Shown here piece after piece: positions 1-64,000 of a stretch of 64,000 bases of DNA. A program made the translations under genes and the position numbers. Under the pieces are notes generated by a model, which was not told the origin of the DNA, ran no database searches, and was given only the letters and a program-made list of their open reading frames with translations. How positions within the stretch are numbered: the stretch's first letter is position 1; every line of letters starts with the position of its first letter. Origin of the DNA: Cliona cf. orientalis (lineage: Eukaryota; Porifera; Demospongiae; Clionaida; Clionaidae); assembly GCA_963930775.1 (NCBI GenBank), contig OZ005689.1:34271235-34335234 (forward strand), in the 5' to 3' direction.

Positions 1-720
1 GGGCTGCTTTATGATACCAATACAGGATGTACCTAATAATTATAAAATTATCAGAAAGTTCGGGATCTGACAGTGATGTCATGATCACCTCTATTGTGTC
101 AACTGCTAAGTATGTTGTTACTATAGATAGGATTTGATGTTGGCAACCATTAGGCAACTTCAAATCAATTAGTAGTTCCTCATCCCCCTTAATTTCCGCC
201 CGCATGCATTTTGTGATTAGGAGCAATGTAATTACACATACTGACAACCATTACCACCACCCGCCTGCATCAATTTTTTGCTCAGAGGGGATGACAAACT
301 ACTATTTGATTTGGAGGGGCCTTATTATTATTAGCTTGTCGTGTGCGAGTAGTATGGTAGTCGTTCTGTGTGTATGAGTAGCTTACCAAGCTAGCTGCTG
401 CATTCCTGGTTTATACAATAGACAAAAGACACTCAGTGCTATTAAGGCCTGGGTCAGTGTTCATAGCTATAATATTTTTGTTATATTTAAAGCTTCATAT
501 CTCAGAAGTGCAGGATGCTAAGATGGTGGAAGTTGGACCAAATGTACGAGCAACTACTTCACTATCATCGATTGTAATTAAATCAACATTTCATGTTGAT
601 GACGTCACGGAGTGGGCGTGACCGTGCTTGCTATATAAAACACTAAATGTTTTATCATTGGTCGATGATGGTGAACTCTCACTTGGAATTCCATGTGCAC
701 CACTCACATTAACCCACTAG
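1..720. other. Intergenic stretch without a recognisable gene
   Basis: Low-complexity AT-rich DNA with no ORF that looks like a protein. Around 340-390 a short segment (GGTAGTCGTTCTGTGTGT) matches the start of the GCGCATGCGC-type repeat near 24.41 kb, so at least part of it is repeat-derived. The stretch just before 721 could hold an upstream exon or promoter of the broken gene that follows, but I see no clear signal. Confidence 0.5.
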
Positions 721-3150
721 AATGGTCATCTTGAAAAGAATGAAGTGGTTGTGATGGGTCGTAAATTTCCATTAAGTGAGCTGAGGAAGACACTTTTGAC
801 AGCACAAGAGAAGTACATGAGGCTCAATACAGATGACGAGATCGATAGCATGCCTATGGAAGAGCTAATTTCCCAAGCATCCAAATTTGATCACAAGTTT
901 GATCAATCAACGAACATCAGTGAAATGAGAAAGAACATCAAACAATTTCAACGAACTCGACATCTGATATTGTGGCATGATCATGCAACCTTGCTAAATT
1001 TGGGATGTGTTATGATGACCAGTCATCTACATGCTTGCAGCTGGATCATCATCCATCGAGGATCAAGCAGCTCTTGTGAATGATAGGGTGGACTGTCTCC
1101 ACATCTTATCAGAATCAATAGAAACCAGCACTGGAATCAAGATCAACGACAAGCTCAGATTCTTTGTTGGGGACCATCCAGCCCAACAGTTCGAGCGGGG
1201 GACCCAGCAGGGAGGCAAGTATAAGTGTGGTGGGTGTGGAGTGATGGATGTTATGTTGGATGACCTTGCACACACTTTGCAACAGCCAAGACGTGACCTT
1301 CAAGACATTCAGCAGCTAGCTACGGGTGGAAAGTTTGGGAGAATTTCAGGAAAACTAAAACCATTTGATAAGCTCTTAGTGGCCCAACTACGTGAAGAAC
1401 TACATGCAAGAGGAAACTTTCACACAGATAGACGGAAAGATGAGCTTAGCAGTACCTTGGAGGATACTCTTAGGGGAGTTCAATGTGTCCCCACAATACT
1501 CTTGCTCAATCCTACTCAGCCCCTATCTAGGCTTAATCTACAAGACTACTGTGTGCTGGACAGTGAACCACTACATTATCTTAAGGGTCATTTTGGTAAC
1601 CTGCTTAAGAAGCTTTCCTCCCTATTAGAGGGCAATATCAGGGACATATACGACCAAATTATCAAGTCAACAACAACTGACAAAATGACTGGAGCAGATT
1701 TCAGAATCACTGCAATCCAGATCTACTTGTTTTTCCTTGAGAAAACAGTATCACCAAACATCCTAAAGTAATGGAAACTGCCGTCTGCATGTCAAAAATG
1801 CTATATCTGTCTGATAAGGATCGTCACCCTCAACACATTCTACAATTGTACAATGTTGCATGGCTACATCATGAACTCTGCCGTGAGCTTTTTGTACACT
1901 TTCACGGAGAAATCACAAGAAAACGGTTCTTTGGAACCTACTTGCATGCTCTTGTAGCTCATGCACCTCCTCAGCTAGAGATTGTGTCTCTAAGAACAGT
2001 TAACACTGAGAATCAAGAGAGGATTTTTGGCCAGGCCAGAAAAACTGCTACAGCTACATCTAATCGACAACCACAAAATGTGATCAACTCAACGATACTT
2101 CGGCTTCAAGCGAAATCAGAGTTCAGACACGTAACAGCAGTAGTTGCTCAGGCAGAGAGCAAGGTAGCCAAAGCTAGTCACCACGTCCCACCTTATGCAG
2201 GAACTCACATAGAAGAGGCATTTATATCATCACGAATGAAGAGTTGGCAACAACATCTTCAACGTATTAGCCCTTACTTAGTCATGGGGAAAGGTGTTTG
2301 GTGAGCTAAAACAGCACATGGATATCACTTTTATGATGGTGAGTGTGATGACAACAGTCATACTGAGGGCCCTGAACTTATGCATTTTAGATCAGCAAGA
2401 TTAGAAGATGTTGCCGTTAGGCAGAAAGAATCATGGGAAAAAATATGTTTGATGGGAACGGAACTACCAACAATGCAAATACAGCTCTACAATGATAGGG
2501 GATGCCCCAGCAATACTCTCACATTTCCCACAAATCAAGAAGACAACACAGAAGGAGTTATCGAAACAACTACGCCAGAAAGCAACAACATAAATGGATC
2601 ATTGCCTGGGGACCTACACCTTCTAATGAGAGAGAGTACCCATATGCACACAGATCTTGAAATTCTACAGGAGAGTACCCACGAGCACACGGACCTTGAA
2701 ATTCTACAGATTCCCTCTACAAGTGAATTGTCTACAAATGAGGTGTCTAGTGAGCTAGTTAATGCGAGTACTAACACAGACATAAGATTAACGCTGGAAA
2801 ACACCCAAGAGCCATCCCCACAGTACAAAACAAAACATGCAAGCCAAATTGCTATTGTGATTGGCAATAAACCAGAACTAGCAGTCTTTGACAGTATTCG
2901 TCATCAGCTAAAAACACAAAGGCCTACAACGGAATGCAAAAACAAACATGATACACTTCTAGCCAATCTACAAACACTAGTTCAAAGGGAAAGGACTACA
3001 ACCATGGAACAGATTAAAAAAATTGAACGAGATCATTACAACAAATACAGCACACTTCCTAATGAACACAACTGCTCCGAGTTAAAGGAACTAATGACAA
3101 AATATAAACATGCAAGTAAGCTACTAGCACTGTGGAATATTATTATTTAA
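721..3150 (+). pseudogene. Broken gene of an uncharacterised metazoan (probably transposon-related) family
   Basis: Three successive open segments read as one protein of roughly 800 residues. Frame 1 covers 721-1030 and includes LWHDHATLLNLGCVMMT. A shift near 1030 enters frame 2 to about 1768, with RFFVGDHPAQQFERG, KYKCGGCG (zinc-ribbon-like), LKPFDKLLVAQLREEL and SEPLHYLKGHFGNLL. A second 1-nt shift in CTAAAGTAATGG (about 1763-1771) returns to frame 1, with LQLYNVAWLHHELCREL and NTENQERIFGQAR. An in-frame TGA at 2302-2304 interrupts it, yet the same frame stays open to TAA at 3148-3150. The C-terminal part holds a 39-bp direct duplication (2632-2670 and 2671-2709) and a charged, possibly coiled-coil end. 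The motifs resemble uncharacterised multicopy proteins I associate with corals, Hydra and sponges; the function is unknown to me. The junction at 1030 also seems to lack residues, suggesting a deletion. I judge it a decayed copy; the first ATG in frame is at 754, and an upstream exon may be missing. Confidence 0.7.
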
Positions 3151-3282
3151 TGTTTGTACAATCTCATAACACGTATACTGCACACACTCGTGTAAAATAT
3201 GCATGTAATGTAGATTTATATCTCATTTTTATGACAACATAAAAAATCAGATAATTTGAGAATGAGGGTAACTCCCACACAT

Positions 3283-3590
3283 TCATGTACCTATACATAA
3301 TACAACTACATGTACACGAGCAAAGTGAAGCGTTACATGTACATTATAATGATACACACACTCACAGCACACATACGTGAGTGAGGTCACACACATGTGC
3401 ATACTCTCTCCCAATACACATATCCACACTACCAAACAAATACTACATGTATATGCGTATAATATACACACATACACATACACGTGTATGTATCACACAT
3501 ATACAATCGCCTACACACACGTGTACGCTCACATCCATCCACACACACACACACACACGCACACACACTAGCACCAGATAGATACATTGT
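3283..3590. repeat. CA/TG-rich microsatellite DNA
   Basis: Imperfect CA, CATA and CACATA runs end in an uninterrupted CA tract near 3537-3568. All open frames across it encode His/Thr or Val/Cys repeats on opposite strands, as expected of simple sequence, so none is called as a gene. Confidence 0.85.
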
Positions 3591-3592
3591 AT

Positions 3593-3686
3593 AGATTCAT
3601 CACTGGCCTACTTTATGATAACCCACCCCCTTCCCATAGCCAGCAAATTGCCTATAAAAACTTTGGTTGCTAGGCAACTACCAACA
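3593..3686 (+). mobile_element. Partial GTTGGTAG/CTACCAAC MITE copy
   Basis: This matches the fuller copies at 4982-5092 and, inverted, 53288-53395 through CCCCTTCCCATAGC, GCCTATAAAA and ACTTTGGTTGC, ending CAACTACCAAC. The left terminal repeat is missing, so it is a truncated member. Non-coding. Confidence 0.6.
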
Positions 3687-3739
3687 AACACTCGCAATAA
3701 CGCATACACACACCACATATACTCTCTCACACACACACA

Positions 3740-3899
3740 CTAGCACCACATACATTACACTGTATGTATGGGGTATCCCCAATGGATATTCAAAAGGTTT
3801 ATTTAAGAACAGCCTCAACGTAGATAGACATTTACCTGCTTCAAGAACACTCCACATACACATATGCTCACATTCACACACATACCACATACACTCACA

Positions 3900-3932
<33 letters not shown>

Positions 3933-4081
3933 TAGCACCACATACATTATGTATGGCGGTATCCCAAATAGATATTCAAAAGGTTTATTTAAGAACAGCC
4001 TCAACGTAGATAGACATTTACCTGCTTCAAGAATACTCCACATACACATATGCTCGCATTCACACACATACCACATACACT

Positions 4082-4133
<52 letters not shown>

Positions 4134-4425
4134 CACCACATATGGGTATCCCCAATGGATATTTATTTAAGAACAGCCTCAACGTAGATCTAGACATTCA
4201 CCTGCTTCAACATACATGTATACACACACACACACACACACATATACATACATACATTGTACACTCATACTCCACATACACATATGCTCGCATTCACACA
4301 CACACTCGCTCATACACATACCACATACACACACACTAGCACCACATACATTGTATGGGTATTCCCAATGAATATTCAAATTAAGAATAACCTAAATGTA
4401 CATAGACATTCACCTGCTTCAAGAA
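3740..4425 (+). repeat. Tandem minisatellite, about 190-205 bp unit, roughly 3.5 copies
   Basis: Each unit starts TAGCACCACATA, then carries GGTATCCC(C/A)AATGGATATTC, GAACAGCCTCAACGTAGAT and ACCTGCTTCAAGAA, and closes with a CA-rich block of variable length ending again in TAGCACCACATA. Units begin near 3740, 3932, 4131 and 4337. The last is cut short and diverged. Length differences between units lie mainly in the CA blocks. The array reads as open frames on both strands only because CA repeats lack stops. Confidence 0.8.
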
Positions 4426-4437
4426 GACCCTTCTGAT

Positions 4438-4630
4438 TGTCAAGGCCTGGCACCTAGCACCCCTATATAGCTACACTTGTACACTCGTATTATATGTATA
4501 ACAGCAGTAGTTGCTCAGGCAGAGAGCAAGGTAGCCAAAGCTAGTCACCACGTCCCACCTTGTCAAAGCCCGGCACCTAGCACTCCTATATATATGCAGC
4601 TACACTTGTACGCTCGTATAATATTATGCA
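4438..4630 (+). repeat. Direct repeat pair flanking a 63-bp fragment of the 0.7-3.1 kb gene
   Basis: Two copies of a roughly 60-70 bp unit (TGTCAA(G/A)GCC(T/C)GGCACCTAGCA then CCTATATA and CTACACTTGTAC) lie at about 4438-4498 and 4561-4628. Exactly between them, 4499-4561 is identical over 63 bp to coding positions 2132-2194 of the broken gene upstream (starts TAACAGCAGTAGTTGCTCAG, ends CACGTCCCACCTT). This is filler DNA copied from a nearby template. Confidence 0.85.
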
Positions 4631-4633
4631 TAT

Positions 4634-4710
4634 AATAGTTATCTGTCAGTGAGTGAGCAATATGAGCTCTGCAAGGGCTCATATTGCTCACTCACTGACA
4701 GATAACTATT
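4634..4710. mobile_element. Perfect hairpin element, TAGTTATCTG type (family G)
   Basis: Arms 4634-4667 and 4677-4710 are perfect 34-nt reverse complements around a 9-nt loop, starting AATAGTTATCTGTCAGTGAG. The termini match the second hairpin of this type at 53399-53469 (TAGTTATCTGCCAGT), but the rest of the arm differs. Almost no unpaired interior remains, unlike an ordinary MITE. Confidence 0.75.
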
Positions 4711-4981
4711 TTTTTGTATCTAGCACTGTTGGTAATGTAGGATTATGTAATCCTGCACACCTAATTGGATTGTGGCTAGAGTGTATGGCATGTACTCTGG
4801 GTGACTGCTCAACAACCAGTTCTATAAAACTGTTGAACACTACTCTACTGTACTTGGTTGCTTAGTAACTTACAAATGCACTCACATACACACACACATT
4901 CATGTACATGTACATACACACTTTCACATACACATACACTACACTCACATACACTCGCATACACATACATGTAACTACTTT

Positions 4982-5092
4982 GTTGGTAGCTGACCTAGAG
5001 CTGTTCATCATTGGCGCTATGGCCTACATGTACCTTATGACCCAACCCCTTCCCATAGCTGCCTATAAAACTTTGGTTGCAACTACCAACAA
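4982..5092 (+). mobile_element. MITE with GTTGGTAG...CTACCAAC ends
   Basis: About 111 bp, bounded by GTTGGTAGCTGACC and GGTTGCAACTACCAAC. The interior CCCAACCCCTTCCCATAGC and GCCTATAAAACTTTGG is shared with 3593-3686 and, inverted, 53288-53395. No coding capacity. Confidence 0.65.
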
Positions 5093-5182
5093 GCACATGC
5101 ATACATGTACATGCACTCATGTGCACTCACACTCATACACAAACATTCAATCCTTGACCTTTTACTATCATGGACATAATAA

Positions 5183-5422
5183 AAGGTCATGAACTCTATA
5201 ACAGCTATTACACAAATTAGAATACTCTCCAAACCAAAACACCTGCACATTTTTGCACAATGTATATGTACATATAATATTATCTTGCACACACTCACAC
5301 ACATACCTGCAGTACTCAACAGATGGCATATGACAAAAGGTCATGAACTCGACAACAGAAATTAGGATACACTCCCATCCAGATACCTGCACATTTTGCA
5401 TAATGTACATGTACATACACTC
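5183..5422 (+). repeat. Imperfect direct repeat of about 90 bp
   Basis: AAAAGGTCATGAACTC...ACCTGCACATTTT(T)GCA(C/T)AATGTA(T/C)ATGTACATA occurs at about 5183-5272 and again at 5335-5420, separated by CA-rich DNA. It looks like a local duplication. Confidence 0.65.
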
Positions 5423-5456
5423 AATAATAATATTATTATGTCAATCTGTATACTAG

Positions 5457-5767
5457 CCTTGTACCCAGGCCCTTTGATCGAGGGGGAGGAGAAAGGGCCT
5501 GGTACCTATTGCACGCGCATGCGCCAACTACCCCAGGAAAACCTGGGGTGCCGCAAACGACTGTACGCTTTTTCGCTTTCCTCTCGCGCCTAGGGTACGA
5601 AGCGATGTCATATCGGTGTAGCCTCGTACCCTAGACAGCTGGAGGAGGGCGAAAAAGCGTACAGTAGTTCGCGGCACCCCAGGTTTTCTTGGGGTAGTTG
5701 GCGCATGCGCGTGCAATAGGTACCAGGCCCTCTTTTCTCCTCCTTCCGGGCCTGGGTACGAGGCTAC
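5457..5767. mobile_element. 310-bp long inverted repeat (fold-back pair)
   Basis: Left arm 5457-5602 and right arm about 5617-5767 are nearly full-length reverse complements: GTACCCAGGCCC...GGCCTGGTACCTATTGCACG...CGCGCATGCGCCAACTACCCC...GTACGCTTTTTCGC...CTAGGGTACGA. Only about 15 nt separate the arms. Each arm contains GCGCATGCGC and a CTGGGTACGAGG end. A related end sits at 62956-63012, and a CTGGGGACGAGACT end at 10940-10957. The arms have diverged modestly, mainly by small indels. Confidence 0.75.
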
Positions 5768-5793
5768 CTGTATACATACCATGCATATACACA

Positions 5794-5935
5794 TACCATA
5801 GTGTCCCAGGCTCCCGGTAAGTGTCCATGTACTGCACTTCAAGGGGTCAATGTAGCATCCTACATACTCCATGCGGGCAAAAATCGCGACTTGTGCTTAA
5901 TCGCCCATGAGCTCTTACCCGGGACACTACGATAC
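5794..5935. mobile_element. MITE with TACCATAGTGTCCC ends (copy 1)
   Basis: The left end TACCATAGTGTCCCAGG is mirrored by the right end CCCGGGACACTACGATACG. Internal TAAGTGTCCATGTAC, TTCAAGGGG and CGGGC(A/C)AAAATCGC match the second copy at 20822-20995. Non-coding. Confidence 0.65.
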
Positions 5936-5939
5936 GTAA

Positions 5940-6766
5940 GACTCACCAAGTGACAGCAGTATGTCGTGTAATAACTTTCACAACCTCAGAACATGCACCC
6001 TTCATGCACGTACAAGAAAGGGCCTGGTTAATAAGGGTTGCTTTTTTGTCCTTGAAGTACATAATATTGCTGGTTGCAAAAGTACGTGATCATGTGACAT
6101 TACTGGAATGTAATGGTGTGTGGGGCATACTGGCATGTGTGTGCCCACCTTATGCACACAGTGGTGGTTAGTTTCTATTTAACACACACCAAAGTTGGCA
6201 TTCGATTCAAGCTGGATGTGCTACCTTTCGATCAGACTATTTTTTGAGTGGGTGGGGCTGGCATGCGAGACGACAGATACTGACGTGTGTATGTAAATTG
6301 AAATTCACATCATACACTACATACGCATCAAAGTTAATCTGGAATTATCATAGCACAAAAATCTATAATGAAGGGCTTGAGTCAATACCTTTGCTATTAT
6401 ATTTATATAATTTATAATTTTACCTGATAGTCCGATCTTTTATGTATAATTCTTGACGGAACTACATGTACACTGTACAAGAGCAAAATTAATAAAAAAT
6501 CAATCATCAATACAAATAAGGCGGGCTTGATATTCTAATACTTACCTCTGCAGTACTGTCCCTGTCTAACATCCATCGCTGAGTACGCTAGGTACCTCAA
6601 GCGGTGACCACAGCTTCGATCGTCGTACTGGGCGGCACGGTTTAAATATTCTCAGCCATGTTCACAGGCCCAAAGCGGTGTACTTTCCTTTGGCAATGGG
6701 TTCCTTCTATGAGCGATTGTACGTCATGTAGCTCGGCTCTCGACAAGTCGACAAGTAGTAGCTACC
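5940..6766. other. Intergenic, nothing recognised
   Basis: AT-rich DNA with short unconvincing ORFs. The end (about 6590-6766) is CpG-richer and leads into the inverted-repeat element at 6767. Confidence 0.4.
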
Positions 6767-7557
6767 TTATACCAGGGACTATACATTATCTTTCAGATGG
6801 ACTGGAAACGCGCGCGCCGCCCTATTACGTTGCACACACTTCCGTTTCTGCAATCATCGTTACAGGTAAAAAATATCGCGAGCGGTAAGAAGCTACAAAG
6901 GCTGCTTGGAAACACCATTGACCTGACAACGGAGTCAGCGTCCGTGAGGGCGTCTACAGTAGACCATAGTCGTAATATAATGTGCTGAAAGCCATTTTGT
7001 GGTGAGTGTGCTTCTGAGTGTGCTCTCTATGAGTAAAAAAGTTCAGTATGGCTACTTTTCATGTCCTGGTAATACTTTGTGCTGGATTAGCTCAGAAAGT
7101 GAAGCTCTCATAGGATTCTACACAGCGCGAGTAGTAAGCCCCAATCTTGCTTGACTGGGTGCACAGTATTCTTTTGAGCTGGAAGGTACTTTAGGAGCAC
7201 AAGACCCCCTAAGTTTAAAAATTTACTTGACAAAGATGGACACCTTTTGTGCTGGATAATCTCACGAACTAAAACAGACATGAGCATTATTCAAATGTAA
7301 AAAGTAACTTTACCCGTTGCTTCACTGGGTAAACAACATTTGGTGAGCTAAACATTATCTAAGAGGTTCCTACAAGCCTTCATAGAAGTACTAGACGGCC
7401 ATATTGACCGTCTTGGCACCCTAGTCCAGTATAGTAGCAATACTGTCAGACATTTCCGGGTACACTTCCGGGCGTAACGATGATTGTAGAATTTTCGTGA
7501 GCGTAATAATGTAGCGTTTCCAGTCCATCTGAAAGATAATGTATAGTCCCTGCTTAT
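6767..7557. mobile_element. Element bounded by about 90-bp inverted repeats
   Basis: Left arm 6767-6863 (GGGACTATACATTATCTTTC, AGATGGACTGGAAACGC, CAATCATCGTTAC) is the reverse complement of 7474-7557 (GTAACGATGATTG ... GATAATGTATAGTCCC). The arms are separated by about 610 bp with no convincing ORF, though two loosely similar segments start GTGCTGGAT at 7078 and 7248. The outer limits and target duplication were not resolved. Best read as a non-autonomous DNA element. Confidence 0.6.
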
Positions 7558-7559
7558 AC

Positions 7560-9180
7560 TCTATGTGAATTTATCATGAGGGCTTCACTTATTATTTCGC
7601 GATTAACGTAGGCGTGGCCGTCATAAGCGCGTGACCACACGTCACTTCCATAGTAACGCGGGCGCCGCAGACCAAGCGTGGGTGGAAGCGGGAGTTTCAG
7701 CTGGGACAGGCCTTAATAGCGCTGAGACAGCGGTCGCTTTATTTCAAGAAGACTAGCGTCTGGTGATAGCTATTATAATTTCGACTGACTTATCACTGCC
7801 ATGTTCATTCTAGCCTTGACTTGTGTACATCTGGCATAATATGTAGTACTATTACGTTATTGCAGGCAATGAAGTATTAATTAACTAGGCATATAATCCT
7901 GCCAGTGTTGCTGGTGTACAGGTTGCAAGATCCTTATTTAATCCCTCCTCGTATCAGCTGTTGCTGGTCACTGAAGCCACACTAAGTCATCACAATGCAT
8001 GGGGAGGGTTTTTTGCAGGAATCCAACTGGGTGCTTAATGATATTCATAGGCTTTTAATTAAGTTGTGGCTTAAACTCCACTCACTTTTTGATATTTATC
8101 TAGCTAAATACATTTTCATGTATCACAGGTCCAAAAGCGAGTGCATCTTACCTGAGCATGTGAAGGTGATGGACAAGACAAAGTCCCCAGTAAAGTAAGT
8201 AGCATCTCTATATGTGACCGGATTTGGGAAAACGCTCCATATGGAATCCGCGCGCGATTCACGCAACGCGCGTTTTTAGTAGCTCAGGTCTAAATTTGTC
8301 AAAGTCCAGATTTTGTCATATACATATCGAACAACCCTTCATCTAACTGTTGCCGTCTTCTACGGAGGCTAGTCGTGCTATACTAAGGCAAAATAAGCCT
8401 TCACTTTGACCCACCTAGTCGGCACAGCCACCGTACACGGAGCCCGTTGCTATGGGCGGTAATTAGAATTCTCTACCTAGATACAGCTAGATTCATCTAT
8501 CTACTGTATGTTCGCTCACCTTTTTAGCTTCTTGGGCATCTAAGAACAATCGCCTATCCTTGTCAACAATGAAATTCAACTCTTGCTCGATCCCAAGTTT
8601 ACGTTCATTTCGAACGGCTCCGCCCAGGTCCATTTAATTGATTTCCGGGTCACGCGTAGTATGCAGAAGGTTCCCGTTAGGTACAGGCCGAATGCCGCAG
8701 GTTCAAAGGTCAATATCGACTGCGCATGCGCTCGGGGGGGGCGGCGTTGCACGATCATGTGACAAAGCACAGCTGCACGCACTTTGACCTGCATGCAATT
8801 TCGCGCGAAAATAGCGCGCCTTTGAACAAGACCAGTGATCCTGCATTGCCAGAACAAGGTAAGACAGCCAGATTCATATATAAACATTTATCAGAGATCT
8901 ATTAATAGAATAAGAACAATAAAATATGTAAGATTCAATAATGGCATAGATTGTATATTATAATAAAATTCAGACATTGCTATTCTGGGACGGTGTACTG
9001 CTTGTTTTAAATCAAAGAGGAGCACCAAATATTGCAGGCTTAAGGGGTTATCTACATGAAAATTTGTGTTGTCACAAATTCTAATGTTAGTGGTATGAAT
9101 AGAATCGGCATCACCTCCTGAGATGGTCTAGCGCAATTTCGCTGTCCAAAAGTGTTCTATAAGCTTCTCAATCAAGGTAA
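7560..9180. other. Intergenic DNA with CpG-rich islets
   Basis: About 7590-7740 and 8220-8290 are CpG-rich and could be promoter-like. A short open stretch near 8131-8196 sits between an acceptor-like TCACAG and a donor-like GTAAGT and could be an isolated exon, but nothing around it supports a gene. Another CpG-rich islet lies at 8590-8830. Confidence 0.4.
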
Positions 9181-9282
9181 ATGTCGTCAAGACCGCGCCC
9201 CCTCTTCGGTATGGTTAACGCGTTAATGCGCGCTACCCTTTACGTAATCGTGCGTTCTGCGCGTGCGCATTCTGCTTTGGTG

Positions 9283-9295
9283 GTTGCCGGGCAAC
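9283..9295. promoter_or_regulatory. Candidate RFX X-box in a CpG-rich islet
   Basis: GTTGCCGGGCAAC is a perfect 6+1+6 inverted repeat fitting the X-box consensus bound by RFX factors, which control ciliary genes in animals. It sits in a CpG-rich islet (9180-9420) with several CGCGCG and GCGCGTGCGC tracts. I found no adjacent gene, so a promoter role is inferred only from the motif and base composition. Confidence 0.4.
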
Positions 9296-9801
9296 AATGT
9301 ACGTATTCAGCGCGCGTAATATCTTCCGGCCGGTTCTGCGCTCGCGCGCGCCCGCTATAGCGCTAGCGCCGCGCTGAGCTGCGTGCATGCGATATGCACG
9401 TGCACACGCACGTGTTTTAAGTTTCAGATCAGATTTCAACAAGTAAAGCTCCAAGTACAAGTGTTGTGATTATGAAGAGAAAGAGACTAGTGTGAGTTGA
9501 AAAGGGGTGCCAGAACTAGCCTAATTACTTGTATTTGCTTGCATAAACATAATATTGTCATCAGAGCAAGCTGTGTGCAGCTACCCAGACCATAGATTAT
9601 ATCATGCAATCTTTTGCTAGGCTGCATGAGCATGCGGGCGCTGATGGGAAACTAGGAATCAAGTTTGCTTGGCCTTGTTATAATATGTCGATAAGTGTCA
9701 TTTTCTGCCCTTTTTTGGTCAAATTGTCATAGCAACGCCGAACGGGCAGGGTTTTCCCCACACTGGTGGGTTCTAGTAAAGGGTCGACCAGTTGCTAACT
9801 C

Positions 9802-9850
9802 AGATATTATAGACTACGTAAACGTACTACATACGTAGTCTATAATATCT
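9802..9850. mobile_element. Short perfect palindrome (19-nt arms)
   Basis: AGATATTATAGACTACGTA (9802-9820) pairs perfectly with 9832-9850 around an 11-nt loop. It resembles the other hairpin elements here in being almost fully self-complementary, but has different termini (AGATATTATAG). Confidence 0.5.
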
Positions 9851-9859
9851 ATGCTCAAT

Positions 9860-11117
9860 ATTACCACCACTCACCTAGCCCTAGCTGTGATGCACTACAA
9901 ATGGTTATTATACCCTCACCACAGCCTGCGGTGACTATAGTAGTGGATTTGTTAGCTGTAGTACTGCATATACATCTAAAGGCTGATAACAATTTTACCA
10001 CCTCTCAAAATTTCTAGGGAGAACCCTGAACGGGGATTTCCGAGGATGCAAACTATAATACTAGCGGTACATTACGTGCAGGGGCTTCCTCGCTCAGCTC
10101 AGGGAGGCAGTGCGCACGCGCATGGCAACCATGTGCTTGCGGGGAATTCCCTGTAAACAAATCTTGCGACACATACATGTAGGTGCAACAAAAGTGCTTA
10201 CTAAACGGCACTTGTAGAAGATCCAAAGCTAGGAATCAGTTTATATTGTAGACAAGGTAGTTTACTATCTATGACTATTAGTGAAAGTGTCAGCAACTAC
10301 GATTCAACAACGGGCGACCATTTTTGTGGGTCGCACATTAGAGCCATCGAGGGAGTGCAGTTCTCCAAAACTGGTAGAGTGTTGGTGGTATCAAGTTTTC
10401 AGAGAATAGAAATCCATGTTTGACGTGCATCAGGAGCACAAAGAAGCAGCAAGAGGTGATCGGGAAGATGGGTGAAGATATAAAGTCGACGCGAACTTTT
10501 GAACAAGGTAGGTAAAATCCGGCAAATCTGCTGACTTGTAGCCACTCTGTGTTCTTTTGAAGATAGAAATCCATGTTTGGCAATCTGTGAGTTGGCGATG
10601 GAAAGCAACTAGATATGGCGAGCAAGAACGGCATTTTACAAGAACGTGAGGAATATGGATGAAGCCATACATTTTAGGTCTGAGTCCGAGTAGAGACCTC
10701 GCTTCTCTCAGAATAAATATAATATGGAGTGCGAGTACACGTGCGTACGTTCCATTGCTCACGTGAGCAGTTTCCAATCCCGGATCCTGTTTATGTATAT
10801 TATGATGTATGATGCAGTAGGTTCATACCCTATATTGTGGCCAATCAATATACCTGTCGCGGAATTTCTGCCTTTGGGATACTTCCGTCCAGGGTTATGT
10901 TCCAGACTCTCGATCCCTCTCTCTTCTCACGCACGGAGGGTCTGGGGACGAGACTAGTGTGCAGCTTTGAAATTCCAACCTGAATGTTGTGCTGTGCCCA
11001 ACTATAGCTATGTATATAGCTCCCATGTTACTGATGATGTGTGACTTCATAGTGATACAGTAATTGATTGTTTTGTATGATCCATTGGTCAAGTGTGAGT
11101 ATATGTTGTGTAGGCAT
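9860..11117. other. Intergenic, no gene recognised
   Basis: Mixed unique-looking sequence. Positions 10898-10957 contain a CCAGACTCTC...GGGTCTGGGGACGAGACT stretch with the same kind of terminus as the large inverted repeat near 5.5 kb. The minus-strand ORFs around 10.4-10.7 kb do not resemble proteins; they contain a duplicated ATAGAAATCCATGTTTG motif (10407, 10563). Confidence 0.4.
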
Positions 11118-11327
11118 TACCGTAGGACGGGTTTAATTGCCTAGTTTAATAATTGCGTTCTAGTCAAGTCAGGCCAAATTGTGAATCCAATAATTGCGAT
11201 GGATGACCCCGTACCGTACTGTAGTATACGTGTACGTTTATGTTTGCAAATCTATTAATTGAGAAACGTAGAAAAACTCGCAATTTGCAATTAATAGATA
11301 CTCGCAATTAAAACCCGACCTACGGTA
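11118..11327 (+). mobile_element. TACCGTAGGACGGG MITE (copy 1)
   Basis: The 210-bp element starts TACCGTAGGACGGGTTTAAT and ends ACCCGACCTACGGTA, its reverse complement apart from a few bases. Subterminal repeats of AATTGC(G) and CGCAATT occur throughout. The second copy at 37496-37707 is in opposite orientation. Non-coding. Confidence 0.75.
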
Positions 11328-11329
11328 TT

Positions 11330-11390
11330 GTGCTCTTTTGGTGGCCACACCTTTGCACATTGAACAAGGAGGTTTGAGTTCATCTGTGTG

Positions 11391-11421
<31 letters not shown>

Positions 11422-13720
11422 ATGCGCATGCGCGCACTTGCATGCAGTGTGAATGAATGTTCACTAAACCTGAGACCTATGTCCACTGAGTATTCTGTTT
11501 CTCCTGAGCCTTCTGCATACACTAAATCTACTATGTCCACTGAGCATTCTGTTTCAGGTGAACTTTCTGCACTTACTAAGCCTACTTACAGGGCATTCCA
11601 TGTCTTGCCATCCACTAATATCCCTCTGTCCAATGAGCATTCTGTTCCATGACTTACTTTTGCACAACTGAGCCACTGAGCATTGTGATATATGTAGCTG
11701 GGATGCTGAGCATTCTGTCATGTCTGAGCCTTCTATTATTGGGAAGGATATTTCTGTAACTGAGCCTGTGTATCCACGGTGAATTCCTTTTCTCTGGAGC
11801 CTTCTGTGTTACAGTGCCATTTGATTTATATGACTGCCTATTTATAGTTGAGCATTAGGTTTTAATCGTGTGTGCATGTATTTGTGTTTTTGTGTGTGTG
11901 CATGTGTTTGTATTACTGTGTGTGTGTATACACGTGCACTTACAGGCATCTGTGTCTGTAGAGGAGGTAGGACACGGTTGATCTTTAGGTCACAGATAGA
12001 AGCTTTTGTGAAGATTTTCAGTGATTTTTCTTGATATTAATTTTTGAACTCAGCACCATCGATTTACTGGGAGGCCCTTCGGTTTGAGAGCTCTAGATCA
12101 ATTTTTGAGGATAGGAATGTTAGTTGATTCCATGTGCTGTATAGTGCTCCATAGCAAGAGAGTAGATTTTTACCACTGTATAGTTTTTCAGTGTTTTGTG
12201 GTTAAACTTGCATGTCTCTACATTTGATTTGATACCCAGTTAGGCCAATGGATGGACTATCTACATCTCAGTGGAAAGTTGAAGCCACCTTTTATAATAT
12301 GACTTCAGCATGCAAAAATGGCCAAAAATTCCCAATTCTTATGTTAGACACAATTTAAAGGGATTGGTTTATGGTTTATAGTTAAGAATTCAGATTTGAG
12401 ATGAAGATAGACACCAACTAGACACATCTTTGTGCCAAATAAGAAGTCTTAACTACAAAGGGTCACAGAGCTATCAACCAAAATAGCCTAAAATATGGTC
12501 TATTTATGTTAGGCACAGAAATTTGCATGAAAGTATTAGTCAAGAGTCAATATTGTACTCTATGCATCCTTATGCATTAATAATCCTAGTGTATGTGTGG
12601 AGCTGCGAATATTTTGCAGGAAATGCCCAATCCGGAAGCAAACATTTCCGTCGACTGCTTCAGATGGGTTGAAGTTCACCTTGATGACGTAGTACCCAAC
12701 GCATGTGTACAATAGTGACATTTTCATTGACCACGCCCACTGGTGATATAGGAAAGAGAAGGCAGCGAGAACAGAGTTATTGGCGTTGAACACGTGGAGC
12801 GCTTCGCTTCTAAGGCGTCCAAGCGAGGTAAGATATTAACGATAGACAGCCCAAAAGCCTTTTTAATGCTCCAAAGTTTTTTTGTGGGGTTGACTGTCAC
12901 TGCCTCACTAGGCAATCCGACAGTCGCTCGTGTTAGCTATGTATGGTAGTACTGTGTAGAAGTAGACATACCAGAGCGATTCTTTACCTTCAGAAACTTA
13001 CCTCATCTTGTCTATAACCTTCAATCTTGTAATTTTTGATCGTTTGTATTGCTATGTATTGTGCACGTGATACCAGACCAAGGTCATAGTTCGTCATAGC
13101 TTCTGTTACAGAGCGGTCTTTGTTTGACGCTTTGCACGCTAATACTACTGCTAAAAAGTGATACTTTTATTCATTATGCGTAAAAATAAGTGTGCATGCA
13201 AAGTTAGAAAAAAAATTTACTCTTTTGCTGTGTAGCACTGTAGTTGAAGCCCCCCCCCCGGCCCCCCCATAAGCAACGATACTGAGTTCAAAAATCACCA
13301 TAAGAATGTCCAATGATGCATACCAAAGCTGATACTGAAGCTTCAATCAGTAGCCTATAAAGTCGGTAAACTGGACTGGTACTGATCGATCTATACTAGC
13401 GTGCTTGGGCAGAAATGCGCTGCTAGTCTCTCAATATAGCAAGTTATTGCTACTTTCTTAGCTATTCTAGATCAAAAATCATGATTGTGAATAGCAGGGG
13501 GGGTGCTGAGGCTGTGCTATCACCTAGACGTATCACTGTAGTTCGTCAGAAGATCAACTTACCCAGCATGCTGGCAAACTTAGAACTTTTTAGGTAGTTA
13601 GTGGGCATGGCTTAAAGTTTGTGTGCGCTTTGTGCTCACGTATACTACTGTTACCAGCACCCCCTTCTCCCAAATCTTGGACAGGCCACTGTGGGTGTAT
13701 GATCAGATGAAACTTATGCT
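11330..13720. other. Gene-free AT-rich region with a TG microsatellite
   Basis: A TG tract with TGCG variants lies at 11384-11425, followed by loosely repeated CCACTGAGCATTCTG-like segments (11478-11650) that look like a decayed minisatellite. 13247-13267 is a C-rich tract. The remainder shows no protein-like ORF. A CpG-richer patch with a donor-like GAGGTAAG lies near 12828, but no gene could be assembled. Confidence 0.45.
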
Positions 13721-13724
13721 GTAA

Positions 13725-14890
13725 TTACTCTGAACACTGCTTCAAAATGTTTAGCTCGCATGAAAGGTTGTTGGGACCCAGAATTTGAACCTAGCGTAGA
13801 AGAGATCATGGACTATCGATGAGATATGGCAGTTTGGTTTCTTTTGTGAGCTCGCACTCGGGGGGATTTCCCTATTCAGTCTAGCACATGGCAGGTGAAG
13901 GTCACGTCCGGGTCAACCAGCTCAAGCCACGCACCCCAATATACGTGTACGTAGCATGTGCAGTTTGTCAGTGTAATAGGCGCAGTGAATCTATGCTTTT
14001 TTTATTGAGGGACTCTGGATGTACCGTATAGCCGGAAATATTGGCGGGAATTAAATTTGGCGGTTGAGCCCAAAATCGCTATTGCAAGAATATTGGCGGA
14101 TTTAAATTTGGCGGTTCGGTACGGGATCGCCATACGTATAATTATATATATGCGAGTAGGAAATTTTGGCGGATTTTAATTTGGCGGTCGTGATGTAGAC
14201 CGCCACACCGCCAAATTTAATTCCCCACAAAATTTTCTGGCTATACGGTGTATAGTCTAAGTTTTTCATTACATCCCGAGTCCCAATTAGAAAAAAAAAT
14301 TCGGCCCTTGCTATGATGAAATTATGATGAAACTTAGGATATAATTGCTGTGAAACTATTTTAAAATGTTTAGTGCGCATGAAAGGTTGTTGGGACCCAG
14401 AATTCAAACCTAGCGTAGAGGACATTGTGGACTATCGATAGACATGGCGATTTTCTCAGTTTGCTTTCTTTGGCGAGCTCGCACTCGGGGGGATTTCCCT
14501 ATTCAGTCTAGCACATGGCAGGTGGAGGTCACGTCCGGGTCAACCAGCTGAAGCCGCACGCCCCAATATACGCGTATACGGAGCATGCGCAGTTTGTCGA
14601 TGTGTCCTAGTTCGAATTATGGCAGCGTTACAGTAAGCGCAGTGCACTTATGAGGGACTCGGGATGTAGTCTAAGTTGTTCATTACGTCCAGAGTCCCAG
14701 TCAACAAATCGCTTTGGCCGACCGATGAGGTAATTGTGATGAAATGATGATGAAATTTACATGTATGATGAAATTGGGGTGAAGACTGCTTCAAGATATT
14801 TAGCTCGCATGACAGGGTGTTGGGACCCAAAATTCGAACCTAGCGTATAAGAGATCGTGAACTATCCGTGACTCTCTAAGTTTTTCATTA
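13725..14890 (+). repeat. Tandem duplication, about 620-bp period, with a third partial copy
   Basis: GCATGAAAGGTTGTTGGGAC, CTAGCGTAGA, GAGCTCGCACTCGGGGGGAT, CTAGCACATGGCAGGT and GGTCACGTCCGGGTCAACCA recur at about 13725-14018 and 14336-14660. A third, shortened copy is at about 14755-14890. An inverted-repeat element (14022-14250) is inserted at the end of the first unit. Confidence 0.75.
14022..14250 (+). mobile_element. TACCGTATAGCCGGAAA MITE (copy 1)
   Basis: The left end is TACCGTATAGCCGGAAATA and the right end TTTTCTGGCTATACGG. The arms hold repeated TTGGCGG and AAATTTGGCGG modules facing inward from both sides. The copy at 53696-53910 shares CCCAAAATCGCTATTGCAAG and GGTACGGGATCGC. Non-coding. 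Confidence 0.8.
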
Positions 14891-15161
14891 TATCCCCAGT
14901 AGCAATTCACTTTTCTGTGGTTATGAGGTAATTATGGTGCAATCTATGATGAAACCTATGGTGTAATTTGTGAGGTAATCTATGAGATAATTACGAGAAA
15001 ATTTAGGGTCATGGTGGAGCCTTTCTGGGACTTAAAAATCAGTGAGTATGTAGAGTATCTAACGCCTGTATCTATCGAATGCCCTACAAGTTGTGAGTGA
15101 CTTTCCTTGAGAAGTACCGCTGGCCGAACTTCACGAATTTTCTTGGCTTTCGTAATCCTGT

Positions 15162-15204
15162 GGCTAATGTGTGCTATATTATATACATGTAGCACACGTT
15201 AGCC
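15162..15204. repeat. Small palindrome GGCTAATGTGTGCT / AGCACACGTTAGCC
   Basis: 14-nt arms with one mismatch flank an AT-rich loop TATTATATACATGT. It could be a short hairpin; no gene context. Confidence 0.45.
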
Positions 15205-15341
15205 AGCGTGCCACAACCGACCAATCTGAAGTTTGAAAGCTCTACTGTGCTGGTTAGAGTTTATATATACATGTAGTGTTCATTTCACCTCGGCTCTATA
15301 TTGCCGTAATACTGTGATAACAATAATATATTGATACATTA

Positions 15342-15514
15342 CAAAGCAGTGTTCTCCCTAGCATACCAAAGGCATGTCAGCTCAACAAGCCTTCAGTACA
15401 GAAATTCCCTTTGATGTGGGAATGGGACAACCCAAAAGCTTTTATGTCGCTACAAGGTCCACCTAATGCCCTCCTATCATGTCTTAAATTTTGCTTGGGG
15501 AGAACACTGCAAAG
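15342..15514. mobile_element. Small hAT-like MITE with CAGTGTTCTCCC ends
   Basis: CAGTGTTCTCCCTAGCA at 15347 is mirrored by TGCTTGGGGAGAACACTG ending at 15509. The five bases CAAAG occur directly on both sides (15342-15346 and 15510-15514), a possible target duplication, although hAT elements normally make 8 bp. The CAGTG start and short length fit a non-autonomous hAT-type element. Confidence 0.55.
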
Positions 15515-15860
15515 TTGATACATTCAAGCCAGAGGAGGTACGAAATCATTAATATTCCATGTGACGTTCAGGCATACCAATCTGCGTCATCGTGGGTGTG
15601 TCCCCATACAGTTGCTGTGCTAAGGGTAACAATGGCGGGATCCTCAAAGGTTCACTAGCTCAACCGTTGTGCTTTCGATTGCAGTTCTATCAAGCTTTTG
15701 CTTTTTGCGTGGTATATATAGTAGTGTTACTGTGCTGTTATATGTTAACAGGTAAAGTAATTATTTTAGAACCTTTTGTGCTTACAAATCAAAATCAGAA
15801 ATATTCAAGCGAGTGATAGTATTCAGCACAAGGACATAGACACGTTGCATAAAATTATTA

Positions 15861-16616
15861 TTAATTATTAATGTTCAGGTGTGCCATCAGGCCTTGGATG
15901 GGAGTTGGAGTAGGCGAGTTCAAATCAATAAGATTTTCACTGATGGAAGGTGCTGGAGGAGGAATGCTCCCTCTGGTGGAGGTGCTACCTGGAGTGGGGG
16001 CAGGGACTGGAGGAGGACCAACAGTACCACTTGCATCAGGACCGTGGTGAGTTGCAGGTCCAGTTGTCTGTTTAGTAAATGTACACCATTATAAATTCCA
16101 TTGTTTAGTAAGTGTGCTGAGCATGTGCATGTACATGTAGCTACTGCTGATTTACCTTTCCTTTCTTACGTCTGGGCCTCCTCCTCCTCCTCCTCCTTTT
16201 CCCACTACTTCTCTCCTTGTGGTTAGCTATGTTGCCGTCTACATTTCAGCTTATGTACACATGATTTCTTTTTGTGTATATACCTGCTAGTGGCATCATT
16301 TCCCCTCTCTTCCATCTTGCCTCCAGCTCCCTCAGCCACCTCTCCCTGGAGACAAGCTGGTCATACTGCCATTGCTGTTCCTGAAGTTGAACCAGCACAT
16401 GAAGAGCAAGTTCTGTTGGAGAGAAGAAAATGAGGGTGTGTATTCCAATGCTACCTTTCACTCACTGCTGAAACTATCACCCATTCTGCCAACCTCTTAT
16501 GCAGGACTGAGCTAGGTGAGTTTATATAGAAAATGTGGGGAAAATAGTTTATGAACTCCTGATGCAAGCCTCTAATAGTCCCTCTGTAGTTGGTTTCATC
16601 ACAAAACCAGCTTACA
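15861..16616 (-). CDS. 3' end of a probable host gene (unknown basic/proline-rich protein)
   Basis: Three minus-strand exons join with consistent splice signals and reading phase. Exon 16284-16412 has acceptor CTCCAACAG and donor GTATAT and encodes LALHVLVQLQEQQ...WLRELEARWKRGEMMPLA, helical and coiled-coil-like. Exon 16156-16226 has acceptor CAACATAG and donor GTAAAT and encodes NHKERSSGKRRRRRRPRRKK, a strong nuclear-localisation-like block. The last exon, 15861-16067, has acceptor TAAACAG and encodes a proline-rich tail with GTVGPPPVPAPTPG and ENLIDLNSPTPTP, ending TAA at 15863-15861. A fourth upstream exon ending at 16462 and reaching about 16616 is likely (NYRGTIRGLHQEF, LHKRLAEWVIVSAV), but its donor is weaker (GA/GTGAAA). 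Introns are 88, 57 and about 49 nt, typical of a compact animal gene. I do not recognise the family. Upstream exons beyond 16.6 kb were not found; that stretch is occupied by repeats. Confidence 0.55.
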
Positions 16617-16881
16617 GTGCTAATGTGATGCAACTGTACTTATCTTCCCCCACCCCCCACGTGCACAATACATACTAGTTGGCTTGCTCAAACTCAGGCT
16701 TGATAGCAATGGCATTGAATGAAAAGGGATTAGGCCATTTTCAGTGTTTTTCAATAGTAAAGACACTTAGAGTTTTGTCCCTAGCCGCCCTGTCAGCTTA
16801 CTGCTTGCTCTTTTAACAAATTTTCTATGATTTTAAAATCTCTAACAAGAATTGGGTCGTGCAAAAATACTAATGTTCTAA

Positions 16882-17333
16882 TCAGAGGAGGTTGGACATG
16901 ACGTGGATTTACGCTATAATCACATGACCTTGGTATGCAAGTATGCTGCCACACGTTCAAAACAATGCCATTTGCGAGTGTAGCCGGTAGCTAAAATGTT
17001 TGCATTTGTGAATATGGCCAAATCTAAAGCTGGAACAGGGATGAATCATGTTGATCTAATGTTGTAACATTGAAAGAAGCTGACTGCGATGGACAAATAT
17101 TGTTTTGTTGTTGCCATTGTGAGAAACGAGTTTTCTTGATTTGCAAGAAGTATGAGGGGTGAACGGGCGGGGTATGGTGTTGGATCTTCTTTTCTCATGG
17201 ATTTCAACTTAATTGCTTTCACGTTTAAAACTGTCTTCAAGGCTTTAGATTGTGACTTACATTTTGTACAGTGTTGTATACCGGGCAACACTCCCACTTT
17301 TTGTGCACACGTGATCATGTCCAACCTCCTCTG
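16882..17333. mobile_element. Non-autonomous hAT-type element, 452 bp
   Basis: Terminal repeats CAGAGGAGGTTGGACATGA (from 16883) and TCATGTCCAACCTCCTCTG (to 17333) are perfect 19-bp inverted copies starting CAGAG, as hAT ends commonly do. Flanks TGTTCTAA (16874-16881) and TGTTCGAA (17334-17341) look like an 8-bp target duplication with one mismatch. The interior has no transposase. Confidence 0.7.
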
Positions 17334-17590
17334 TGTTCGAATTTTGAAGCTTGACACCATTTTACATGCCAAGGAAGCAAGACTGAATAGCAAATAGGCT
17401 GTACATTAGCCAATACACACTCGGTAAGGTCTCACAGATCATGTTACATGTACACCATGTAATGAGCCCCTTATTCTTGTGGTGTTGGGGAATGGAGTTG
17501 GTTTCTGGTATGGAGGAGAAGGCATGGTGTAATCCCCCTTTAGAGAGTTTGCATGTAGACTTGTTATGATACATGTAAGATTCTTTATAA

Positions 17591-17802
17591 TAGTTAGAGA
17601 CTGAGTCCAAGGTCTCTACGCATTTTTCTAGCCCGTTGCTATAAGGTATACAAGGTACTGTATATGTGATACAGTCCCTCCTTGTAGGGCTCATGTCCAT
17701 ATGTTTACTATTATACAGTTCCTGAGGGCCAGGGCAAACATTCATACAGTTCTTGGGGGCTAAAAACATGTTTATTGTATCCATGGAAACAATGGGCTAG
17801 AA
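17591..17802 (+). mobile_element. Left half of a TAGTTAGAGAC hairpin element, followed by other-family sequence
   Basis: TAGTTAGAGACTGAGTCC and AAGGTCTCTACGCATTTT equal the left arm of the complete hairpin at 55130-55273. The arm is then interrupted by TAGCCCGTTGCTATAAGGTA and CAGTCCCTCCTTGTAGGGCT, sequence found inverted at 55812-55893, and by AACATGTTTATTGTATCCAT, which is inverted at 55513-55542. This is a nested mosaic of two hairpin-type families. Confidence 0.6.
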
Positions 17803-17952
17803 AATAGTTATTGACCAATCCCTCGCTTTGTATGCAGTATAGAAGCACTCATCCCTCGGGATTTGTGCTTGTATGCAGTATAGAAGCACTCATCCCTCGG
17901 GATTTGTGCTTCTATACTGCATACAAACCTTGGGAGTTGGTCAATAACTATT
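17803..17952. mobile_element. Hairpin element TAGTTATTGACCA with internal 41-bp duplication
   Basis: The ends AATAGTTATTGACCAA and TTGGTCAATAACTATT are inverted copies, and the arms pair through GTATGCAGTATAGAAGCAC. The left arm carries a perfect 41-bp tandem duplication (17830-17870 and 17871-17911), ending TCCCTCGGGATTTGTGCTT. The same family, without the duplication, is at 55382-55499. Confidence 0.75.
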
Positions 17953-18262
17953 ACTAAGAGACCAAAGGCCCTGGGCTGTAGCATTCCGAGCGCAGCGAGG
18001 GTGCTACTAAGGGCCTGAGGGTCTCTTAAAAAGCGTAGAGACCATTGGATGAGGTCTCTAACTGATTTAGAATATAGCAACTGTAACCATGACATTAAGC
18101 CTGGGGACTAGGCTACTGTTGCACTGTGCATCTTTCTTTGCCCTTGGCAGCCCAATAATAGACCTACCTCTCTAAGAGGTCTATAAGTGAATTGAGAGGT
18201 CTCTAAGTGAAATAATGGACCTCCAATTGACCAATCAGATTGCTGTATTTGTTACAACTATA
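17953..18262 (-). mobile_element. TAGTTAGAGAC-family copy: right arm plus CCAAT-containing body
   Basis: AAGAGACC...GGCTGTAGCATTCCGAGCGCA...GGGTGCTACTAAGGGCCTGA...GCGTAGAGACCATTGGA...GGTCTCTAACT is the hairpin seen whole at 55130-55273. It is followed by GATTTAGAATATAGCAACTG, a middle with AATAGACCT blocks, and the conserved end GACCAATCAGATTGCTGTAT then TTGTTACAACTATATTCTAA. CCAATCAG is a textbook NF-Y/CCAAT-box core. Confidence 0.65.
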
Positions 18263-18558
18263 TTCTAACTGTGCATATAATGTATGTTTGCGCTTGAGTA
18301 ACTACCATGATATCATTGTTTCTGGAATTTGTACATTGGTATTTTGTTCAATGAGTGCCAAAGTAACATCACGACATTTTGTTCCACATACATGTATATG
18401 TAGACTACACATGTCGTGATACTGTAGCGGTAATGACATTTTCCAGATTTCCTCGTGGATATTTTGTGCTCGGTAATCAAAAGAAGGTACTGTATATACA
18501 TGTATGTTGGTACATGTACCATAGTTTGTGAAATTGTCACCGAAAAAAAATTTTTTTT

Positions 18559-18935
18559 ACAAGTATAGAAACGATTGAATAAAATTGAAGAATAAAGTAG
18601 GGGGTGGCAGGATCAAAAAGTACAAGAACAAGAGATAATCGCATCTATTATACATTCTACGCTTGCTTTTCTCGACTATTGTGCACCTATTAATTATGGT
18701 TGACGTGTTTGTTGAGCGCGGTACGTGGGAGACATTCATGCAGGTTGTTCCCTAGTTGTCGCGATGGTTCGGGTTTATCAGTTTGATTCAACCGCATTAT
18801 TACTGGTTATTTTTGCACCCCTCAAAAAGCAAGCGTAAGGATGTATAGTAGATGTGATTATCTTTTGTTTGTGTACTTTTTGATCCTGCCATCCCTACTT
18901 CATTCTTCAATTTTATTCAATTGTTTATGTACTTG
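18559..18935. mobile_element. Element with about 110-bp terminal inverted repeats
   Basis: Left arm 18559-18677 (ACAAGTATAGAAACGATTGA, AATAAAATTGAAGAATAAAG, GGCAGGATCAAAAAGTAC) pairs with 18825-18935 reversed. The spacer is about 145 bp and has no ORF of note. A single-arm relative lies at 41079-41210 (TTGAATAAAATCGAAGGGTG, GTAGGGATGGCAG). The shared AAGTAGGGATGGCA segment also occurs at the edge of another repeat family (19.87, 39.63 and 63.74 kb). Confidence 0.7.
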
Positions 18936-19454
18936 TTTCTGTTCTTTTGCACTTAGTGTAATTTATCAATGCCATCTTACATGGTTTGCTCATTAAGTGG
19001 AAGATGGGAGGTGCGCAAAATTCTTTGCCACGCCCCTCATTAACTTGCTTTCATAATAATATTATTATTATGACGATGAACAGGATATATTATGACAAAG
19101 AAGGCTGTTTTAGGCGGCCCAAGTAGTGATGAGACTTTTCCGCTTAGGGAGAAAACCAAATTTCAAGTTTTACTGTTGGCAGCACCGGCATAATATTTAT
19201 GATCAGGACGTTTAATACCGCTGCTCGAGCCTTGCGCCTTCGCTGTATGATGATATGATATCTATGATCAATCCAGCGTAGCAAAAATGCTGCAAGCGCT
19301 AGCGAGTAGCTCGCCTATGCCTAGCACCTTACCGCTCCTCGAGCCTTGAACCTTCATATCCACGATCTGTCCAGCGTGCCGTTGCACGCGCTAGTGATAT
19401 ACGAGCGAGCTAGCTCGCCTAGGCCTACATAGGCGCCTAGGGCCAGGCGCTGTC

Positions 19455-19925
19455 ACATGACTTCACCATGGCAACATATTCCGAGCATGCACATTATATC
19501 ACAGAAGGTGTATCAGACAAACCCATTCGATAATGCGCCGTACATACCCACTATTATGTAACTGTCGAGAGAAGGCCAAACTAGCGTGCCACTGCACTGC
19601 GCGCTACAAAATAAAGTGGATTTATACTCAAAGTAAGATGAGCGGTGGAGGCAGTCTTGAGCTAGCCCAACTAGAAAGAAAGAAATCAATAATGAGAAAT
19701 GGCCTATTTTTTTGAATATCTGGTTCTGACGTATACAATTGTTTTGATGAATGATTTTGGTCTTGTTAGATGCATAATTTGCTTGAGATTTCTGATTTTC
19801 ACACTTAGAAATTTCACAAAATTACCTATTTTGAGATATTTGGGTATTTGCAATGTATTACATATATGGCATATCCAGGCCATCCCTACTTATAGAGTCT
19901 ACCGACTCTATGGTAGATAGTATAT
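19455..19925 (+). repeat. Dispersed repeat, about 470 bp (copy 1)
   Basis: Matches 39605-40070 in reverse orientation: CCATGGCAACA, ATAATGCGC, GTGGATTTATACTC, CTTGAGCTAGCCCAACTAGA, AATATCTGGTTCTG, TTGGTCTTGTTAGA, AATTTCACAAAATTA and CATCCCTACTTATAGAGTCT, then a CTATAGAGTCTA/TAGACTC-type end. ORFs across it are not conserved between copies. Confidence 0.65.
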
Positions 19926-19964
19926 ACAGAAAAATTAAATGCACAGTAGCCAGGGAATTATGGC

Positions 19965-20017
19965 AGATAACCATCCGAGATACAAGGGTGGAGCCCGAGG
20001 GTGACACGTGGTTATCT
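19965..20017. mobile_element. Short hairpin AGATAACC...GGTTATCT
   Basis: A 53-bp segment with inverted ends AGATAACCA and TGGTTATCT. Its middle holds GGAGCCCGAGGGTGACACG, resembling the GC-rich CCCGAGGG tip of the longer hairpins in this window. Pairing of the inner arm is weak. Confidence 0.45.
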
Positions 20018-20027
20018 CCCATCTTTC

Positions 20028-20250
20028 ACTTAGGATTTCTTCTAAAATTCAGCCCTTCTAATCATTCGGCACCCTTTACCGAATGATTTAAAATAGTCTC
20101 TAATTTTTGGCAAAGGTCGTCATGCGTATATGCTATAAATGGGAATGGAATGCGCACGCAGACAGAATGTTGAATATCAACCTCTAAAAATTCGGCAAAG
20201 CTAAAGCAATATTATTATTTTCATGCTGAATTTTTAGAAGAAATACGGTA
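20028..20250 (+). mobile_element. TACCGTATTTCTTCTA MITE (copy 1)
   Basis: Ends ATTTCTTCTAAAATTC and TTTTTAGAAGAAATACGGTA. Interior CGGCA, GAATGCGCACGCAGACAGAA and TGTTGAATATCAACCTCTAA match the better-preserved copy at 62679-62903. The extreme left end is degraded (ACTTAGG). Confidence 0.7.
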
Positions 20251-22421
20251 ATTCCCTGGATATCGTGCATTAACTGATTTATATCCCACTGTTGATTTGT
20301 CAAGGGCTCCTCTCCATGGAAACAAACCTCTCCATAGAAATAAATTCAAGATTAACAGTGATAAGACAAAGAATCTATAAATTAACTGAACTCGCTTACT
20401 GAGGAGCTATTAACTGTGAGTAGCCTGTTAGCTAGCTAGCTACGAGTGTTTAGAATAGCTGTCTATCTGTCAACTACTAGTACTTGCCATGTCCAAGACT
20501 CTTCACCGTCAGTTATTAGACAATACAAGGGAATATACACTGTAAGTGCCAGAGGGAGGGAAATATCTTAGTTAGTTCACCCCTGTTACCTAGGATACAA
20601 GGCCTAGGTGGGATATAAATATAAATTAGACACTGAAGCCAAGGGATCTACAGGATTTAGAATACTGAAGACACTAATCTAAAATCCCAAAGGAGAACAA
20701 ACATGTGTACCATGTGTCCTTTTCCTCTCCCACATGAATAGGTGCTAAAATTAGTTGGCTAGCCTTTCCTTGATATTGTAACTATGTACCTACATACCTG
20801 CCCTGCCTTGCTAATACATGTACTGTAGTTTCCTGGGCAAGCACCCACTCCCAGGTAAGTGCCCATGTACCGCTTTTCAAGGGGCCAATATAGAAGCTTC
20901 TATGCAAACATATGGAATTTTGATCCCAGCCCACGCGGGCCAAAATCGCAGGTTATATTTAAGCGCCCATGGGCACTTGCCCAGACACTATGGTATTTGT
21001 AATTGCTGATTACTTGATGTAATACCGTAGTTTGCTTGCATCACTTGGAAAGTTGGTGTGTATATAAGTTTCAGTGCCTGCCTTATTTGGCTACCCATTT
21101 GTTTTATGCTGTTAGCTGTATGAACTGAGCTTTGTTTGGTCTTTGGTCTAAAATATCTGAACAATTATAGTATCACTCTCTTAGTCTGTGTTGGATATCA
21201 TCGTAATACCATTGTGTCAAATCTATGGATAGAATTTCATATTCAGGAAGCGAGGTAAGTATCAGTTTTTTTGCGGATTTCTGCCTACAAATTTGATTGT
21301 GATAGTTCAATAATCACTTGATATATCCCACCTACCATACCTATATATACGATAGAGCCAGCTGGGCTTTAATTTCCCTCTCTGAGAGGTACAAGGAAAT
21401 CATGATTCATAAATTCCTCCATAGTTCATTACAATGTAATTTCGTGTGCACTGTATAGTTTGCACTATGCATACACATGTGTACACATACACATAATATG
21501 CAGCACACTAATTGACACTAATCAGGAACCGATTAGTTACCTCTCTATCTGGCAGTTCTGCCCTGGTTATCTCAACTAGCCATGGTTCTCTGACTCAAGC
21601 TATCCATCATATTATTATTCTGTGCGACTCTTCTGTGTAGGACTATTCAGTGTTGCTAAGTCAGAACGGTTGTTGCTATGCACATACACTATGGTGCGCA
21701 TGACTTTGGCCAATCACTTGTCTTCAGGCTATGCCCTCGGACTACTGCCATAAATTTCTGGCCCCATGCTTTAACTATAACAAATTGCACCCAAGTGACA
21801 GGTATTGTTGGTGATTTATAACTGCTTGATCTTCACCAGAGCTTACACTACTGGAAAGTAGGTATAAGAAAATGATATGAAGAATATAGGAAAGCGTGTG
21901 TGCGTATGATCCATTTCATATCATCAAAGAAGTACTGGTAATGTATCTGAAAATTTGACCCAATTTTGGTGGGAAATTGCTCAATTGCGTTTGGGAATAG
22001 TACTGGAGTTTCCCATACTATTCCAATCTTATTAGTGGGAAAATGTCAGCTTAGAATAGTATTAAAGCTCATGAATGTAGGTTTAGTATGGTAAAATTAT
22101 TCAATTGTGAATATCATAATATTATTAGAAAAGTTGAATAAAACCAATCAACAAAATAATAAGAGTGAAACCAACGATATTACATCCTAATTACATCCTA
22201 AGTGGGAAGAAAAATAAAATCAATCTGTAATGTAATGTAATATAATGTAAGTAAACTCAGCCCCAGAACATGCTACGAAGATAATTCAAAGACCAGCAGA
22301 TAGAGTATAAAAAAAACAAAATTTGTACGTTCCAGAATTTGCAATTTCACTTTCATTGTTGAGTTATAAGCGAAAATGTCCTTGTCAAAACACAAAAGCC
22401 ACAACTATACTACTGTCCAGA
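20251..22421. other. AT-rich intergenic region with one MITE
   Basis: No protein-like ORF. Apart from the element at 20822-20995 it holds AT-rich unique-looking DNA; GTAATGTAATGTAATATAATG near 22222 is a short tandem run. I see no gene. Confidence 0.4.
20822..20995. mobile_element. MITE with TACCATAGTGTC-type ends (copy 2)
   Basis: The right end GGGCACTTGCCCAGACACTATGGTA mirrors the left end TACTGTAGTTTCCTGGGCAA (first bases diverged). Interior TAAGTGCCCATGTACCGCTT, TTCAAGGGGCCAATATAG and CGCGGGCCAAAATCGC correspond to copy 1 at 5794-5935. Confidence 0.65.
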
Positions 22422-22502
22422 TGGTCTAATGGTTAAGCTCTGAGTCTGCCAGGTAGTGTGAAATGCGTGCCCCGGTTCGAATCCTGTTAAGGCCGATTTT
22501 TT
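22417..22502 (+). ncRNA. tRNA-like sequence, probably a tRNA-derived SINE head
   Basis: A-box-like TGGTCTAATGGTTAAG (22422-22437) and a perfect B box GGTTCGAATCC (22474-22484) are followed by a seven-T run at 22496-22502, a pol III terminator. The acceptor stems do not pair, the T stem is imperfect and the A-to-B distance is long, so it is not an intact tRNA gene. A related sequence at 39522-39597 (minus) shares AATGCGTGC(A/C)CCGGTTC(A/G)AAT, suggesting a dispersed family. Confidence 0.5.
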
Positions 22503-22509
22503 TCCAACT

Positions 22510-24380
22510 CTTTTAACAGCTGATGATGCTGGGAAAGGTTGTTTTACATGTATATTGGATAATAAAAGATTAAATACTAGTATGTATACTGATGCATCAT
22601 CATCAATATACAGTTTAGGCCAATGACAATATTTACCATAGCTAAATACTAGAGTGAAGCAAAGTTAGGTAAAGATCGTCATTGGCTGCTGATCAGACAT
22701 TGTGGCTACTATTTATTTCATTGCCCAAGTTTGTGTGGTACATACTATGTGCTTTTATCATAATTATAGCTAAATCTCAATTACCATTGGTCTGTCTACA
22801 CTAAGACCACCGGAAGTCCATATACATTTTAATGTCAACGCACGGTTTACATGGCGCCTGTGGGGGTTAATGATTGCATGCCATACACGTGGGGTCAAAA
22901 ATAGTGCATGTCTATGTACAACTGTATCTTCTAGTGTGAGTTAGCTATCATTTTATCTAAAGTACGATTGTAAAGAAGAAGAGCTGAGCTTCACATTGAT
23001 ACCAAGAACAAGACTAAGCGTGCTGAGATGACCGATGTAGACATGAACCAGTTTTCAGCCGCGTATGGCTGATGGCATCTTTGAATTCGGGGCAAATCTG
23101 TAACACTCACACCAGCGCTAGGGGACTTGGTCCACTAGTAGGTAAGTACCAGAGCAGTTACTCGGCTGAATCCCGAGTCTTCCAGGGTCATTCAGCCACC
23201 ATGAGCGCTCTTTGAAAATCTAAAATAATTTATCACTTTAGCCTGTTCTATTTTCTTGGTAGTATCTAGCTAGACTGTCAACTAAAGAAAATACTGAACT
23301 TTAGCTACTAAATTAGCTGTGTTATAGCTACCAACTCTTCGTCTTGAGTACTTTCTTCGTGACAGTTCAACTCGCTCGTCCATTTCTTGATCTTTTCTGG
23401 CTGAATGGAACTTTGAATTCGGGGCAAATCTGTAATACTCATTCCAGAACGAAAAACGAGGCATCCTCGATGTCTATACCATAGTGGCAGTGTATAGCAG
23501 TAGCGTGGAACAGAACCGCTCGAGGCGCTTCGAGAAACGAACCTTTGAAAACGAGAAAAATTCATTCCGTCCTGGGTAGGGCGCGGTACACGGATAGATA
23601 TACGGACGTATACGAGATTATTGCGTGTACCCACGTAATACGTATGCGTGCGTGCGTAATTATACGCAGGAAAACATCATTTCCATTTTGCCATTAAATT
23701 GTAGGTATTAGTGTAGACTGTTGGTTAATAATCGGACCAATCACCTTCATTATTCCCGTATCCTATGATACCACATGTACGTAGTCTAATAGTATTAGGG
23801 TCCAGTAGATCTTGAGACCGAGGACGAAGGTATGTAAGGAAGAATGGCTAGGACAAAGCTTTACGACACATTCGACATTGGCATCGAGGGTTTACTCACG
23901 TCTAGTTTTGACAACCCTAACTTCGACTTTGACCTGATCCACTCACCCTCGACTTAAACTCACTTATTAATACATCAGTGACACACTAGTTTCAGCTACA
24001 ACAGCTCATCATGCTCACTGACTGTTTAATTGCTATCTAGCACACTAGCTATATCAGTACACTCCTGTATTCAGTCTGTGGTACATTAAACTCACGTTGT
24101 CTTGATCATGTCCTGCCTATATGGTGTCGATCTTTATGCATGGCACCAGCACACACTTACACAGCTATAGCATGATATAATTATGCTGACTCAGCATGAG
24201 GTCACGTGTCAAACAGGTGTTGATACGGCTTCAAACAGCACATGATACGGATCAAACTCATCGTGATACGGGAATTTACAAGCGTGGTTTCCTTCCATGC
24301 ATTCCACATAGGCCACAATAGTATCATGTCAAAAAGCTATATGATATTCAAAGTGATGACTTCTATTTGAGAGTGGTGTT
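22510..24380. other. Intergenic, no gene recognised
   Basis: The segment GGGGCAAATCTGTAA(C/T)ACTC occurs twice (about 23090 and 23420) with TTTGAATTCG before it, indicating an internal local duplication. The rest shows no coding signal; a CpG-rich patch lies at 23440-23650. Confidence 0.4.
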
Positions 24381-24382
24381 TA

Positions 24383-24930
24383 TTAACCCTCGGCGCATGC
24401 GCCGCAGGGTTACGGTAGTCGTTCTGTGTGTGTGTCTGTCTGTCTATTACCACAAAATCAGCTGCCTACCTCGTTTGTATGTCGCAAACAAAGTTTTATA
24501 GGGTTCTTTATGGTGTTTTCAACGTTTTTACCGTTTGGCTTTCCCTGAAAACGCTTTGTTCAAGAGTTATGGCGTCATTTGCTGGTCACCACTTCCTTCC
24601 TCGCTCCCTGGCGAACTTTCAACGGCCAAACGAGACAGCGATGGCTTCTTTTCAACTCGAAAAGTATATATGGTTAGTTATAGATCCAACAACACGACTG
24701 GTTCATCACTGATCATACTACACTGGCAGAGAAGCTTCTTGGCCATCTCTGCATGCTACAAAATGCTGACACAGCATTACACATGTGATACTGCTGGACA
24801 TTACGCAATCGCATGCAATGGGCATTCTTGTGGTTACTCTAGGAAGTCCATAGGCCTATAGGATGCATGTAAGCTTCTTGCACTAATGCAGTAATGCTCA
24901 GTACTTGCGCGCCGAGGGTTTTGCACTATT
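24383..24930 (+). repeat. GCGCATGCGC-type dispersed repeat (copy 1)
   Basis: Starts TAACCCTCGGCGCATGCGCC and GCAGGGTTACGGTAGTCG, then GTCTGTCTGTC, and ends GCCGAGGGTTTTGCACTA. The same start and end occur at 38066-38395. A related insert is at 60012-60412 and end-only pieces at 32264-32310 and 39305-39345. GCGCATGCGC is the core recognised by NRF1-type factors. ORFs inside are not conserved. Confidence 0.6.
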
Positions 24931-25055
24931 GTGCTTCATTAATACCAGTAGCTGCCAGAGAGGCAATCCATAGAGAAATGGTCAATTGACACCACTGATT
25001 CGGACTCCTTTGCCGATGTAGAAGGCTACAGCTTGTTCTAGAAGACTGCTAAGTA

Positions 25056-25303
25056 TTAAGGTACCATTTAATTGCGTGGGCGTGAGCGTCAGGAATGGCT
25101 AATTCAATTAGCGAATCGTGAAGGGGCGTGGCCGAAGAGGCCATACGAGTGCTTTTTGTCGAAGGTGGGCGTGTCCAGAATCGGCCAGGGATGATTATGC
25201 GCGTGTAATTAGCGACCGGAAGTGGCCCCTGAAGAAAAGGCCGGTAATTGCCCACATCAAAGCAAGATCAAAGCATTCTTTCTTAACTATTAACCGCAAC
25301 GAC

Positions 25304-25334
<31 letters not shown>

Positions 25335-26078
25335 TATTAGGCCTAATTAAGCATGTGGGCGTGTTCCTGGCACTGTGTGGAGTGTGTGCGTGTGCGTTAA
25401 TGCAGGTTTTATTGCTTCCGATTGGGCGTGGCTTCACGGGCCAGTGCTTGGACATCGGCGCCTGGGACTTGGCCTCGGCGATAGGTGGGCGTGTCCCGGA
25501 AGCGGTGGTGACCTTTGAACCCCGCGAGGAGGCTTTAGGGGCGTGGCAGGAGGTCAAAGGTGAGGCCATGTCTGTTAATGAGGCACTGTACGGCGGTGCG
25601 ATCGAGGGGCCCGTACGGCTGGACGGAAGCCGACGATGGTTTGAAGCGGATGTGGTTGCGATGACGTGTTGTTACTCCGCCCACACAGGAAATGAGGTGA
25701 GCTCTTGCGTGGGCGGTGTGGCAGAACGGCCTCCAAGTGTTTGTGTGTGTTTTGGCCTTGAGGAAGCTGTGTGTTTTAATTGGGATTGATTGTGGGCTTC
25801 CGGTGGACATCCGGTGGTTAGTAGGCACTTGATTGAGAATGGTGGTCCTTGGGGAACAGGGTGGGGCTGTTTTGGGCGTGGCCTGGCCCCTCCCTTCCGG
25901 CTCGGCTTCCGGTCCATGGAGGATATTAAATGAACACTTCCGGCTCTAGCAGCCACACCCCTGAGACCTGTGCAATTAAAAGGGCGTGGTTACACAACAT
26001 GCACCTCACTAATGACTTTGATGTGGTTTAGGTGTCATATCCCCCACCTCACGCCCACGCAATTTAATGGTACCTTAA
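25056..26078 (+). mobile_element. TTAA-flanked DNA element, 1.0 kb (twin copy 1)
   Basis: TTAA (25056-25059) precedes GGTACCATTTAATTGCGTGG, and the reverse complement CCACGCAATTTAATGGTACC ends at 26074, followed by TTAA (26075-26078). The terminal repeats are about 27 bp and perfect. TTAA duplication is typical of piggyBac and Kolobok superfamilies; the GGTACC end is not the usual CCC of piggyBac, so I leave the superfamily open. The element is much richer in G+C than its surroundings and carries about nine GGGCGTG boxes in the same orientation. A 27-nt A-tract lies at 25304-25331. A 223-codon open frame (25118-25789) runs through the A-tract as poly-Lys but is broken in the twin, so I do not call it a gene. 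Confidence 0.8.
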
Positions 26079-26162
26079 AACTTATCTACTGTACACAGTA
26101 TATGGCATGGTAAAAAGCTTAAAACTTATCTACTGTACACAGTATATGGCATGGTAAAAAGC
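26075..26162 (+). repeat. Two 44-bp direct repeats between the twin elements
   Basis: TTAAAACTTATCTACTGTAC through GGTAAAAAGC occurs at 26075-26118 and exactly again at 26119-26162, each beginning with TTAA. The next TTAA (26163) opens the second element. Confidence 0.9.
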
Positions 26163-26409
26163 TTAAGGTACCATTTAATTGCGTGGGCGTGAGCGTCAGG
26201 AATGGCTAATTCAATTAGCGAATCGTGAAGGGGCGTGGCCGAAGAGGCCATACGAGTGCTTTTTGTCGAAGGTGGGCGTGTCCAGAATCGGCCAGGGATG
26301 ATTATGCGCGTGTAATTAGCGACCGGAAGTGGCCCCTGAAGAAAAGGCCGGTAATTGCCCACATCAAAGCAAGATCAAAGCATTCTTTCTTAACTATTAA
26401 CCGCAACGA

Positions 26410-26443
<34 letters not shown>

Positions 26444-27187
26444 TATTAGGCCTAATTAAGCATGTGGGCGTGTTCCTGGCACTGTGTGGAGTGTGTGCGT
26501 GTGCGTTAATGCAGGTTTTATTGCTTCCGATTGGGCGTGGCTTCATGGGCCAGTGCTTGGACATCGGCGCCTGGGACTTGGCCTCGGCGATAGGTGGGCG
26601 TGTCCCGGAAGCGGTGGTGACCTTTGAACCCCGCGAGGAGGCTTTGGGGGCGTGGCAGGAGGTCAAAGGTGAGGCCATGTCTGTTAATGAGGCACTGTAC
26701 GGCGGTGCGATCGAGGGGCCCGTACGGCTGGACGGAAGCCGACGATGGTTTGAAGCGGATGTGGTTGCGATGACGTGTTGTTACTCCGCCCACACAGGAA
26801 ATGAGGTGAGCTCTTGCGTGGGCGGTGTGGCAGAACGGCCTCCAAGTGTTTGTGTGTGTTTTGGCCTTGAGGAAGCTGTGTGTTTTAATTGGGATTGATT
26901 GTGGGCTTCCGGTGGACATCCGGTGGTTAGTAGGCACTTGATTGAGAATGGTGGTCCTTGGGGAACAGGGTGGGGCTGTTTTGGGCGTGGCCTGGCCCCT
27001 CCCTTCCGGCTCGGCTTCCGGTCCATGGAGGATATTAAATGAACACTTCCGGCTCTAGCAGCCACACCCCTGAGACCTGTGCAATTAAAAGGGCGTGGTT
27101 ACACAACATGCACCTCACTAATGACTTTGATGTGGTTTAGGTGTCATATCCCCCACCTCACGCCCACGCAATTTAATGGTACCTTAA
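26163..27187 (+). mobile_element. TTAA-flanked DNA element, 1.0 kb (twin copy 2)
   Basis: Same orientation and ends as copy 1 (TTAA at 26163-26166 and 27184-27187). I found only a few differences over 1 kb: C/T at 25437 versus 26546, A/G in CTTT(A/G)GGGG, and a changed start and length of the A-tract. This implies very recent duplication or transposition. The 144-codon frame 26464-26898 (starting MGVFLALCGVCACALMQVLL, signal-like) is shared, but its upstream extension is not. Confidence 0.8.
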
Positions 27188-27189
27188 TT

Positions 27190-28229
27190 TAATTTTAGTT
27201 ACTTTTCATGTATCATCTATCAAGAATGAGTCATGAGGCATGTTCACATGCTAATGTACATGTACTTCTCGAATAATAGGTGTGGTACGGCTACTATTCA
27301 AGAGCGGCAGCTATTGATTTTCATTCAATACCTATATATAACAAAAGTGTCTAATGTGTTTTGTCAGTAATACCTCAGTGATGCCCTTGTGTCCTTGATA
27401 TGCATGTAGGGGATCAGAATAGCTTATAGGTATGTGGCTATTAAATATTCTTTGGCTTGTATGTACATGTACAAATACTTTAAAATTGTATATTATGAAA
27501 AATTTCCAATATATTAACAACACATAAAAATTACTATATGTGTATACTTTTTATAGATTACTTAGAAAAATATTTTCTAGATTTCCAATATTTATCACAT
27601 GTGTACTCCAAGTGATAATATATTATTCCAACACTATGAAATTATTTCCCACAGTTACACACCAAAGAATTGGGCTCTGGCCTCAATTTCCAAGACTATT
27701 CCAGCTCTAAGAGCTCAGCACATATGATTTTCTCATATTTTCATTACACTTTTCATAGAATTGGCTTCCAGTAGTGTTACCAGTGTAGGCAGAACCCCAT
27801 GAACGTGTACTGTGTATTTAAGTGGAGGTTTCGTAGCTCCTCTAAGTATGAATTTTATGAATTTAGTATCCTATTGACAGGAAGTTTGAACTGCCCTCTT
27901 GCACACTAGTGAAAACATGAAGTACCAACATGGAGGTGGGACCAAAGTCCTGATTAAAGCCTGGTTCGCAATATTGACCCAAGGTCTTGTGCTGCATTGT
28001 GTTAAAGTTTGAGAATGGTGAAATATCGAGTTTGCAGTGAAATTTTTTGATCTGATGCATGGACGACACAGTGCAATGTGTGATCTTGCATCATATTATT
28101 GTGTGCTTGCCTTAAAGTAGATGTCCACGTTTCAGGGGTTTCCTTCAAGATGGGTTCTCTACTATTTTGGGGGCGAGCCTGAGCAAGCTCCACATAAGCG
28201 ATGCAGCTGTGCATGATGCATATCTCATA
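27190..28229. other. AT-rich intergenic DNA
   Basis: No protein-like ORF or clear repeat structure found by eye. Confidence 0.4.
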
Positions 28230-28674
28230 TACCGTATGGCGGGTAATTTTCGTGGGGTGCTAATTCTTGTTATTTTCGTGGTTGATTTGGCAGTCACGAA
28301 ATTATCCCACCCACGAAAATTAATGCCTACGGTGATATGTGAGTCCATGATGATGGGCGTGGCCACAAACATCGTGGCAGCGCGGTCAACACTTTTCAGT
28401 GTTAGCAAGCAATAGTAGCCCCACTATCATCCAGCTGATAGCGTCTTCGACACTAATATTCTTCTATCTCATGCCTTTTGTCCAAGTCTCTATAGGTATG
28501 GCTTAGTAACAAAGAAGATCGTGAGCACGTGTATCAATTACATCATCACTTATGCAGCAGTGCCACGCCCCTAGTCTAGGACTGGTTTCTGTCGCGAACC
28601 ACGAAAATTGATTGAGGGCCTTTTTGGACTTTCCACGAAAATTAGGCCCCACGAAAGTTACCTGCCATAAGGTA
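28230..28674 (+). mobile_element. TACCGTATGGCGGG MITE (copy 1), 445 bp
   Basis: Left TACCGTATGGCGGGTAATTT and right AAAGTTACCTGCCATAAGGTA are inverted copies. Inward-facing TTCGTGG and CCACGAAA modules repeat in both arms. The centre has GGGCGTGGCCACAAAC. The window ends inside a second copy (63761-64000). Non-coding. Confidence 0.75.
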
Positions 28675-28679
28675 TTTAA

Positions 28680-29300
28680 CACTTGGTGTGCATGCGCACG
28701 AGAGATAATTATAGTACTCACTTTGTGTGTATGTGTGTGTGTGTGTTAGTGTGTCCGCTATTTCTAGCTTATTCTACTTTTGAACATGGCAAGGCTTTAC
28801 GCTAATTTATAAGGTTTTAAGTCAAAATTTTCTCTAAGAAGGCTACTTACAAGAGATAATTACAGTATTCTTACTAGTTTTCAACACATTTTTGTAGAAT
28901 AAGACCAACTGCATCTTTACGACTCTTTCTCCGATTTTTTAAATGGACTAAGCATGTGCAAAAGTTGTATCATTACTGTATTCAGTTTGTAGTGTGCTCT
29001 AATAGTGAAAAGAGAGCCGAGCGTTAGGCCCTTGGGTTCCTTGGGGGGTTGAGAAGCTTAGCAGAACAGATCTAAGCCTATGTAAGTGATATTGCATTCT
29101 CCTGAACATCTAGCAGCGCCTGTCGCCTGAACCACACCCATAGTGAATGGTGAGCTGAAACAACAACCATATGATGTTCAACAAGTGAACGGAGATGGCA
29201 GCTTCATAGTGAGCACAAACAGCGTCTTTGTAGTTAGCAGAGGATAATTTCTTTGTTTACTAACTCAGTAACTATGATAGCCTTGGCCTTGGGATATATA
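28680..29300. other. Intergenic, short TG tract, no gene
   Basis: A TGTG-rich microsatellite lies at 28722-28745. Nothing else recognised. Confidence 0.4.
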
Positions 29301-29302
29301 TA

Positions 29303-29416
29303 AACTAGGCATAACGTGTACTCGGGATGCATGGCATTTATTGCACTCGGCCCTCAGGCAGCTTCGTGCTTCAGTGCAATCAATGCCATACATCCCTCGC
29401 ACCCGTGTTATAACTA
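29303..29416. mobile_element. Hairpin element, TAGTTATAACACGGG type
   Basis: Right terminus reversed reads TAGTTATAACACGGGTGCGA and the left arm reads GGCATAACGTGTACTCGGGA. Pairing continues through TGCATGGCATTTATTGCACT, with loop CGGCCCTCAGGCAGCTTCGT. Its terminus resembles that of the hairpin at 42643-42786 (TAGTTATTACACGGGCTCGA). Confidence 0.65.
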
Positions 29417-29682
29417 TCTATTACATATACAAAAGGTGGACAGCTATATTGCACTCAGGCACCAGCACTACATATATGCAACTGAAGAATGAATAACTTA
29501 CTGAAAGAAGGAACACTCTGTCGTCGAGAAAACCATTGGTTAATCACAAACAACTTGCATTCTATCAGATTCACTCCAAAATATCAGTTGTCTTGCCAGG
29601 TCTACACTGCTGTTGCTACAACAAAGCAAAGCAGTCGCATACATGACAGCTAAAGAAATGCAACGCTTACCAAAGAAACTGC

Positions 29683-29932
29683 TAAAGCCCCATTTACACG
29701 TAGGCCTTAACTCGGGTCAGGATCCGTGTTAAACTAACTCACTTATGTGTAAACGCGCTAATCCACTTGTAAACCGAATTAGTTGACCCGGGTTGTAACC
29801 CACATCCTGATGTGGGTTAGAAGTGGGTTACGTGCATAGTAGTGGGCTATGAATATCTTAACTCGGGTCAAGCGTGTGTGTATAAACGCGATTTAATCCG
29901 GTTCTGGTTTGGTACGTGTAAACGGGGCTTAA
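29683..29932 (+). mobile_element. MITE with TAAAGCCCCATTTACACG ends
   Basis: Left TAAAGCCCCATTTACACGTA and right TACGTGTAAACGGGGCTTA form 19-20 bp inverted repeats with one mismatch. The interior has alternating GGGTTA, AACTCGGGTCA and GTGTAAACGCG modules. Non-coding, about 250 bp. Confidence 0.7.
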
Positions 29933-29934
29933 GA

Positions 29935-32896
29935 CTCTCCGAGGAACACTACTCGTTGAAAAACCTCGAAGATGCTGCACAATCTACGCTGCCTAATGCG
30001 TTGCTAAGGTCAAAGTTGCCCGTATGCATGTACATTTAAGTGACTGAATTGGCCACGCCCACAACCGAGATTGTATGGTCGTGCACAACTCGTGTTGACT
30101 CCGTGCGTAGCCCGTGCTCATGTATACCTTGCAGTTACGAATGCTTGTGTTGACCATGGCAACTACAGAGCATTTCTACGAAAACTGTCACTTTTTCTTG
30201 GCAACTGGGTCGCATTTTCATGCCCTGCAGGTTAGGACAGACTGTATAAACTTTTGTCACCGCGGAAAAGTGACAGTATCTGAGAAAAGAGACCATTTCA
30301 CGCAAATACTAAATTTTTTACCATAACTGCCACCGAGCATTAAGAGCTTATAGACTCATACAAGTATATATTATGAAAATACATGTACATCAGTCTGCAC
30401 GAAGGGGTCACGTTTTCCATACACTTTCTTATTTGTACAGGAAGTACGTTGCTTACTTTGGTTGCCAGGCGCATGCGCCTAGGGCTAGCTCATTGTGCAA
30501 GCGTCAAACGTATGCGCATTCATGATAATATATTGCGCACACGTTGTATGAATGTGATTGTATACGGTTGCGCGCGTTTTTATGATTAATATTAGCGCCA
30601 CCACCAAAAAGGTCAGCGGGCCAGGCAGGGGTCAAGGGAGCCAAGTGCACCATATTACAAAAATCAGGATTTGATACCAAAAAATCTCGAAACAATCAAG
30701 ATTCAGCTATAACATATGTTAAACTACTGGTTGTAATGTATCTACACTGGTGTTTTTGAAAGATTTGCTGCTTGTCTTCACCATGTTCAAAACTTCTAAA
30801 AATGCTCCAGACACATAAATCTCCAAATGCGTTGTACAAAATCGACCATCACTCAAAAACAGTAGTGAATTGGAATACGGGGTTGGTTCTACTATAGAGT
30901 GTTAGGACAGAATCTTAAGACCATCCATTTAATCCAGCCATCAGCGTTGGGTAGGCTCTGACTGGGGGCCTTGAGTATAGTGGAAATTTTCGGATTTATG
31001 CATCTCACAGATCCCAACTAGGGCCAACCTTTAGCTCTTGAAAAAATTATGTTGTAGATATTATGGTATTGAAGTCCTGTACCAAGTTTTAGGTCCATCG
31101 CAGGCGTGCAAGTATATGTTCAAAAATTCTGAAATATGTTGAAATGAGGATCCCTGCAGATGGTGGCAGCAGCAGGAGAGCTGTTTTACACAACCTACCT
31201 CTTGAAATTACTGTGTGTAGCTCATAATATAATTTTTTCAACCAGTGCTTGGCTCAAAACCCTTCGCACCGACATTGCTGACACATACCGTCAACTCGAG
31301 TTGACCGCCTGTTCTGTCAGCCATGTTGGAATTCGCCCATACTATCATGGTGAAGTCATGTGTCAGTCGCGCGTGCGCCGGCACATCCATGGCTGACCGG
31401 CCTATAGTAGTACTATACTCTTGCTCAGTGCGCGCAGCAACAACTGAATGGTGCTACCAGCAATATACCTACTGGTCTCTAAAATTCACTCCCTATACAG
31501 GCATTATTCATTGCTACTTGGCTTAAAACAACCTTCTTTCAAGTTTGTCAGCCAGCTATCTACAGGAATGAGTTAATGAGGGGCATGGTTATGTTTGCAT
31601 GTCTTCTAGTACAGCACAGCAGATTGGCACTGGTTATTTGCAGCTATGTCTCAATAATCCCAGTGATGCGTGATCAAGCGGAGACATCTTTCTGGACTTG
31701 CAGGATCTAGATCCCACCACTCACTCAGGAAATAGTAGTTTGTGGGATGGTATGGCGAAGTTCAGGGTATCAGGCCTTATGCAGGGCCTCTATGGACCTG
31801 AGCTAACATTTCAAGGTAGACAAGGCATGCGCTCACTACAATACTACCATCTCTGACTGTTTTACAAAACACTCATCGACCGTAATTTGGACATTGTTGT
31901 AAGGTGGTGGATAAACAAAGACCTCTATATATCATTTAGCAGAAATATTAAAAGAAGTATAGACTTGAAAGTCCGTGGCGGAAGCCATTACTATGAAATT
32001 CCAATCTAGTATCACTGTAAGCCTACCTGGACATTTGGACATGTTCAACAATACCTATGGGTTTATTATGCACACTGCTGACACAGCATGCACTAACAAC
32101 TGTATGGCACACATGATACTGTTGTGTATTACGCAATCACATGCAATGTGCGCATGCGTGAATTCTGGTTGCTACTTCTTGCACTATTGATGTGGTATGA
32201 GAAACTTGCATTAATAAATGCAATCTGCTCAGTGCACTTGCTGCTTCATTTAAATATCTCACAGCTCTGAGGGTTTAGCACCAATGGTGTTCATTTTATA
32301 CTTGTGTCTGTACAGATGCATTGAGCTAAGAGATTGGTGGTTGTAGTAGTCAACTTCTGTACAAGTAGTAAAACCACACTTCAGACTAGCAGGTTTTGCA
32401 CTTGTTGGAGTGCCTGCTAGGGCTAGGATGCAGTGCTAAAGCTGTGTGCACGGCTTAATTAAAATGGGCGTGACCTAAAAATTTGTGGGTATTAAATATT
32501 GCGATTTCGACCTAATTTGCAAAAAAATTCATTAATAGCTATCCCTAATGTATAAACATCTAGTGCCGTGAATTTGTATCATTAATTTTGACATAGCTAC
32601 CATAGCCTGCTCACGATCAATGATCACTGTTGATCACAAGGCGAGGTCAGACTCACCCCATATTATGCCCTGGTATCCGTGCATATCTTGAAATTTTAAA
32701 GTGCAGTGTTAGGATCTTTGGTGCTTTCAGCTTTTGGCTAGTGTTCCACATTTGAACTAATGGAAAGCATTAATTTTGTGGGAATGATTATCGAGTACAA
32801 TACAATCCTTACTTCCTCTTGATTCTCCTTGATGACAGTATCCATTGGTAATAGTACTACTTGTATATACAGTTTCAGGTAGTGTGCTCCATGGCA
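29935..32896. other. Gene-poor region with fragments of dispersed repeats
   Basis: About 31505-31690 matches 40190-40345 (GCTACTTGG(C/T)T(C/T)AAAACA, TTTCAAGTTTG, CCAGTGATGCGTG... on one side and CCCACTGATGCGTG on the other). 32040-32310 relates to 24.77-24.93 kb and 39.24-39.34 kb (CTCAGTGCACTTGCTGCTTC, GGGTTTAGCACCAATGGTGT). GGCGCATGCGCC appears at 30470. No convincing protein. Confidence 0.45.
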
Positions 32897-33095
32897 TACC
32901 GTAAATGCGGGTTTTTAAGTGCACCTAAGAATTAAGCGCATATTTAGAAATAAGCGCATACTTCCTTCCTGATTTAACTACTAGGAAATAGGCGCACTAG
33001 CCATCTAGATAGCCTAGAGCTATATACAATGCAGTAAGCGGCTTATCTGTGATTTTGCAATAGGCGCATGCACTTAAAAACCCACGTTTACGGTA
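32897..33095. mobile_element. TACCGTAAATGCGGG MITE in the intron before the transposase exon
   Basis: TACCGTAAATGCGGGTTTTT and AAAACCCACGTTTACGGTA are inverted ends of a 199-bp element with internal (A)TAAGCGCA and TAGGCGCA modules. It lies 43 bp upstream of the acceptor of the exon at 33139, so it sits in that gene's intron or 5' flank. A worn relative lies around 38960-39065. Confidence 0.75.
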
Positions 33096-33138
33096 TTCTA
33101 GTTAGCTTTGCTAGTAATAGTCTTGTTGCATTTTGTAG

Positions 33139-36100
33139 GAGGATAGTCCTTGCTGTGATGAACAATTTTCATCAGAATTGGATGAATCATTTGCTACTGT
33201 GTCTGCGGATGATTCATTGTATATTCCTACTCCGGATCAGGTAGTTAGGAAGAAATTACTGAATAGTACATGTACGGGTATTCCTTTGAAAGTGTGCTTC
33301 ATGGACCTATCCCAATTAGACTCATTTGTGAAGCAACTTAATCAGATACGTGCCTGTACCACACCCAGCTGTAAGGGTATCCTTGTTCCAGAACATGTGA
33401 GGAGTGCTGGCCTTGGAGGTGCTATTTCTATAAAATACACATGTAATGGTTGTGTTTGTAAGACAGCCACATTTGAAACATGCACTAAGTTTGAGCTTGG
33501 CAGAAGCTGTGATATTAGCACTGCTGTTCAGGTGGCTTTTATTGTTGCCGGTTGCACCCACATGACCTATTACAAGGTACTGAAACATGTACTTGGAATC
33601 GATGCTGTTTCATGGCCCACATTTCAATCAACCATAGAGAAAATGTATCCTGTAGTGAAAATGATGGTTGATCGAATGTGTGATGAAGCAAAGCTGGAAA
33701 TGAAATCCATGGATTAAAGGGAACTTGGTTCATGGAGTCGTGCTGTAACATCAGCAGATGGCACGTGGATGACTAGAGGTCATCACAGCAAGAATGCTAC
33801 TTTTAGTATTCGCAATTACTACAATGGAGCTCTTCTTTACCGCAAGCATCTTTGCCAGAAAGGCAGGGATAGAGTAATTAAAGAAGAGCTGTACCAAGGG
33901 ACCTCTAAAGGTGCAGAAGGGTACGCAGCCCGCCTGACTTTCAAACAAGCCAAAGAGGAGGGCATGAACATAGCTGTTCAGTGGCAGGATGCTGATTCCT
34001 CTTCTGCCAATGCAGTGACAGACCACTTCCCCAATGCTGAGGTGATGATATGTGCTGGACACGCTGCACGGGCACACAAAAAGCGTCTTGAAAACTTTGC
34101 AGTAAAGAAAAGTTTTAGTGCCAGATTGAAGCGGGTTTACCGTGAGCGATTTCCTCTTGTGGATGAAGTGGTTTGTCATTGTAAGAGGCACCAAGCTGGC
34201 TGTGGTTGCCTGTCAAAGGGATTTATTGAGAGAGCACGAAATAACTTCTCCTTGATCCTGTCCATGAGTGAGTCAGCTGAGGAGTTTGCTGACAAGGCTA
34301 AGGCATTGCCACGACATGCTCGTGATGAGCACACATGGGATGGAGGAATGTGTGACTTTCATTCATTGCGTGTTTGTAGTTGTGGCAAGTGTGAGGACAA
34401 TGAGTGGCTTCAGTGCCAAGGTAAAGATTATCACACCAGGTGTTCACTTTCTTGTCCTTTCCATGCTCTTGCTTATGAAATAGAGTGCCATGATAGAGCA
34501 TCAGTGTCTAAACAGCTTATCCATCCCATTTTTAAAAAGGGTCACTCCAACTGGTTGGAAGCTTCTCATACTGTCTTCATTCGGTTTAGAGCAAAGCATA
34601 TCCACTTGGAGAGGCTTCACTATGTAGTATCAACGGAGCTTGCATTGCTTCAGTCAAACATGACCTACATGTACCAGAGGCGTGGACCGCAGTATCACTG
34701 GGTGATTGAGCTGTTTAGGCACATGAAGCTACCTGTCTTTGATGGTGTTCATCAGGCACTGGAAGAATTCAATAAAGCCAGGAAGCAAGTGCCGGAAAGT
34801 CGACAAACTGAGAAGTTTAGGAAAAGAAGAATACAGTTGAAAGTGGAAAGAACCAAGGATGCTCAGCGCCGTAAGGCGTGGTCGTACAAACACGGCCATG
34901 ACACTTATGGTGATCATGATAGTGGTGACGATGAAGATGATCTTGAGCTTAAACCTAAGGTATCAAGGAAAAAAGGTTCAGCTGGTGGGAAGTGCAAAGC
35001 TTGTGGATCTACTACTCACCTGCGCTCTAACCACAACGATTGCCCGTTCAATAAGCAGTTAAAAAATAAGTCGTCCCACCATGAAGATGACACGAAGTCA
35101 GCAAACATTGATACATTATCTGATGAAGAATTCTCCACTGATGACTTCATACCTTCATCTGACAGTGATTGCTGTTTTGAAGATAATATCTTCACTGGTG
35201 ACCTGTGTACCTGTGGTGCTGGTGGCAGGGCACACAAGAAAGACTGTCCCATGAGCTCCAGGAATCGCTACCACACTGGTCGTGTCCTCTTCCCTAGTGG
35301 TCCTTCTGCTGATCCTATTCCACCACCTACTGACACTGCTGGTGGATCTGATGTTATTGGCACTAACCCAAGCTCAAATGTGCTTGGTAAGAGAGAAATT
35401 GTCAGTGGAGACCAACTCCCCTCTGCTAAAAAGCAGAGGTCTAGTACTTCCTATAAGGTTGGAGATAAAGTATGTGTTCATACTGACAGGTTGGATAAAC
35501 ACCATGTTCCTTGCCGTGTGGTCCTTGTAGTGGGTAAAAAGTACCAGCTTTACTGCCACAAGGGTGTACTCAACCGTAGCTATGTCATGCAGGAATTAAG
35601 CACGTGCAAGAGTGACTGGTCTTTGTCGCTGGAAGGTTGGAGAACTGGTGCCAAAGTCTCACTTCAAGACGTTGCCAGTGACCCCAACTGTTTAGAAAAA
35701 TGTGAGTGTGCTGTAGACAAAGTTAATAACACTGTCATAGACCTCACTCAGGATGATGATTCTGATGCAGTGGCTGCAAGTAGTAAGAATTGGCTGTGCA
35801 ATCCCCTGTACACTCTGACCTCGACCAACAGAGAGGAAGTACTGTCACCTTCAGGTTGGCTCTCTGACAGAGTTATTGAAGCTGCTCAGCTGCTCATTTT
35901 GCAACAATTTCCTCACGTATCTGGCTTACAAAATCCTATTTTTCAGCAAACTCTTACCTTTCAAGTTCATAGAGGAGAATTTGTACAGGTAATCAATGTT
36001 CGAAACAATCACTGGTGTGCTGTTTCTAACATTGGTTGTGGTGAAGGAGAAGTTAAAGTGTATGACAGCATGTACCCTTCTGTTTCCACTGGCACTCTAC

Positions 36101-36534
36101 ATGTAATTGCCAGTCTGATATTTAGCTCTGCCTCACAGTTGGTGGTCAAGATGATGGATGTTGGCAGACAGTCAAATGGCTCTGACTGTGGTGTGCTTGC
36201 TATAGCATTTGCATATGACATTTGCAGTGGATCAGATCCCTGCAAGGTTAAGTTCAATCACAAAGCCATTAGACAACACTTAGCCAACTGTCTTGAGAAG
36301 TGTAGCCTCTCACGATTTCCAATAGTTGGTGAGCGGAGGAGCACTGGTGTAAAGTCTACTCAGACAGTTGGCCTTCATTGCTCCTGTCGCTTGCCTGAGG
36401 AGAGAGGTGATAAAATGGCTGAGTGTGATGAATGTAAGATATGGTATCACCAACACTGTATGGACATTCCTGATGATGTGTTTGGTGATTCAGAGGTCCC
36501 TTGGAAATGCAAAGCATGTGAAGGCCATGATTAA
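33139..36534 (+). pseudogene. Mutator-type transposase fused to ULP1 protease, SIM and PHD finger; one in-frame stop
   Basis: An acceptor-like TTGCATTTTGTAG ends at 33138, and the frame is then open for about 1,131 codons apart from one TAA at 33715-33717. The N-terminal part has CTTPSCKG...CNGCVCKTATFETC zinc-type cysteines. SADGTW (near residue 205) and WQDADSSS match the SxDGxW and GDxDS-like blocks of Mutator-family DDE transposases, followed by a conserved GHAARAHKKRLE. The middle holds KCKACGSTTHLRSNHNDCP and CTCGAGGRAHKKDCP knuckle-like motifs and acidic linkers. VIDLTQDDDSD (35734 on) is a classical SUMO-interacting motif. The ULP1/C48 domain shows GWLSD, then His in NNHWC (36010), Asp in YDS (36064), and Gln-Cys in QSNGSDCG (Cys 36187), so the catalytic residues are present. 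The C-terminus (about 36376-36525) is a C4HC3 PHD finger. MULE-ULP1 fusions are known; the PHD and SIM make this one richer. The stop suggests inactivation, unless it is read through or is an assembly error. Confidence 0.75.
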
Positions 36535-37084
36535 CCAGTGTCTCCAGGTGTGGTCAGGTGTTGCTCATGTTCTTTCTTTGTCTGCTTTGTGTGCTTACTG
36601 CATGAGTGCTCCAGTGTATTGCATGTCCTTTTGGAATGGAGCATTTACAGTGTAGACAAATTGAGGGAGTATGAGAGGGTGGAAGGGTGGGAGGGCAACA
36701 TTGCAGTATCACCTCCTCGATGATGGTGTTGCCTGGGGCTTCAGATATTACTCCATGTATTTGAAGTGCTAAGTGTACTGCTGATTGTTCTTGCTCATAC
36801 TCCTTCATGTTAACTAGACACCATCGTGATTTACAGTTGTTACATGTTGCTAGCCTAAGGATGTCCAGCACACATTTTGTGAGAGTTACAGTAGTCTGTC
36901 TGTTTGTACACACCAATATAAAATGACCTGTAGATTTTTTACAGCAGTGTAAAGGGGTACAATGTGTAAAGTTCAGTAATCTTCTTAAAATGCTTCTATC
37001 GAGAGTGTTCAGCTTTGCAATAGAAGATAAGAAGCCCGTACAACTAGCCATTACCTCCACCCTACCTACATGTATATAATACTA
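36535..37084. other. 3' flank of the transposase; no gene called
   Basis: A 168-codon minus-strand frame (36554-37060) is open but looks unlike any protein I know. A long inverted copy of the 5' flank, expected of a Mutator-type element, was not found by eye. Confidence 0.35.
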
Positions 37085-37456
37085 TAGAATCCCACGATTA
37101 CGCCGCGCATAAGCCCCCCCCCCTCCATTTTTAGCTCAAGTTCCTGCACAGGTACTTTTGTCTCGCGTATAAGCCCCCCCTCCCTGACTGTAAAATGGAG
37201 CCCATAAATCAACAAAAACAGTAGCTACAGCTAGCAAACTAGCTATTTGTGTCATATTATGCCTTACTTGGTCGTTTTTCTCGAGTTCTGCCCACCAAAC
37301 AGTCAGAAAGTACAGAGATCGCACGCCCACGTGGCATTCGACAGTCGGTAATGGTTGTCACACGGAAATGTAAGGATCCCGCGTATAAGCCCCTCCCCAC
37401 TTTTGTCTAATCCTAGCATGCACAAAGGGGGGGGCGTTATCGCGGGATTCTACGGT
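37085..37456. mobile_element. TACCGTAGAATCCC MITE (best copy)
   Basis: Left TAGAATCCCACGATTACGCC and right GGCGTTATCGCGGGATTCTACGGTA are inverted ends (rightmost base 37456). Internal CGCGTATAAGCCCC modules sit in both arms, and the middle has GTAGCTACAGCTAGCAAACT. Other copies: 59340-59471 (3' half), 59866-60571 (interrupted) and 63420-63660 (worn). Confidence 0.75.
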
Positions 37457-37495
37457 ACTATGTGTATGGATCATCTGTCACATTGTATTATAGCT

Positions 37496-37707
37496 TACTG
37501 TAGGTTGGGTATTAATTGCGAGTATCTATTAATTGCGAATAGCGAGTTTTTCTATGTTTCTCAATTAATGGATTCACAAACGTAAATATGCATGTACAGC
37601 TGCAGTACGGTACAGGGTCGTCCATCACAGTTTTTGGATTCGCAATTTGGCCTGACTTTACTAGAACGCAATTATTAAACTACGCAATTAAAACCCGTCC
37701 TACGGTA
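37496..37707 (-). mobile_element. TACCGTAGGACGGG MITE (copy 2, inverted)
   Basis: Begins TACTGTAGGTTGGGTATTAA and ends AAAACCCGTCCTACGGTA. It is the reverse orientation of 11118-11327, with the same interior (GCGAGTTTTTCTA, TTTGGCCTGACTT). Confidence 0.75.
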
Positions 37708-38065
37708 TAAACTCCTGTTTAAAGCACAAGCCATAAGTTCTTATTCAGTATAATGTTTAAAGTGCTCATCTACTGTGTACATGTGATTGTGTGTTGAAAC
37801 GTCAGCTGATGTATTTTGTTACTGAAGAATGTTATATTCGTGGTTGATCAGAGTTACTACCTTCCCTTAGTAACAGTTGAGTTGCCACAGATCTGACAAG
37901 ATTGTATACCATCTCCAGCAGGCACTGGGTAGTACATGTACATGTATGTACTTGTTACGTAATTACAGATTACTGAGTATAGTTACTACAGCTAGGACAC
38001 CAGTTTACTGGTTTGGGTACAGGTACTGGGTGCTGAGACGTAACTGAGGCATATTTAACAATTGG

Positions 38066-38395
38066 CGCATGCGCAGCGAGGGTTACAGTAGTCTGTTTGT
38101 CCGTCTGTCTACACTCTAGCTACTGTCCACAAAGTAGGTTTAAACGTTATTCAAGGTTTTGCACAAGTTATATTTCAAGCACTGCCCCATCCCAGCGTGT
38201 GACGCACACCCAGCCCATCACTTTCCAGTATTCATGCATGCATGCCATGTGCTAGTCGCGCTATAGTATTTATGTTGACCTTTTTACCCAATTTTGTGTC
38301 AAATTCTTTACTCCCGTTTTCCAAGGGTTTAGCGGGACCTCTTCAAATCTTTGTTTATACGACTACACCGCCGAGGGTTTTGCACTTTAGTGCTT
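38066..38395 (+). repeat. GCGCATGCGC-type dispersed repeat (copy 2)
   Basis: Begins GGCGCATGCGCAGCGAGGGT and TACAGTAGTC, then GTCCGTCTGTC, and ends CGCCGAGGGTTTTGCACT. It corresponds to 24383-24930 with a shorter middle. Confidence 0.55.
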
Positions 38396-38403
38396 GATTG
38401 TGA

Positions 38404-38570
38404 TACTGTGCTTTGCAAGTCAGTTGTCCAGTGGAAAGGGTAAATAGGCAGTGGCTCGCAAGTGCTTAATTCAGTTATACTACAAGGCACAAAGGCTTTC
38501 AGTTTATATAGTGACAGAGACAGGTGCCATTCCCTAACTTTCCTAGACAACTGACCTGCAAAGCACAGTA
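38404..38570. mobile_element. 167-bp MITE, TACTGTGCTTTGCA ends
   Basis: TACTGTGCTTTGCAAGTCAG and CTGACCTGCAAAGCACAGTA are inverted ends with one mismatch, continuing TTGTC(C/T)A. It is flanked by TA on both sides, consistent with TA insertion. No ORF. Confidence 0.7.
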
Positions 38571-39521
38571 GCATTCTACTCTAGTGCTTGTTTTATATCA
38601 CATTCTTTTGGCTTTTTCACTTGATGTGGCGCTCTCGTTAACTTGTACTCGACACCACGCCCACAAGTGGGAATCCAGACTGTACACCCATGGGCACTGC
38701 AACCGCATCAATAAACTACAATACAGACAATTCAAGTATAGATATAACTGTAGCTGCAAATACCAGGTCACCGTACCCATAATTGCAAAATCAACAAGAA
38801 AGTATGCGTTTAAATCCTAGATGCACTAAAAACTCAATGCTAAATTGGCCACGCCCCACGTATGGGTGGGTAAGGGTCGCCAACAATGTGCAGAGCTCGC
38901 GTGCACATGGGGTCAAAACTTCAAGAAACCCATGTAGGTAGAAATGGCTACCAAGAAAAAGCCAAGCAACTTATATATAGCTCTAGGCAATCTATATGGC
39001 TTGTGTGCCTATTTCCTAGTAGAAAAAGGTATGCACTTATTTTCTAGGTGTGCTTAAAAACCTGCATCTATTTGGGACCAATCCGCCAAATTTAAAGACC
39101 ACCAATATTTCTGGCTGTATGACAGCTTACTCACTTTGGGTGTGTGTGTGTCGGGTTAAGGAGAGAATGAAAATAAGTCGAATAGTTAGGTTAAATCATA
39201 ATAATATGAATGACCCTTGCTTGACCTTTATCCATTAATTCTTAATATGACATGCAATCTGCTTAGTGCACTTGCTGCTTCATTTCTTACTACAATAAAT
39301 CGCACAGTACCAAGGGTTTAGCACCAATGGTGTTCATTACTACAGTAGCTGTTTTTATTAGCTGATTTGTTATTGATCAGCATGTAGTATGAGTACCGTT
39401 GATACTGCGGTAACTGTGGTTTTTGCAAACGATAATGTGCTTTACCCCACTTGAATTTTATAAATACCTGTATAAATGTGGATAATCTTCCCCAGTATCA
39501 CTGGAGTGAAAAACAAAGTTG

Positions 39522-39597
39522 GTCCAGGCAGGATTTGAACCGGTGCACGCATTTGACACTTGAAAGACACTCAGCTGACTACTAGACCGTAGCATGG
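39522..39597 (-). ncRNA. tRNA-like sequence, probably tRNA-derived SINE (minus)
   Basis: On the minus strand TACGGTCTAGTAGTCAGC (A-box-like) and GGTTCAAATCC (B box) are followed by TGCCTGGACC. It shares AATGCGTGC and CCGGTTC with the copy at 22417-22502. Stems are incomplete, so it is not a functional tRNA as far as I can fold it. Confidence 0.5.
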
Positions 39598-39604
39598 TTG
39601 TGGG

Positions 39605-40070
39605 TTTTGTTACAGAGTTGGTAGACTCGATGAGTAGGGATGGCATGGATACTTCATATATATAATACATTACAAACATCCAAATATCTCAAAATAGCTA
39701 ACTTTGTGAAATTTCTAAGTATCAAAATCAGAATCGACGGCAAATTCTAACAAGACCAAGATCATTCAACTCAATTGTATATGCCAGAACCATGCAGATA
39801 TTCAAAACATAGCCATTAATTTTGTCAATCTTTCTTTTTTCTTTCTTTCTTTCTTTCTGTTTTCCTGGGCTAACTCAAGACTACCATGACTGCTCACCTT
39901 AGTTCGAGTATAAATCCACTCCATATTGGAGCGCGCACGTCTGTTGCATGCTCGTTTTGTGTTATCAGGACAGCGATATAATTGTGGGTGTGTACGGGGC
40001 ATTTTGCGAGTGGGTGTGTCTTATTAGCCATTTTGTCATATAATGCGCATGCTCATACAGTGTTGCCATG
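39605..40070 (-). repeat. Dispersed repeat, about 470 bp (copy 2)
   Basis: Reverse complement of the family at 19455-19925: TAGACTC...GTAGGGATGGCATGG, TAATACATTACAAA, TGTGAAATTTCTAAGT, CTAACAAGACCAA, GCTAACTCAAGACTACC and TGTTGCCATGGT. It contains a TTTC microsatellite (39830-39858) at the place where copy 1 has GAAAGAAAG. Confidence 0.65.
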
Positions 40071-40697
40071 GTAAAACCTTGTGACCTGCTCAAGCACTCA
40101 GCTGATCAGCTCAGTGAACTGTCGATTATGGTGGCTACTACCATAAGTAAACTTACTGGCCTATAAAATATGCTCCTGAAATGGAAGGTTTTCGTCGCTA
40201 CTTGGTTCAAAACAGCCTTCTAATCTTTCAAGTTTGCTGGTCTAGCCAGCTTCAGGATCGAGATAATGGGGGGCGTGGCTTCGATCGGTTACCTGAGTTG
40301 TCTCGGGAATCCCACTGATGCGTGTTCAATAGTGTGTAATCCAAAGAAGACGTTCTAGCTAGCTATGAAAAGACTGCTTGGTATTTGAACTTACAGGAGT
40401 ATTCAAATTTAAACTCACGGTGTGTTTGGGGTACCATAGCTGCCTGACTCAAAGGCTAGGATTGCACAAATATGCTGAATCAGTGATATACCTGCTTTGT
40501 AATAACTATGTATTTAATATTGTTAGAGCATGGTTGGATGTAGCTAGGTCCAGAAAAATTTTTTGTAGTTGTAGCTGGCAAACCATAATATCTGGTCACT
40601 ATGGTGAGTCTCATGCCCAGCCTCTGTCCCCACGAGATTAGTCAGCTAAATGGCATTCAATTTGATCAAAATCATGCATGAACTAAAAATAGAACAG

Positions 40698-41068
40698 CAG
40701 GGTTTCATCCAGTGGGGGGGGGGGGGGGGTGGGGGGGAAGCTTCCCCCCCCCCAAAAAGAGAGAAAGAGGAAAAGAGGAAAAGGAGAGAGAGAGAGAGAG
40801 AGTGAAAGAAAGAGAGAGAGAGAGAGAAAGAGAGAGGTGCATGCATGGTGTGGGAAGGGGAGCATGTACATTTTTGCGTCGCATTGCAAGTGATCAGTAT
40901 AGTATCCTACTTCATGACTCAATTATTTAAGAGCACTAGAAAAAACTATGCAATACCTCAGTGACATAAAAAACACAATCATTAATTCTTAATTGGGGGA
41001 GGGGTCACGGTGCATGAAACTGCCACGCCCACTTCTCCCCCAAAATTTTTTTTCTGGATGAAACCCTG
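40698..41068. mobile_element. hAT-like MITE with CAGGGTTTCATCCAG ends, polyG and GA tracts
   Basis: Perfect 15-bp inverted ends CAGGGTTTCATCCAG (40698) and CTGGATGAAACCCTG (to 41068), with AACAG directly on both sides. Just inside are a G-tract (40714-40738), a C-tract and a GA microsatellite (40759-40837). The start CAGGG suits hAT. The open frames across the GA tract are simple-sequence artefacts. Confidence 0.7.
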
Positions 41069-41329
41069 AACAGTAACAAGTATAAAAAAATTGAATAAAA
41101 TCGAAGGGTGAAGTAGGGATGGCAGTGCCAAAAATTCACAAACATGATTTGTAGGGATACCGTATCATATCCACTATACATCCCTATGCTTACTTTTTGA
41201 GTAGCCATGCACACACGTACATGCAGGAATGGAAAATCAATACATGGATCAATATAAAAATATAGTGATACTTACTAAATCAGGAGTGTATGATGTTATT
41301 GCACGCATACACTTAGTTGCTATGCGGGG

Positions 41330-41520
41330 TGTGGCCTCTGCAACTGCTTCCATCTGCGCATGCGCATGGTACTAATTGGCAATCTGCCCATGCAGGATAC
41401 TGTTTGTGCATGAACTACATCTCTTATGTTTTGTGTGAGCATGTACTGTTAATAGATGATCACGCATACTAACCACATTATCTCATGATTGTTACATTAA
41501 ACATACTTGTGTTTGTCGAT
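41330..41520 (+). repeat. 3' fragment of the AACGAAAAATA repeat family
   Basis: GTGTGGCCTCTGCAACTGCT, TCCATCTGCGCATGCGCATG, CATGTACTGTTAATAGATGA and TGTTACATTAAACATACTTG correspond to the 3' third of 42047-42562 and 62050-62660. Confidence 0.6.
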
Positions 41521-41563
41521 AATGAAAGTGAAATTATATGGATGCTCTACTATCTTACTGACA

Positions 41564-41606
41564 TTACCATAGTAACATATACCAGGTATATTTGTTACTA
41601 TGGTAA
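41564..41606. promoter_or_regulatory. Palindrome containing X-box-like GTTACTATGGTAA
   Basis: TTACCATAGTAACA and TGTTACTATGGTAA are perfect 14-nt inverted copies around TATACCAGGTATATT. Each arm resembles an RFX-type half-site pair. No gene is next to it, so it may just be a small inverted repeat. Confidence 0.3.
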
Positions 41607-41623
41607 CAGCATCTAAATAATAA

Positions 41624-41945
41624 TAGTTAGACACTGTTTAGGAGGTTTCTACGTGATTTAGAAGACCGAAGGGCTCTATGTAGAATCCTGAGCGAAGCAA
41701 GGGTTCTACGTACTGAGCCCTGAGGTCTTCTAAATTACGTAGAAACCGACTAAACAGTGTCTAACTAATTTAAATCCTAGCAACAATGCCCAAAAGCTTT
41801 GTATATAAATAATTGCTTAGCAATAAACTAGCCATAGGCAAACAAAATTTACCAATTTTTTATGGGGCTTACAAGGTATTTTATGAAGGATAGATACTAC
41901 AGTTTAACCAATCAGATCACTGTATTTGTTACAAGTAGGATCTGA
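41624..41945 (+). mobile_element. TAGTTAGACACTG hairpin plus CCAAT body, complete copy
   Basis: Hairpin 41624-41767: TAGTTAGACACTGTTTAGGA ... AACAGTGTCTAACTA, arms about 65 nt, tip CCTGAGCGAAGCAAGGGTTC. It is followed by a roughly 175-bp body with CCTAGCAACAATGCCC and TATTTTATGAAGGATAGATA, ending ACCAATCAGATCACTGTATT then TGTTACAAGTAGGATC. The same layout recurs at 54674-54953, 56568-56887 and 57583-57885. Confidence 0.75.
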
Positions 41946-42046
41946 GAGCTGTGCAGCAATGGCTATTTATACTAGTTATATTTCTCTTATGTTATACTAT
42001 GGCTATTTTGCACTTTATAATACACATTATACGTATAATTATATAT

Positions 42047-42562
42047 ATACAACGAAAAATATTTTTCAGACGGTCATTTTTCTTATATAGTCGGTGTCAT
42101 TACATGAGGGCTTGGATACGCGTCTTGGATGCGCCCGGTTGCTATGAACAAGCTGCACTACAAGGCTCAGGATTGATCAGAACTGTAGGGTCGTGTGCAC
42201 AAAGAAGAGTGGCGTTAATGCCTCGGGCCATGGCTACGGCTAGAGACGCGTTGTCGAACGATCAGTGTGAAAGCGCCGCGCGTTTCGAAAGGCCTGCTAA
42301 GCAGGCACTGGCGCTAGCCACTGAGACTCGAGCAAAGCGAGAGGCGAGGTCCGGTAGCAACATTCGAGCAGAGTGAGAACGTTACCATTGCACACTTAGT
42401 TGGAGCTGCTTGCTTTGCCAAGAGGTGTGGCCTCTGCATCCGCTTCCATCTGCGCATGCGCATGCATGGTACTAATGATCAATCTTGCCCAGGCATGTAC
42501 TGTTAACAAATGATCATGCATGCTAGCCCTATTATCCCATGATTGTGACATTAAACATACTT
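42047..42562 (+). repeat. AACGAAAAATA dispersed repeat (copy 1)
   Basis: Begins ACAACGAAAAATATTTTTCA, then GACGGTCATTTTTCTTATA, GGATGCGCCCGGTTGCTATG, ACAAAGAAGAGTGGC and TGCGCATGCGCATG, ending CATTAAACATACTTG. Copies: 43378-43620 (5' part) and 62050-62660. A frame of 100+ codons is open in two copies with matching peptide (HYMRAWI.VLDAPGCYE), but differences include indels, so I treat it as non-coding. Confidence 0.65.
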
Positions 42563-42642
42563 GTAGACTTTATAATATAATTCAATTTTGTGATTTACCA
42601 GTATAATTAAGTAAGTGTACTTCCGAGTCTAACTGTATGTAT

Positions 42643-42786
42643 TAGTTATTACACGGGCTCGAGTGCCACACAGCAGATATTGGCACAGTAGTGACGTAAA
42701 GCACGAGGGCCGCAGGCCCGAGTGCTTTACGGAGCTACTGTGCCAATATCTGCCGTGTGGCACGAGAGAAGCCCGTGTAATAACTA
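42643..42786. mobile_element. Hairpin element TAGTTATTACACGGG, 144 bp
   Basis: TAGTTATTACACGGGCTCGA and its reverse complement (GCCCGTGTAATAACTA) bound arms of about 68 nt, through CAGATATTGGCACAGTAG and GTAAAGCACGAGGG. The tip is CCGCAGG. It is nearly perfectly self-complementary and is flanked outside by TTTGTTGCATAA. Confidence 0.8.
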
Positions 42787-43377
42787 ATTTGTTGCATAAA
42801 CAACTAGCGAAGGACCTCTTTCCATGCTGTGTGCCCCAGAGAGAGACTAGACTCCTCGGAAAAGCCTATCGTGCGGCCAGTTTACTCGGCCACGCTCTAA
42901 AAAGAACGGGCTGCTCGATTTCAAACTTACTTGGACCGAAGGCAGAGCTGCATTGTCTCCAAGATCAAGACCAAGTTACTACCGATCCATGAACAGGCAA
43001 ATGGCGAGGTATAGCTACGGTAGGCCTCGCTAGGTAGCTTGATTTTACCATGAGTGATTTAACATGAAAATTTATCACATGAAATATTCATGATTTACAG
43101 TATGTTACTGCAAGTTTCTCATACCAACCTGTTCACTGCTGCATTCCTGGAAGCCAGGTGAAGCTGGCACTAGTGCACACATGCATGGGGAGTTAGTAGT
43201 AGTATAAATTAGCAACCATAGTCCACATGCTAGCCCAAGTATTGAAGTTTATTATTCATTGCTTGGTGTTGCCTAGCAACCAATTACAAGTTCGTGAATA
43301 TCATTGTTTTATGCATACATGGTTTGATTCTGTATAATACTATACACAAATGATGACCTGTGTGGCCTTATAATATG

Positions 43378-43620
43378 CAACGAAAAATTGTTTTCAGACG
43401 ATCAATTTTCTTATAATATAGTCCGTGTCCTAACCTGGACGGCATAAAATGCGCTCTCCTACAAGTTCAGAAAACTCACGATTGGTCAGAATTGTTGTGT
43501 CGTGTGCGCAAACAAGGTTGCCAGGGCCTAGGGGCCATAGAGATGCATCATTCTCGCTCGAGCTCGAGCGAGCGGCGCAAGCGCCACGCGTTTCAACAGG
43601 CCTGCTTGGCTATTATACCG
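43378..43620 (+). repeat. AACGAAAAATA dispersed repeat, 5' part
   Basis: CAACGAAAAATTGTTTTCAG, ACGATCAATTTTCTTATA, then GCGCTCTCC, GATTGGTCAGAATTG, CGTGTGCGCAAACAAGG, and an end at GCGTTTCAACAGGCCTGCT. Diverged and truncated relative to 42047-42562. Confidence 0.6.
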
Positions 43621-43624
43621 GTTA

Positions 43625-44450
43625 GTACAGCACGCATATAGATTGCAACTGGAAGTGGTGTTGATGTTATTGCAGGCAGTGGACTGCACCTTGCATCGCT
43701 TCTTGTATCTACTACAATTGCAATAATTAAGAATAAATTAAGTCTTCTGGTATGACACAGTGCCTTTTTTAAGTTCTCTGAAAAAAAAACATCCACTGTC
43801 ATCTTTAGAAGTTTTATGAGGTATAGGCTTTACCTGGCACAATGTAGTTCAACACTCTTTCCGCATCCTGCAGGTCCTAGAAATCATGTTTGTTTAATCC
43901 TCGGCATGCATGTTCATGGATTACAGCATCTATAGATAATAGCTATGGCTACCGTACTGAATGCTCAGTGTGTGTGCATGGGTCTGCCTCAATGTTAGCT
44001 GGTTGCTTGTAAAGAAGTTGTGATCGAATGCATATGTACGAACTCTTCGTATTGAATTAACCTCCTTCATACAGCGTGAGCTATGGTAGGATTTGATAGC
44101 CTTCAACCTCAAGGTGAATGGATCATTGACATGCCGTCTACCTATAGATCTAGATCTGGTGCACCAGAGATGGATAGTAGCTTGGGGCCATGGGATATAA
44201 TGCAACATAAAAGAGAGAGGGGTTTGGGTTATTATGCACTCTTGATATAATATAATAATATGATATCCATTCTAGGATGGAGTTGATATGGTTTTTTAAT
44301 CGTTATTTGTCTGTAACAGGACCAGTCAGACTGCATGACCCAAGAAACAATGAAATCTTGATCTAAAGGATAGAAACTGAGTATAATTTGCCACCGCAAG
44401 ACAGTGGGACTTGGATAGAGCCTCAAGGCACTCTTCGGAGATCCTGCCAG
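43625..44450. other. Intergenic, no gene recognised
   Basis: TAATCCTCGGCATGCATG at 43897 recalls the start of the CTCGGCGCATGC repeat family. Otherwise no structure noted. Confidence 0.35.
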
Positions 44451-44674
44451 TGCACCTATCAATGTAATGCCCCACTAATTGACATAGAAACCAGAGCCCC
44501 AGACGGGGGGGATTTGACATGCATAATTTTGTCAAACCTCCCTACCCTGAAGGGGGATTTGACAGATCGACTAGGCTAGCGCTGGCTCCACCTTCGGGAA
44601 ATTGATGAATTAATTAGTCAAATCCCCACCTTGCCCCCTACAGTACCCAAGAGGGAATTACATTGATAGGTGCA
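44451..44674. mobile_element. 224-bp MITE, TGCACCTATCAATGTAAT ends
   Basis: TGCACCTATCAATGTAATGC at the left and GGAATTACATTGATAGGTGCA at the right are inverted copies with one mismatch. The interior repeats GGGGGATTTGACA in one direction and GTCAAATCCCC in the other, again an inward-facing module layout. Confidence 0.75.
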
Positions 44675-44679
44675 TGGTA

Positions 44680-46255
44680 AGACTATTCACGAGCATAATG
44701 AGGAAGGGAAAGTGGCAGATCAGATCAATATCCAAGTTTCAATGTTGCACTGGTTTATTCCTAGCGAAGCGAGGTTTATACGTGGGTTCTGAATGTCATG
44801 ATATGGCTTCTGGGTGTATATCTCGTAAATTTTTGTCCACTCAGGGCACATCACCTGGTGCATCAGCATCAAAAGTTGTAGGCTCCCTCGAGGTGATGGT
44901 GCAAGGCCTATAAATTCTACGGTTCTACTGGACTCTGCTCACCGGGTAGCTATTCCATTAATTTTGATGATGCTACACCACCTGAGGAACATAATTGCAT
45001 CTTGATGGGTATTTGAGCGATCCCTATGGGGTAAAAACACCATATGGATTGATGCTAAGGGTAACATGTTGAAAATTGACTTGTCTAAGTAGTAGTACAT
45101 GTATGCTCGGAATTTAGGTGTCTGAGGGGATAGGTACATTGTTCTTGCTCAACCAGATATGAGGATACCGAGGAAAATTTGATATGTCTTGGGGATGCAG
45201 GATTACTTCATTAGGGTGTCTCAGGGTACTTTTCGAGTTTTAATTGGTCCACAGGGGAAATTTAATTGCGTCCAATGGGAGAGTGAGCTAGTTAATGGTG
45301 TATAGGGGGTCAAATCCTCAGGATTGACAATATAACAGGCTATTTTGTTTGCTAATCCTGCAGCATAGGGCCAAGACTAGGGTAGAACACCCTTGTCACA
45401 TGGTGTACATGTGCATTGCACTGTACTAACTTTTGCACGGGTAGTACTATTAATTGCTGGACTTGAATTCTCTGTTCTGGATTCTGGACTCTAATGCTTG
45501 ATTTTTTATTATTGAATTACTTGGATCTATGCTTGGATACCATGTGTACCAGGAAAGTGCGAATGTGACCCGACAACATATAAAAATGTAGTCTCCCAGC
45601 ACACCTACTGATTCCCATGACACAAGTTCTGCTGGTATGAAAGATTTTGCTCTTCCTGCTCAAAGGAAGAGCTAGTTGCTGTACTGGAGCCACAAAATAT
45701 CCACACATATGGACAGTAATTTCAGGAAAACAGTCCACATCTCCACAAACCCAAGCACCGAAGATCCTCTGGATCGTGTACTGTTGTAAAAATCATGAAA
45801 ATGTGCATTTTTATCACCTCTGTCTGGACCAGCAGACTTTGGAAATAGCTTTGATAAACTTTAATAATTGTGATTCCATGGCACAACATGCCTAGGATTT
45901 TCAATAACTCCAAGTTTCGAAATACTGCCTACTGTCATTACATTTTATGGTTTCATGGCTAGGATATTGAAAGAGAAAAATGATCATGCATCAAATGGGC
46001 AATTCGATCTCACTACCCTGAGCCGGATGGTGTATACACTGGATACCATGAAGCTTTGTAAATAGATAATCATAATCCATCCACCAACAAAGTTGATAAC
46101 TATTGAATGTACTCTAATAAACCATTCATACACTCTTGATCATTGTATACCACTCCATCAACCAACAGTACACACCAGTATTGTACTTATATTTGTGCAT
46201 GTTCCATAATCTTTTTGGAAACATGTTGCTCAAGAAGTAATTCTGTGGGGAGAGC
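44680..46255. other. Intergenic, no certain gene
   Basis: Minus-strand frames at 45517-45738 and 45722-45913 look somewhat protein-like and could be further decayed exons of the minus-strand transposase-like gene, but I could not match them to it. No other feature recognised. Confidence 0.35.
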
Positions 46256-46259
46256 AGGG

Positions 46260-46772
46260 CAGGAGGCGATATTAGGAAATAGAGTCTTTGATACAGCACT
46301 CTTCACACCCATAGTCAACACTCCACACATTTGTCCACATGCCATTGAGAAGTGTGACATCCCCACTTCCTTGAAAGTTGTGATAGATAAATGCAAGCTG
46401 AACTCTAGCCACATATGCATCGTGCTTGTAGCCGATCCTCTTTGGAGCATAACTCAATATTAAAATTTAATTGTGGAAAGACTGTGTGTGTATGTGCATG
46501 TAGTAGACTGATAAGTACAGAGCAAGAATAAATACTTCCTATAATGTATCGTACCTCAAGTCCTCCTATGTGTCTGTTCTTTACATAATATGGCAAGGAT
46601 TCAGCCATCTAGCATCGAAAATTATTTCCCTAAGACACTCAGCAGCTGGAGACTTGTTGCTCAACCAGCCAGACCTTGCCATCTGTAGGTTGCTGAATAG
46701 GATCGTGCATACATTTCCTGTAGCCCACTCATGATTATTACACACATGGTGTATAATACTGACCCACAATTC
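46260..46772 (-). pseudogene. 3' exons of a decayed multi-exon DDE-like transposase-related gene
   Basis: Exon 46555-46772 has acceptor CATGCTGTAG and donor GTACGA. It encodes WVSIIHHVCNNHEW, then WLSNKSPAAECLREIIFDAR, then after a 1-nt shift ESLPYYVKNRHIGGLEV. The next exon (about 46260-46452) encodes SYAPKRIGYKHDAYVARVQL AFIYHNF and then drifts out of register. This order matches a family of uncharacterised, multicopy RNase H-like proteins that I recall from corals, sponges and fish (a KW.SI.HHV.N.H block, then a CPKR...AR.QLA..HN block). The frameshift and lost 3' portion mark it as decayed. Its 5' exons appear on the far side of the DIRS element, at 52427-53020. Confidence 0.55.
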
Positions 46773-46821
46773 CTACAGCATGAAGGGTATAATATACAAG
46801 TATATTATTTTTATAATAATT

Positions 46822-46978
46822 ATTGCATATCAGAAGGTTCAGGCTCCTTATCACAACGTGATAGGCCTCTATCACCGGAAATCTGCGGTATTTGACGTCA
46901 TACGACCACACCTACTAATTAAATCTTCACTCCCCTTCACCAGTGCGCATGCCCCAGCCCTTCCAGGCCTTTTTCACC
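46822..46978 (+). repeat. DIRS left inverted terminal repeat
   Basis: The inner part (46855-46978: ACGTGATAGGCCTCTATCAC, CGGAAATCTGCGGTATTTGA, CGTCATACGACCACACCTAC ...) is the reverse complement of 51660-51780 with about one mismatch. The outer 33 bases are unique to the left end and are mirrored only in the ICR. Confidence 0.85.
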
Positions 46979-47104
46979 GTTCGAGTTGATTTGATTTTTT
47001 GGTGCTCGTTGTTTTCTCGCACCAGATAGACGTCAGAACTACTCTATTGTGGACTATTTGAACGGCAGTTGGCGTGCTTACCTTCCTTTCAGGGTCAGAC
47101 AGCA

Positions 47105-48346
47105 ATGACCAGTCCTACGCACTCGGGAGCCGGGAGCGGCAATGAGAGCGATCAGGATGAGGTTAGTGCGAGTGTTTTAGCTAATTCCCTAATAGCCTCT
47201 AAAGAGGCCATGAATGTTTTGGGATCTGCACTAGCGGACCAGGTTGTTGGTGCCCTACAGGCCCAGGGCCTAGTCCCCTCTCAAGACCAGCTATTTGGCG
47301 GTCAGCCCGCCATGCAGCCTCGTGGTCATCCATATCACATGATGGGGCGGGGCTTCGGTGGCCCGATCCCCGCGCATGCTCAAATGCAGCAACCCGGGTA
47401 TGGTATGGCACCTTTCCTCCCTTCCCCAGATCAGTATGCCTGGTCAGGCCCTCATCAAGGGCAGTTTGCTAGGCCAAATCCCTCAAGGTTTGGGTCCCCC
47501 TTTGATCGACTGGGGCCTCCTGATCAATCTCAACCTTCCACTAGTCGAGCTCTGAGATCAGACTCTGGTAGCTCATCATCAATGGCTGCTTCAGTTACAA
47601 GTGAAGCAGGGGAGGAGGAGGGGGAGGGGGAAGATGGGGATACACTATCCCTGCATCCTGATTGGGACATTGAGTTAGAGCCAGGCCAAGGTTCAATCGA
47701 TGAAGGCCTAAAATCCTTTGTCAAGCAGTGTGTTCAGTCACCGCTTACAAATCAACAAAGGAAGAAGGCTCTGGAGAAATATCCACTCCCAAACGTCTCG
47801 GAGCTCAGACCTCCTAAGCTAGATATGACGATGAAACTGCTGGTGGGCAAATCAGTTAGCTCACATGATGGGTGGTTGCAAAAAATGCAAGCCCTGTGTT
47901 TGGATGCTTATGCCCCTCTGCTAAACTTGCTAAATGAGCAAGCCTCAGGTATCCAACCTTCAGTGGAGGATACGTCTTCCGCCGTTAAATGCTCCTTGAA
48001 ATTGATGGGTAACATTTTTTCCCGCTTAACCAAGGAGAGACGTCGCAAGGTCCTGGTGGGCATCCATAAGGATTTAGCTCACATGGCTGACGAGGAATTT
48101 AAACAGGCGGATGTCCTCTTCGGTGAGGACGTAGTTGAGCGAGTTAAAAAGCGACATGATGCGCTAAAAACCTTGAGATCAGTCAAACAGCCTTTTCAGA
48201 AAGGCGGCACTCAAAAAAGGAACCGGTTTGGGCGTCGAGAAAACCAAGGGTTCACTCAACAAGGCCGGTACAAAACCGGACAGTTCAAAAAGCCAAGGTT
48301 CAGCTTCCAACAAAAAGGTCAATCAGCCCCACCCAAAAGGGATTAG
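47105..48346 (+). CDS. gag: DIRS Gag-like protein
   Basis: About 413 residues from the first in-frame ATG (MTSPTHSGAGSGNESDQDEV). The frame is open further upstream to 47069 without ATG. The first half is rich in Gly/Pro/Gln/Ser with an acidic stretch (EAGEEEGEGEDGD). The central conserved-looking region (WDIELEPGQGSIDEGLKSFV, QRKKALEKYPLPNVSELRPP) is typical of DIRS/Ngaro-type Gag. The C-terminus is very basic (KRNRFGRRENQGFTQQGRYK), likely nucleic-acid binding, without a CCHC knuckle. It ends in TAG at 48344. The next protein's frame is already open from 48127, overlapping the end of this gene in another phase. Presumed role: structural particle protein of the retrotransposon. Confidence 0.75.
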   Translation: MTSPTHSGAGSGNESDQDEVSASVLANSLIASKEAMNVLGSALADQVVGALQAQGLVPSQDQLFGGQPAMQPRGHPYHMMGRGFGGPIPAHAQMQQPGYGMAPFLPSPDQYAWSGPHQGQFARPNPSRFGSPFDRLGPPDQSQPSTSRALRSDSGSSSSMAASVTSEAGEEEGEGEDGDTLSLHPDWDIELEPGQGSIDEGLKSFVKQCVQSPLTNQQRKKALEKYPLPNVSELRPPKLDMTMKLLVGKSVSSHDGWLQKMQALCLDAYAPLLNLLNEQASGIQPSVEDTSSAVKCSLKLMGNIFSRLTKERRRKVLVGIHKDLAHMADEEFKQADVLFGEDVVERVKKRHDALKTLRSVKQPFQKGGTQKRNRFGRRENQGFTQQGRYKTGQFKKPRFSFQQKGQSAPPKRD

Positions 48347-48348
48347 GG

Positions 48349-50551
48349 GATCTCCCACCTTGCAAAAGCCTAAAGATAGACTCCGCCCCACCCTCAGAAG
48401 GTGCGGGCAATTTAATCAGCAATCAAATACAGGTAGTTACACACGATCCAGTCCCAGACTGGGTAAAGGCAACACTAAGACCTCTAAACCTACACACCCC
48501 TTGTTCCGTCCCATTTCCACCCATCTCAATTCCACATCCAGTTCTAGCGGGCAGACTCCGCCTCTTTGTGGAGAACTGGAAGAAACTAACTCAGGACACA
48601 TGGGTCCTGAATTGTATCCAGGGGCTCAAGATATCATTCAGTACGGATCCTTATCAGAGAGGAATCCCAAGATCTGTAATGAGCAAGGAGGAGGAGATTT
48701 TCATATCACAGGAGATCCAATCTCTCCTGGACAAAGGTGCAATAATCCCAGCATCATATCACCCCGAGAATTTTTTCTCCACAATTTTCACTGTCCCCAA
48801 AAAGGGTGGCGAACGCCGTCCTATAATAAACCTGAAAGGTTTGAACAGGTTTATCCCCCATATCCATTTCAAGATGGAGGGTATACAATCCCTGAGGGAT
48901 ATTGTTCTTCCGGGGGATTTCATGATCAAATTAGATCTCAAAGATGCCTATTTTTCAATCCCTATACATCCTTCCCATTGGAAGTTTTTTGAGTTTCAGG
49001 TGGATGCACAAGATCTTCCAGTTCACTTGTCTTCCTTTTGGTCTCTCCAGTGCTCCCCGAATATTTACAAAAGTAATGAAACCAGCTATTACTTACCTCA
49101 GATCGCTAGGAATACGGATGGTCGTCTATTTGGACGATATGCTAATTCTAGCTCAGACCAAAGAGGAGCTCCTCAAATGGAGATCAATGGTCCTGGATTT
49201 ATTAGAGAACCTGGGTTTCCTCATCAACTACAACAAGTCGGAATTGGAACCCACCCAAAGTCTAATATTTCTCGGTTTTCTAATCGACACAATGAATATG
49301 CAGATCAGACTGCCAAAAGACAAGATCAGTCAAGCAGTTCAGGAGGCTCAGAAGCTCCTGGAGGCTCAGCAAGCATCAGCGAGACAGCTAGCCCACCTGA
49401 TAGGAGTTTTCTCCTCAACCCTTCCAGCAATCCTCCCAGCCCCCCTCCATTACAGAGGCCTTCAGCTTCTGAAGCATCAAGCCCTCAAGAAAGGAGGGTA
49501 CGATGTGATTCTTCCTCTCTCTCAGGAAGCAAAAGACGACCTGTCATGGTGGATTCAGAATCTGAGTCTGGTAAATGGACAACCCCTGGTGAGAGATCAA
49601 CCATCCCTCCTGATAGAGACAGATGCATCTCTGATGGGTTGGGGGGCAGTATGTCAGGAGGAGCGGATAGGGGGTCCCTGGACGGTCGAGGAGAAAGCAC
49701 TCCACATAAACTGTCTGGAGCTGCTGGGAGCTACATATGCGATTCAAGCCTTTGCCAAGGACAAACGAGACCTGGTAGTCCATGTGCGCATGGACAACAC
49801 CACGGCTGTAGCGTATGTCAATCATATGGGAGGAACGAAATCATCGAGGCTCTGCGCCATGACAAAGAACCTGTGGGATTGGTGTCTTCAGCGACATTTA
49901 ATCATAGTTGCATCCCACATCCCAGGGAAGCAGAATGTGGGAGCAGACCTACTATCAAGGTCAATTGTGGACCGTCACGACTGGATGCTGGATCCAATGA
50001 TATTCCAAGCGATCAATTCTCTTTGGGGTCCTCTACAGGTGGACTTGTTTGCATCCAGGATTACCAAGCAGCTTCCACGTTTTTTCAGCTGGAAACCAGA
50101 CCCACTAGCAGAGGCAGTGGATGCATTCAAGCAGACATGGACAGGGTCTACGGGATATGCGAACCCTCCATGGGGGCTAATTGGTCGTTGTGTACAGTAC
50201 ACCCTTCAGCAGGGTGCAACGATAGTGCTAATCACCCCATTATGGCCAGGTCAGCCATGGTACCCAACTCTGTTTCCTCTCTTACTGGACAATCCGAGGC
50301 TACTTCCTCTGTCCCCAGACCTGCTAATGAGCCCTCAGGGTCTCAAAATTCCACTTCCAAAAAGAGCCAATCAGTTGGTCGCATGGTACATCTCAGGCAA
50401 TCGTACCAAAGTGCAGGAATCTCAGACGAGGCTACTGCCCTCCTGCTCGCCTCATGGAGAGGCTCAACAACAAAAAACTACAACTCTTCCTGGAGAGTAT
50501 GGGAGCAATGGTGCATTCAGTCGAGCACCAATCCAATTTCTCCCTCTTTGA
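48349..50551 (+). CDS. DIRS reverse transcriptase-RNase H-methyltransferase, with one frameshift
   Basis: The N-terminal part lies in one frame (open from 48127; no early ATG): AGRLRLFVENWKKLTQDTWV, RRPIINLKGLN and KLDLKDAYFSIPIHPSHWKF. At a run of six T (48985-48990) homology passes to the next frame: RWMHKIFQFTCLPFGLSSAP, YLDD catalytic pair at 49127-49138, RNase H blocks ETDASLMGWGAV, NCLELLGATYAIQAF, MDNTTAVAYVNHMGG and HIPGKQNVGADLLSR. Then comes the DIRS methyltransferase-like region VDLFASR, LPRFFSWKPDPLAEAVDAF and an NPPW motif at 50162. Stop is at 50549. Five instead of six T would keep one frame, so it is most simply a 1-nt insertion inactivating RT; recoding is possible but unproven. 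Function: copies the element's RNA. The methyltransferase role in DIRS elements is uncertain. Confidence 0.8.
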
Positions 50552-51414
50552 GTGATATTCTAAATTTTATAACTTTTCAATTTCACCAGGGAAAGCAATA
50601 TAGATCACTTAATTGCTACAGGTCAGCCCTGTCTTCAGTTTTAGCACCCATTGAGGGTTTTGACATTGGTCGCCATCCTCTAGTATGTAGAATACTAAAA
50701 GGAGCTTTTCAATTACGGCCACCAAAGGCAAAATACACCACATTTTGGTCTGTTGAGCAAGTACTCAGCCATTTGGCAAGCTGGGGAGATAATCAGTCTC
50801 TTCCCCTACAGAAGCTTACATGGAAGTTGGCTATGCTACTGGCGTTGTGTTCAGCGTCGCGAACCTCAGACCTGACTAAACTTTCCATTAGTCACCGGGT
50901 TTTCTCTAATGAGAAAGTAATTTTTTATCCCACTGGGTTGGCAAAGCAGAGCAGTCCAGATAATTTACCAACTCCTATTGAGTTTCATGCTTTCCCAGAC
51001 AATTTACTGTGTCCAGTAGAGTGTCTACAAAGATATGAAGCAATCACGACTTCCTTCAGAGTGAAGTCTGAGCAACAGCAACTCTTTTTAAGTATAAAGA
51101 AGCCACATTCTCCAGTGGTGTCCTCTTCTGTTGCTCGGTGGCTAAAATCAGTTTTAGCCTCTTCAGGGATTGATACATCCATTTTCTCAGCTCATTCCAC
51201 ACGTGGAGCATCAACTTCGGCTGCTTCACTAGCAGGAGTAACAACACAGCAGATTTTATCCACTGCTGATTGGTCTACAGCCAATGTTTTCAAGAAGTTT
51301 TATTTCAGAGATAGGCAGGTTCAGTCTCCTCGCCAGGGTTTTAATCTCTCTGTATTGTCAGCTTCAAAGTCACGTTGTGATAAGGAGCCTGAACCTTCTG
51401 ATATGCAATTGTAG
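50380..51414 (+). CDS. DIRS tyrosine recombinase
   Basis: Occupies the frame of the RT N-terminus and overlaps the end of RT by about 170 nt. The start is uncertain: MVHLRQSYQSAGISDEATAL is near the beginning, and the frame is open all the way from 48127. Core-binding part: LLASWRGSTTKNYNSSWRVW. Catalytic residues: Arg in SASRTSDLTKL (50860), His and Arg in AHSTRGASTS (51193 and 51202), Trp in STADWSTA, and nucleophile Tyr in KKFYFRD (51301). It ends TAG at 51412, inside the start of the ICR. It replaces an integrase, inserting the circular DNA copy by strand exchange. All expected catalytic residues are present, so this gene looks intact. Confidence 0.85.
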   Translation, partial: RMVHLRQSYQSAGISDEATALLLASWRGSTTKNYNSSWRVWEQWCIQSSTNPISPSLSDILNFITFQFHQGKQYRSLNCYRSALSSVLAPIEGFDIGRHPLVCRILKGAFQLRPPKAKYTTFWSVEQVLSHLASWGDNQSLPLQKLTWKLAMLLALCSASRTSDLTKLSISHRVFSNEKVIFYPTGLAKQSSPDNLPTPIEFHAFPDNLLCPVECLQRYEAITTSFRVKSEQQQLFLSIKKPHSPVVSSSVARWLKSVLASSGIDTSIFSAHSTRGASTSAASLAGVTTQQILSTADWSTANVFKKFYFRDRQVQSPRQGFNLSVLSASKSRCDKEPEPSDMQL

Positions 51415-51489
51415 AATGGCTAAGCACATACAATGTGTGCAAGCTATTCAAAATTGTATGAGGAAGGTGAAGGCGGAGTATCACAACGT
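51371..51489 (+). repeat. DIRS internal complementary region (ICR)
   Basis: The left part (51371-51409) complements the element's left tip and the right part (51410-51489) complements its right tip, meeting at GCAATTGTAG. The last codons of the recombinase overlap it. ICRs template the completion of the ends and circularisation in DIRS elements. Confidence 0.9.
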
Positions 51490-51659
51490 CCCACCCTTGA
51501 GACCTTCAGTGGTCCCCATCCCAAGGAACTTGTTATATTTTTCATGCATTGTTAATATTGCAATTATTATAATAATGCTGATTGTCTTTCAAATTATTAT
51601 ATTATTATATACAAAATTAATATTATTATTAAGACAATTGCCAGAACTTTATTGCTCGG

Positions 51660-51859
51660 TTCAAAGGCCTGAAAGGGCTGGGGCATGCGCACTGGTGAAG
51701 GGGAGTGAAGATTTAATTAGTAGGTGTGGTCGTATGACGTCAAATACCGCAGATTTCCGGTGATAGAGGCCTATCACGTTGTGATACTCCGCCTTCACCT
51801 TCCTCATACAATTTTGAATAGCTTGCACACATTGTATGTGCTTAGCCATTCTACAATTG
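51660..51859 (+). repeat. DIRS right inverted terminal repeat
   Basis: 51660-51780 mirrors the inner left repeat. The outer 75-80 bases (GTTGTGATACTCCGCCTTCA ... GCCATTCTACAATTG) are mirrored only in the ICR. The AT-rich spacer 51530-51650 separates ICR and repeat. Confidence 0.85.
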
Positions 51860-52426
51860 TAACATACCCTAAAAAGTTCTGCATCTTAATTGCACTTTCT
51901 ACGCACAAACCAAAAATGGTTTCGAATAACTGGAGCCCACGGCCTACATGTACACAATGTTTGTAAAACTGGTATATACAGAGTACAGTAGGTGAATTCA
52001 AAGTCAACAAATCTTGAGTCTCAAGGTATCGAACAGTGTGCTGGATCGAAATGTCTCCATTACTGAAGTTATCACTGATGCCAACTGTCAGATAATTTCT
52101 ATAATGAGTAGGTTTATTCTTGTGTGAGTGTGTGTGTGTGTGCATACCTGCATGTACAATCCGTGTATGTACGCATGTCAGCATAAATGTGTATTTGGAT
52201 GTGTATTATGTGACTGTGCATGTACATGCAAGGTGTACATGTGTGTGTGTACCATCTACTAGACTGCCTCATTGTGTTTAGAGAAAACCCCATATTATCA
52301 AAGCATACACCATTCGTTGGACATGTGGCATAACTCATGCAAGTTGACCAAGAAGATCTCCCTGATAAACCATAATAACAACTGAGCAATGACATAGCAA
52401 TATAGCAAGCATATAGTGTACCTTAC
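51860..52426. other. Presumed intron/exon remains of the interrupted minus-strand gene
   Basis: By order, exons carrying the second acidic block of the transposase-like family should lie here. I could not identify them. A TG microsatellite (52117-52140) and CATGTACATGCAAGGTG-type tracts are present. Confidence 0.3.
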
Positions 52427-53020
52427 TTGTCGCTTATCTCCATGTTGCATTGATATCAATGTACCAGTCTCATGGTTCATCAGAGTGTATGTCCCTTCAC
52501 AGCAGAAAAGCCAGGAAAATCCATACAACAATCACCTGAAACAACAGAATCACACTGTTTCAACCCCTTGACTATTTTGCTTTTCAATGTGGTGTATTCT
52601 TGATTAACAGTAGGAGCAGTATAAAGATGTTGGAAGCGATAGTAGGTGTTAGGTGCAGTGTGACCTAGGCAAACAAATTTACAAAATCATAGAAATTGCT
52701 AAAACCCCAGTCCTGAAAATAAAATTGACGAGTGGACAATATGGTTGATGGCAAATCCAGCAGCATGGGTTGGTGATGAGTACCAGTGATCTCTGCAATG
52801 ATAGTTCATACACTATGCATGACCTTGTGTAACCGTGGAATCAACATCTTATTTGCAAACTCACTTGTGACGGGCTGTACACTGCAAATCCACAGTCGGT
52901 ACCCACAGATGTAGTAGCAAGATCAGTATCACAACCATCGACTCGGCACTTTCTCCCCAACAGCAGCAATAATTGGCTGACAAATTTTAGTTCTTTAGAG
53001 AGATCACTAGCTGAGTATAT
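52427..53020 (-). pseudogene. 5' exons of the same decayed DDE-like transposase-related gene
   Basis: Three minus-strand exons in order. About 53020-52865 encodes KELKFVSQLLLLLGRKCRVD, GCDTDLATTSVGTDCGF and AVYSPSQ, ending at GTGAGT. 52792-52668 starts after CATTGCAG and encodes DHWYSSPTHAAGFAINHIVH SSILFSGLGF, with a 1-nt shift, then SNFYDFVNLFA. 52535-52427 starts after TTGTTTCAG and encodes GDCCMDFPGFSAV, then after another shift GTYTLMNHETGTLISMQHGD KRQ, ending at GTAAGG. The block G-D-x-x-x-D-x-P-G-x-x-A ... TYTLM matches the first acidic block of the uncharacterised RNase H-like family named for the 46.3-46.8 kb exons. Two or more frameshifts mark decay. The gene continues at 46772 downstream on the minus strand, with the DIRS element in between. 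Confidence 0.55.
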
Positions 53021-53287
53021 AGGGATCATCACTGGATGAGTACTGCCTATCAGGACTATCTTGGTAATCATGCACAACTCCCTGACTTAGTAGTTTCAGA
53101 CACGAAGTCTTCAGCCATAGAGGTTTCTCTATAGTCACACACACACAATACTGTATCCTTACACAAACAGATAAATGTCAGATGATGCTTGCACTAGAAT
53201 AGACCCATCAGCATTGTTTTCCACAACCACCTCATCCAATATACATGTGGCTTGCTCTACATTTACAGACCTACAAAATAATATTAG

Positions 53288-53395
53288 TTGGTAGTTGCCT
53301 AGCAACCAAAGTTTTTATAGGCAATTTGCCGGCTATGGGAAGGGGTTGGGTCGTCATAAAGTAGGCCAATGATGAGCAGAGGTCAACTACCAACA
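53288..53395 (-). mobile_element. MITE with GTTGGTAG...CTACCAAC ends (inverted copy)
   Basis: GTTGGTAGTTGCCTAGCAAC opens it and GGTCAACTACCAAC closes it. The interior CGGCTATGGGAAGGGGTTGG is the reverse of 4982-5092. Confidence 0.65.
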
Positions 53396-53398
53396 AAA

Positions 53399-53469
53399 TA
53401 GTTATCTGCCAGTAGTTGGGGTGCATTCAACCATGCATCTCATGCACCCCAATTATTGGTAGATAACTA
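53399..53469. mobile_element. Hairpin element, TAGTTATCTG type, 71 bp
   Basis: TAGTTATCTGCCAGTAGTTG with GGGGTGCAT pairs with ATGCACCCCAATTATTGGTA then GATAACTA. It shares the terminal TAGTTATCTG(C/T)CAGT with 4634-4710 and lies, like that copy, close to a GTTGGTAG MITE. Confidence 0.7.
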
Positions 53470-53695
53470 TTACAAAAAAATTATGCATATAGTTTGATAG
53501 TACATACAGTATTCCAGTCCTTGTAGTACAGTACACTCAATGTGCTTTTGCTATTTTTCTATTCACAGTAAACCTGCTGTAATACTGAAGTCGTGCTATT
53601 TTGCTACCATTAATTCTAGGTGGCGTGCTATTTTGCTATTAATTTTTTGCTATTTTGTAGTTATGGTCTTAGAAGTTGTGCTAATTTGCTATTTA

Positions 53696-53910
53696 ACGTA
53701 TAGCCGGAAATATTGGCTGGCATTAAATTTGGCGGTTGAGCCCAAAATCGCTATTGCAAGAATATTGGCGGATTTAAATTTGGCGGTTCGGTACGGGATC
53801 GCAATACATGTATTATAAGAAATTTTGGCGGATCTTAATTTGGCGGTTGTAGTATAGACCGCCAAACCGCCAAAATTTAATTCCCCGCCAAATTTTCCGG
53901 CTATACGGTA
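53696..53910 (+). mobile_element. TACCGTATAGCCGGAAA MITE (copy 2)
   Basis: Begins ACGTATAGCCGGAAATATTG and ends TTTTCCGGCTATACGGTA. TTGGCGG modules occur in both arms, as in 14022-14250. It abuts directly on a TAGTTAGAGAC fragment at 53911. Confidence 0.8.
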
Positions 53911-54110
53911 ATAGTTAGAGACTGAGTCGACCATTGGACAAGGTCTCTAACTGATTTAGAATATAGCAACTGTAACCATGACATTTAGCCTGGGGACTAG
54001 GCTACTGTTGCACTGTGCTTCTTTCTTTGTCCATGGCAGCCCAATAATAGACCTCCTCTCTAAGAGGTCTATAAGTGAACTGAGAGGTCTCTAAGTGAAA
54101 TAATGTATGC
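53911..54110 (-). mobile_element. Deleted TAGTTAGAGAC-family copy
   Basis: TAGTTAGAGACTGAGTCGAC then CATTGGACAAGGTCTCTAACT shows a hairpin whose whole middle has been lost, followed by the family body (GATTTAGAATATAGCAACTG, GGGGACTAGGCTACTG, CTCTAAGAGGTCTATAAGTG). Confidence 0.6.
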
Positions 54111-54339
54111 ACGCGATTTTTGACAACGCTAGTCTGTATACTATATCTAAATTCAGTAACAATCATCGCTAGATAGCGACACAATGCCTTTAAACTACAA
54201 TACACTTTAAACTACAATACACTGTAGCCTGCAGTTGCTGCACTACTACTCCTTCCCTACAGTTGAGGGTTGGGGTCTGGAAATTAGGGTGGGACAATGT
54301 TCTATAGTAAAGGTGGTCTCATTGACATTGTGGCCACAC

Positions 54340-54600
54340 TAATAGTGGACTGACAATTTATGAATATTTGTGGAATTGCACAACTTGGGGTAAGTCTTTA
54401 ATCTGATAAAGCAACTACAAGGTGTTCAATGGAATAATATTGCTAGCTACCCACTATGCATGTGTACAGCTTCAAACTGAGAAGGGTAGAGGAAAAATAG
54501 AGGGATTTCTTTTCTGTTATGGAGCCCTGAAGGGAACTACATTAAAACTGAAAGGAGAGAGGGATGCTTTAGAGTGGGGCCTCAAGTGAATTATGCTTCA
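54340..54600 (+). repeat. Local segmental duplication unit, copy 1 of 3
   Basis: GTGGCCACACTAA(T/C)AGTGGA, ATATTTGTGGAATTGCACAA, CAACTACAAGGTGTT, GCTAGCTACCCACT and GTACAGCTTCAAACTGAGAA recur at 57131-57310 and 58151-58413. The third copy preserves GGAAAAATAGAGGGATTTCT, showing it is closest to this one over that part. Confidence 0.75.
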
Positions 54601-54673
54601 AGTCTGAGACCAAGACAGGAGAAGAAAAATAGGAAAAAGTGGTGTGGAGAGAGAGAGAGGGAGAAGCAAAACT

Positions 54674-54953
54674 TAGATCCTACTTATAACAAATACTGTG
54701 ATCTGATTGGTTAAACTGAAGTATCTATCCTTCATAGAAAATCATGTAAGTTCTGTAGAAAATCATGTAAATTTTCTTGCCTATGGTTAGGGTTGTTGCT
54801 AGGCAGCAGTTTATGTCTAGCTTTTGGGCATTGTTGCTAGGATCTAAACATGTTAGACACTGTTTAGTTGGTTTCTATGTGATTTAGCAGACCTCAGGGC
54901 TCAGTAGAACCCTCACTTCCCTCCGGATTTTACATAGAGACCTTCCAGTGCTC
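54674..54953 (+). mobile_element. CCAAT body plus damaged TTAGACACTG hairpin
   Basis: TAGATCCTACTTATAACAAA, TACTGTGATCTGATTGGTTA (reverse CCAAT) and GTTGTTGCTAGGCAGCAG lead into GTTAGACACTGTTTAGTTGG. The hairpin's right arm is lost after ACATAGAGACCTTCC. It parallels 56568-56887, which is intact. Confidence 0.65.
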
Positions 54954-55129
54954 CAAATAATTTTTGAAAGTGCAAGGACACAATGTCCTTCCATATCAAG
55001 AATGGACTGACATCCACAATAAATGATCAGACTAACTGACAGTCACTTTTTTCAGGGTGGCTTATCAAAGTCCTCACTAGAGCTGGAAGTACCAGCGTCT
55101 GTCTCTTCAGAACTTCTCTTTCTATATAA

Positions 55130-55380
55130 TAGTTAGAGACCGAGTCCAAGGTCTCTACGCATTTTAAGAGACCCGAAGGCCCGAGGCTGTAGCATCCCGA
55201 GCGAAGTGAGGGTGCTACTAAGGGCCTGAGGGTCTCTTAAAAGCGTAGAGACCATTGGACGAGGTCTCTAACTGATTTAGAATATAGCAACTGTACTTGT
55301 GGTAGTTGACCTGAGGACTAGGCTACTGTTGCAATGTGCATCTTTCTTTGCCCTTGGCTATACTTGTAGGTCTCTATGTA
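55130..55380 (+). mobile_element. TAGTTAGAGAC hairpin, complete, plus body
   Basis: Hairpin 55130-55273: left TAGTTAGAGACCGAGTCCAA, right GGACGAGGTCTCTAACT. The arms pair through CTCTACGC(A)TTTTAAGAGACC and the tip is CATCCCGAGCGAAGTGAGGG. The body begins GATTTAGAATATAGCAACTG. It is cut by the next hairpin at 55382. Confidence 0.75.
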
Positions 55381-55381
55381 A

Positions 55382-55499
55382 TAGTTATTGACCAACTCCC
55401 GAGGTTTGTATGCAGTATAGAAGCACAAATCCCGAGGGCAAAGCCCGAGGGATGAGTGCTTCTATACTGCATACAAAACGAGGGATTGATCAATAACTA
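55382..55499. mobile_element. TAGTTATTGACCA hairpin, 118 bp
   Basis: TAGTTATTGACCAACTCCCG and its counterpart GGGATTGATCAATAACTA. Arms include GTATGCAGTATAGAAGCAC, and the tip is CCCGAGGGCAAAGCCCGAGG. It is followed by ATTTTCTAGCCCATTGTTTC, the same flank as (reversed) beside 17803-17952, so this flank belongs to the element. Confidence 0.8.
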
Positions 55500-55554
55500 C
55501 GTATTTTCTAGCCCATTGTTTCCATGGATACAATAAACATGTTTTTTGCCCAAA

Positions 55555-55689
55555 CAGTTATTACCCAAGAAATGATGCAACATGGATTATGTTGCTCAAG
55601 GGCTAGATGTTGTCATGAGGGCATAGCGGAGTGAAACATCAGCCCCAGGGCAACTAACCCATGTTGCATCATTTCTTGGGTAATAACTG
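55555..55689. mobile_element. CAGTTATTACCCAAG hairpin, 135 bp
   Basis: CAGTTATTACCCAAGAAATG and CATTTCTTGGGTAATAACTG are perfect terminal inverted copies, continuing ATGCAACATGG. The tip region has CATGAGGGCATAGCGGAGTG. It sits inside the flank of the preceding element, splitting it (continuation at about 55700-55895). Confidence 0.8.
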
Positions 55690-55699
55690 ACTTGTTGTA

Positions 55700-56261
55700 T
55701 TTCCCTTCTGCCAAAAACATGAGGGCATTTCAACCTTATTTCTATAGGAATGACTGCATTTTACCCTTGGGCAAAATATCGGAATGAGTCGTGAGTATAC
55801 AACAAATGGACATGAGCCCTACAAGGAGGGACTGTATCACATATACAGTACACCTTGTATACCTTAGTAACCACATAGCAACGGGCTAGAAGAGAACTTG
55901 TAGGTCTCTATGAGAAATAGAGACCTCTGAGTGTCCAATCAGATCACAGTATTTGTTACAACTATATTCTAAACCTCACTAAAATATTTAATACTACCAC
56001 AGTACTGTACAAATGGAAAAGTCAACAGTTAGAGTGCATGCATACAATCAAACCTCATAAATACTGTACACTTGGCAGTAGTCTGCATGCATACAATCAG
56101 GTGCCTTAAAGCCTCACATATACTGTACATGTGGCAATAGTCTGCACTAGAGTCCAGTATAGTGCAGTGCAGGCATATATACAATCAGGTGAGAGTTAAT
56201 TTGACAGGACATTATGTCAGCCTAAGTTGATAATGGTCTGACATAGTTTAAAATTGACTGA
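55700..56261. other. Flank/body DNA of hairpin-type elements
   Basis: 55810-55893 (GGACATGAGCCCTACAAGGA ... GCAACGGGCTAG) is the reverse of 17641-17705. 55944-55975 carries CCAATCAGATCACAGTATTT then GTTACAACTATATTCTAA, the conserved body end. The rest has CATGCATACAATCA(A/G)(A/G)-type short direct repeats (56036, 56089). Confidence 0.55.
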
Positions 56262-56298
56262 AAATCACCTAGAAACCTCCTAAACAGTGTCTAACTAT
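56262..56298. mobile_element. Right-arm remnant of a TAGTTAGACACTG hairpin
   Basis: ATCACCTAGAAACCTCCTAA then ACAGTGTCTAACTATTA equals the right end of the complete hairpins at 56887 and 57885. The left arm is missing. Confidence 0.6.
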
Positions 56299-56567
56299 TA
56301 TATAGAAAATTGTACATACCAATGTAGCCAAGGGTTCAAAAAAGACTGCTGGCCATCCTACAGCATTTTTAGTAGGCAGCAAAATTTACAGTAAAAACTG
56401 ATGGCTGCGTTAAAAGGGGAACATTCATATGATTTATACTGGAAGGCCAGTCTGCGAAGTCATCCCAGTTCAAACATGCACACAATAATGACATTATTTC
56501 GTGGATCTACATGTACATGTACATGTACCTTCAGCCGATAGTGGCTTATCCACAAAAAATAGCGAAA

Positions 56568-56887
56568 ATTAGATCCTACTTGTAACAAATACTGTGATCT
56601 GATTGGTTAAACTGAAGTATCTATCCTTCATAGAAAATCATGTAAGCTCTGTAGAAAATCATGTAAATTTTCTTGCCTATGCTTAGGGTTGTTGCTAGGC
56701 AGCAGTTTATGTGTCTAGCTTTCGGGCATTGTTGCTAGGATCTAAACATGTTAGACACTGCTTAGTCCGTTTCTAGTGATTTAGAAGACCTCAGGGCTCA
56801 GTAGAAGCCTCACTTTGCTCAGGATTCTACACAGAGCCCTTTGGTCTTCTAAATCATGTAGAAGCCTCCTAAACAGTGTCTAACTAT
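56568..56887 (+). mobile_element. CCAAT body plus TTAGACACTG hairpin, complete
   Basis: Body from AGATCCTACTTGTAACAAAT, GTGATCTGATTGGTTAAACT, TATCCTTCATAGAAAATCAT. Hairpin 56750-56887 has ends TTAGACACTGCTTAGTCC and GCCTCCTAAACAGTGTCTAA and a tip with CCTCACTTTGCTCAGGATTC. Confidence 0.7.
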
Positions 56888-57036
56888 TATGTATTGCTAG
56901 AGCCAGAGGGCAAAACTTGTAGGTGACTATGAAAATCTTGTAGGTGACTATGAGAAGCTTGTAGGTGACTATGAATATAGATACCTGTCAGTAGCCAATC
57001 AAATTGCAGTATTCATTACAGCTATGATCTAACTGC
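56888..57036. repeat. Inverted partner of 57583-57747
   Basis: GAGCCAGAGGGCAAAACTTG, three TTGTAGGTGACTATGA repeats, CAGTAGCCAATCAAATTGCA and TAACTGCAGTTAGA are the reverse complement of 57583-57725. Together with the two hairpins, this makes a 1.1-kb mirrored block 56750-57885. Confidence 0.75.
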
Positions 57037-57060
57037 AGTTAGAGCTTAAGTTGTTAAAAA

Positions 57061-57310
57061 TTATCTCTCTCTCTCTCTCTCTCCCTCTCCTCTCTTTCTC
57101 TCTCCCTCCTTCCCTTTTTCTAACTTTGAAGTGGCCACACTAACAGTGGACAGACTAATTTACTAATATTTGTGGAGTTGCACAACTTTGGGTCAAGTCT
57201 TGGATCTGATAGCTCAGTCCAAAGGATACTCCAGCAACTACAAGGTGTTAAAAGTGAATAATATTGCTAGCTACCCACTGTGCCTGTGTACAGCTTCTAA
57301 CTGAGAAGGT
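57061..57310 (+). repeat. CT-rich tract and segmental duplication unit, copy 2
   Basis: CT microsatellite 57064-57115, ending CCCTCCTTCCCTTTTTCTAA, then GTGGCCACACTAACAGTGGA and the shared unit to about 57310. The same join (CT tract, CCCTCCTTCCC, GTGGCCAC) occurs at 58125-58160. Confidence 0.75.
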
Positions 57311-57469
57311 ATTTTGTTAACACACTTTACAAATAAAAACCCTGGAGTACAGCTGATGCCACGAGCGAAGGCTCGCCCTGCCTGATGATATCATCTTCCT
57401 AGTATTATTATGGTGTAGCCTGCAGTTGCTGTATGCAAGTAGCTATAGTGAAGTCACAACCAAAAACTA

Positions 57470-57582
57470 AAAAACAGAGCTACATATACCTAGCCCACAA
57501 AAATTTAATCAACGGTGGAACACTGGTATACATAGTAACAATACCAAGTACCTTAGAATATTTCCACCCACTCTAACTGCAG
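57470..57582 (+). repeat. Duplicated segment (also at 58668-58800)
   Basis: CACAACCAAAAACTAAAAAA, CAGAGCTACATATACCTAGC, AATTTAATCAACGGTGGAAC and ATTTCCACCCACTCTAACTG occur twice, with small indels. Confidence 0.75.
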
Positions 57583-57885
57583 TTAGATCATAGCTGTAAT
57601 GAATACTGCAATTTGATTGGCTACTGACAGGTATCTATATCTCATAGTCACCTACAAGCTTCTCATAGTCACCTACAAGATTTTCATAGTCACCTACAAG
57701 TTTTGCCCTCTGGCTCTTAGCAATACAAAACTATATGATCTAAACTTGTTAGACACTGTTTAGTTGGTTTCTATGTGATTTAGAAGACCTCAGGACTCTC
57801 ATAGAACCCTCGCTTCGCTCGGGATTCTATATAGAGTCCTTCGGTCTTCTAAATCACATAGAAACCTCCTAAACAGTGTCTAACT
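57583..57885 (+). mobile_element. CCAAT-type body plus TTAGACACTG hairpin
   Basis: Body: AGTTAGATCATAGCTGTAAT, GCAATTTGATTGGCTACTGA, three TCATAGTCACCTACAAG repeats. Hairpin 57748-57885: TTAGACACTGTTTAGTTGGT ... AACCTCCTAAACAGTGTCTA, tip CCCTCGCTTCGCTCGGGATT. The body differs from 41.8 and 56.6 kb but keeps the same CCAAT module and hairpin. Confidence 0.7.
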
Positions 57886-57957
57886 AATATTTAGAGCTTA
57901 AGTTGTTAAAAATTATCAAAAGTATATGTAGTACCTGCATACATGTACTTCACCCAA

Positions 57958-58129
<172 letters not shown>

Positions 58130-58150
58130 CTTCCCTTTTTCTAACTTTGA

Positions 58151-58810
58151 AGTGGCCACACTAACAGTGGACAGACTAATTTACTAATATTTGTGGAATT
58201 GCACAACTTTGGGTCAAGTCTTGGATCTGATAGCTCAGTCCAAAGGATACTCCAGCAACTACAAGGTGTTAAAAGTGAATAATATTGCTAGCTACCCACT
58301 GTGCCTGTGTACAGCTTCAAACTGAGAAGGGTACAGGAAAAATAGAGGGATTTCTTTTCTGTTATGGAACCCTGAAGTGAACTACATTAAAACTGAAATG
58401 AGAGAGGGATGTTTTATATGCAACAGTTACAACAATGTTAAGGTTATGGTAGCCAGTTTATAGTTCCAATGTCAGATAAACATAGGAGAGGGAGAGATAA
58501 TGATCTAGCAGTGGTTTTAGCTATAAGCAACTTGAACTACAATAATAATTATTATTATTATGGTGTAGCCTGCAGTTGCTGTATGTAAGTAGCTACCTAC
58601 TATACACATTTGGTATAATGTTACTATGCTAATGTCACTAAGACCAGTCTCCAGTAGAGCATCCATAGTGAAGTCACAACCAAAAACTAAAAAACAGAGC
58701 TACATATACCTAGCCCACAAAAATTTAATCAACGGTGGAACACTGGTATACCATAGTAACACCAAGTACCTTAGAAGATTTCCACCCACTCTAACTGCAG
58801 TTAGAGCTTG
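58151..58810 (+). repeat. Segmental duplication unit, copy 3, and second copy of 57470-57582
   Basis: 58151-58413 matches 54340-54580 and 57131-57310. 58668-58800 matches 57470-57600. TATGGTGTAGCCTGCAGTTG before it (58559) also precedes copy 2 (57409). Confidence 0.75.
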
Positions 58811-58868
58811 TTAAAAATTATCTAAGGTATATTATGTAGTACCTGCATACATGTACTCACCCAAGCGT

Positions 58869-58928
<60 letters not shown>

Positions 58929-59098
58929 GGGAGAGGAAGAGGGAGGGAGAGGGAAAGAGAGAGAGGGAGGAAGGGAGAGAGAGAGAGGGAGGGAGGGAGG
59001 GAGGGAGGGGGGGAGAGAGAGCCCCTCTTCCTCTCCCTCCCTCCCTATACCTTTCCTTTCCCTCTCTCTTCCCCTCTTTCTCTCTCCCTCCTGTTTTG
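58869..59098. repeat. CT microsatellite switching to GA/GGGA tract
   Basis: CT run 58869-58927 flips at TCTCTAGGGAGAGG to a purine run (GAGAGG, GGGAGGGAGGGAGGG) to about 59019, then back to pyrimidines to 59092. The strand switch makes a natural hairpin, and the GGGA repeats could form quadruplexes. Confidence 0.85.
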
Positions 59099-59339
59099 AA
59101 GTGGTCACCATAAGCAAATCACCCCAATGGACAGTAGTGTTTGCAGAATTATACAAGCCTTCAGATCTGGTCTAAAGATGCTACTACAAGGTATTAGAAA
59201 TGAATATTGTTAGCTATGCCAGCTACACTGCCATATCCCTTGCACATGCACCAAGGGTTAATTACAGACACACACTTAAGCAATGATACCAATGAACTAC
59301 AAAGGGTTAAACTTAATTCAATGCTAAACATGTGGTAGT

Positions 59340-59471
59340 AATGGGCACCTACGTGGTGTTTGACGGTCAGTAATGGTCATCACTTGGAAATATGAGGATC
59401 CTGCGAATAAGTCCCCTCCCCACTTTAGCCCAATGCTAGCATTCACAAAGGTAATCGTGGGATTCTACAGT
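59340..59471 (+). mobile_element. 3' half of a TACCGTAGAATCCC MITE
   Basis: GGTCAGTAATGGTCATCACT, GAATAAGTCCCCTCCCCACT and TAATCGTGGGATTCTACAGTA match the right half of 37085-37456. Confidence 0.65.
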
Positions 59472-59865
59472 AATTCAATAAGCGGCGTATCTGTATCAAA
59501 GACCTCTGGTCTTTATTCCTGGTGGCCGTTTCTAGATGGGTTTCTCGATTTTGATTGTGCACGTATGTAGCATGTGAATTCATGCTAAAAAGTAGTCCAG
59601 TTTTGGCCTGACAAATTCATGCAAATCACTTACATAAAAGCATTTGCAATCAATTCAGGTAAAAGGGCACAGTGCCTATTCTAGTGCATCAGCAAAAAGG
59701 AGAAAGAAGAATGGGTGATACCTTCAGCAGTATATATTATGTGCATGCCACATATACCCTTATACATTGAAATTTTGGACAGGAGAACTAAATTCGCCAT
59801 TATCGCTACCTACTCTTGTTGGTGAAACTTTATCATGCTGATATTTGTTCTGTGTAACAATTATC

Positions 59866-60571
59866 GTAGAATCCTACAATTACGCCCCAGGCCCCCCCCC
59901 CCCCCCCCCCCCCCCCCCACATTTTTGGCTCAAGTTCCTACATAGGTAGTTTTGTCTTGCATACAAGCCTCCCTTCTCTGGCTATATAATGTAGATACTG
60001 GAGTCCATAATTACCCCGCACGCATGCGCAAGGGGTAAAGCAATCGGTTTGTATGTCTGTTGTCGTCGGCACGAAAATCGCCAGATCTAGAGTTCTAGGC
60101 GTCTGTGCGTGCTATAAGCACAAGCAATCGATAGATATCGGTGAAAAAATTGCTTGCACGTGCTTCGAATTTCTCAAAAAGGCTTACTAGTGCTACAAAT
60201 CGTGCTTTTTTCTGTTCAGCATGCCTGTGGTTTATAGACCACACCCACTCTTTTAGCATAATAGTATGCGGATGCGACTGTGCATGCTCAAGTACTGTGT
60301 TGGAAAGGGTCATCACGTCATGAAACCACTACATGTGTGCCTCATAGTGTTGCAATACTACGCTATAGTGGCTACAGGGCGCGCAGGGTATGTGCTCTAC
60401 AGAGCTCTAGTTAACTAAACAGACAAAGTGCAAAGATCGCACGCCCACGTGGCATTCTTTGGTCGGTAATGGTCGTCACTCGGAAATGTCACAATCGAGC
60501 AAATAAACCCCCTCCCACTTTTGCCCAAAGCTTGCATGCAAAAGAAAAGGGGGGTAATTGCGGATTCTACA
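59866..60571 (+). mobile_element. TACCGTAGAATCCC MITE interrupted by another repeat
   Basis: The left part (GTAGAATCCTACAATTACGC, a C-tract at 59890-59919, TCAAGTTCCTACATAGGTAG) and the right part (GATCGCACGCCCACGTGGCA ... TAATTGCGGATTCTACAGTA) belong to one copy. Its middle is replaced by 60012-60412, which starts TTACCCCGCACGCATGCGCA then AGGGGTAA. Confidence 0.65.
60012..60412 (+). repeat. GCATGCGC-type repeat nested in the MITE
   Basis: Start TTACCCCGCACGCATGCGCA and GGTTTGTATGTCTGTTGTCG parallels the repeats at 24383 and 38066. About 105 bp of the host MITE is absent at the site, so this is an insertion with deletion. Confidence 0.5.
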
Positions 60572-60574
60572 GTA

Positions 60575-61030
60575 CATAGGGGATATTGGCAAATTTTTAT
60601 CCAGCAAAACTTTCCATATATACACCAAACATAACTTACTTCTATGCAGGACTTGCCATTTGTGATTTCTTAGGGTAGCTGAGTGAGGGAAGGAACTGCT
60701 CGAGCTGCAGAAAAGGTGGAAAATAGGACTGTCACAGCAGTACAATGTACTTGCAAATCAGTAGAAGTACAAAAGCACAATTTCAAACTACACTCATCAA
60801 TTCAGATAATTGATCATGTTGTAGAGACTCGTAGCTACGTGTGTATGTTTATTCAACTTCTTGTAACATAAATTCAACAACAAAACACAGAACGTTTTGA
60901 CCCAAAGGCTTTTATCAGCTTTACTGAGCAGAACCGGAAACACAAAATGACTTAAATGATGAGATAAGATTCTTATACGAAAAATAGAAGAAAGGGGTGT
61001 GGTAAAGAAGAGGGGATCCAATGGATATCA
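60575..61030. other. Intergenic, no gene recognised
   Basis: Short ORFs only; no feature called. Confidence 0.4.
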
Positions 61031-61962
61031 CTGAAGCCGGTGTAGTAGAGAAATGGGCCCCCCATAGTTTTGGGTCCCCCCGGTCCCATATCTCTAGTGA
61101 TATACGCCCCCAGGCCTCATATCGCTAGAGATATGCGACCCCGTACCAGGTACTATATCACTAGCGATATAGGGCCCGCGTAGGGATATGCACCCCGCCC
61201 CCCTTCCCCCAGCTCCAGAATCATATTATTGCTGCTTCTTGTCACTTGTTTGCGGATCAGCAAGTTCCTGATGACTCTAGCAGCTGCAGGTAATGTTAGC
61301 TACTCAGATGATCGTCGCCTCTCCACCGCACGGTGATTGAATCAAGCCACACCCCTTCGACATACGATAACTCGGAGAAGTCAGTTCCCATTATGAAGTA
61401 GAGCTTCTCAGTTCTTTTTTTTTTTTTTTCTAGTCCCATGAAGTCAGACACCTATTCGAGTATCTGGACTCTATACAGTTTCGTAAAAACGCTATATAAC
61501 AATTATTATCTCGATTGCTTTGCGCAGCGTACATATTAAAATTAAAAATTATTGCACATCTGATTTAGTAGACTACCATCGACTCTGGCTCGTTCTGGAA
61601 AGGCATTGTTCGACTATATCGATTACATTCGTGCAAATGGGGCGTGGCAAAACGGTCGAAGTGGACGTATACCAGACTACATCAATAAAAAATGAAAGAT
61701 GATCGAACGTTTGCTACAGTGAATTGCGCAAGTTATGGCCACGACGCTCGTGCTGTAAGCGACGAAGTGAGTACGAGGGCAGCCATGGACGCTGTTACTA
61801 CGCCTTCCTAAGGTGCTTCGTCACACATAGGGCTAGGGGGTCCATATCACTGGGAGGGCCCAAACCTCTAGATATATAGGACCCATACCGCTAGCGATAT
61901 GGGGGTACGGGGGGCCCATTTCACGGGGGGTACCATATCGCTCTTACACCGGGTCTCAGAAG
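61031..61962. mobile_element. Element with CCGGTGTA ends and arrays of ATATCxCTAGxGATAT palindromes
   Basis: Left end GAAGCCGGTGTAGTAGAG with ATGGGCCCCCCAT, right end GGGGGGCCCATTTCACGGGG ... CTCTTACACCGGGTC. Just inside the left end three 16-bp palindromes lie at 61088-61103, 61119-61134 and 61155-61170 (ATATC(T/G/A)CTAG(T/A/C)GATAT). The right side has one near-complete unit (61885-61900) and half-units at 61844 and 61934. The interior is mostly unrelated AT-rich DNA with no transposase. Arrays of subterminal palindromes are typical transposase-binding sites, so this is probably a non-autonomous DNA element. Confidence 0.6.
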
Positions 61963-62049
61963 CCACCAGAAACAGTCTTAGAGGTTGAAAAAATTAAAAT
62001 TTTCCTGGGGGAGCATTCCCACAGTTAATGAGCACTTTTATTATATACA

Positions 62050-62660
62050 TGTATATACAACGAAAAATATTTTTCAGACGGTCATTTTTCTTACATTTGT
62101 ATATAGTCTATGTCATTACATGAGGGCATGGATACACGTCTTGGATGCGCCCGGTTGCTATGAACGCGCGGCGCGAGCGGAGAGAAAGTCCATACTACAA
62201 AGCTCAGGATTGGTCAGAACTGTGGGGCTGTGTGCACAAAGAAGAGTGGCCTTGATGCCTCGGGCCATAGCTACAGCTAGAGACGCATTGTTGAATGATT
62301 GGCGCGAAAGCGCCGCGTGTTTCGAAAAGCCTGCTAAGCAGGCGCTGGCGCTAGCCATCGGGCCTCGAGTAAAGCAAGAGGCGAGGTCTGTTCTTTGTCA
62401 TATCTGTCAGTAGTCCGGTAGCAACGTTCAAGCAGAGTGAGAACGTCACCATTGCACGCTTAGTTGGAACTGCTTGGTATGAGGGGTGTGGCCTCTGCAA
62501 CCGCTTCCATCTGCGCATGCGCACGGTTCTAATGGGCAATCCTACCAAGGCAGGACACTGTTTGTGCATGAACTATATCTCTATGCATATCCTGTTAATA
62601 GATGATTATATATGCTAGCCACATTATCCCATGATTGTGACATTAAACATACACTTGTTT
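62050..62660 (+). repeat. AACGAAAAATA dispersed repeat (copy 3)
   Basis: CAACGAAAAATATTTTTCAG to TTAAACATACACTTG, collinear with 42047-42562 apart from indels, including the GCTGTGTGCACAAAGAAGAG and CTGCGCATGCGCACGG segments. Confidence 0.65.
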
Positions 62661-62678
62661 AGATTACTGCTTTTTGAA

Positions 62679-62903
62679 TACCTTATTTCTTCTACAAATT
62701 CGGCCCTTCTAATTATTCGGCATCCTATACCAAATGATTGAAAATAGTCTCTTATTTCAGCAAAGGTTGTCACGCTTATACGCTATGAACAGGAATAGAA
62801 TGCGCACGCAGACAGAATGTTGAATATTAACCTCTAAAAAGTTGGCGAAACTAAAGCAAATAATATTTCTATTTCCATGCGGAATTCTTAGAAGAAATAC
62901 GGT
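62679..62903 (+). mobile_element. TACCGTATTTCTTCTA MITE (copy 2)
   Basis: Left TACCTTATTTCTTCTACAAA, right CTTAGAAGAAATACGGT. The interior GAATGCGCACGCAGACAGAA and TGTTGAATATTAACCTC is shared with 20028-20250. Confidence 0.75.
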
Positions 62904-63419
62904 CTATATGTATGGTCGAGAACAGCAGTGCTAACAGAACCAAGCCAATTCTTAGCTTCGTCCCCAGGCCTTCTGATTGGGGTTAGGTGGAGACAAAGCC
63001 TGGCGTCCACTGCATGCATATGCTCTGTTATTCTTAAGATTTTGAATAATCCAATTACATATAGATACTTCCGACTATTCTTGCCCTTTGACCTTAATTC
63101 TCATGCTGAACATACCTAGAAATGGCAGGCTTGGACAGTTGGATTCTCGAGCAAGATTTTAAGATAGCTCGAGAGATGTTGTCACATTGATTGATGAAGG
63201 CCTCTAAACAGCGTGGGCGTATATTTAGCGCGAGCGCTAGTGCAAAGGTCAGGAGGTCATCCTGATATAAATGTACATGTATGTTTCACTTGTCAGCACG
63301 TGGTAAGGATTAGTGTACGGACACTTTTATGGACATTTTTATGGGGTTGATGCATGTGCATGCAGTGGATACCAAGCCTTCTCTCCTCTCCCCACTAAGA
63401 AGGCCTGAGATGCCTTCTC

Positions 63420-63660
63420 TGACTATAAAATAGAGCCCCTAAGCCAATAAAATAGTAGCTACAGCTAGCAAACTAGCCATATTATTCCTTACTTTGTCCT
63501 TTTCTCAAGGTTTGCCCATCAAACGGCTGGAGAAAATGCAGAGATCATGTGCCACGTGGAATTCAGCAGTTGGTAATGGTCGTCATACAGAAATGTAGTA
63601 TAAAATTATTATTTGCTCAATGCTAGCATGGCGGGGATGTAACTGCGGCATTGTACAGTA
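63420..63660 (+). mobile_element. Worn TACCGTAGAATCCC MITE copy
   Basis: TAGTAGCTACAGCTAGCAAA, GTAATGGTCGTCATACAGAA and GTAACTGCGGCATTGTACAGTA match 37085-37456 with many substitutions; the left terminus is absent. Confidence 0.6.
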
Positions 63661-63760
63661 AATCAATGAACTATGAAACAACCCTTAAAAAAGCATGCAC
63701 TTACCATGTACATGTATGCATCACAGAGTCAGTAGACTCTATAAGTAGGGATGGCCCGGA

Positions 63761-64000
63761 TACTGTATGGCGGGTAATTTTCGTGGGGTGCTAATTTTCG
63801 TTATTTTGTGGTTCACTTGGCAGTCACGAAATTTTCCCACCCATGAAAATTAATGCCTACGGTGATATGGTACTATGCGAGTCCATTGATGATGGGTGTG
63901 GCCACAAACACCGTGGCAGCGCAGCCAACACTTTCCAGTATTAGCAAGCAATAGTAGCTTCATATTATTTTCATTCAGAAAATGATGAAAAGTTACATCC
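63761..64000 (+). mobile_element. TACCGTATGGCGGG MITE (copy 2, cut by window end)
   Basis: TACTGTATGGCGGGTAATTT and TTCGTGGGGTGCTAATTTTC continue collinear with 28230-28430. It is immediately preceded by GACTCTATAAGTAGGGATGG, the edge of the 470-bp repeat family. Confidence 0.75.

Follow-up and report, generated by a model that had tools for sequence, protein, structure and literature searches.

The hairpins in this part of the Cliona cf. orientalis genome are most plausibly the 3′ terminal palindromes of short non-autonomous transposons, in several families, that follow the Helitron2/Helentron (HINE) plan, a reading from sequence to which we give a probability of roughly 0.64. The window, that is, the whole stretch of DNA analysed, comprises 64,000 nt of the forward strand (GCA_963930775.1, contig OZ005689.1, 34,271,235–34,335,234). 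In seven families, the hairpin forms the 3′ end of an element of about 190–540 nt, and a conserved body, absent from a preliminary description of this DNA, adjoins it on one side. Moreover, the stem pairs change together, and at the 2×2 mismatch sites within the stems, the element strand mostly has TC opposite TC, mostly in YGAR context.

Based on the palindrome list, arm alignment, and homology, a hairpin is present at all 11 places that the preliminary description had named. The palindrome list of the window recovers 10 of them; the degenerate hairpin at 29303 was missed there and was recognised via arm alignment and homology to two other copies, L012 and L027. Palindromes scoring at least 16 number 24 in the window, other kinds of hairpin being counted, versus 0 in three local shuffles, which excludes a chance origin. 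The earlier count of at least seven sequence-distinct hairpins was too high by homology, since two groupings merge several of the places: 41624, 56750, 57748, and 55130 form a related group by alignment, and 17803 and 55382 belong to one family. Of the common ends described, GTTA…TAAC is indeed common, but the preceding bases are not always TA or CA (AT on the left at 56750, TT at 57748). Similarly, the type of GC-rich tip persists, but the CGAG/GGG tip is not universal and is absent from 4634 and 53397. Because arm sequences differ while the ends and the tip type persist, a shared mobilising process is implied, as had been proposed, and the covariation described below and the presence of young copies support it: in the L034x family, 21 of the 40 copies scored, counting the query at its own place, show 100% identity over 141 nt. 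Common termini and empty sites, which the preliminary description expected to be lacking if its reading were wrong, were both found.

The order of parts is the same in the seven families: a 5′ TT with a repeat of 8–12 bp, the body, an inverted copy of the repeat, the hairpin, and a short 3′ end such as TATTAC, TAATAC, or TATTAT. The inverted copy lies directly before the hairpin in the 55382, C, A, B, 42641, and 53397 families, the 5′ end of the 42641 family being taken from one copy, while in family X (L034x) it carries one mismatch. The 53397-family element (53284..53473, + strand) has the 5′ repeat TTAGTTGGTAGTTG, the internal copy CAACTACCAACAA, a hairpin at 53401–53467, and TATTAC. Its relative at 4972..5090 (− strand) has TTGTTGGTAGTTG at the 5′ end and CAGCTACCAACAA internally, ahead of the start AGTAGTTA, after which TG-rich sequence stands in place of the hairpin. 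Family A is represented at 41620..41944 (− strand, hairpin 41626–41765), at 54673..54945 (+ strand, truncated inside the hairpin), at 56569..56890 (+ strand, 5′ TTAGATCC, internal GGATCTAA, hairpin 56750–56884, TATTAT), and, as a subfamily with TTAGATCATA and TATGATCTAA, at 57583..57891 (+ strand, hairpin 57748–57884). The 42641-family element at 42639..43056 (− strand) is truncated at its 5′ side and has a hairpin at 42645–42784 and the 3′ end TAATAC; the one copy with a full 5′ end, L052, begins with TTGTTGCATGAA, which recurs inverted before the hairpin, and measures 539 nt. A diverged element of the 55382 family occupies 17622..17954 (+ strand), with an internal tandem duplication in its hairpin (17807–17948) and the 3′ end TATTAC.

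Three further elements are nested, all on the − strand. The family B element at 55126..55973 (5′ TTTAGAATATAG, internal CTATATTCTAAA, hairpin 55132–55272) is interrupted by a 55382-type element at 55378..55891 (5′ TTCTAGCCC, internal GGGCTAGAA, hairpin 55384–55497), whose TATTAC ends at 55378. The latter is itself interrupted by a family C element at 55553..55805 (5′ TTGTTGTAT, internal ATACAACAA, hairpin 55557–55687), which has lost its 3′ junction to a deletion; another locus, L034, keeps both junctions. Two hairpins stand outside the seven families. At 4634..4710, with no strand assigned, lies a nearly perfect palindrome of 69 nt with 132 candidates genome-wide. The degenerate hairpin at 29303..29416 (+ strand) belongs to the L027/L012 family, with 415 candidates genome-wide; similarity among the three copies at hand ends about 20 nt before the hairpin, and the sequence at hand holds neither a shared body nor a 5′ partner repeat for this family.

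In L034, the junctions of the C insertion read CATGTCCAT|TTGTTG… and …TATTAC|ATGTTTAC, and the uninterrupted counterpart, CATGTCCATATGTTTAC, is found in 22 of 29 oriented 55382-family loci. Where the 55382-type element entered B, the junction is spanned by two B-like stretches from L034, with 96% identity over 99 and 97% over 96 bases; this junction lies inside a short tandem array, and L044 and L026 agree at the junction itself, with one unit of about 20 nt different nearby. The preliminary description had suggested that empty sites be compared for TA duplication, and none was seen at these two insertions relative to uninterrupted paralogues. Insertion without target duplication, a Helitron2/Helentron trait, is thus observed twice, once within a short tandem array. 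At a third site compared, that of L046, the left side has five additional bases, and the 3′ end of L049 is damaged.

These observations bear on the earlier proposal of TA-target insertion, taken here as palindromic MITEs of a TA-inserting DDE transposon. TA does adjoin GTTA at several copies, and fully palindromic MITEs occur in other animals. However, terminal inverted repeats at both ends with a TA duplication, as in MITEs, are not what the seven families have: their hairpin is one-sided, the TATTAC outside it on one side belongs to the element, as its 3′ end, and the opposite side is body. Given the one-sided body, the asymmetric ends, and the two duplication-free insertions, we reject stand-alone MITEs with TA duplication for the seven families, and the two insertions contradict such an origin directly for the 55382 and C families. 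The 4634 and L027 families could still be of that kind; as an account of the hairpins overall, it is very improbable. What stands of the preliminary reading is the shared mobilising process, not the stand-alone, TA-duplicating elements in the seven families. The repeat inverted before the terminal hairpin and the two insertions without target duplication instead argue for the HINE plan. A 3′-terminal or near-terminal palindrome, another Helitron2/Helentron trait, is also present, at 67–142 nt. The canonical Helitron1 features (5′ TC, 3′ CTRR, and insertion between A and T) were not found; the elements have 5′ TT and TTAC-like 3′ ends.

The target was tallied at 27 of 30 fetched 55382-family loci, which also entered the tally of apex triloops. 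Left out of the target tally were L044, which lacked a body anchor, L026, in which the 5′ start was not located, and L034, whose 5′ start the search motif missed; the 27 include L021, which is the window copy, and L049 with its damaged 3′ end. The 5′ base is T in 15 insertions, and the 3′ base is A in 18 and T in 5; the first three 3′ bases are A in 18, T in 20, and A in 24. The junction T|A occurs in 11 of the 27, and TNAT followed by A or T in 4. In this one family, the 27 insertions do not follow the Helentron rule of insertion into TT, and no clear TTTT|T/C or strict A|T rule emerges; they lean to T|ATA.

Assignment to Helitron2/Helentron is by plan and no more than probable, no shared ends having been seen at the coordinates of the listed Rep matches. 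The genome contains at least 150 matches to Helitron Rep and at least 148 to PIF1, some in open frames of more than 2000 aa; open Rep/helicase genes lie, for example, on C16 near 2.88 Mb, C17 near 5.87 Mb, and C7 near 6.63 Mb. Copies of seven hairpin families and one end motif were compared with these listed matches by coordinates and by eye: in the 10 kb downstream of the listed Rep and PIF1 matches, neither the best 38–40 scored hairpin copies per family nor the end motif TAACTATTACATA on C1 and C2 occurred in the right orientation, so the autonomous element with common ends envisaged earlier was not seen among them. The four nearest cases were not convincing as partners. Three lie upstream: a complete 55382-type element at 5.8 kb from a Rep (L046, C2:12876868), an end motif at 3.8 kb from a PIF1 match (C1:33766119), and a 4634-type hairpin at 9.8 kb from a Rep (C3:2431185). 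The fourth, a 42641-type copy (C1:34097208), lies about 18.5 kb on the downstream side of a Rep/helicase and is oriented consistently with it. An end hairpin and the absent target duplication would also suit single-strand transposition by an IS200/IS605-type (Y1) or other HUH enzyme, for example a Replitron, in place of Helitron Rep. We consider this quite improbable: Y1_Tnp has 0 matches in the genome, Helitron Rep and PIF1 are abundant, and asymmetric terminal inverted repeats are described as a Helitron2 trait in the available part of PMC5148889.

The stems carry a further regularity. Ten representatives were compared, one per family (L004 for A, L049 for 55382), together with L064, a diverged relative of 42641. 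Among their 2×2 mismatches, 15 of 19 have TC opposite TC when read on the element strand (GA opposite GA on the complement), versus 0 of 24 such sites in 43 control palindromes from the window and L001–L020, a set that omits hairpins of the GTTA…TAAC type, the area of 29303, and one CT microsatellite. The 15 sites are not independent, being about 11 distinct by position, in four lineages. The polarity is uniform, with TC on the element strand in 15/15, and 13 of the 15 stand in 5′-YGAR-3′ context. The remaining 4 of the 19 sites are of other types, and 4634 and 53397 have no 2×2 sites; in the window copies of family A, the outer position is TT/TC at 57748 and has no 2×2 site at 56750. Independent double-strand binding motifs behind TC/TC were rejected because TC lies exactly opposite TC in 15/19 sites.

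Covariation of neighbouring stem pairs was found at 19 of 55 pairs, a count matched by 0/500 shuffles, and a second test gave 8 of 64 pairs, again matched by 0/500; further pair types were no more frequent than in shuffles (282/500 and 425/500). One TC/TC site is kept in 11 of 13 rows and is TC/TT in the other 2. Alignment A2 included 11 of 20 fetched stretches and excluded L052, L060–L062, and L066–L070. At the apex, the GA strand mostly has GAA, GCA, or AAA triloops. Computed DNA folding energies are lower for the GA strand in 7/10 representatives, the differences between strands being small. We infer that what functions is a single DNA strand in its folded form, probably the GA strand.

Stem covariation fits DNA and RNA alike, tandem GA is stable in RNA too, and GA/GA tandems with short loops are good RNA motifs, so the hairpin might be kept for its RNA, for example as a small-RNA precursor or structured tail. 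This is unlikely; in the seven families, the hairpin lies at the end that takes part in transposition, and Rfam gave no match within the window. Similarly unlikely is that the arms stay complementary through repair or conversion while the DNA forms a hairpin or cruciform and that functionless tandem GA mismatches escape that repair. Long perfect arms occur in several lineages, and L060, a perfect palindrome of 247 nt that includes body sequence, indicates that palindrome-making events occur; however, neither the YGAR context (13/15) nor the uniform polarity is readily explained in this way, and GA/GA arises from a pair only by two adjacent changes.

Returning to the Helitron2/Helentron plan, the hairpin would be a strand-specific single-strand signal read by a rolling-circle Rep, by analogy with bacterial REP or attC hairpins. 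A more detailed proposal, which we put forward tentatively and somewhat short of even odds, is a giant 3′ palindrome that would take its strand identity from TC/TC sites and a GNA/AAA-type triloop, only one strand folding and a Helitron-type Rep reading it. On the GA strand, sheared G·A steps and the compact triloop would keep a continuous helix, while the TC strand would have true mismatches at the same facing sites; the symmetric palindrome would thereby gain strand identity, which the Rep (HUH) protein could take as an end or stop signal. The Rep/helicases of the genome's Helitrons would presumably act in trans on the short elements. To our knowledge, recognition of the Helitron 3′ end and stopping there are still poorly understood. 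Since a palindrome is symmetric, both strands should fold alike, yet here a specific two-letter asymmetry is kept at facing positions. Its persistence while the surrounding pairs covary would amount to a concrete and testable code by which single-stranded ends are recognised in a eukaryote, and a terminal hairpin with TC opposite TC would be a simple signature for elements that could be mistaken for simple MITEs.

Palindromic MITEs and foldback elements share the near-complete self-complementarity of the sponge hairpin, but in seven families this hairpin terminates one side of an asymmetric element, with no target duplication where tested. Among the open-access papers available, no candidate contained the phrase on tandem GA mismatches, and, judged by title and the opening of the abstract, no candidate described mismatched, strand-specific Helitron palindromes; we likewise found none on sponge Helitron hairpins or, by title, on sponge palindromic MITE hairpins of this kind. 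Bacterial REP sequences are likewise hairpins with a conserved two-base mismatch, read strand-specifically as folded single-stranded DNA by the HUH enzyme TnpA-REP, and activity was abolished or severely affected when the mismatch was corrected; in the same partial source, they differ in length (29–37 nt), in the 5′ GTAG, and in an AA-GC mismatch only moderately selected in SELEX (PMC8266576), and the enzyme is bacterial, a relative of IS200/IS605 transposases. Integron attC sites are near-palindromes bound by the integrase on the bottom strand only, and unpaired bases matter for their recognition, but the enzyme is a tyrosine recombinase and the bases are extrahelical single ones, not tandem GA (PMC3053210, in part). 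Helitron2 elements (FoHeli of Fusarium and relatives) have asymmetric terminal inverted repeats and hairpins, as here. FoHeli1/2 insert between TNAT and A, which the T|A leaning of the sponge insertions resembles and which slightly raises our confidence in the Helitron2/Helentron plan; GAA triloops of their 5′ hairpins recur among the GA-strand apices, whereas their hairpins are short, their ends are TCAG…ATTTT, and the available part of the description shows no tandem mismatch sites (PMC5148889). Finally, Helentron/HINE/DINE-1 elements, with boundaries drawn from empty sites, have the same plan as the sponge elements, namely, a subterminal repeat on the 5′ side that recurs inverted close to the 3′ end, and a 3′ palindrome, together with high copy number. 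The palindromes of published mite HINEs measure 5–10 bp with a T-rich or TT target, according to the excerpt available (PMC4067079), whereas those of the sponge measure 67–142 nt, carry TC/TC sites, and accompany a target leaning to T|ATA.

Hairpins occur at all 11 places in the window at which TAGTTA-ended hairpins with a GC-rich tip had been described; ten are in our palindrome list, and the one at 29303, a worn copy, was recognized through its family, which is also present in the fetched loci L012 and L027. With 24 palindromes at or above threshold in the window versus 0 in three local shuffles, the hairpin superfamily is real. The end common to the hairpins is GTTA...TAAC. The common tip holds in part: CCGAGCGAAGCGAGGG is repeated, with 492 exact copies in the genome (216.8 Mb, 149 contigs) versus 9 for the reversed pattern, but a tip of this type is absent from the 4634 and 53397 hairpins, whose families are named after their window places. 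No Rfam match was found in the window, which spans C1:34271235–34335234. A further family of long palindromes has ACAAGTATAAAA...TTTATACTTGT-like ends and lies at window 18559–18936, L006 9276–9692 and L015 777–1092, and window 5481–5744 is a palindrome of 264 bp (score 81) with purine-rich ends.

The preliminary description took the hairpins for free-standing elements inserted with duplication of a TA target, and it misread both boundaries and target. Seven families have a conserved body on one side of the hairpin. For the 55382 hairpin, the best 40 of 274 genome candidates were scored, and the copies other than that of the window are 97–99% identical to it. One hairpin flank in the fetched loci is unique, following a TTAC that stays constant in almost every locus; the other is the conserved body. 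The unit of ~310 nt begins with TTCTAGCCC at the 5′ end, carries GGGCTAGAA directly before the hairpin, and ends with the hairpin and TATTAC. This plan recurs in six further families, whose sequences at the 5′ end and before the hairpin are, respectively, TTAGATCC and GGATCTAA in A and TTTAGAATATAG and CTATATTCTAAA in B (3′ TATTAT in most copies of both), TTGTTGTAT and ATACAACAA in C (3′ TATTAC), TTGTTGCATGAA (from L052 only) and TTCATGCAACAA in 42641 (3′ TAATAC), TTGGTAGTTG and CAACTACCAA in 53397 (3′ TATTAC), and TTAGACTCTAG and, with one mismatch, CTAGAGCCTAA in L034x (3′ TTATAT). Two families stand apart: no body was resolved beside the 4634 hairpin, and the three L027-family copies compared share only ~20 nt before the hairpin, for which a 5′ partner was looked for in these copies and not found. 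L060 (C3:11536460–11536706) is a perfect 247-nt palindrome in which a 42641-type hairpin and body sequence are mirrored on both sides; the sequence has been duplicated in inverted orientation at the hairpin, in the manner of a template switch. First-look candidates in the genome number 1670 for A, 415 for L027, 274 for 55382 and 258 for L034x, and 132, 52 and 38 for 4634, 42641 and C, respectively. Among the best 40 of the 258 L034x candidates, 21 scored copies show no difference from the query, a count that includes the locus of the query itself.

As for the target, window 55126–55973 is a three-level nest of C within a 55382-type element within B. Both junctions of the C insertion are present in L034, where CATGTCCAT meets TTGTTG and TATTAC meets ATGTTTAC, and CATGTCCATATGTTTAC is uninterrupted in 22 of the 29 loci of the 55382 family that were oriented; C was therefore inserted between T and A, with no duplication and no loss. 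For the 55382-type element in B, which likewise lacks a duplication, the joined flanks are matched gap-free near the junction by two B-like stretches of L034 (99 bases at 96%; 96 bases at 97%). This case is a little weaker, since L044 and L026 also match the B junction but differ nearby by one ~20-nt tandem unit. A third site, L046, is less clear-cut, five left-hand bases being missing from its paralogue. Across 27 insertions of the 55382 family, the 3′ side of the target tends towards ATA (A in 18, T in 20, A in 24), and T precedes and A follows the junction in 11. TAACTATTACATA occurs 281 times versus 40 for the reversed control. More copies are stacked inside L034, and some 5′ ends directly abut the TTAC end of another element (window nest, L034, L027).

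Arm alignment of each hairpin revealed long stems interrupted by 2×2 mismatch sites. In ten representatives, TC faces TC on the TTAC-bearing strand in 15/19 such sites, so that GA faces GA on the complement; the others are TC/TT (two), CA/AC (one) and CA/CC (one). Hairpin orientation was assigned from the 3′ end and body, independently of the mismatches. In contrast, the 24 2×2 sites found in 43 further palindromes from this sample include neither TC/TC nor GA/GA. The 15 sites represent ~11 distinct positions, given the relatedness within two groups, one of A, B and L034x and one of 42641 and its diverged relative L064. The GA strand reads 5′-YGAR-3′, a context favouring sheared tandem G·A pairs in DNA, in 13 of the 15. 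Specialists would not anticipate such a code, with TC facing TC, in long terminal palindromes.

The stems also covary. With the A, B and L034x hairpins aligned over 152 columns, both sides change in 19/55 pairs, in 62 cells versus a shuffled mean of 18.1 (0/500 shuffles for both, the shuffles ignoring relatedness among rows), whereas the number of further pair types is not above shuffles (282/500). Pairing falls from 89% to at most 45% when the partner is slid by 1–3 columns, a control that is partly circular because the structure was derived from the same rows. Flanked by covarying pairs, the 5′-arm TC is invariant in 13/13 rows; the dinucleotide opposite it is TC in 11 of them and TT in two. 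In the 42641 family, 8/64 pairs covary (0/500 shuffles), further pair types again not exceeding shuffles (425/500), and L064, ~75% identical, retains the outer TC/TC site.

At the apex, the GA-strand triloop is GAA in eight, AAA in two and GTA in one of the 13 A/B/L034x rows (pattern unmatched in two); GCA in seven, ACA in one and CGC in one of the 12 rows of the 42641 group (unmatched in three); and AAA in 26/27 rows of the 55382 family (unmatched in one). GTA is found in the L034 copy of family C, not in the window copy, and the L027, L012 and 53397 apexes do not fit these types. In PMC6582339, d(GCGAAGC) is described as a hairpin of extraordinary stability that contains a sheared G-A pair, and a reference title within PMC5430850 names AAA triplets closed by sheared A·A pairs.

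Regarding a candidate enzyme, the genome contains at least 150 matches to the Helitron-type Rep (PF14214), some of those listed in open frames of >2000 aa, and at least 148 to the helicase PIF1; an IS200-type Y1 transposase was searched for in the genome and none was found. Counted by eye, 92 of the 150 Rep matches listed lie on C1, the contig of the window (37.5 of 216.8 Mb, far longer than C2 at 14.8 Mb), the majority at 15–36 Mb and many short or with stops; part of C1 may be sex-linked or low in recombination. Elsewhere in the window, long open frames at 33139–36534, the second with a PHD finger and an Ulp1 protease domain, resemble those of a KDZ-type transposase, and 47030–51414 pairs a reverse transcriptase with a sub-threshold phage-integrase match, a combination seen in DIRS-type retrotransposons. 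A duplicated stretch (25195–25945 and 26397–27054) gives nearly the same peptides from both strands, with a run of 28 A in each copy.

Collectively, the results support a Helitron2/Helentron plan for the hairpin-tailed elements. Membership of that group, as judged from sequence, is not proved, since by-eye comparison of the best-scored copies found no Rep or helicase bearing these ends among the matches listed. According to PMC5148889 and PMC4067079, Helentrons insert at TT, unlike the 55382 family here, whose leaning to T|A resembles the TNAT|A reported for FoHeli1/2.

In duplex DNA every base of the palindrome is paired, and strand separation would let each strand fold. The folded element strand, which ends in the TTAC-like 3′ end, would carry T·C mismatches, and the folded complement would carry tandem G·A pairs and a compact loop; the two folded strands would thereby differ, as a strand-specific Rep requires. 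Computed energies are lower for the GA strand in 7/10 representatives, by small amounts. By analogy, we infer that Rep may read one folded hairpin strand. Experimentally, the nearest parallel comes from TnpA-REP. According to PMC8266576, this HUH enzyme binds one strand of REP in folded form but not the complementary strand; its activity is lost once a conserved REP stem mismatch is corrected, and the mismatch bases are selected only moderately in SELEX. Similarly, integron attC sites, according to PMC3053210, are used through the unpaired bases of one folded strand.
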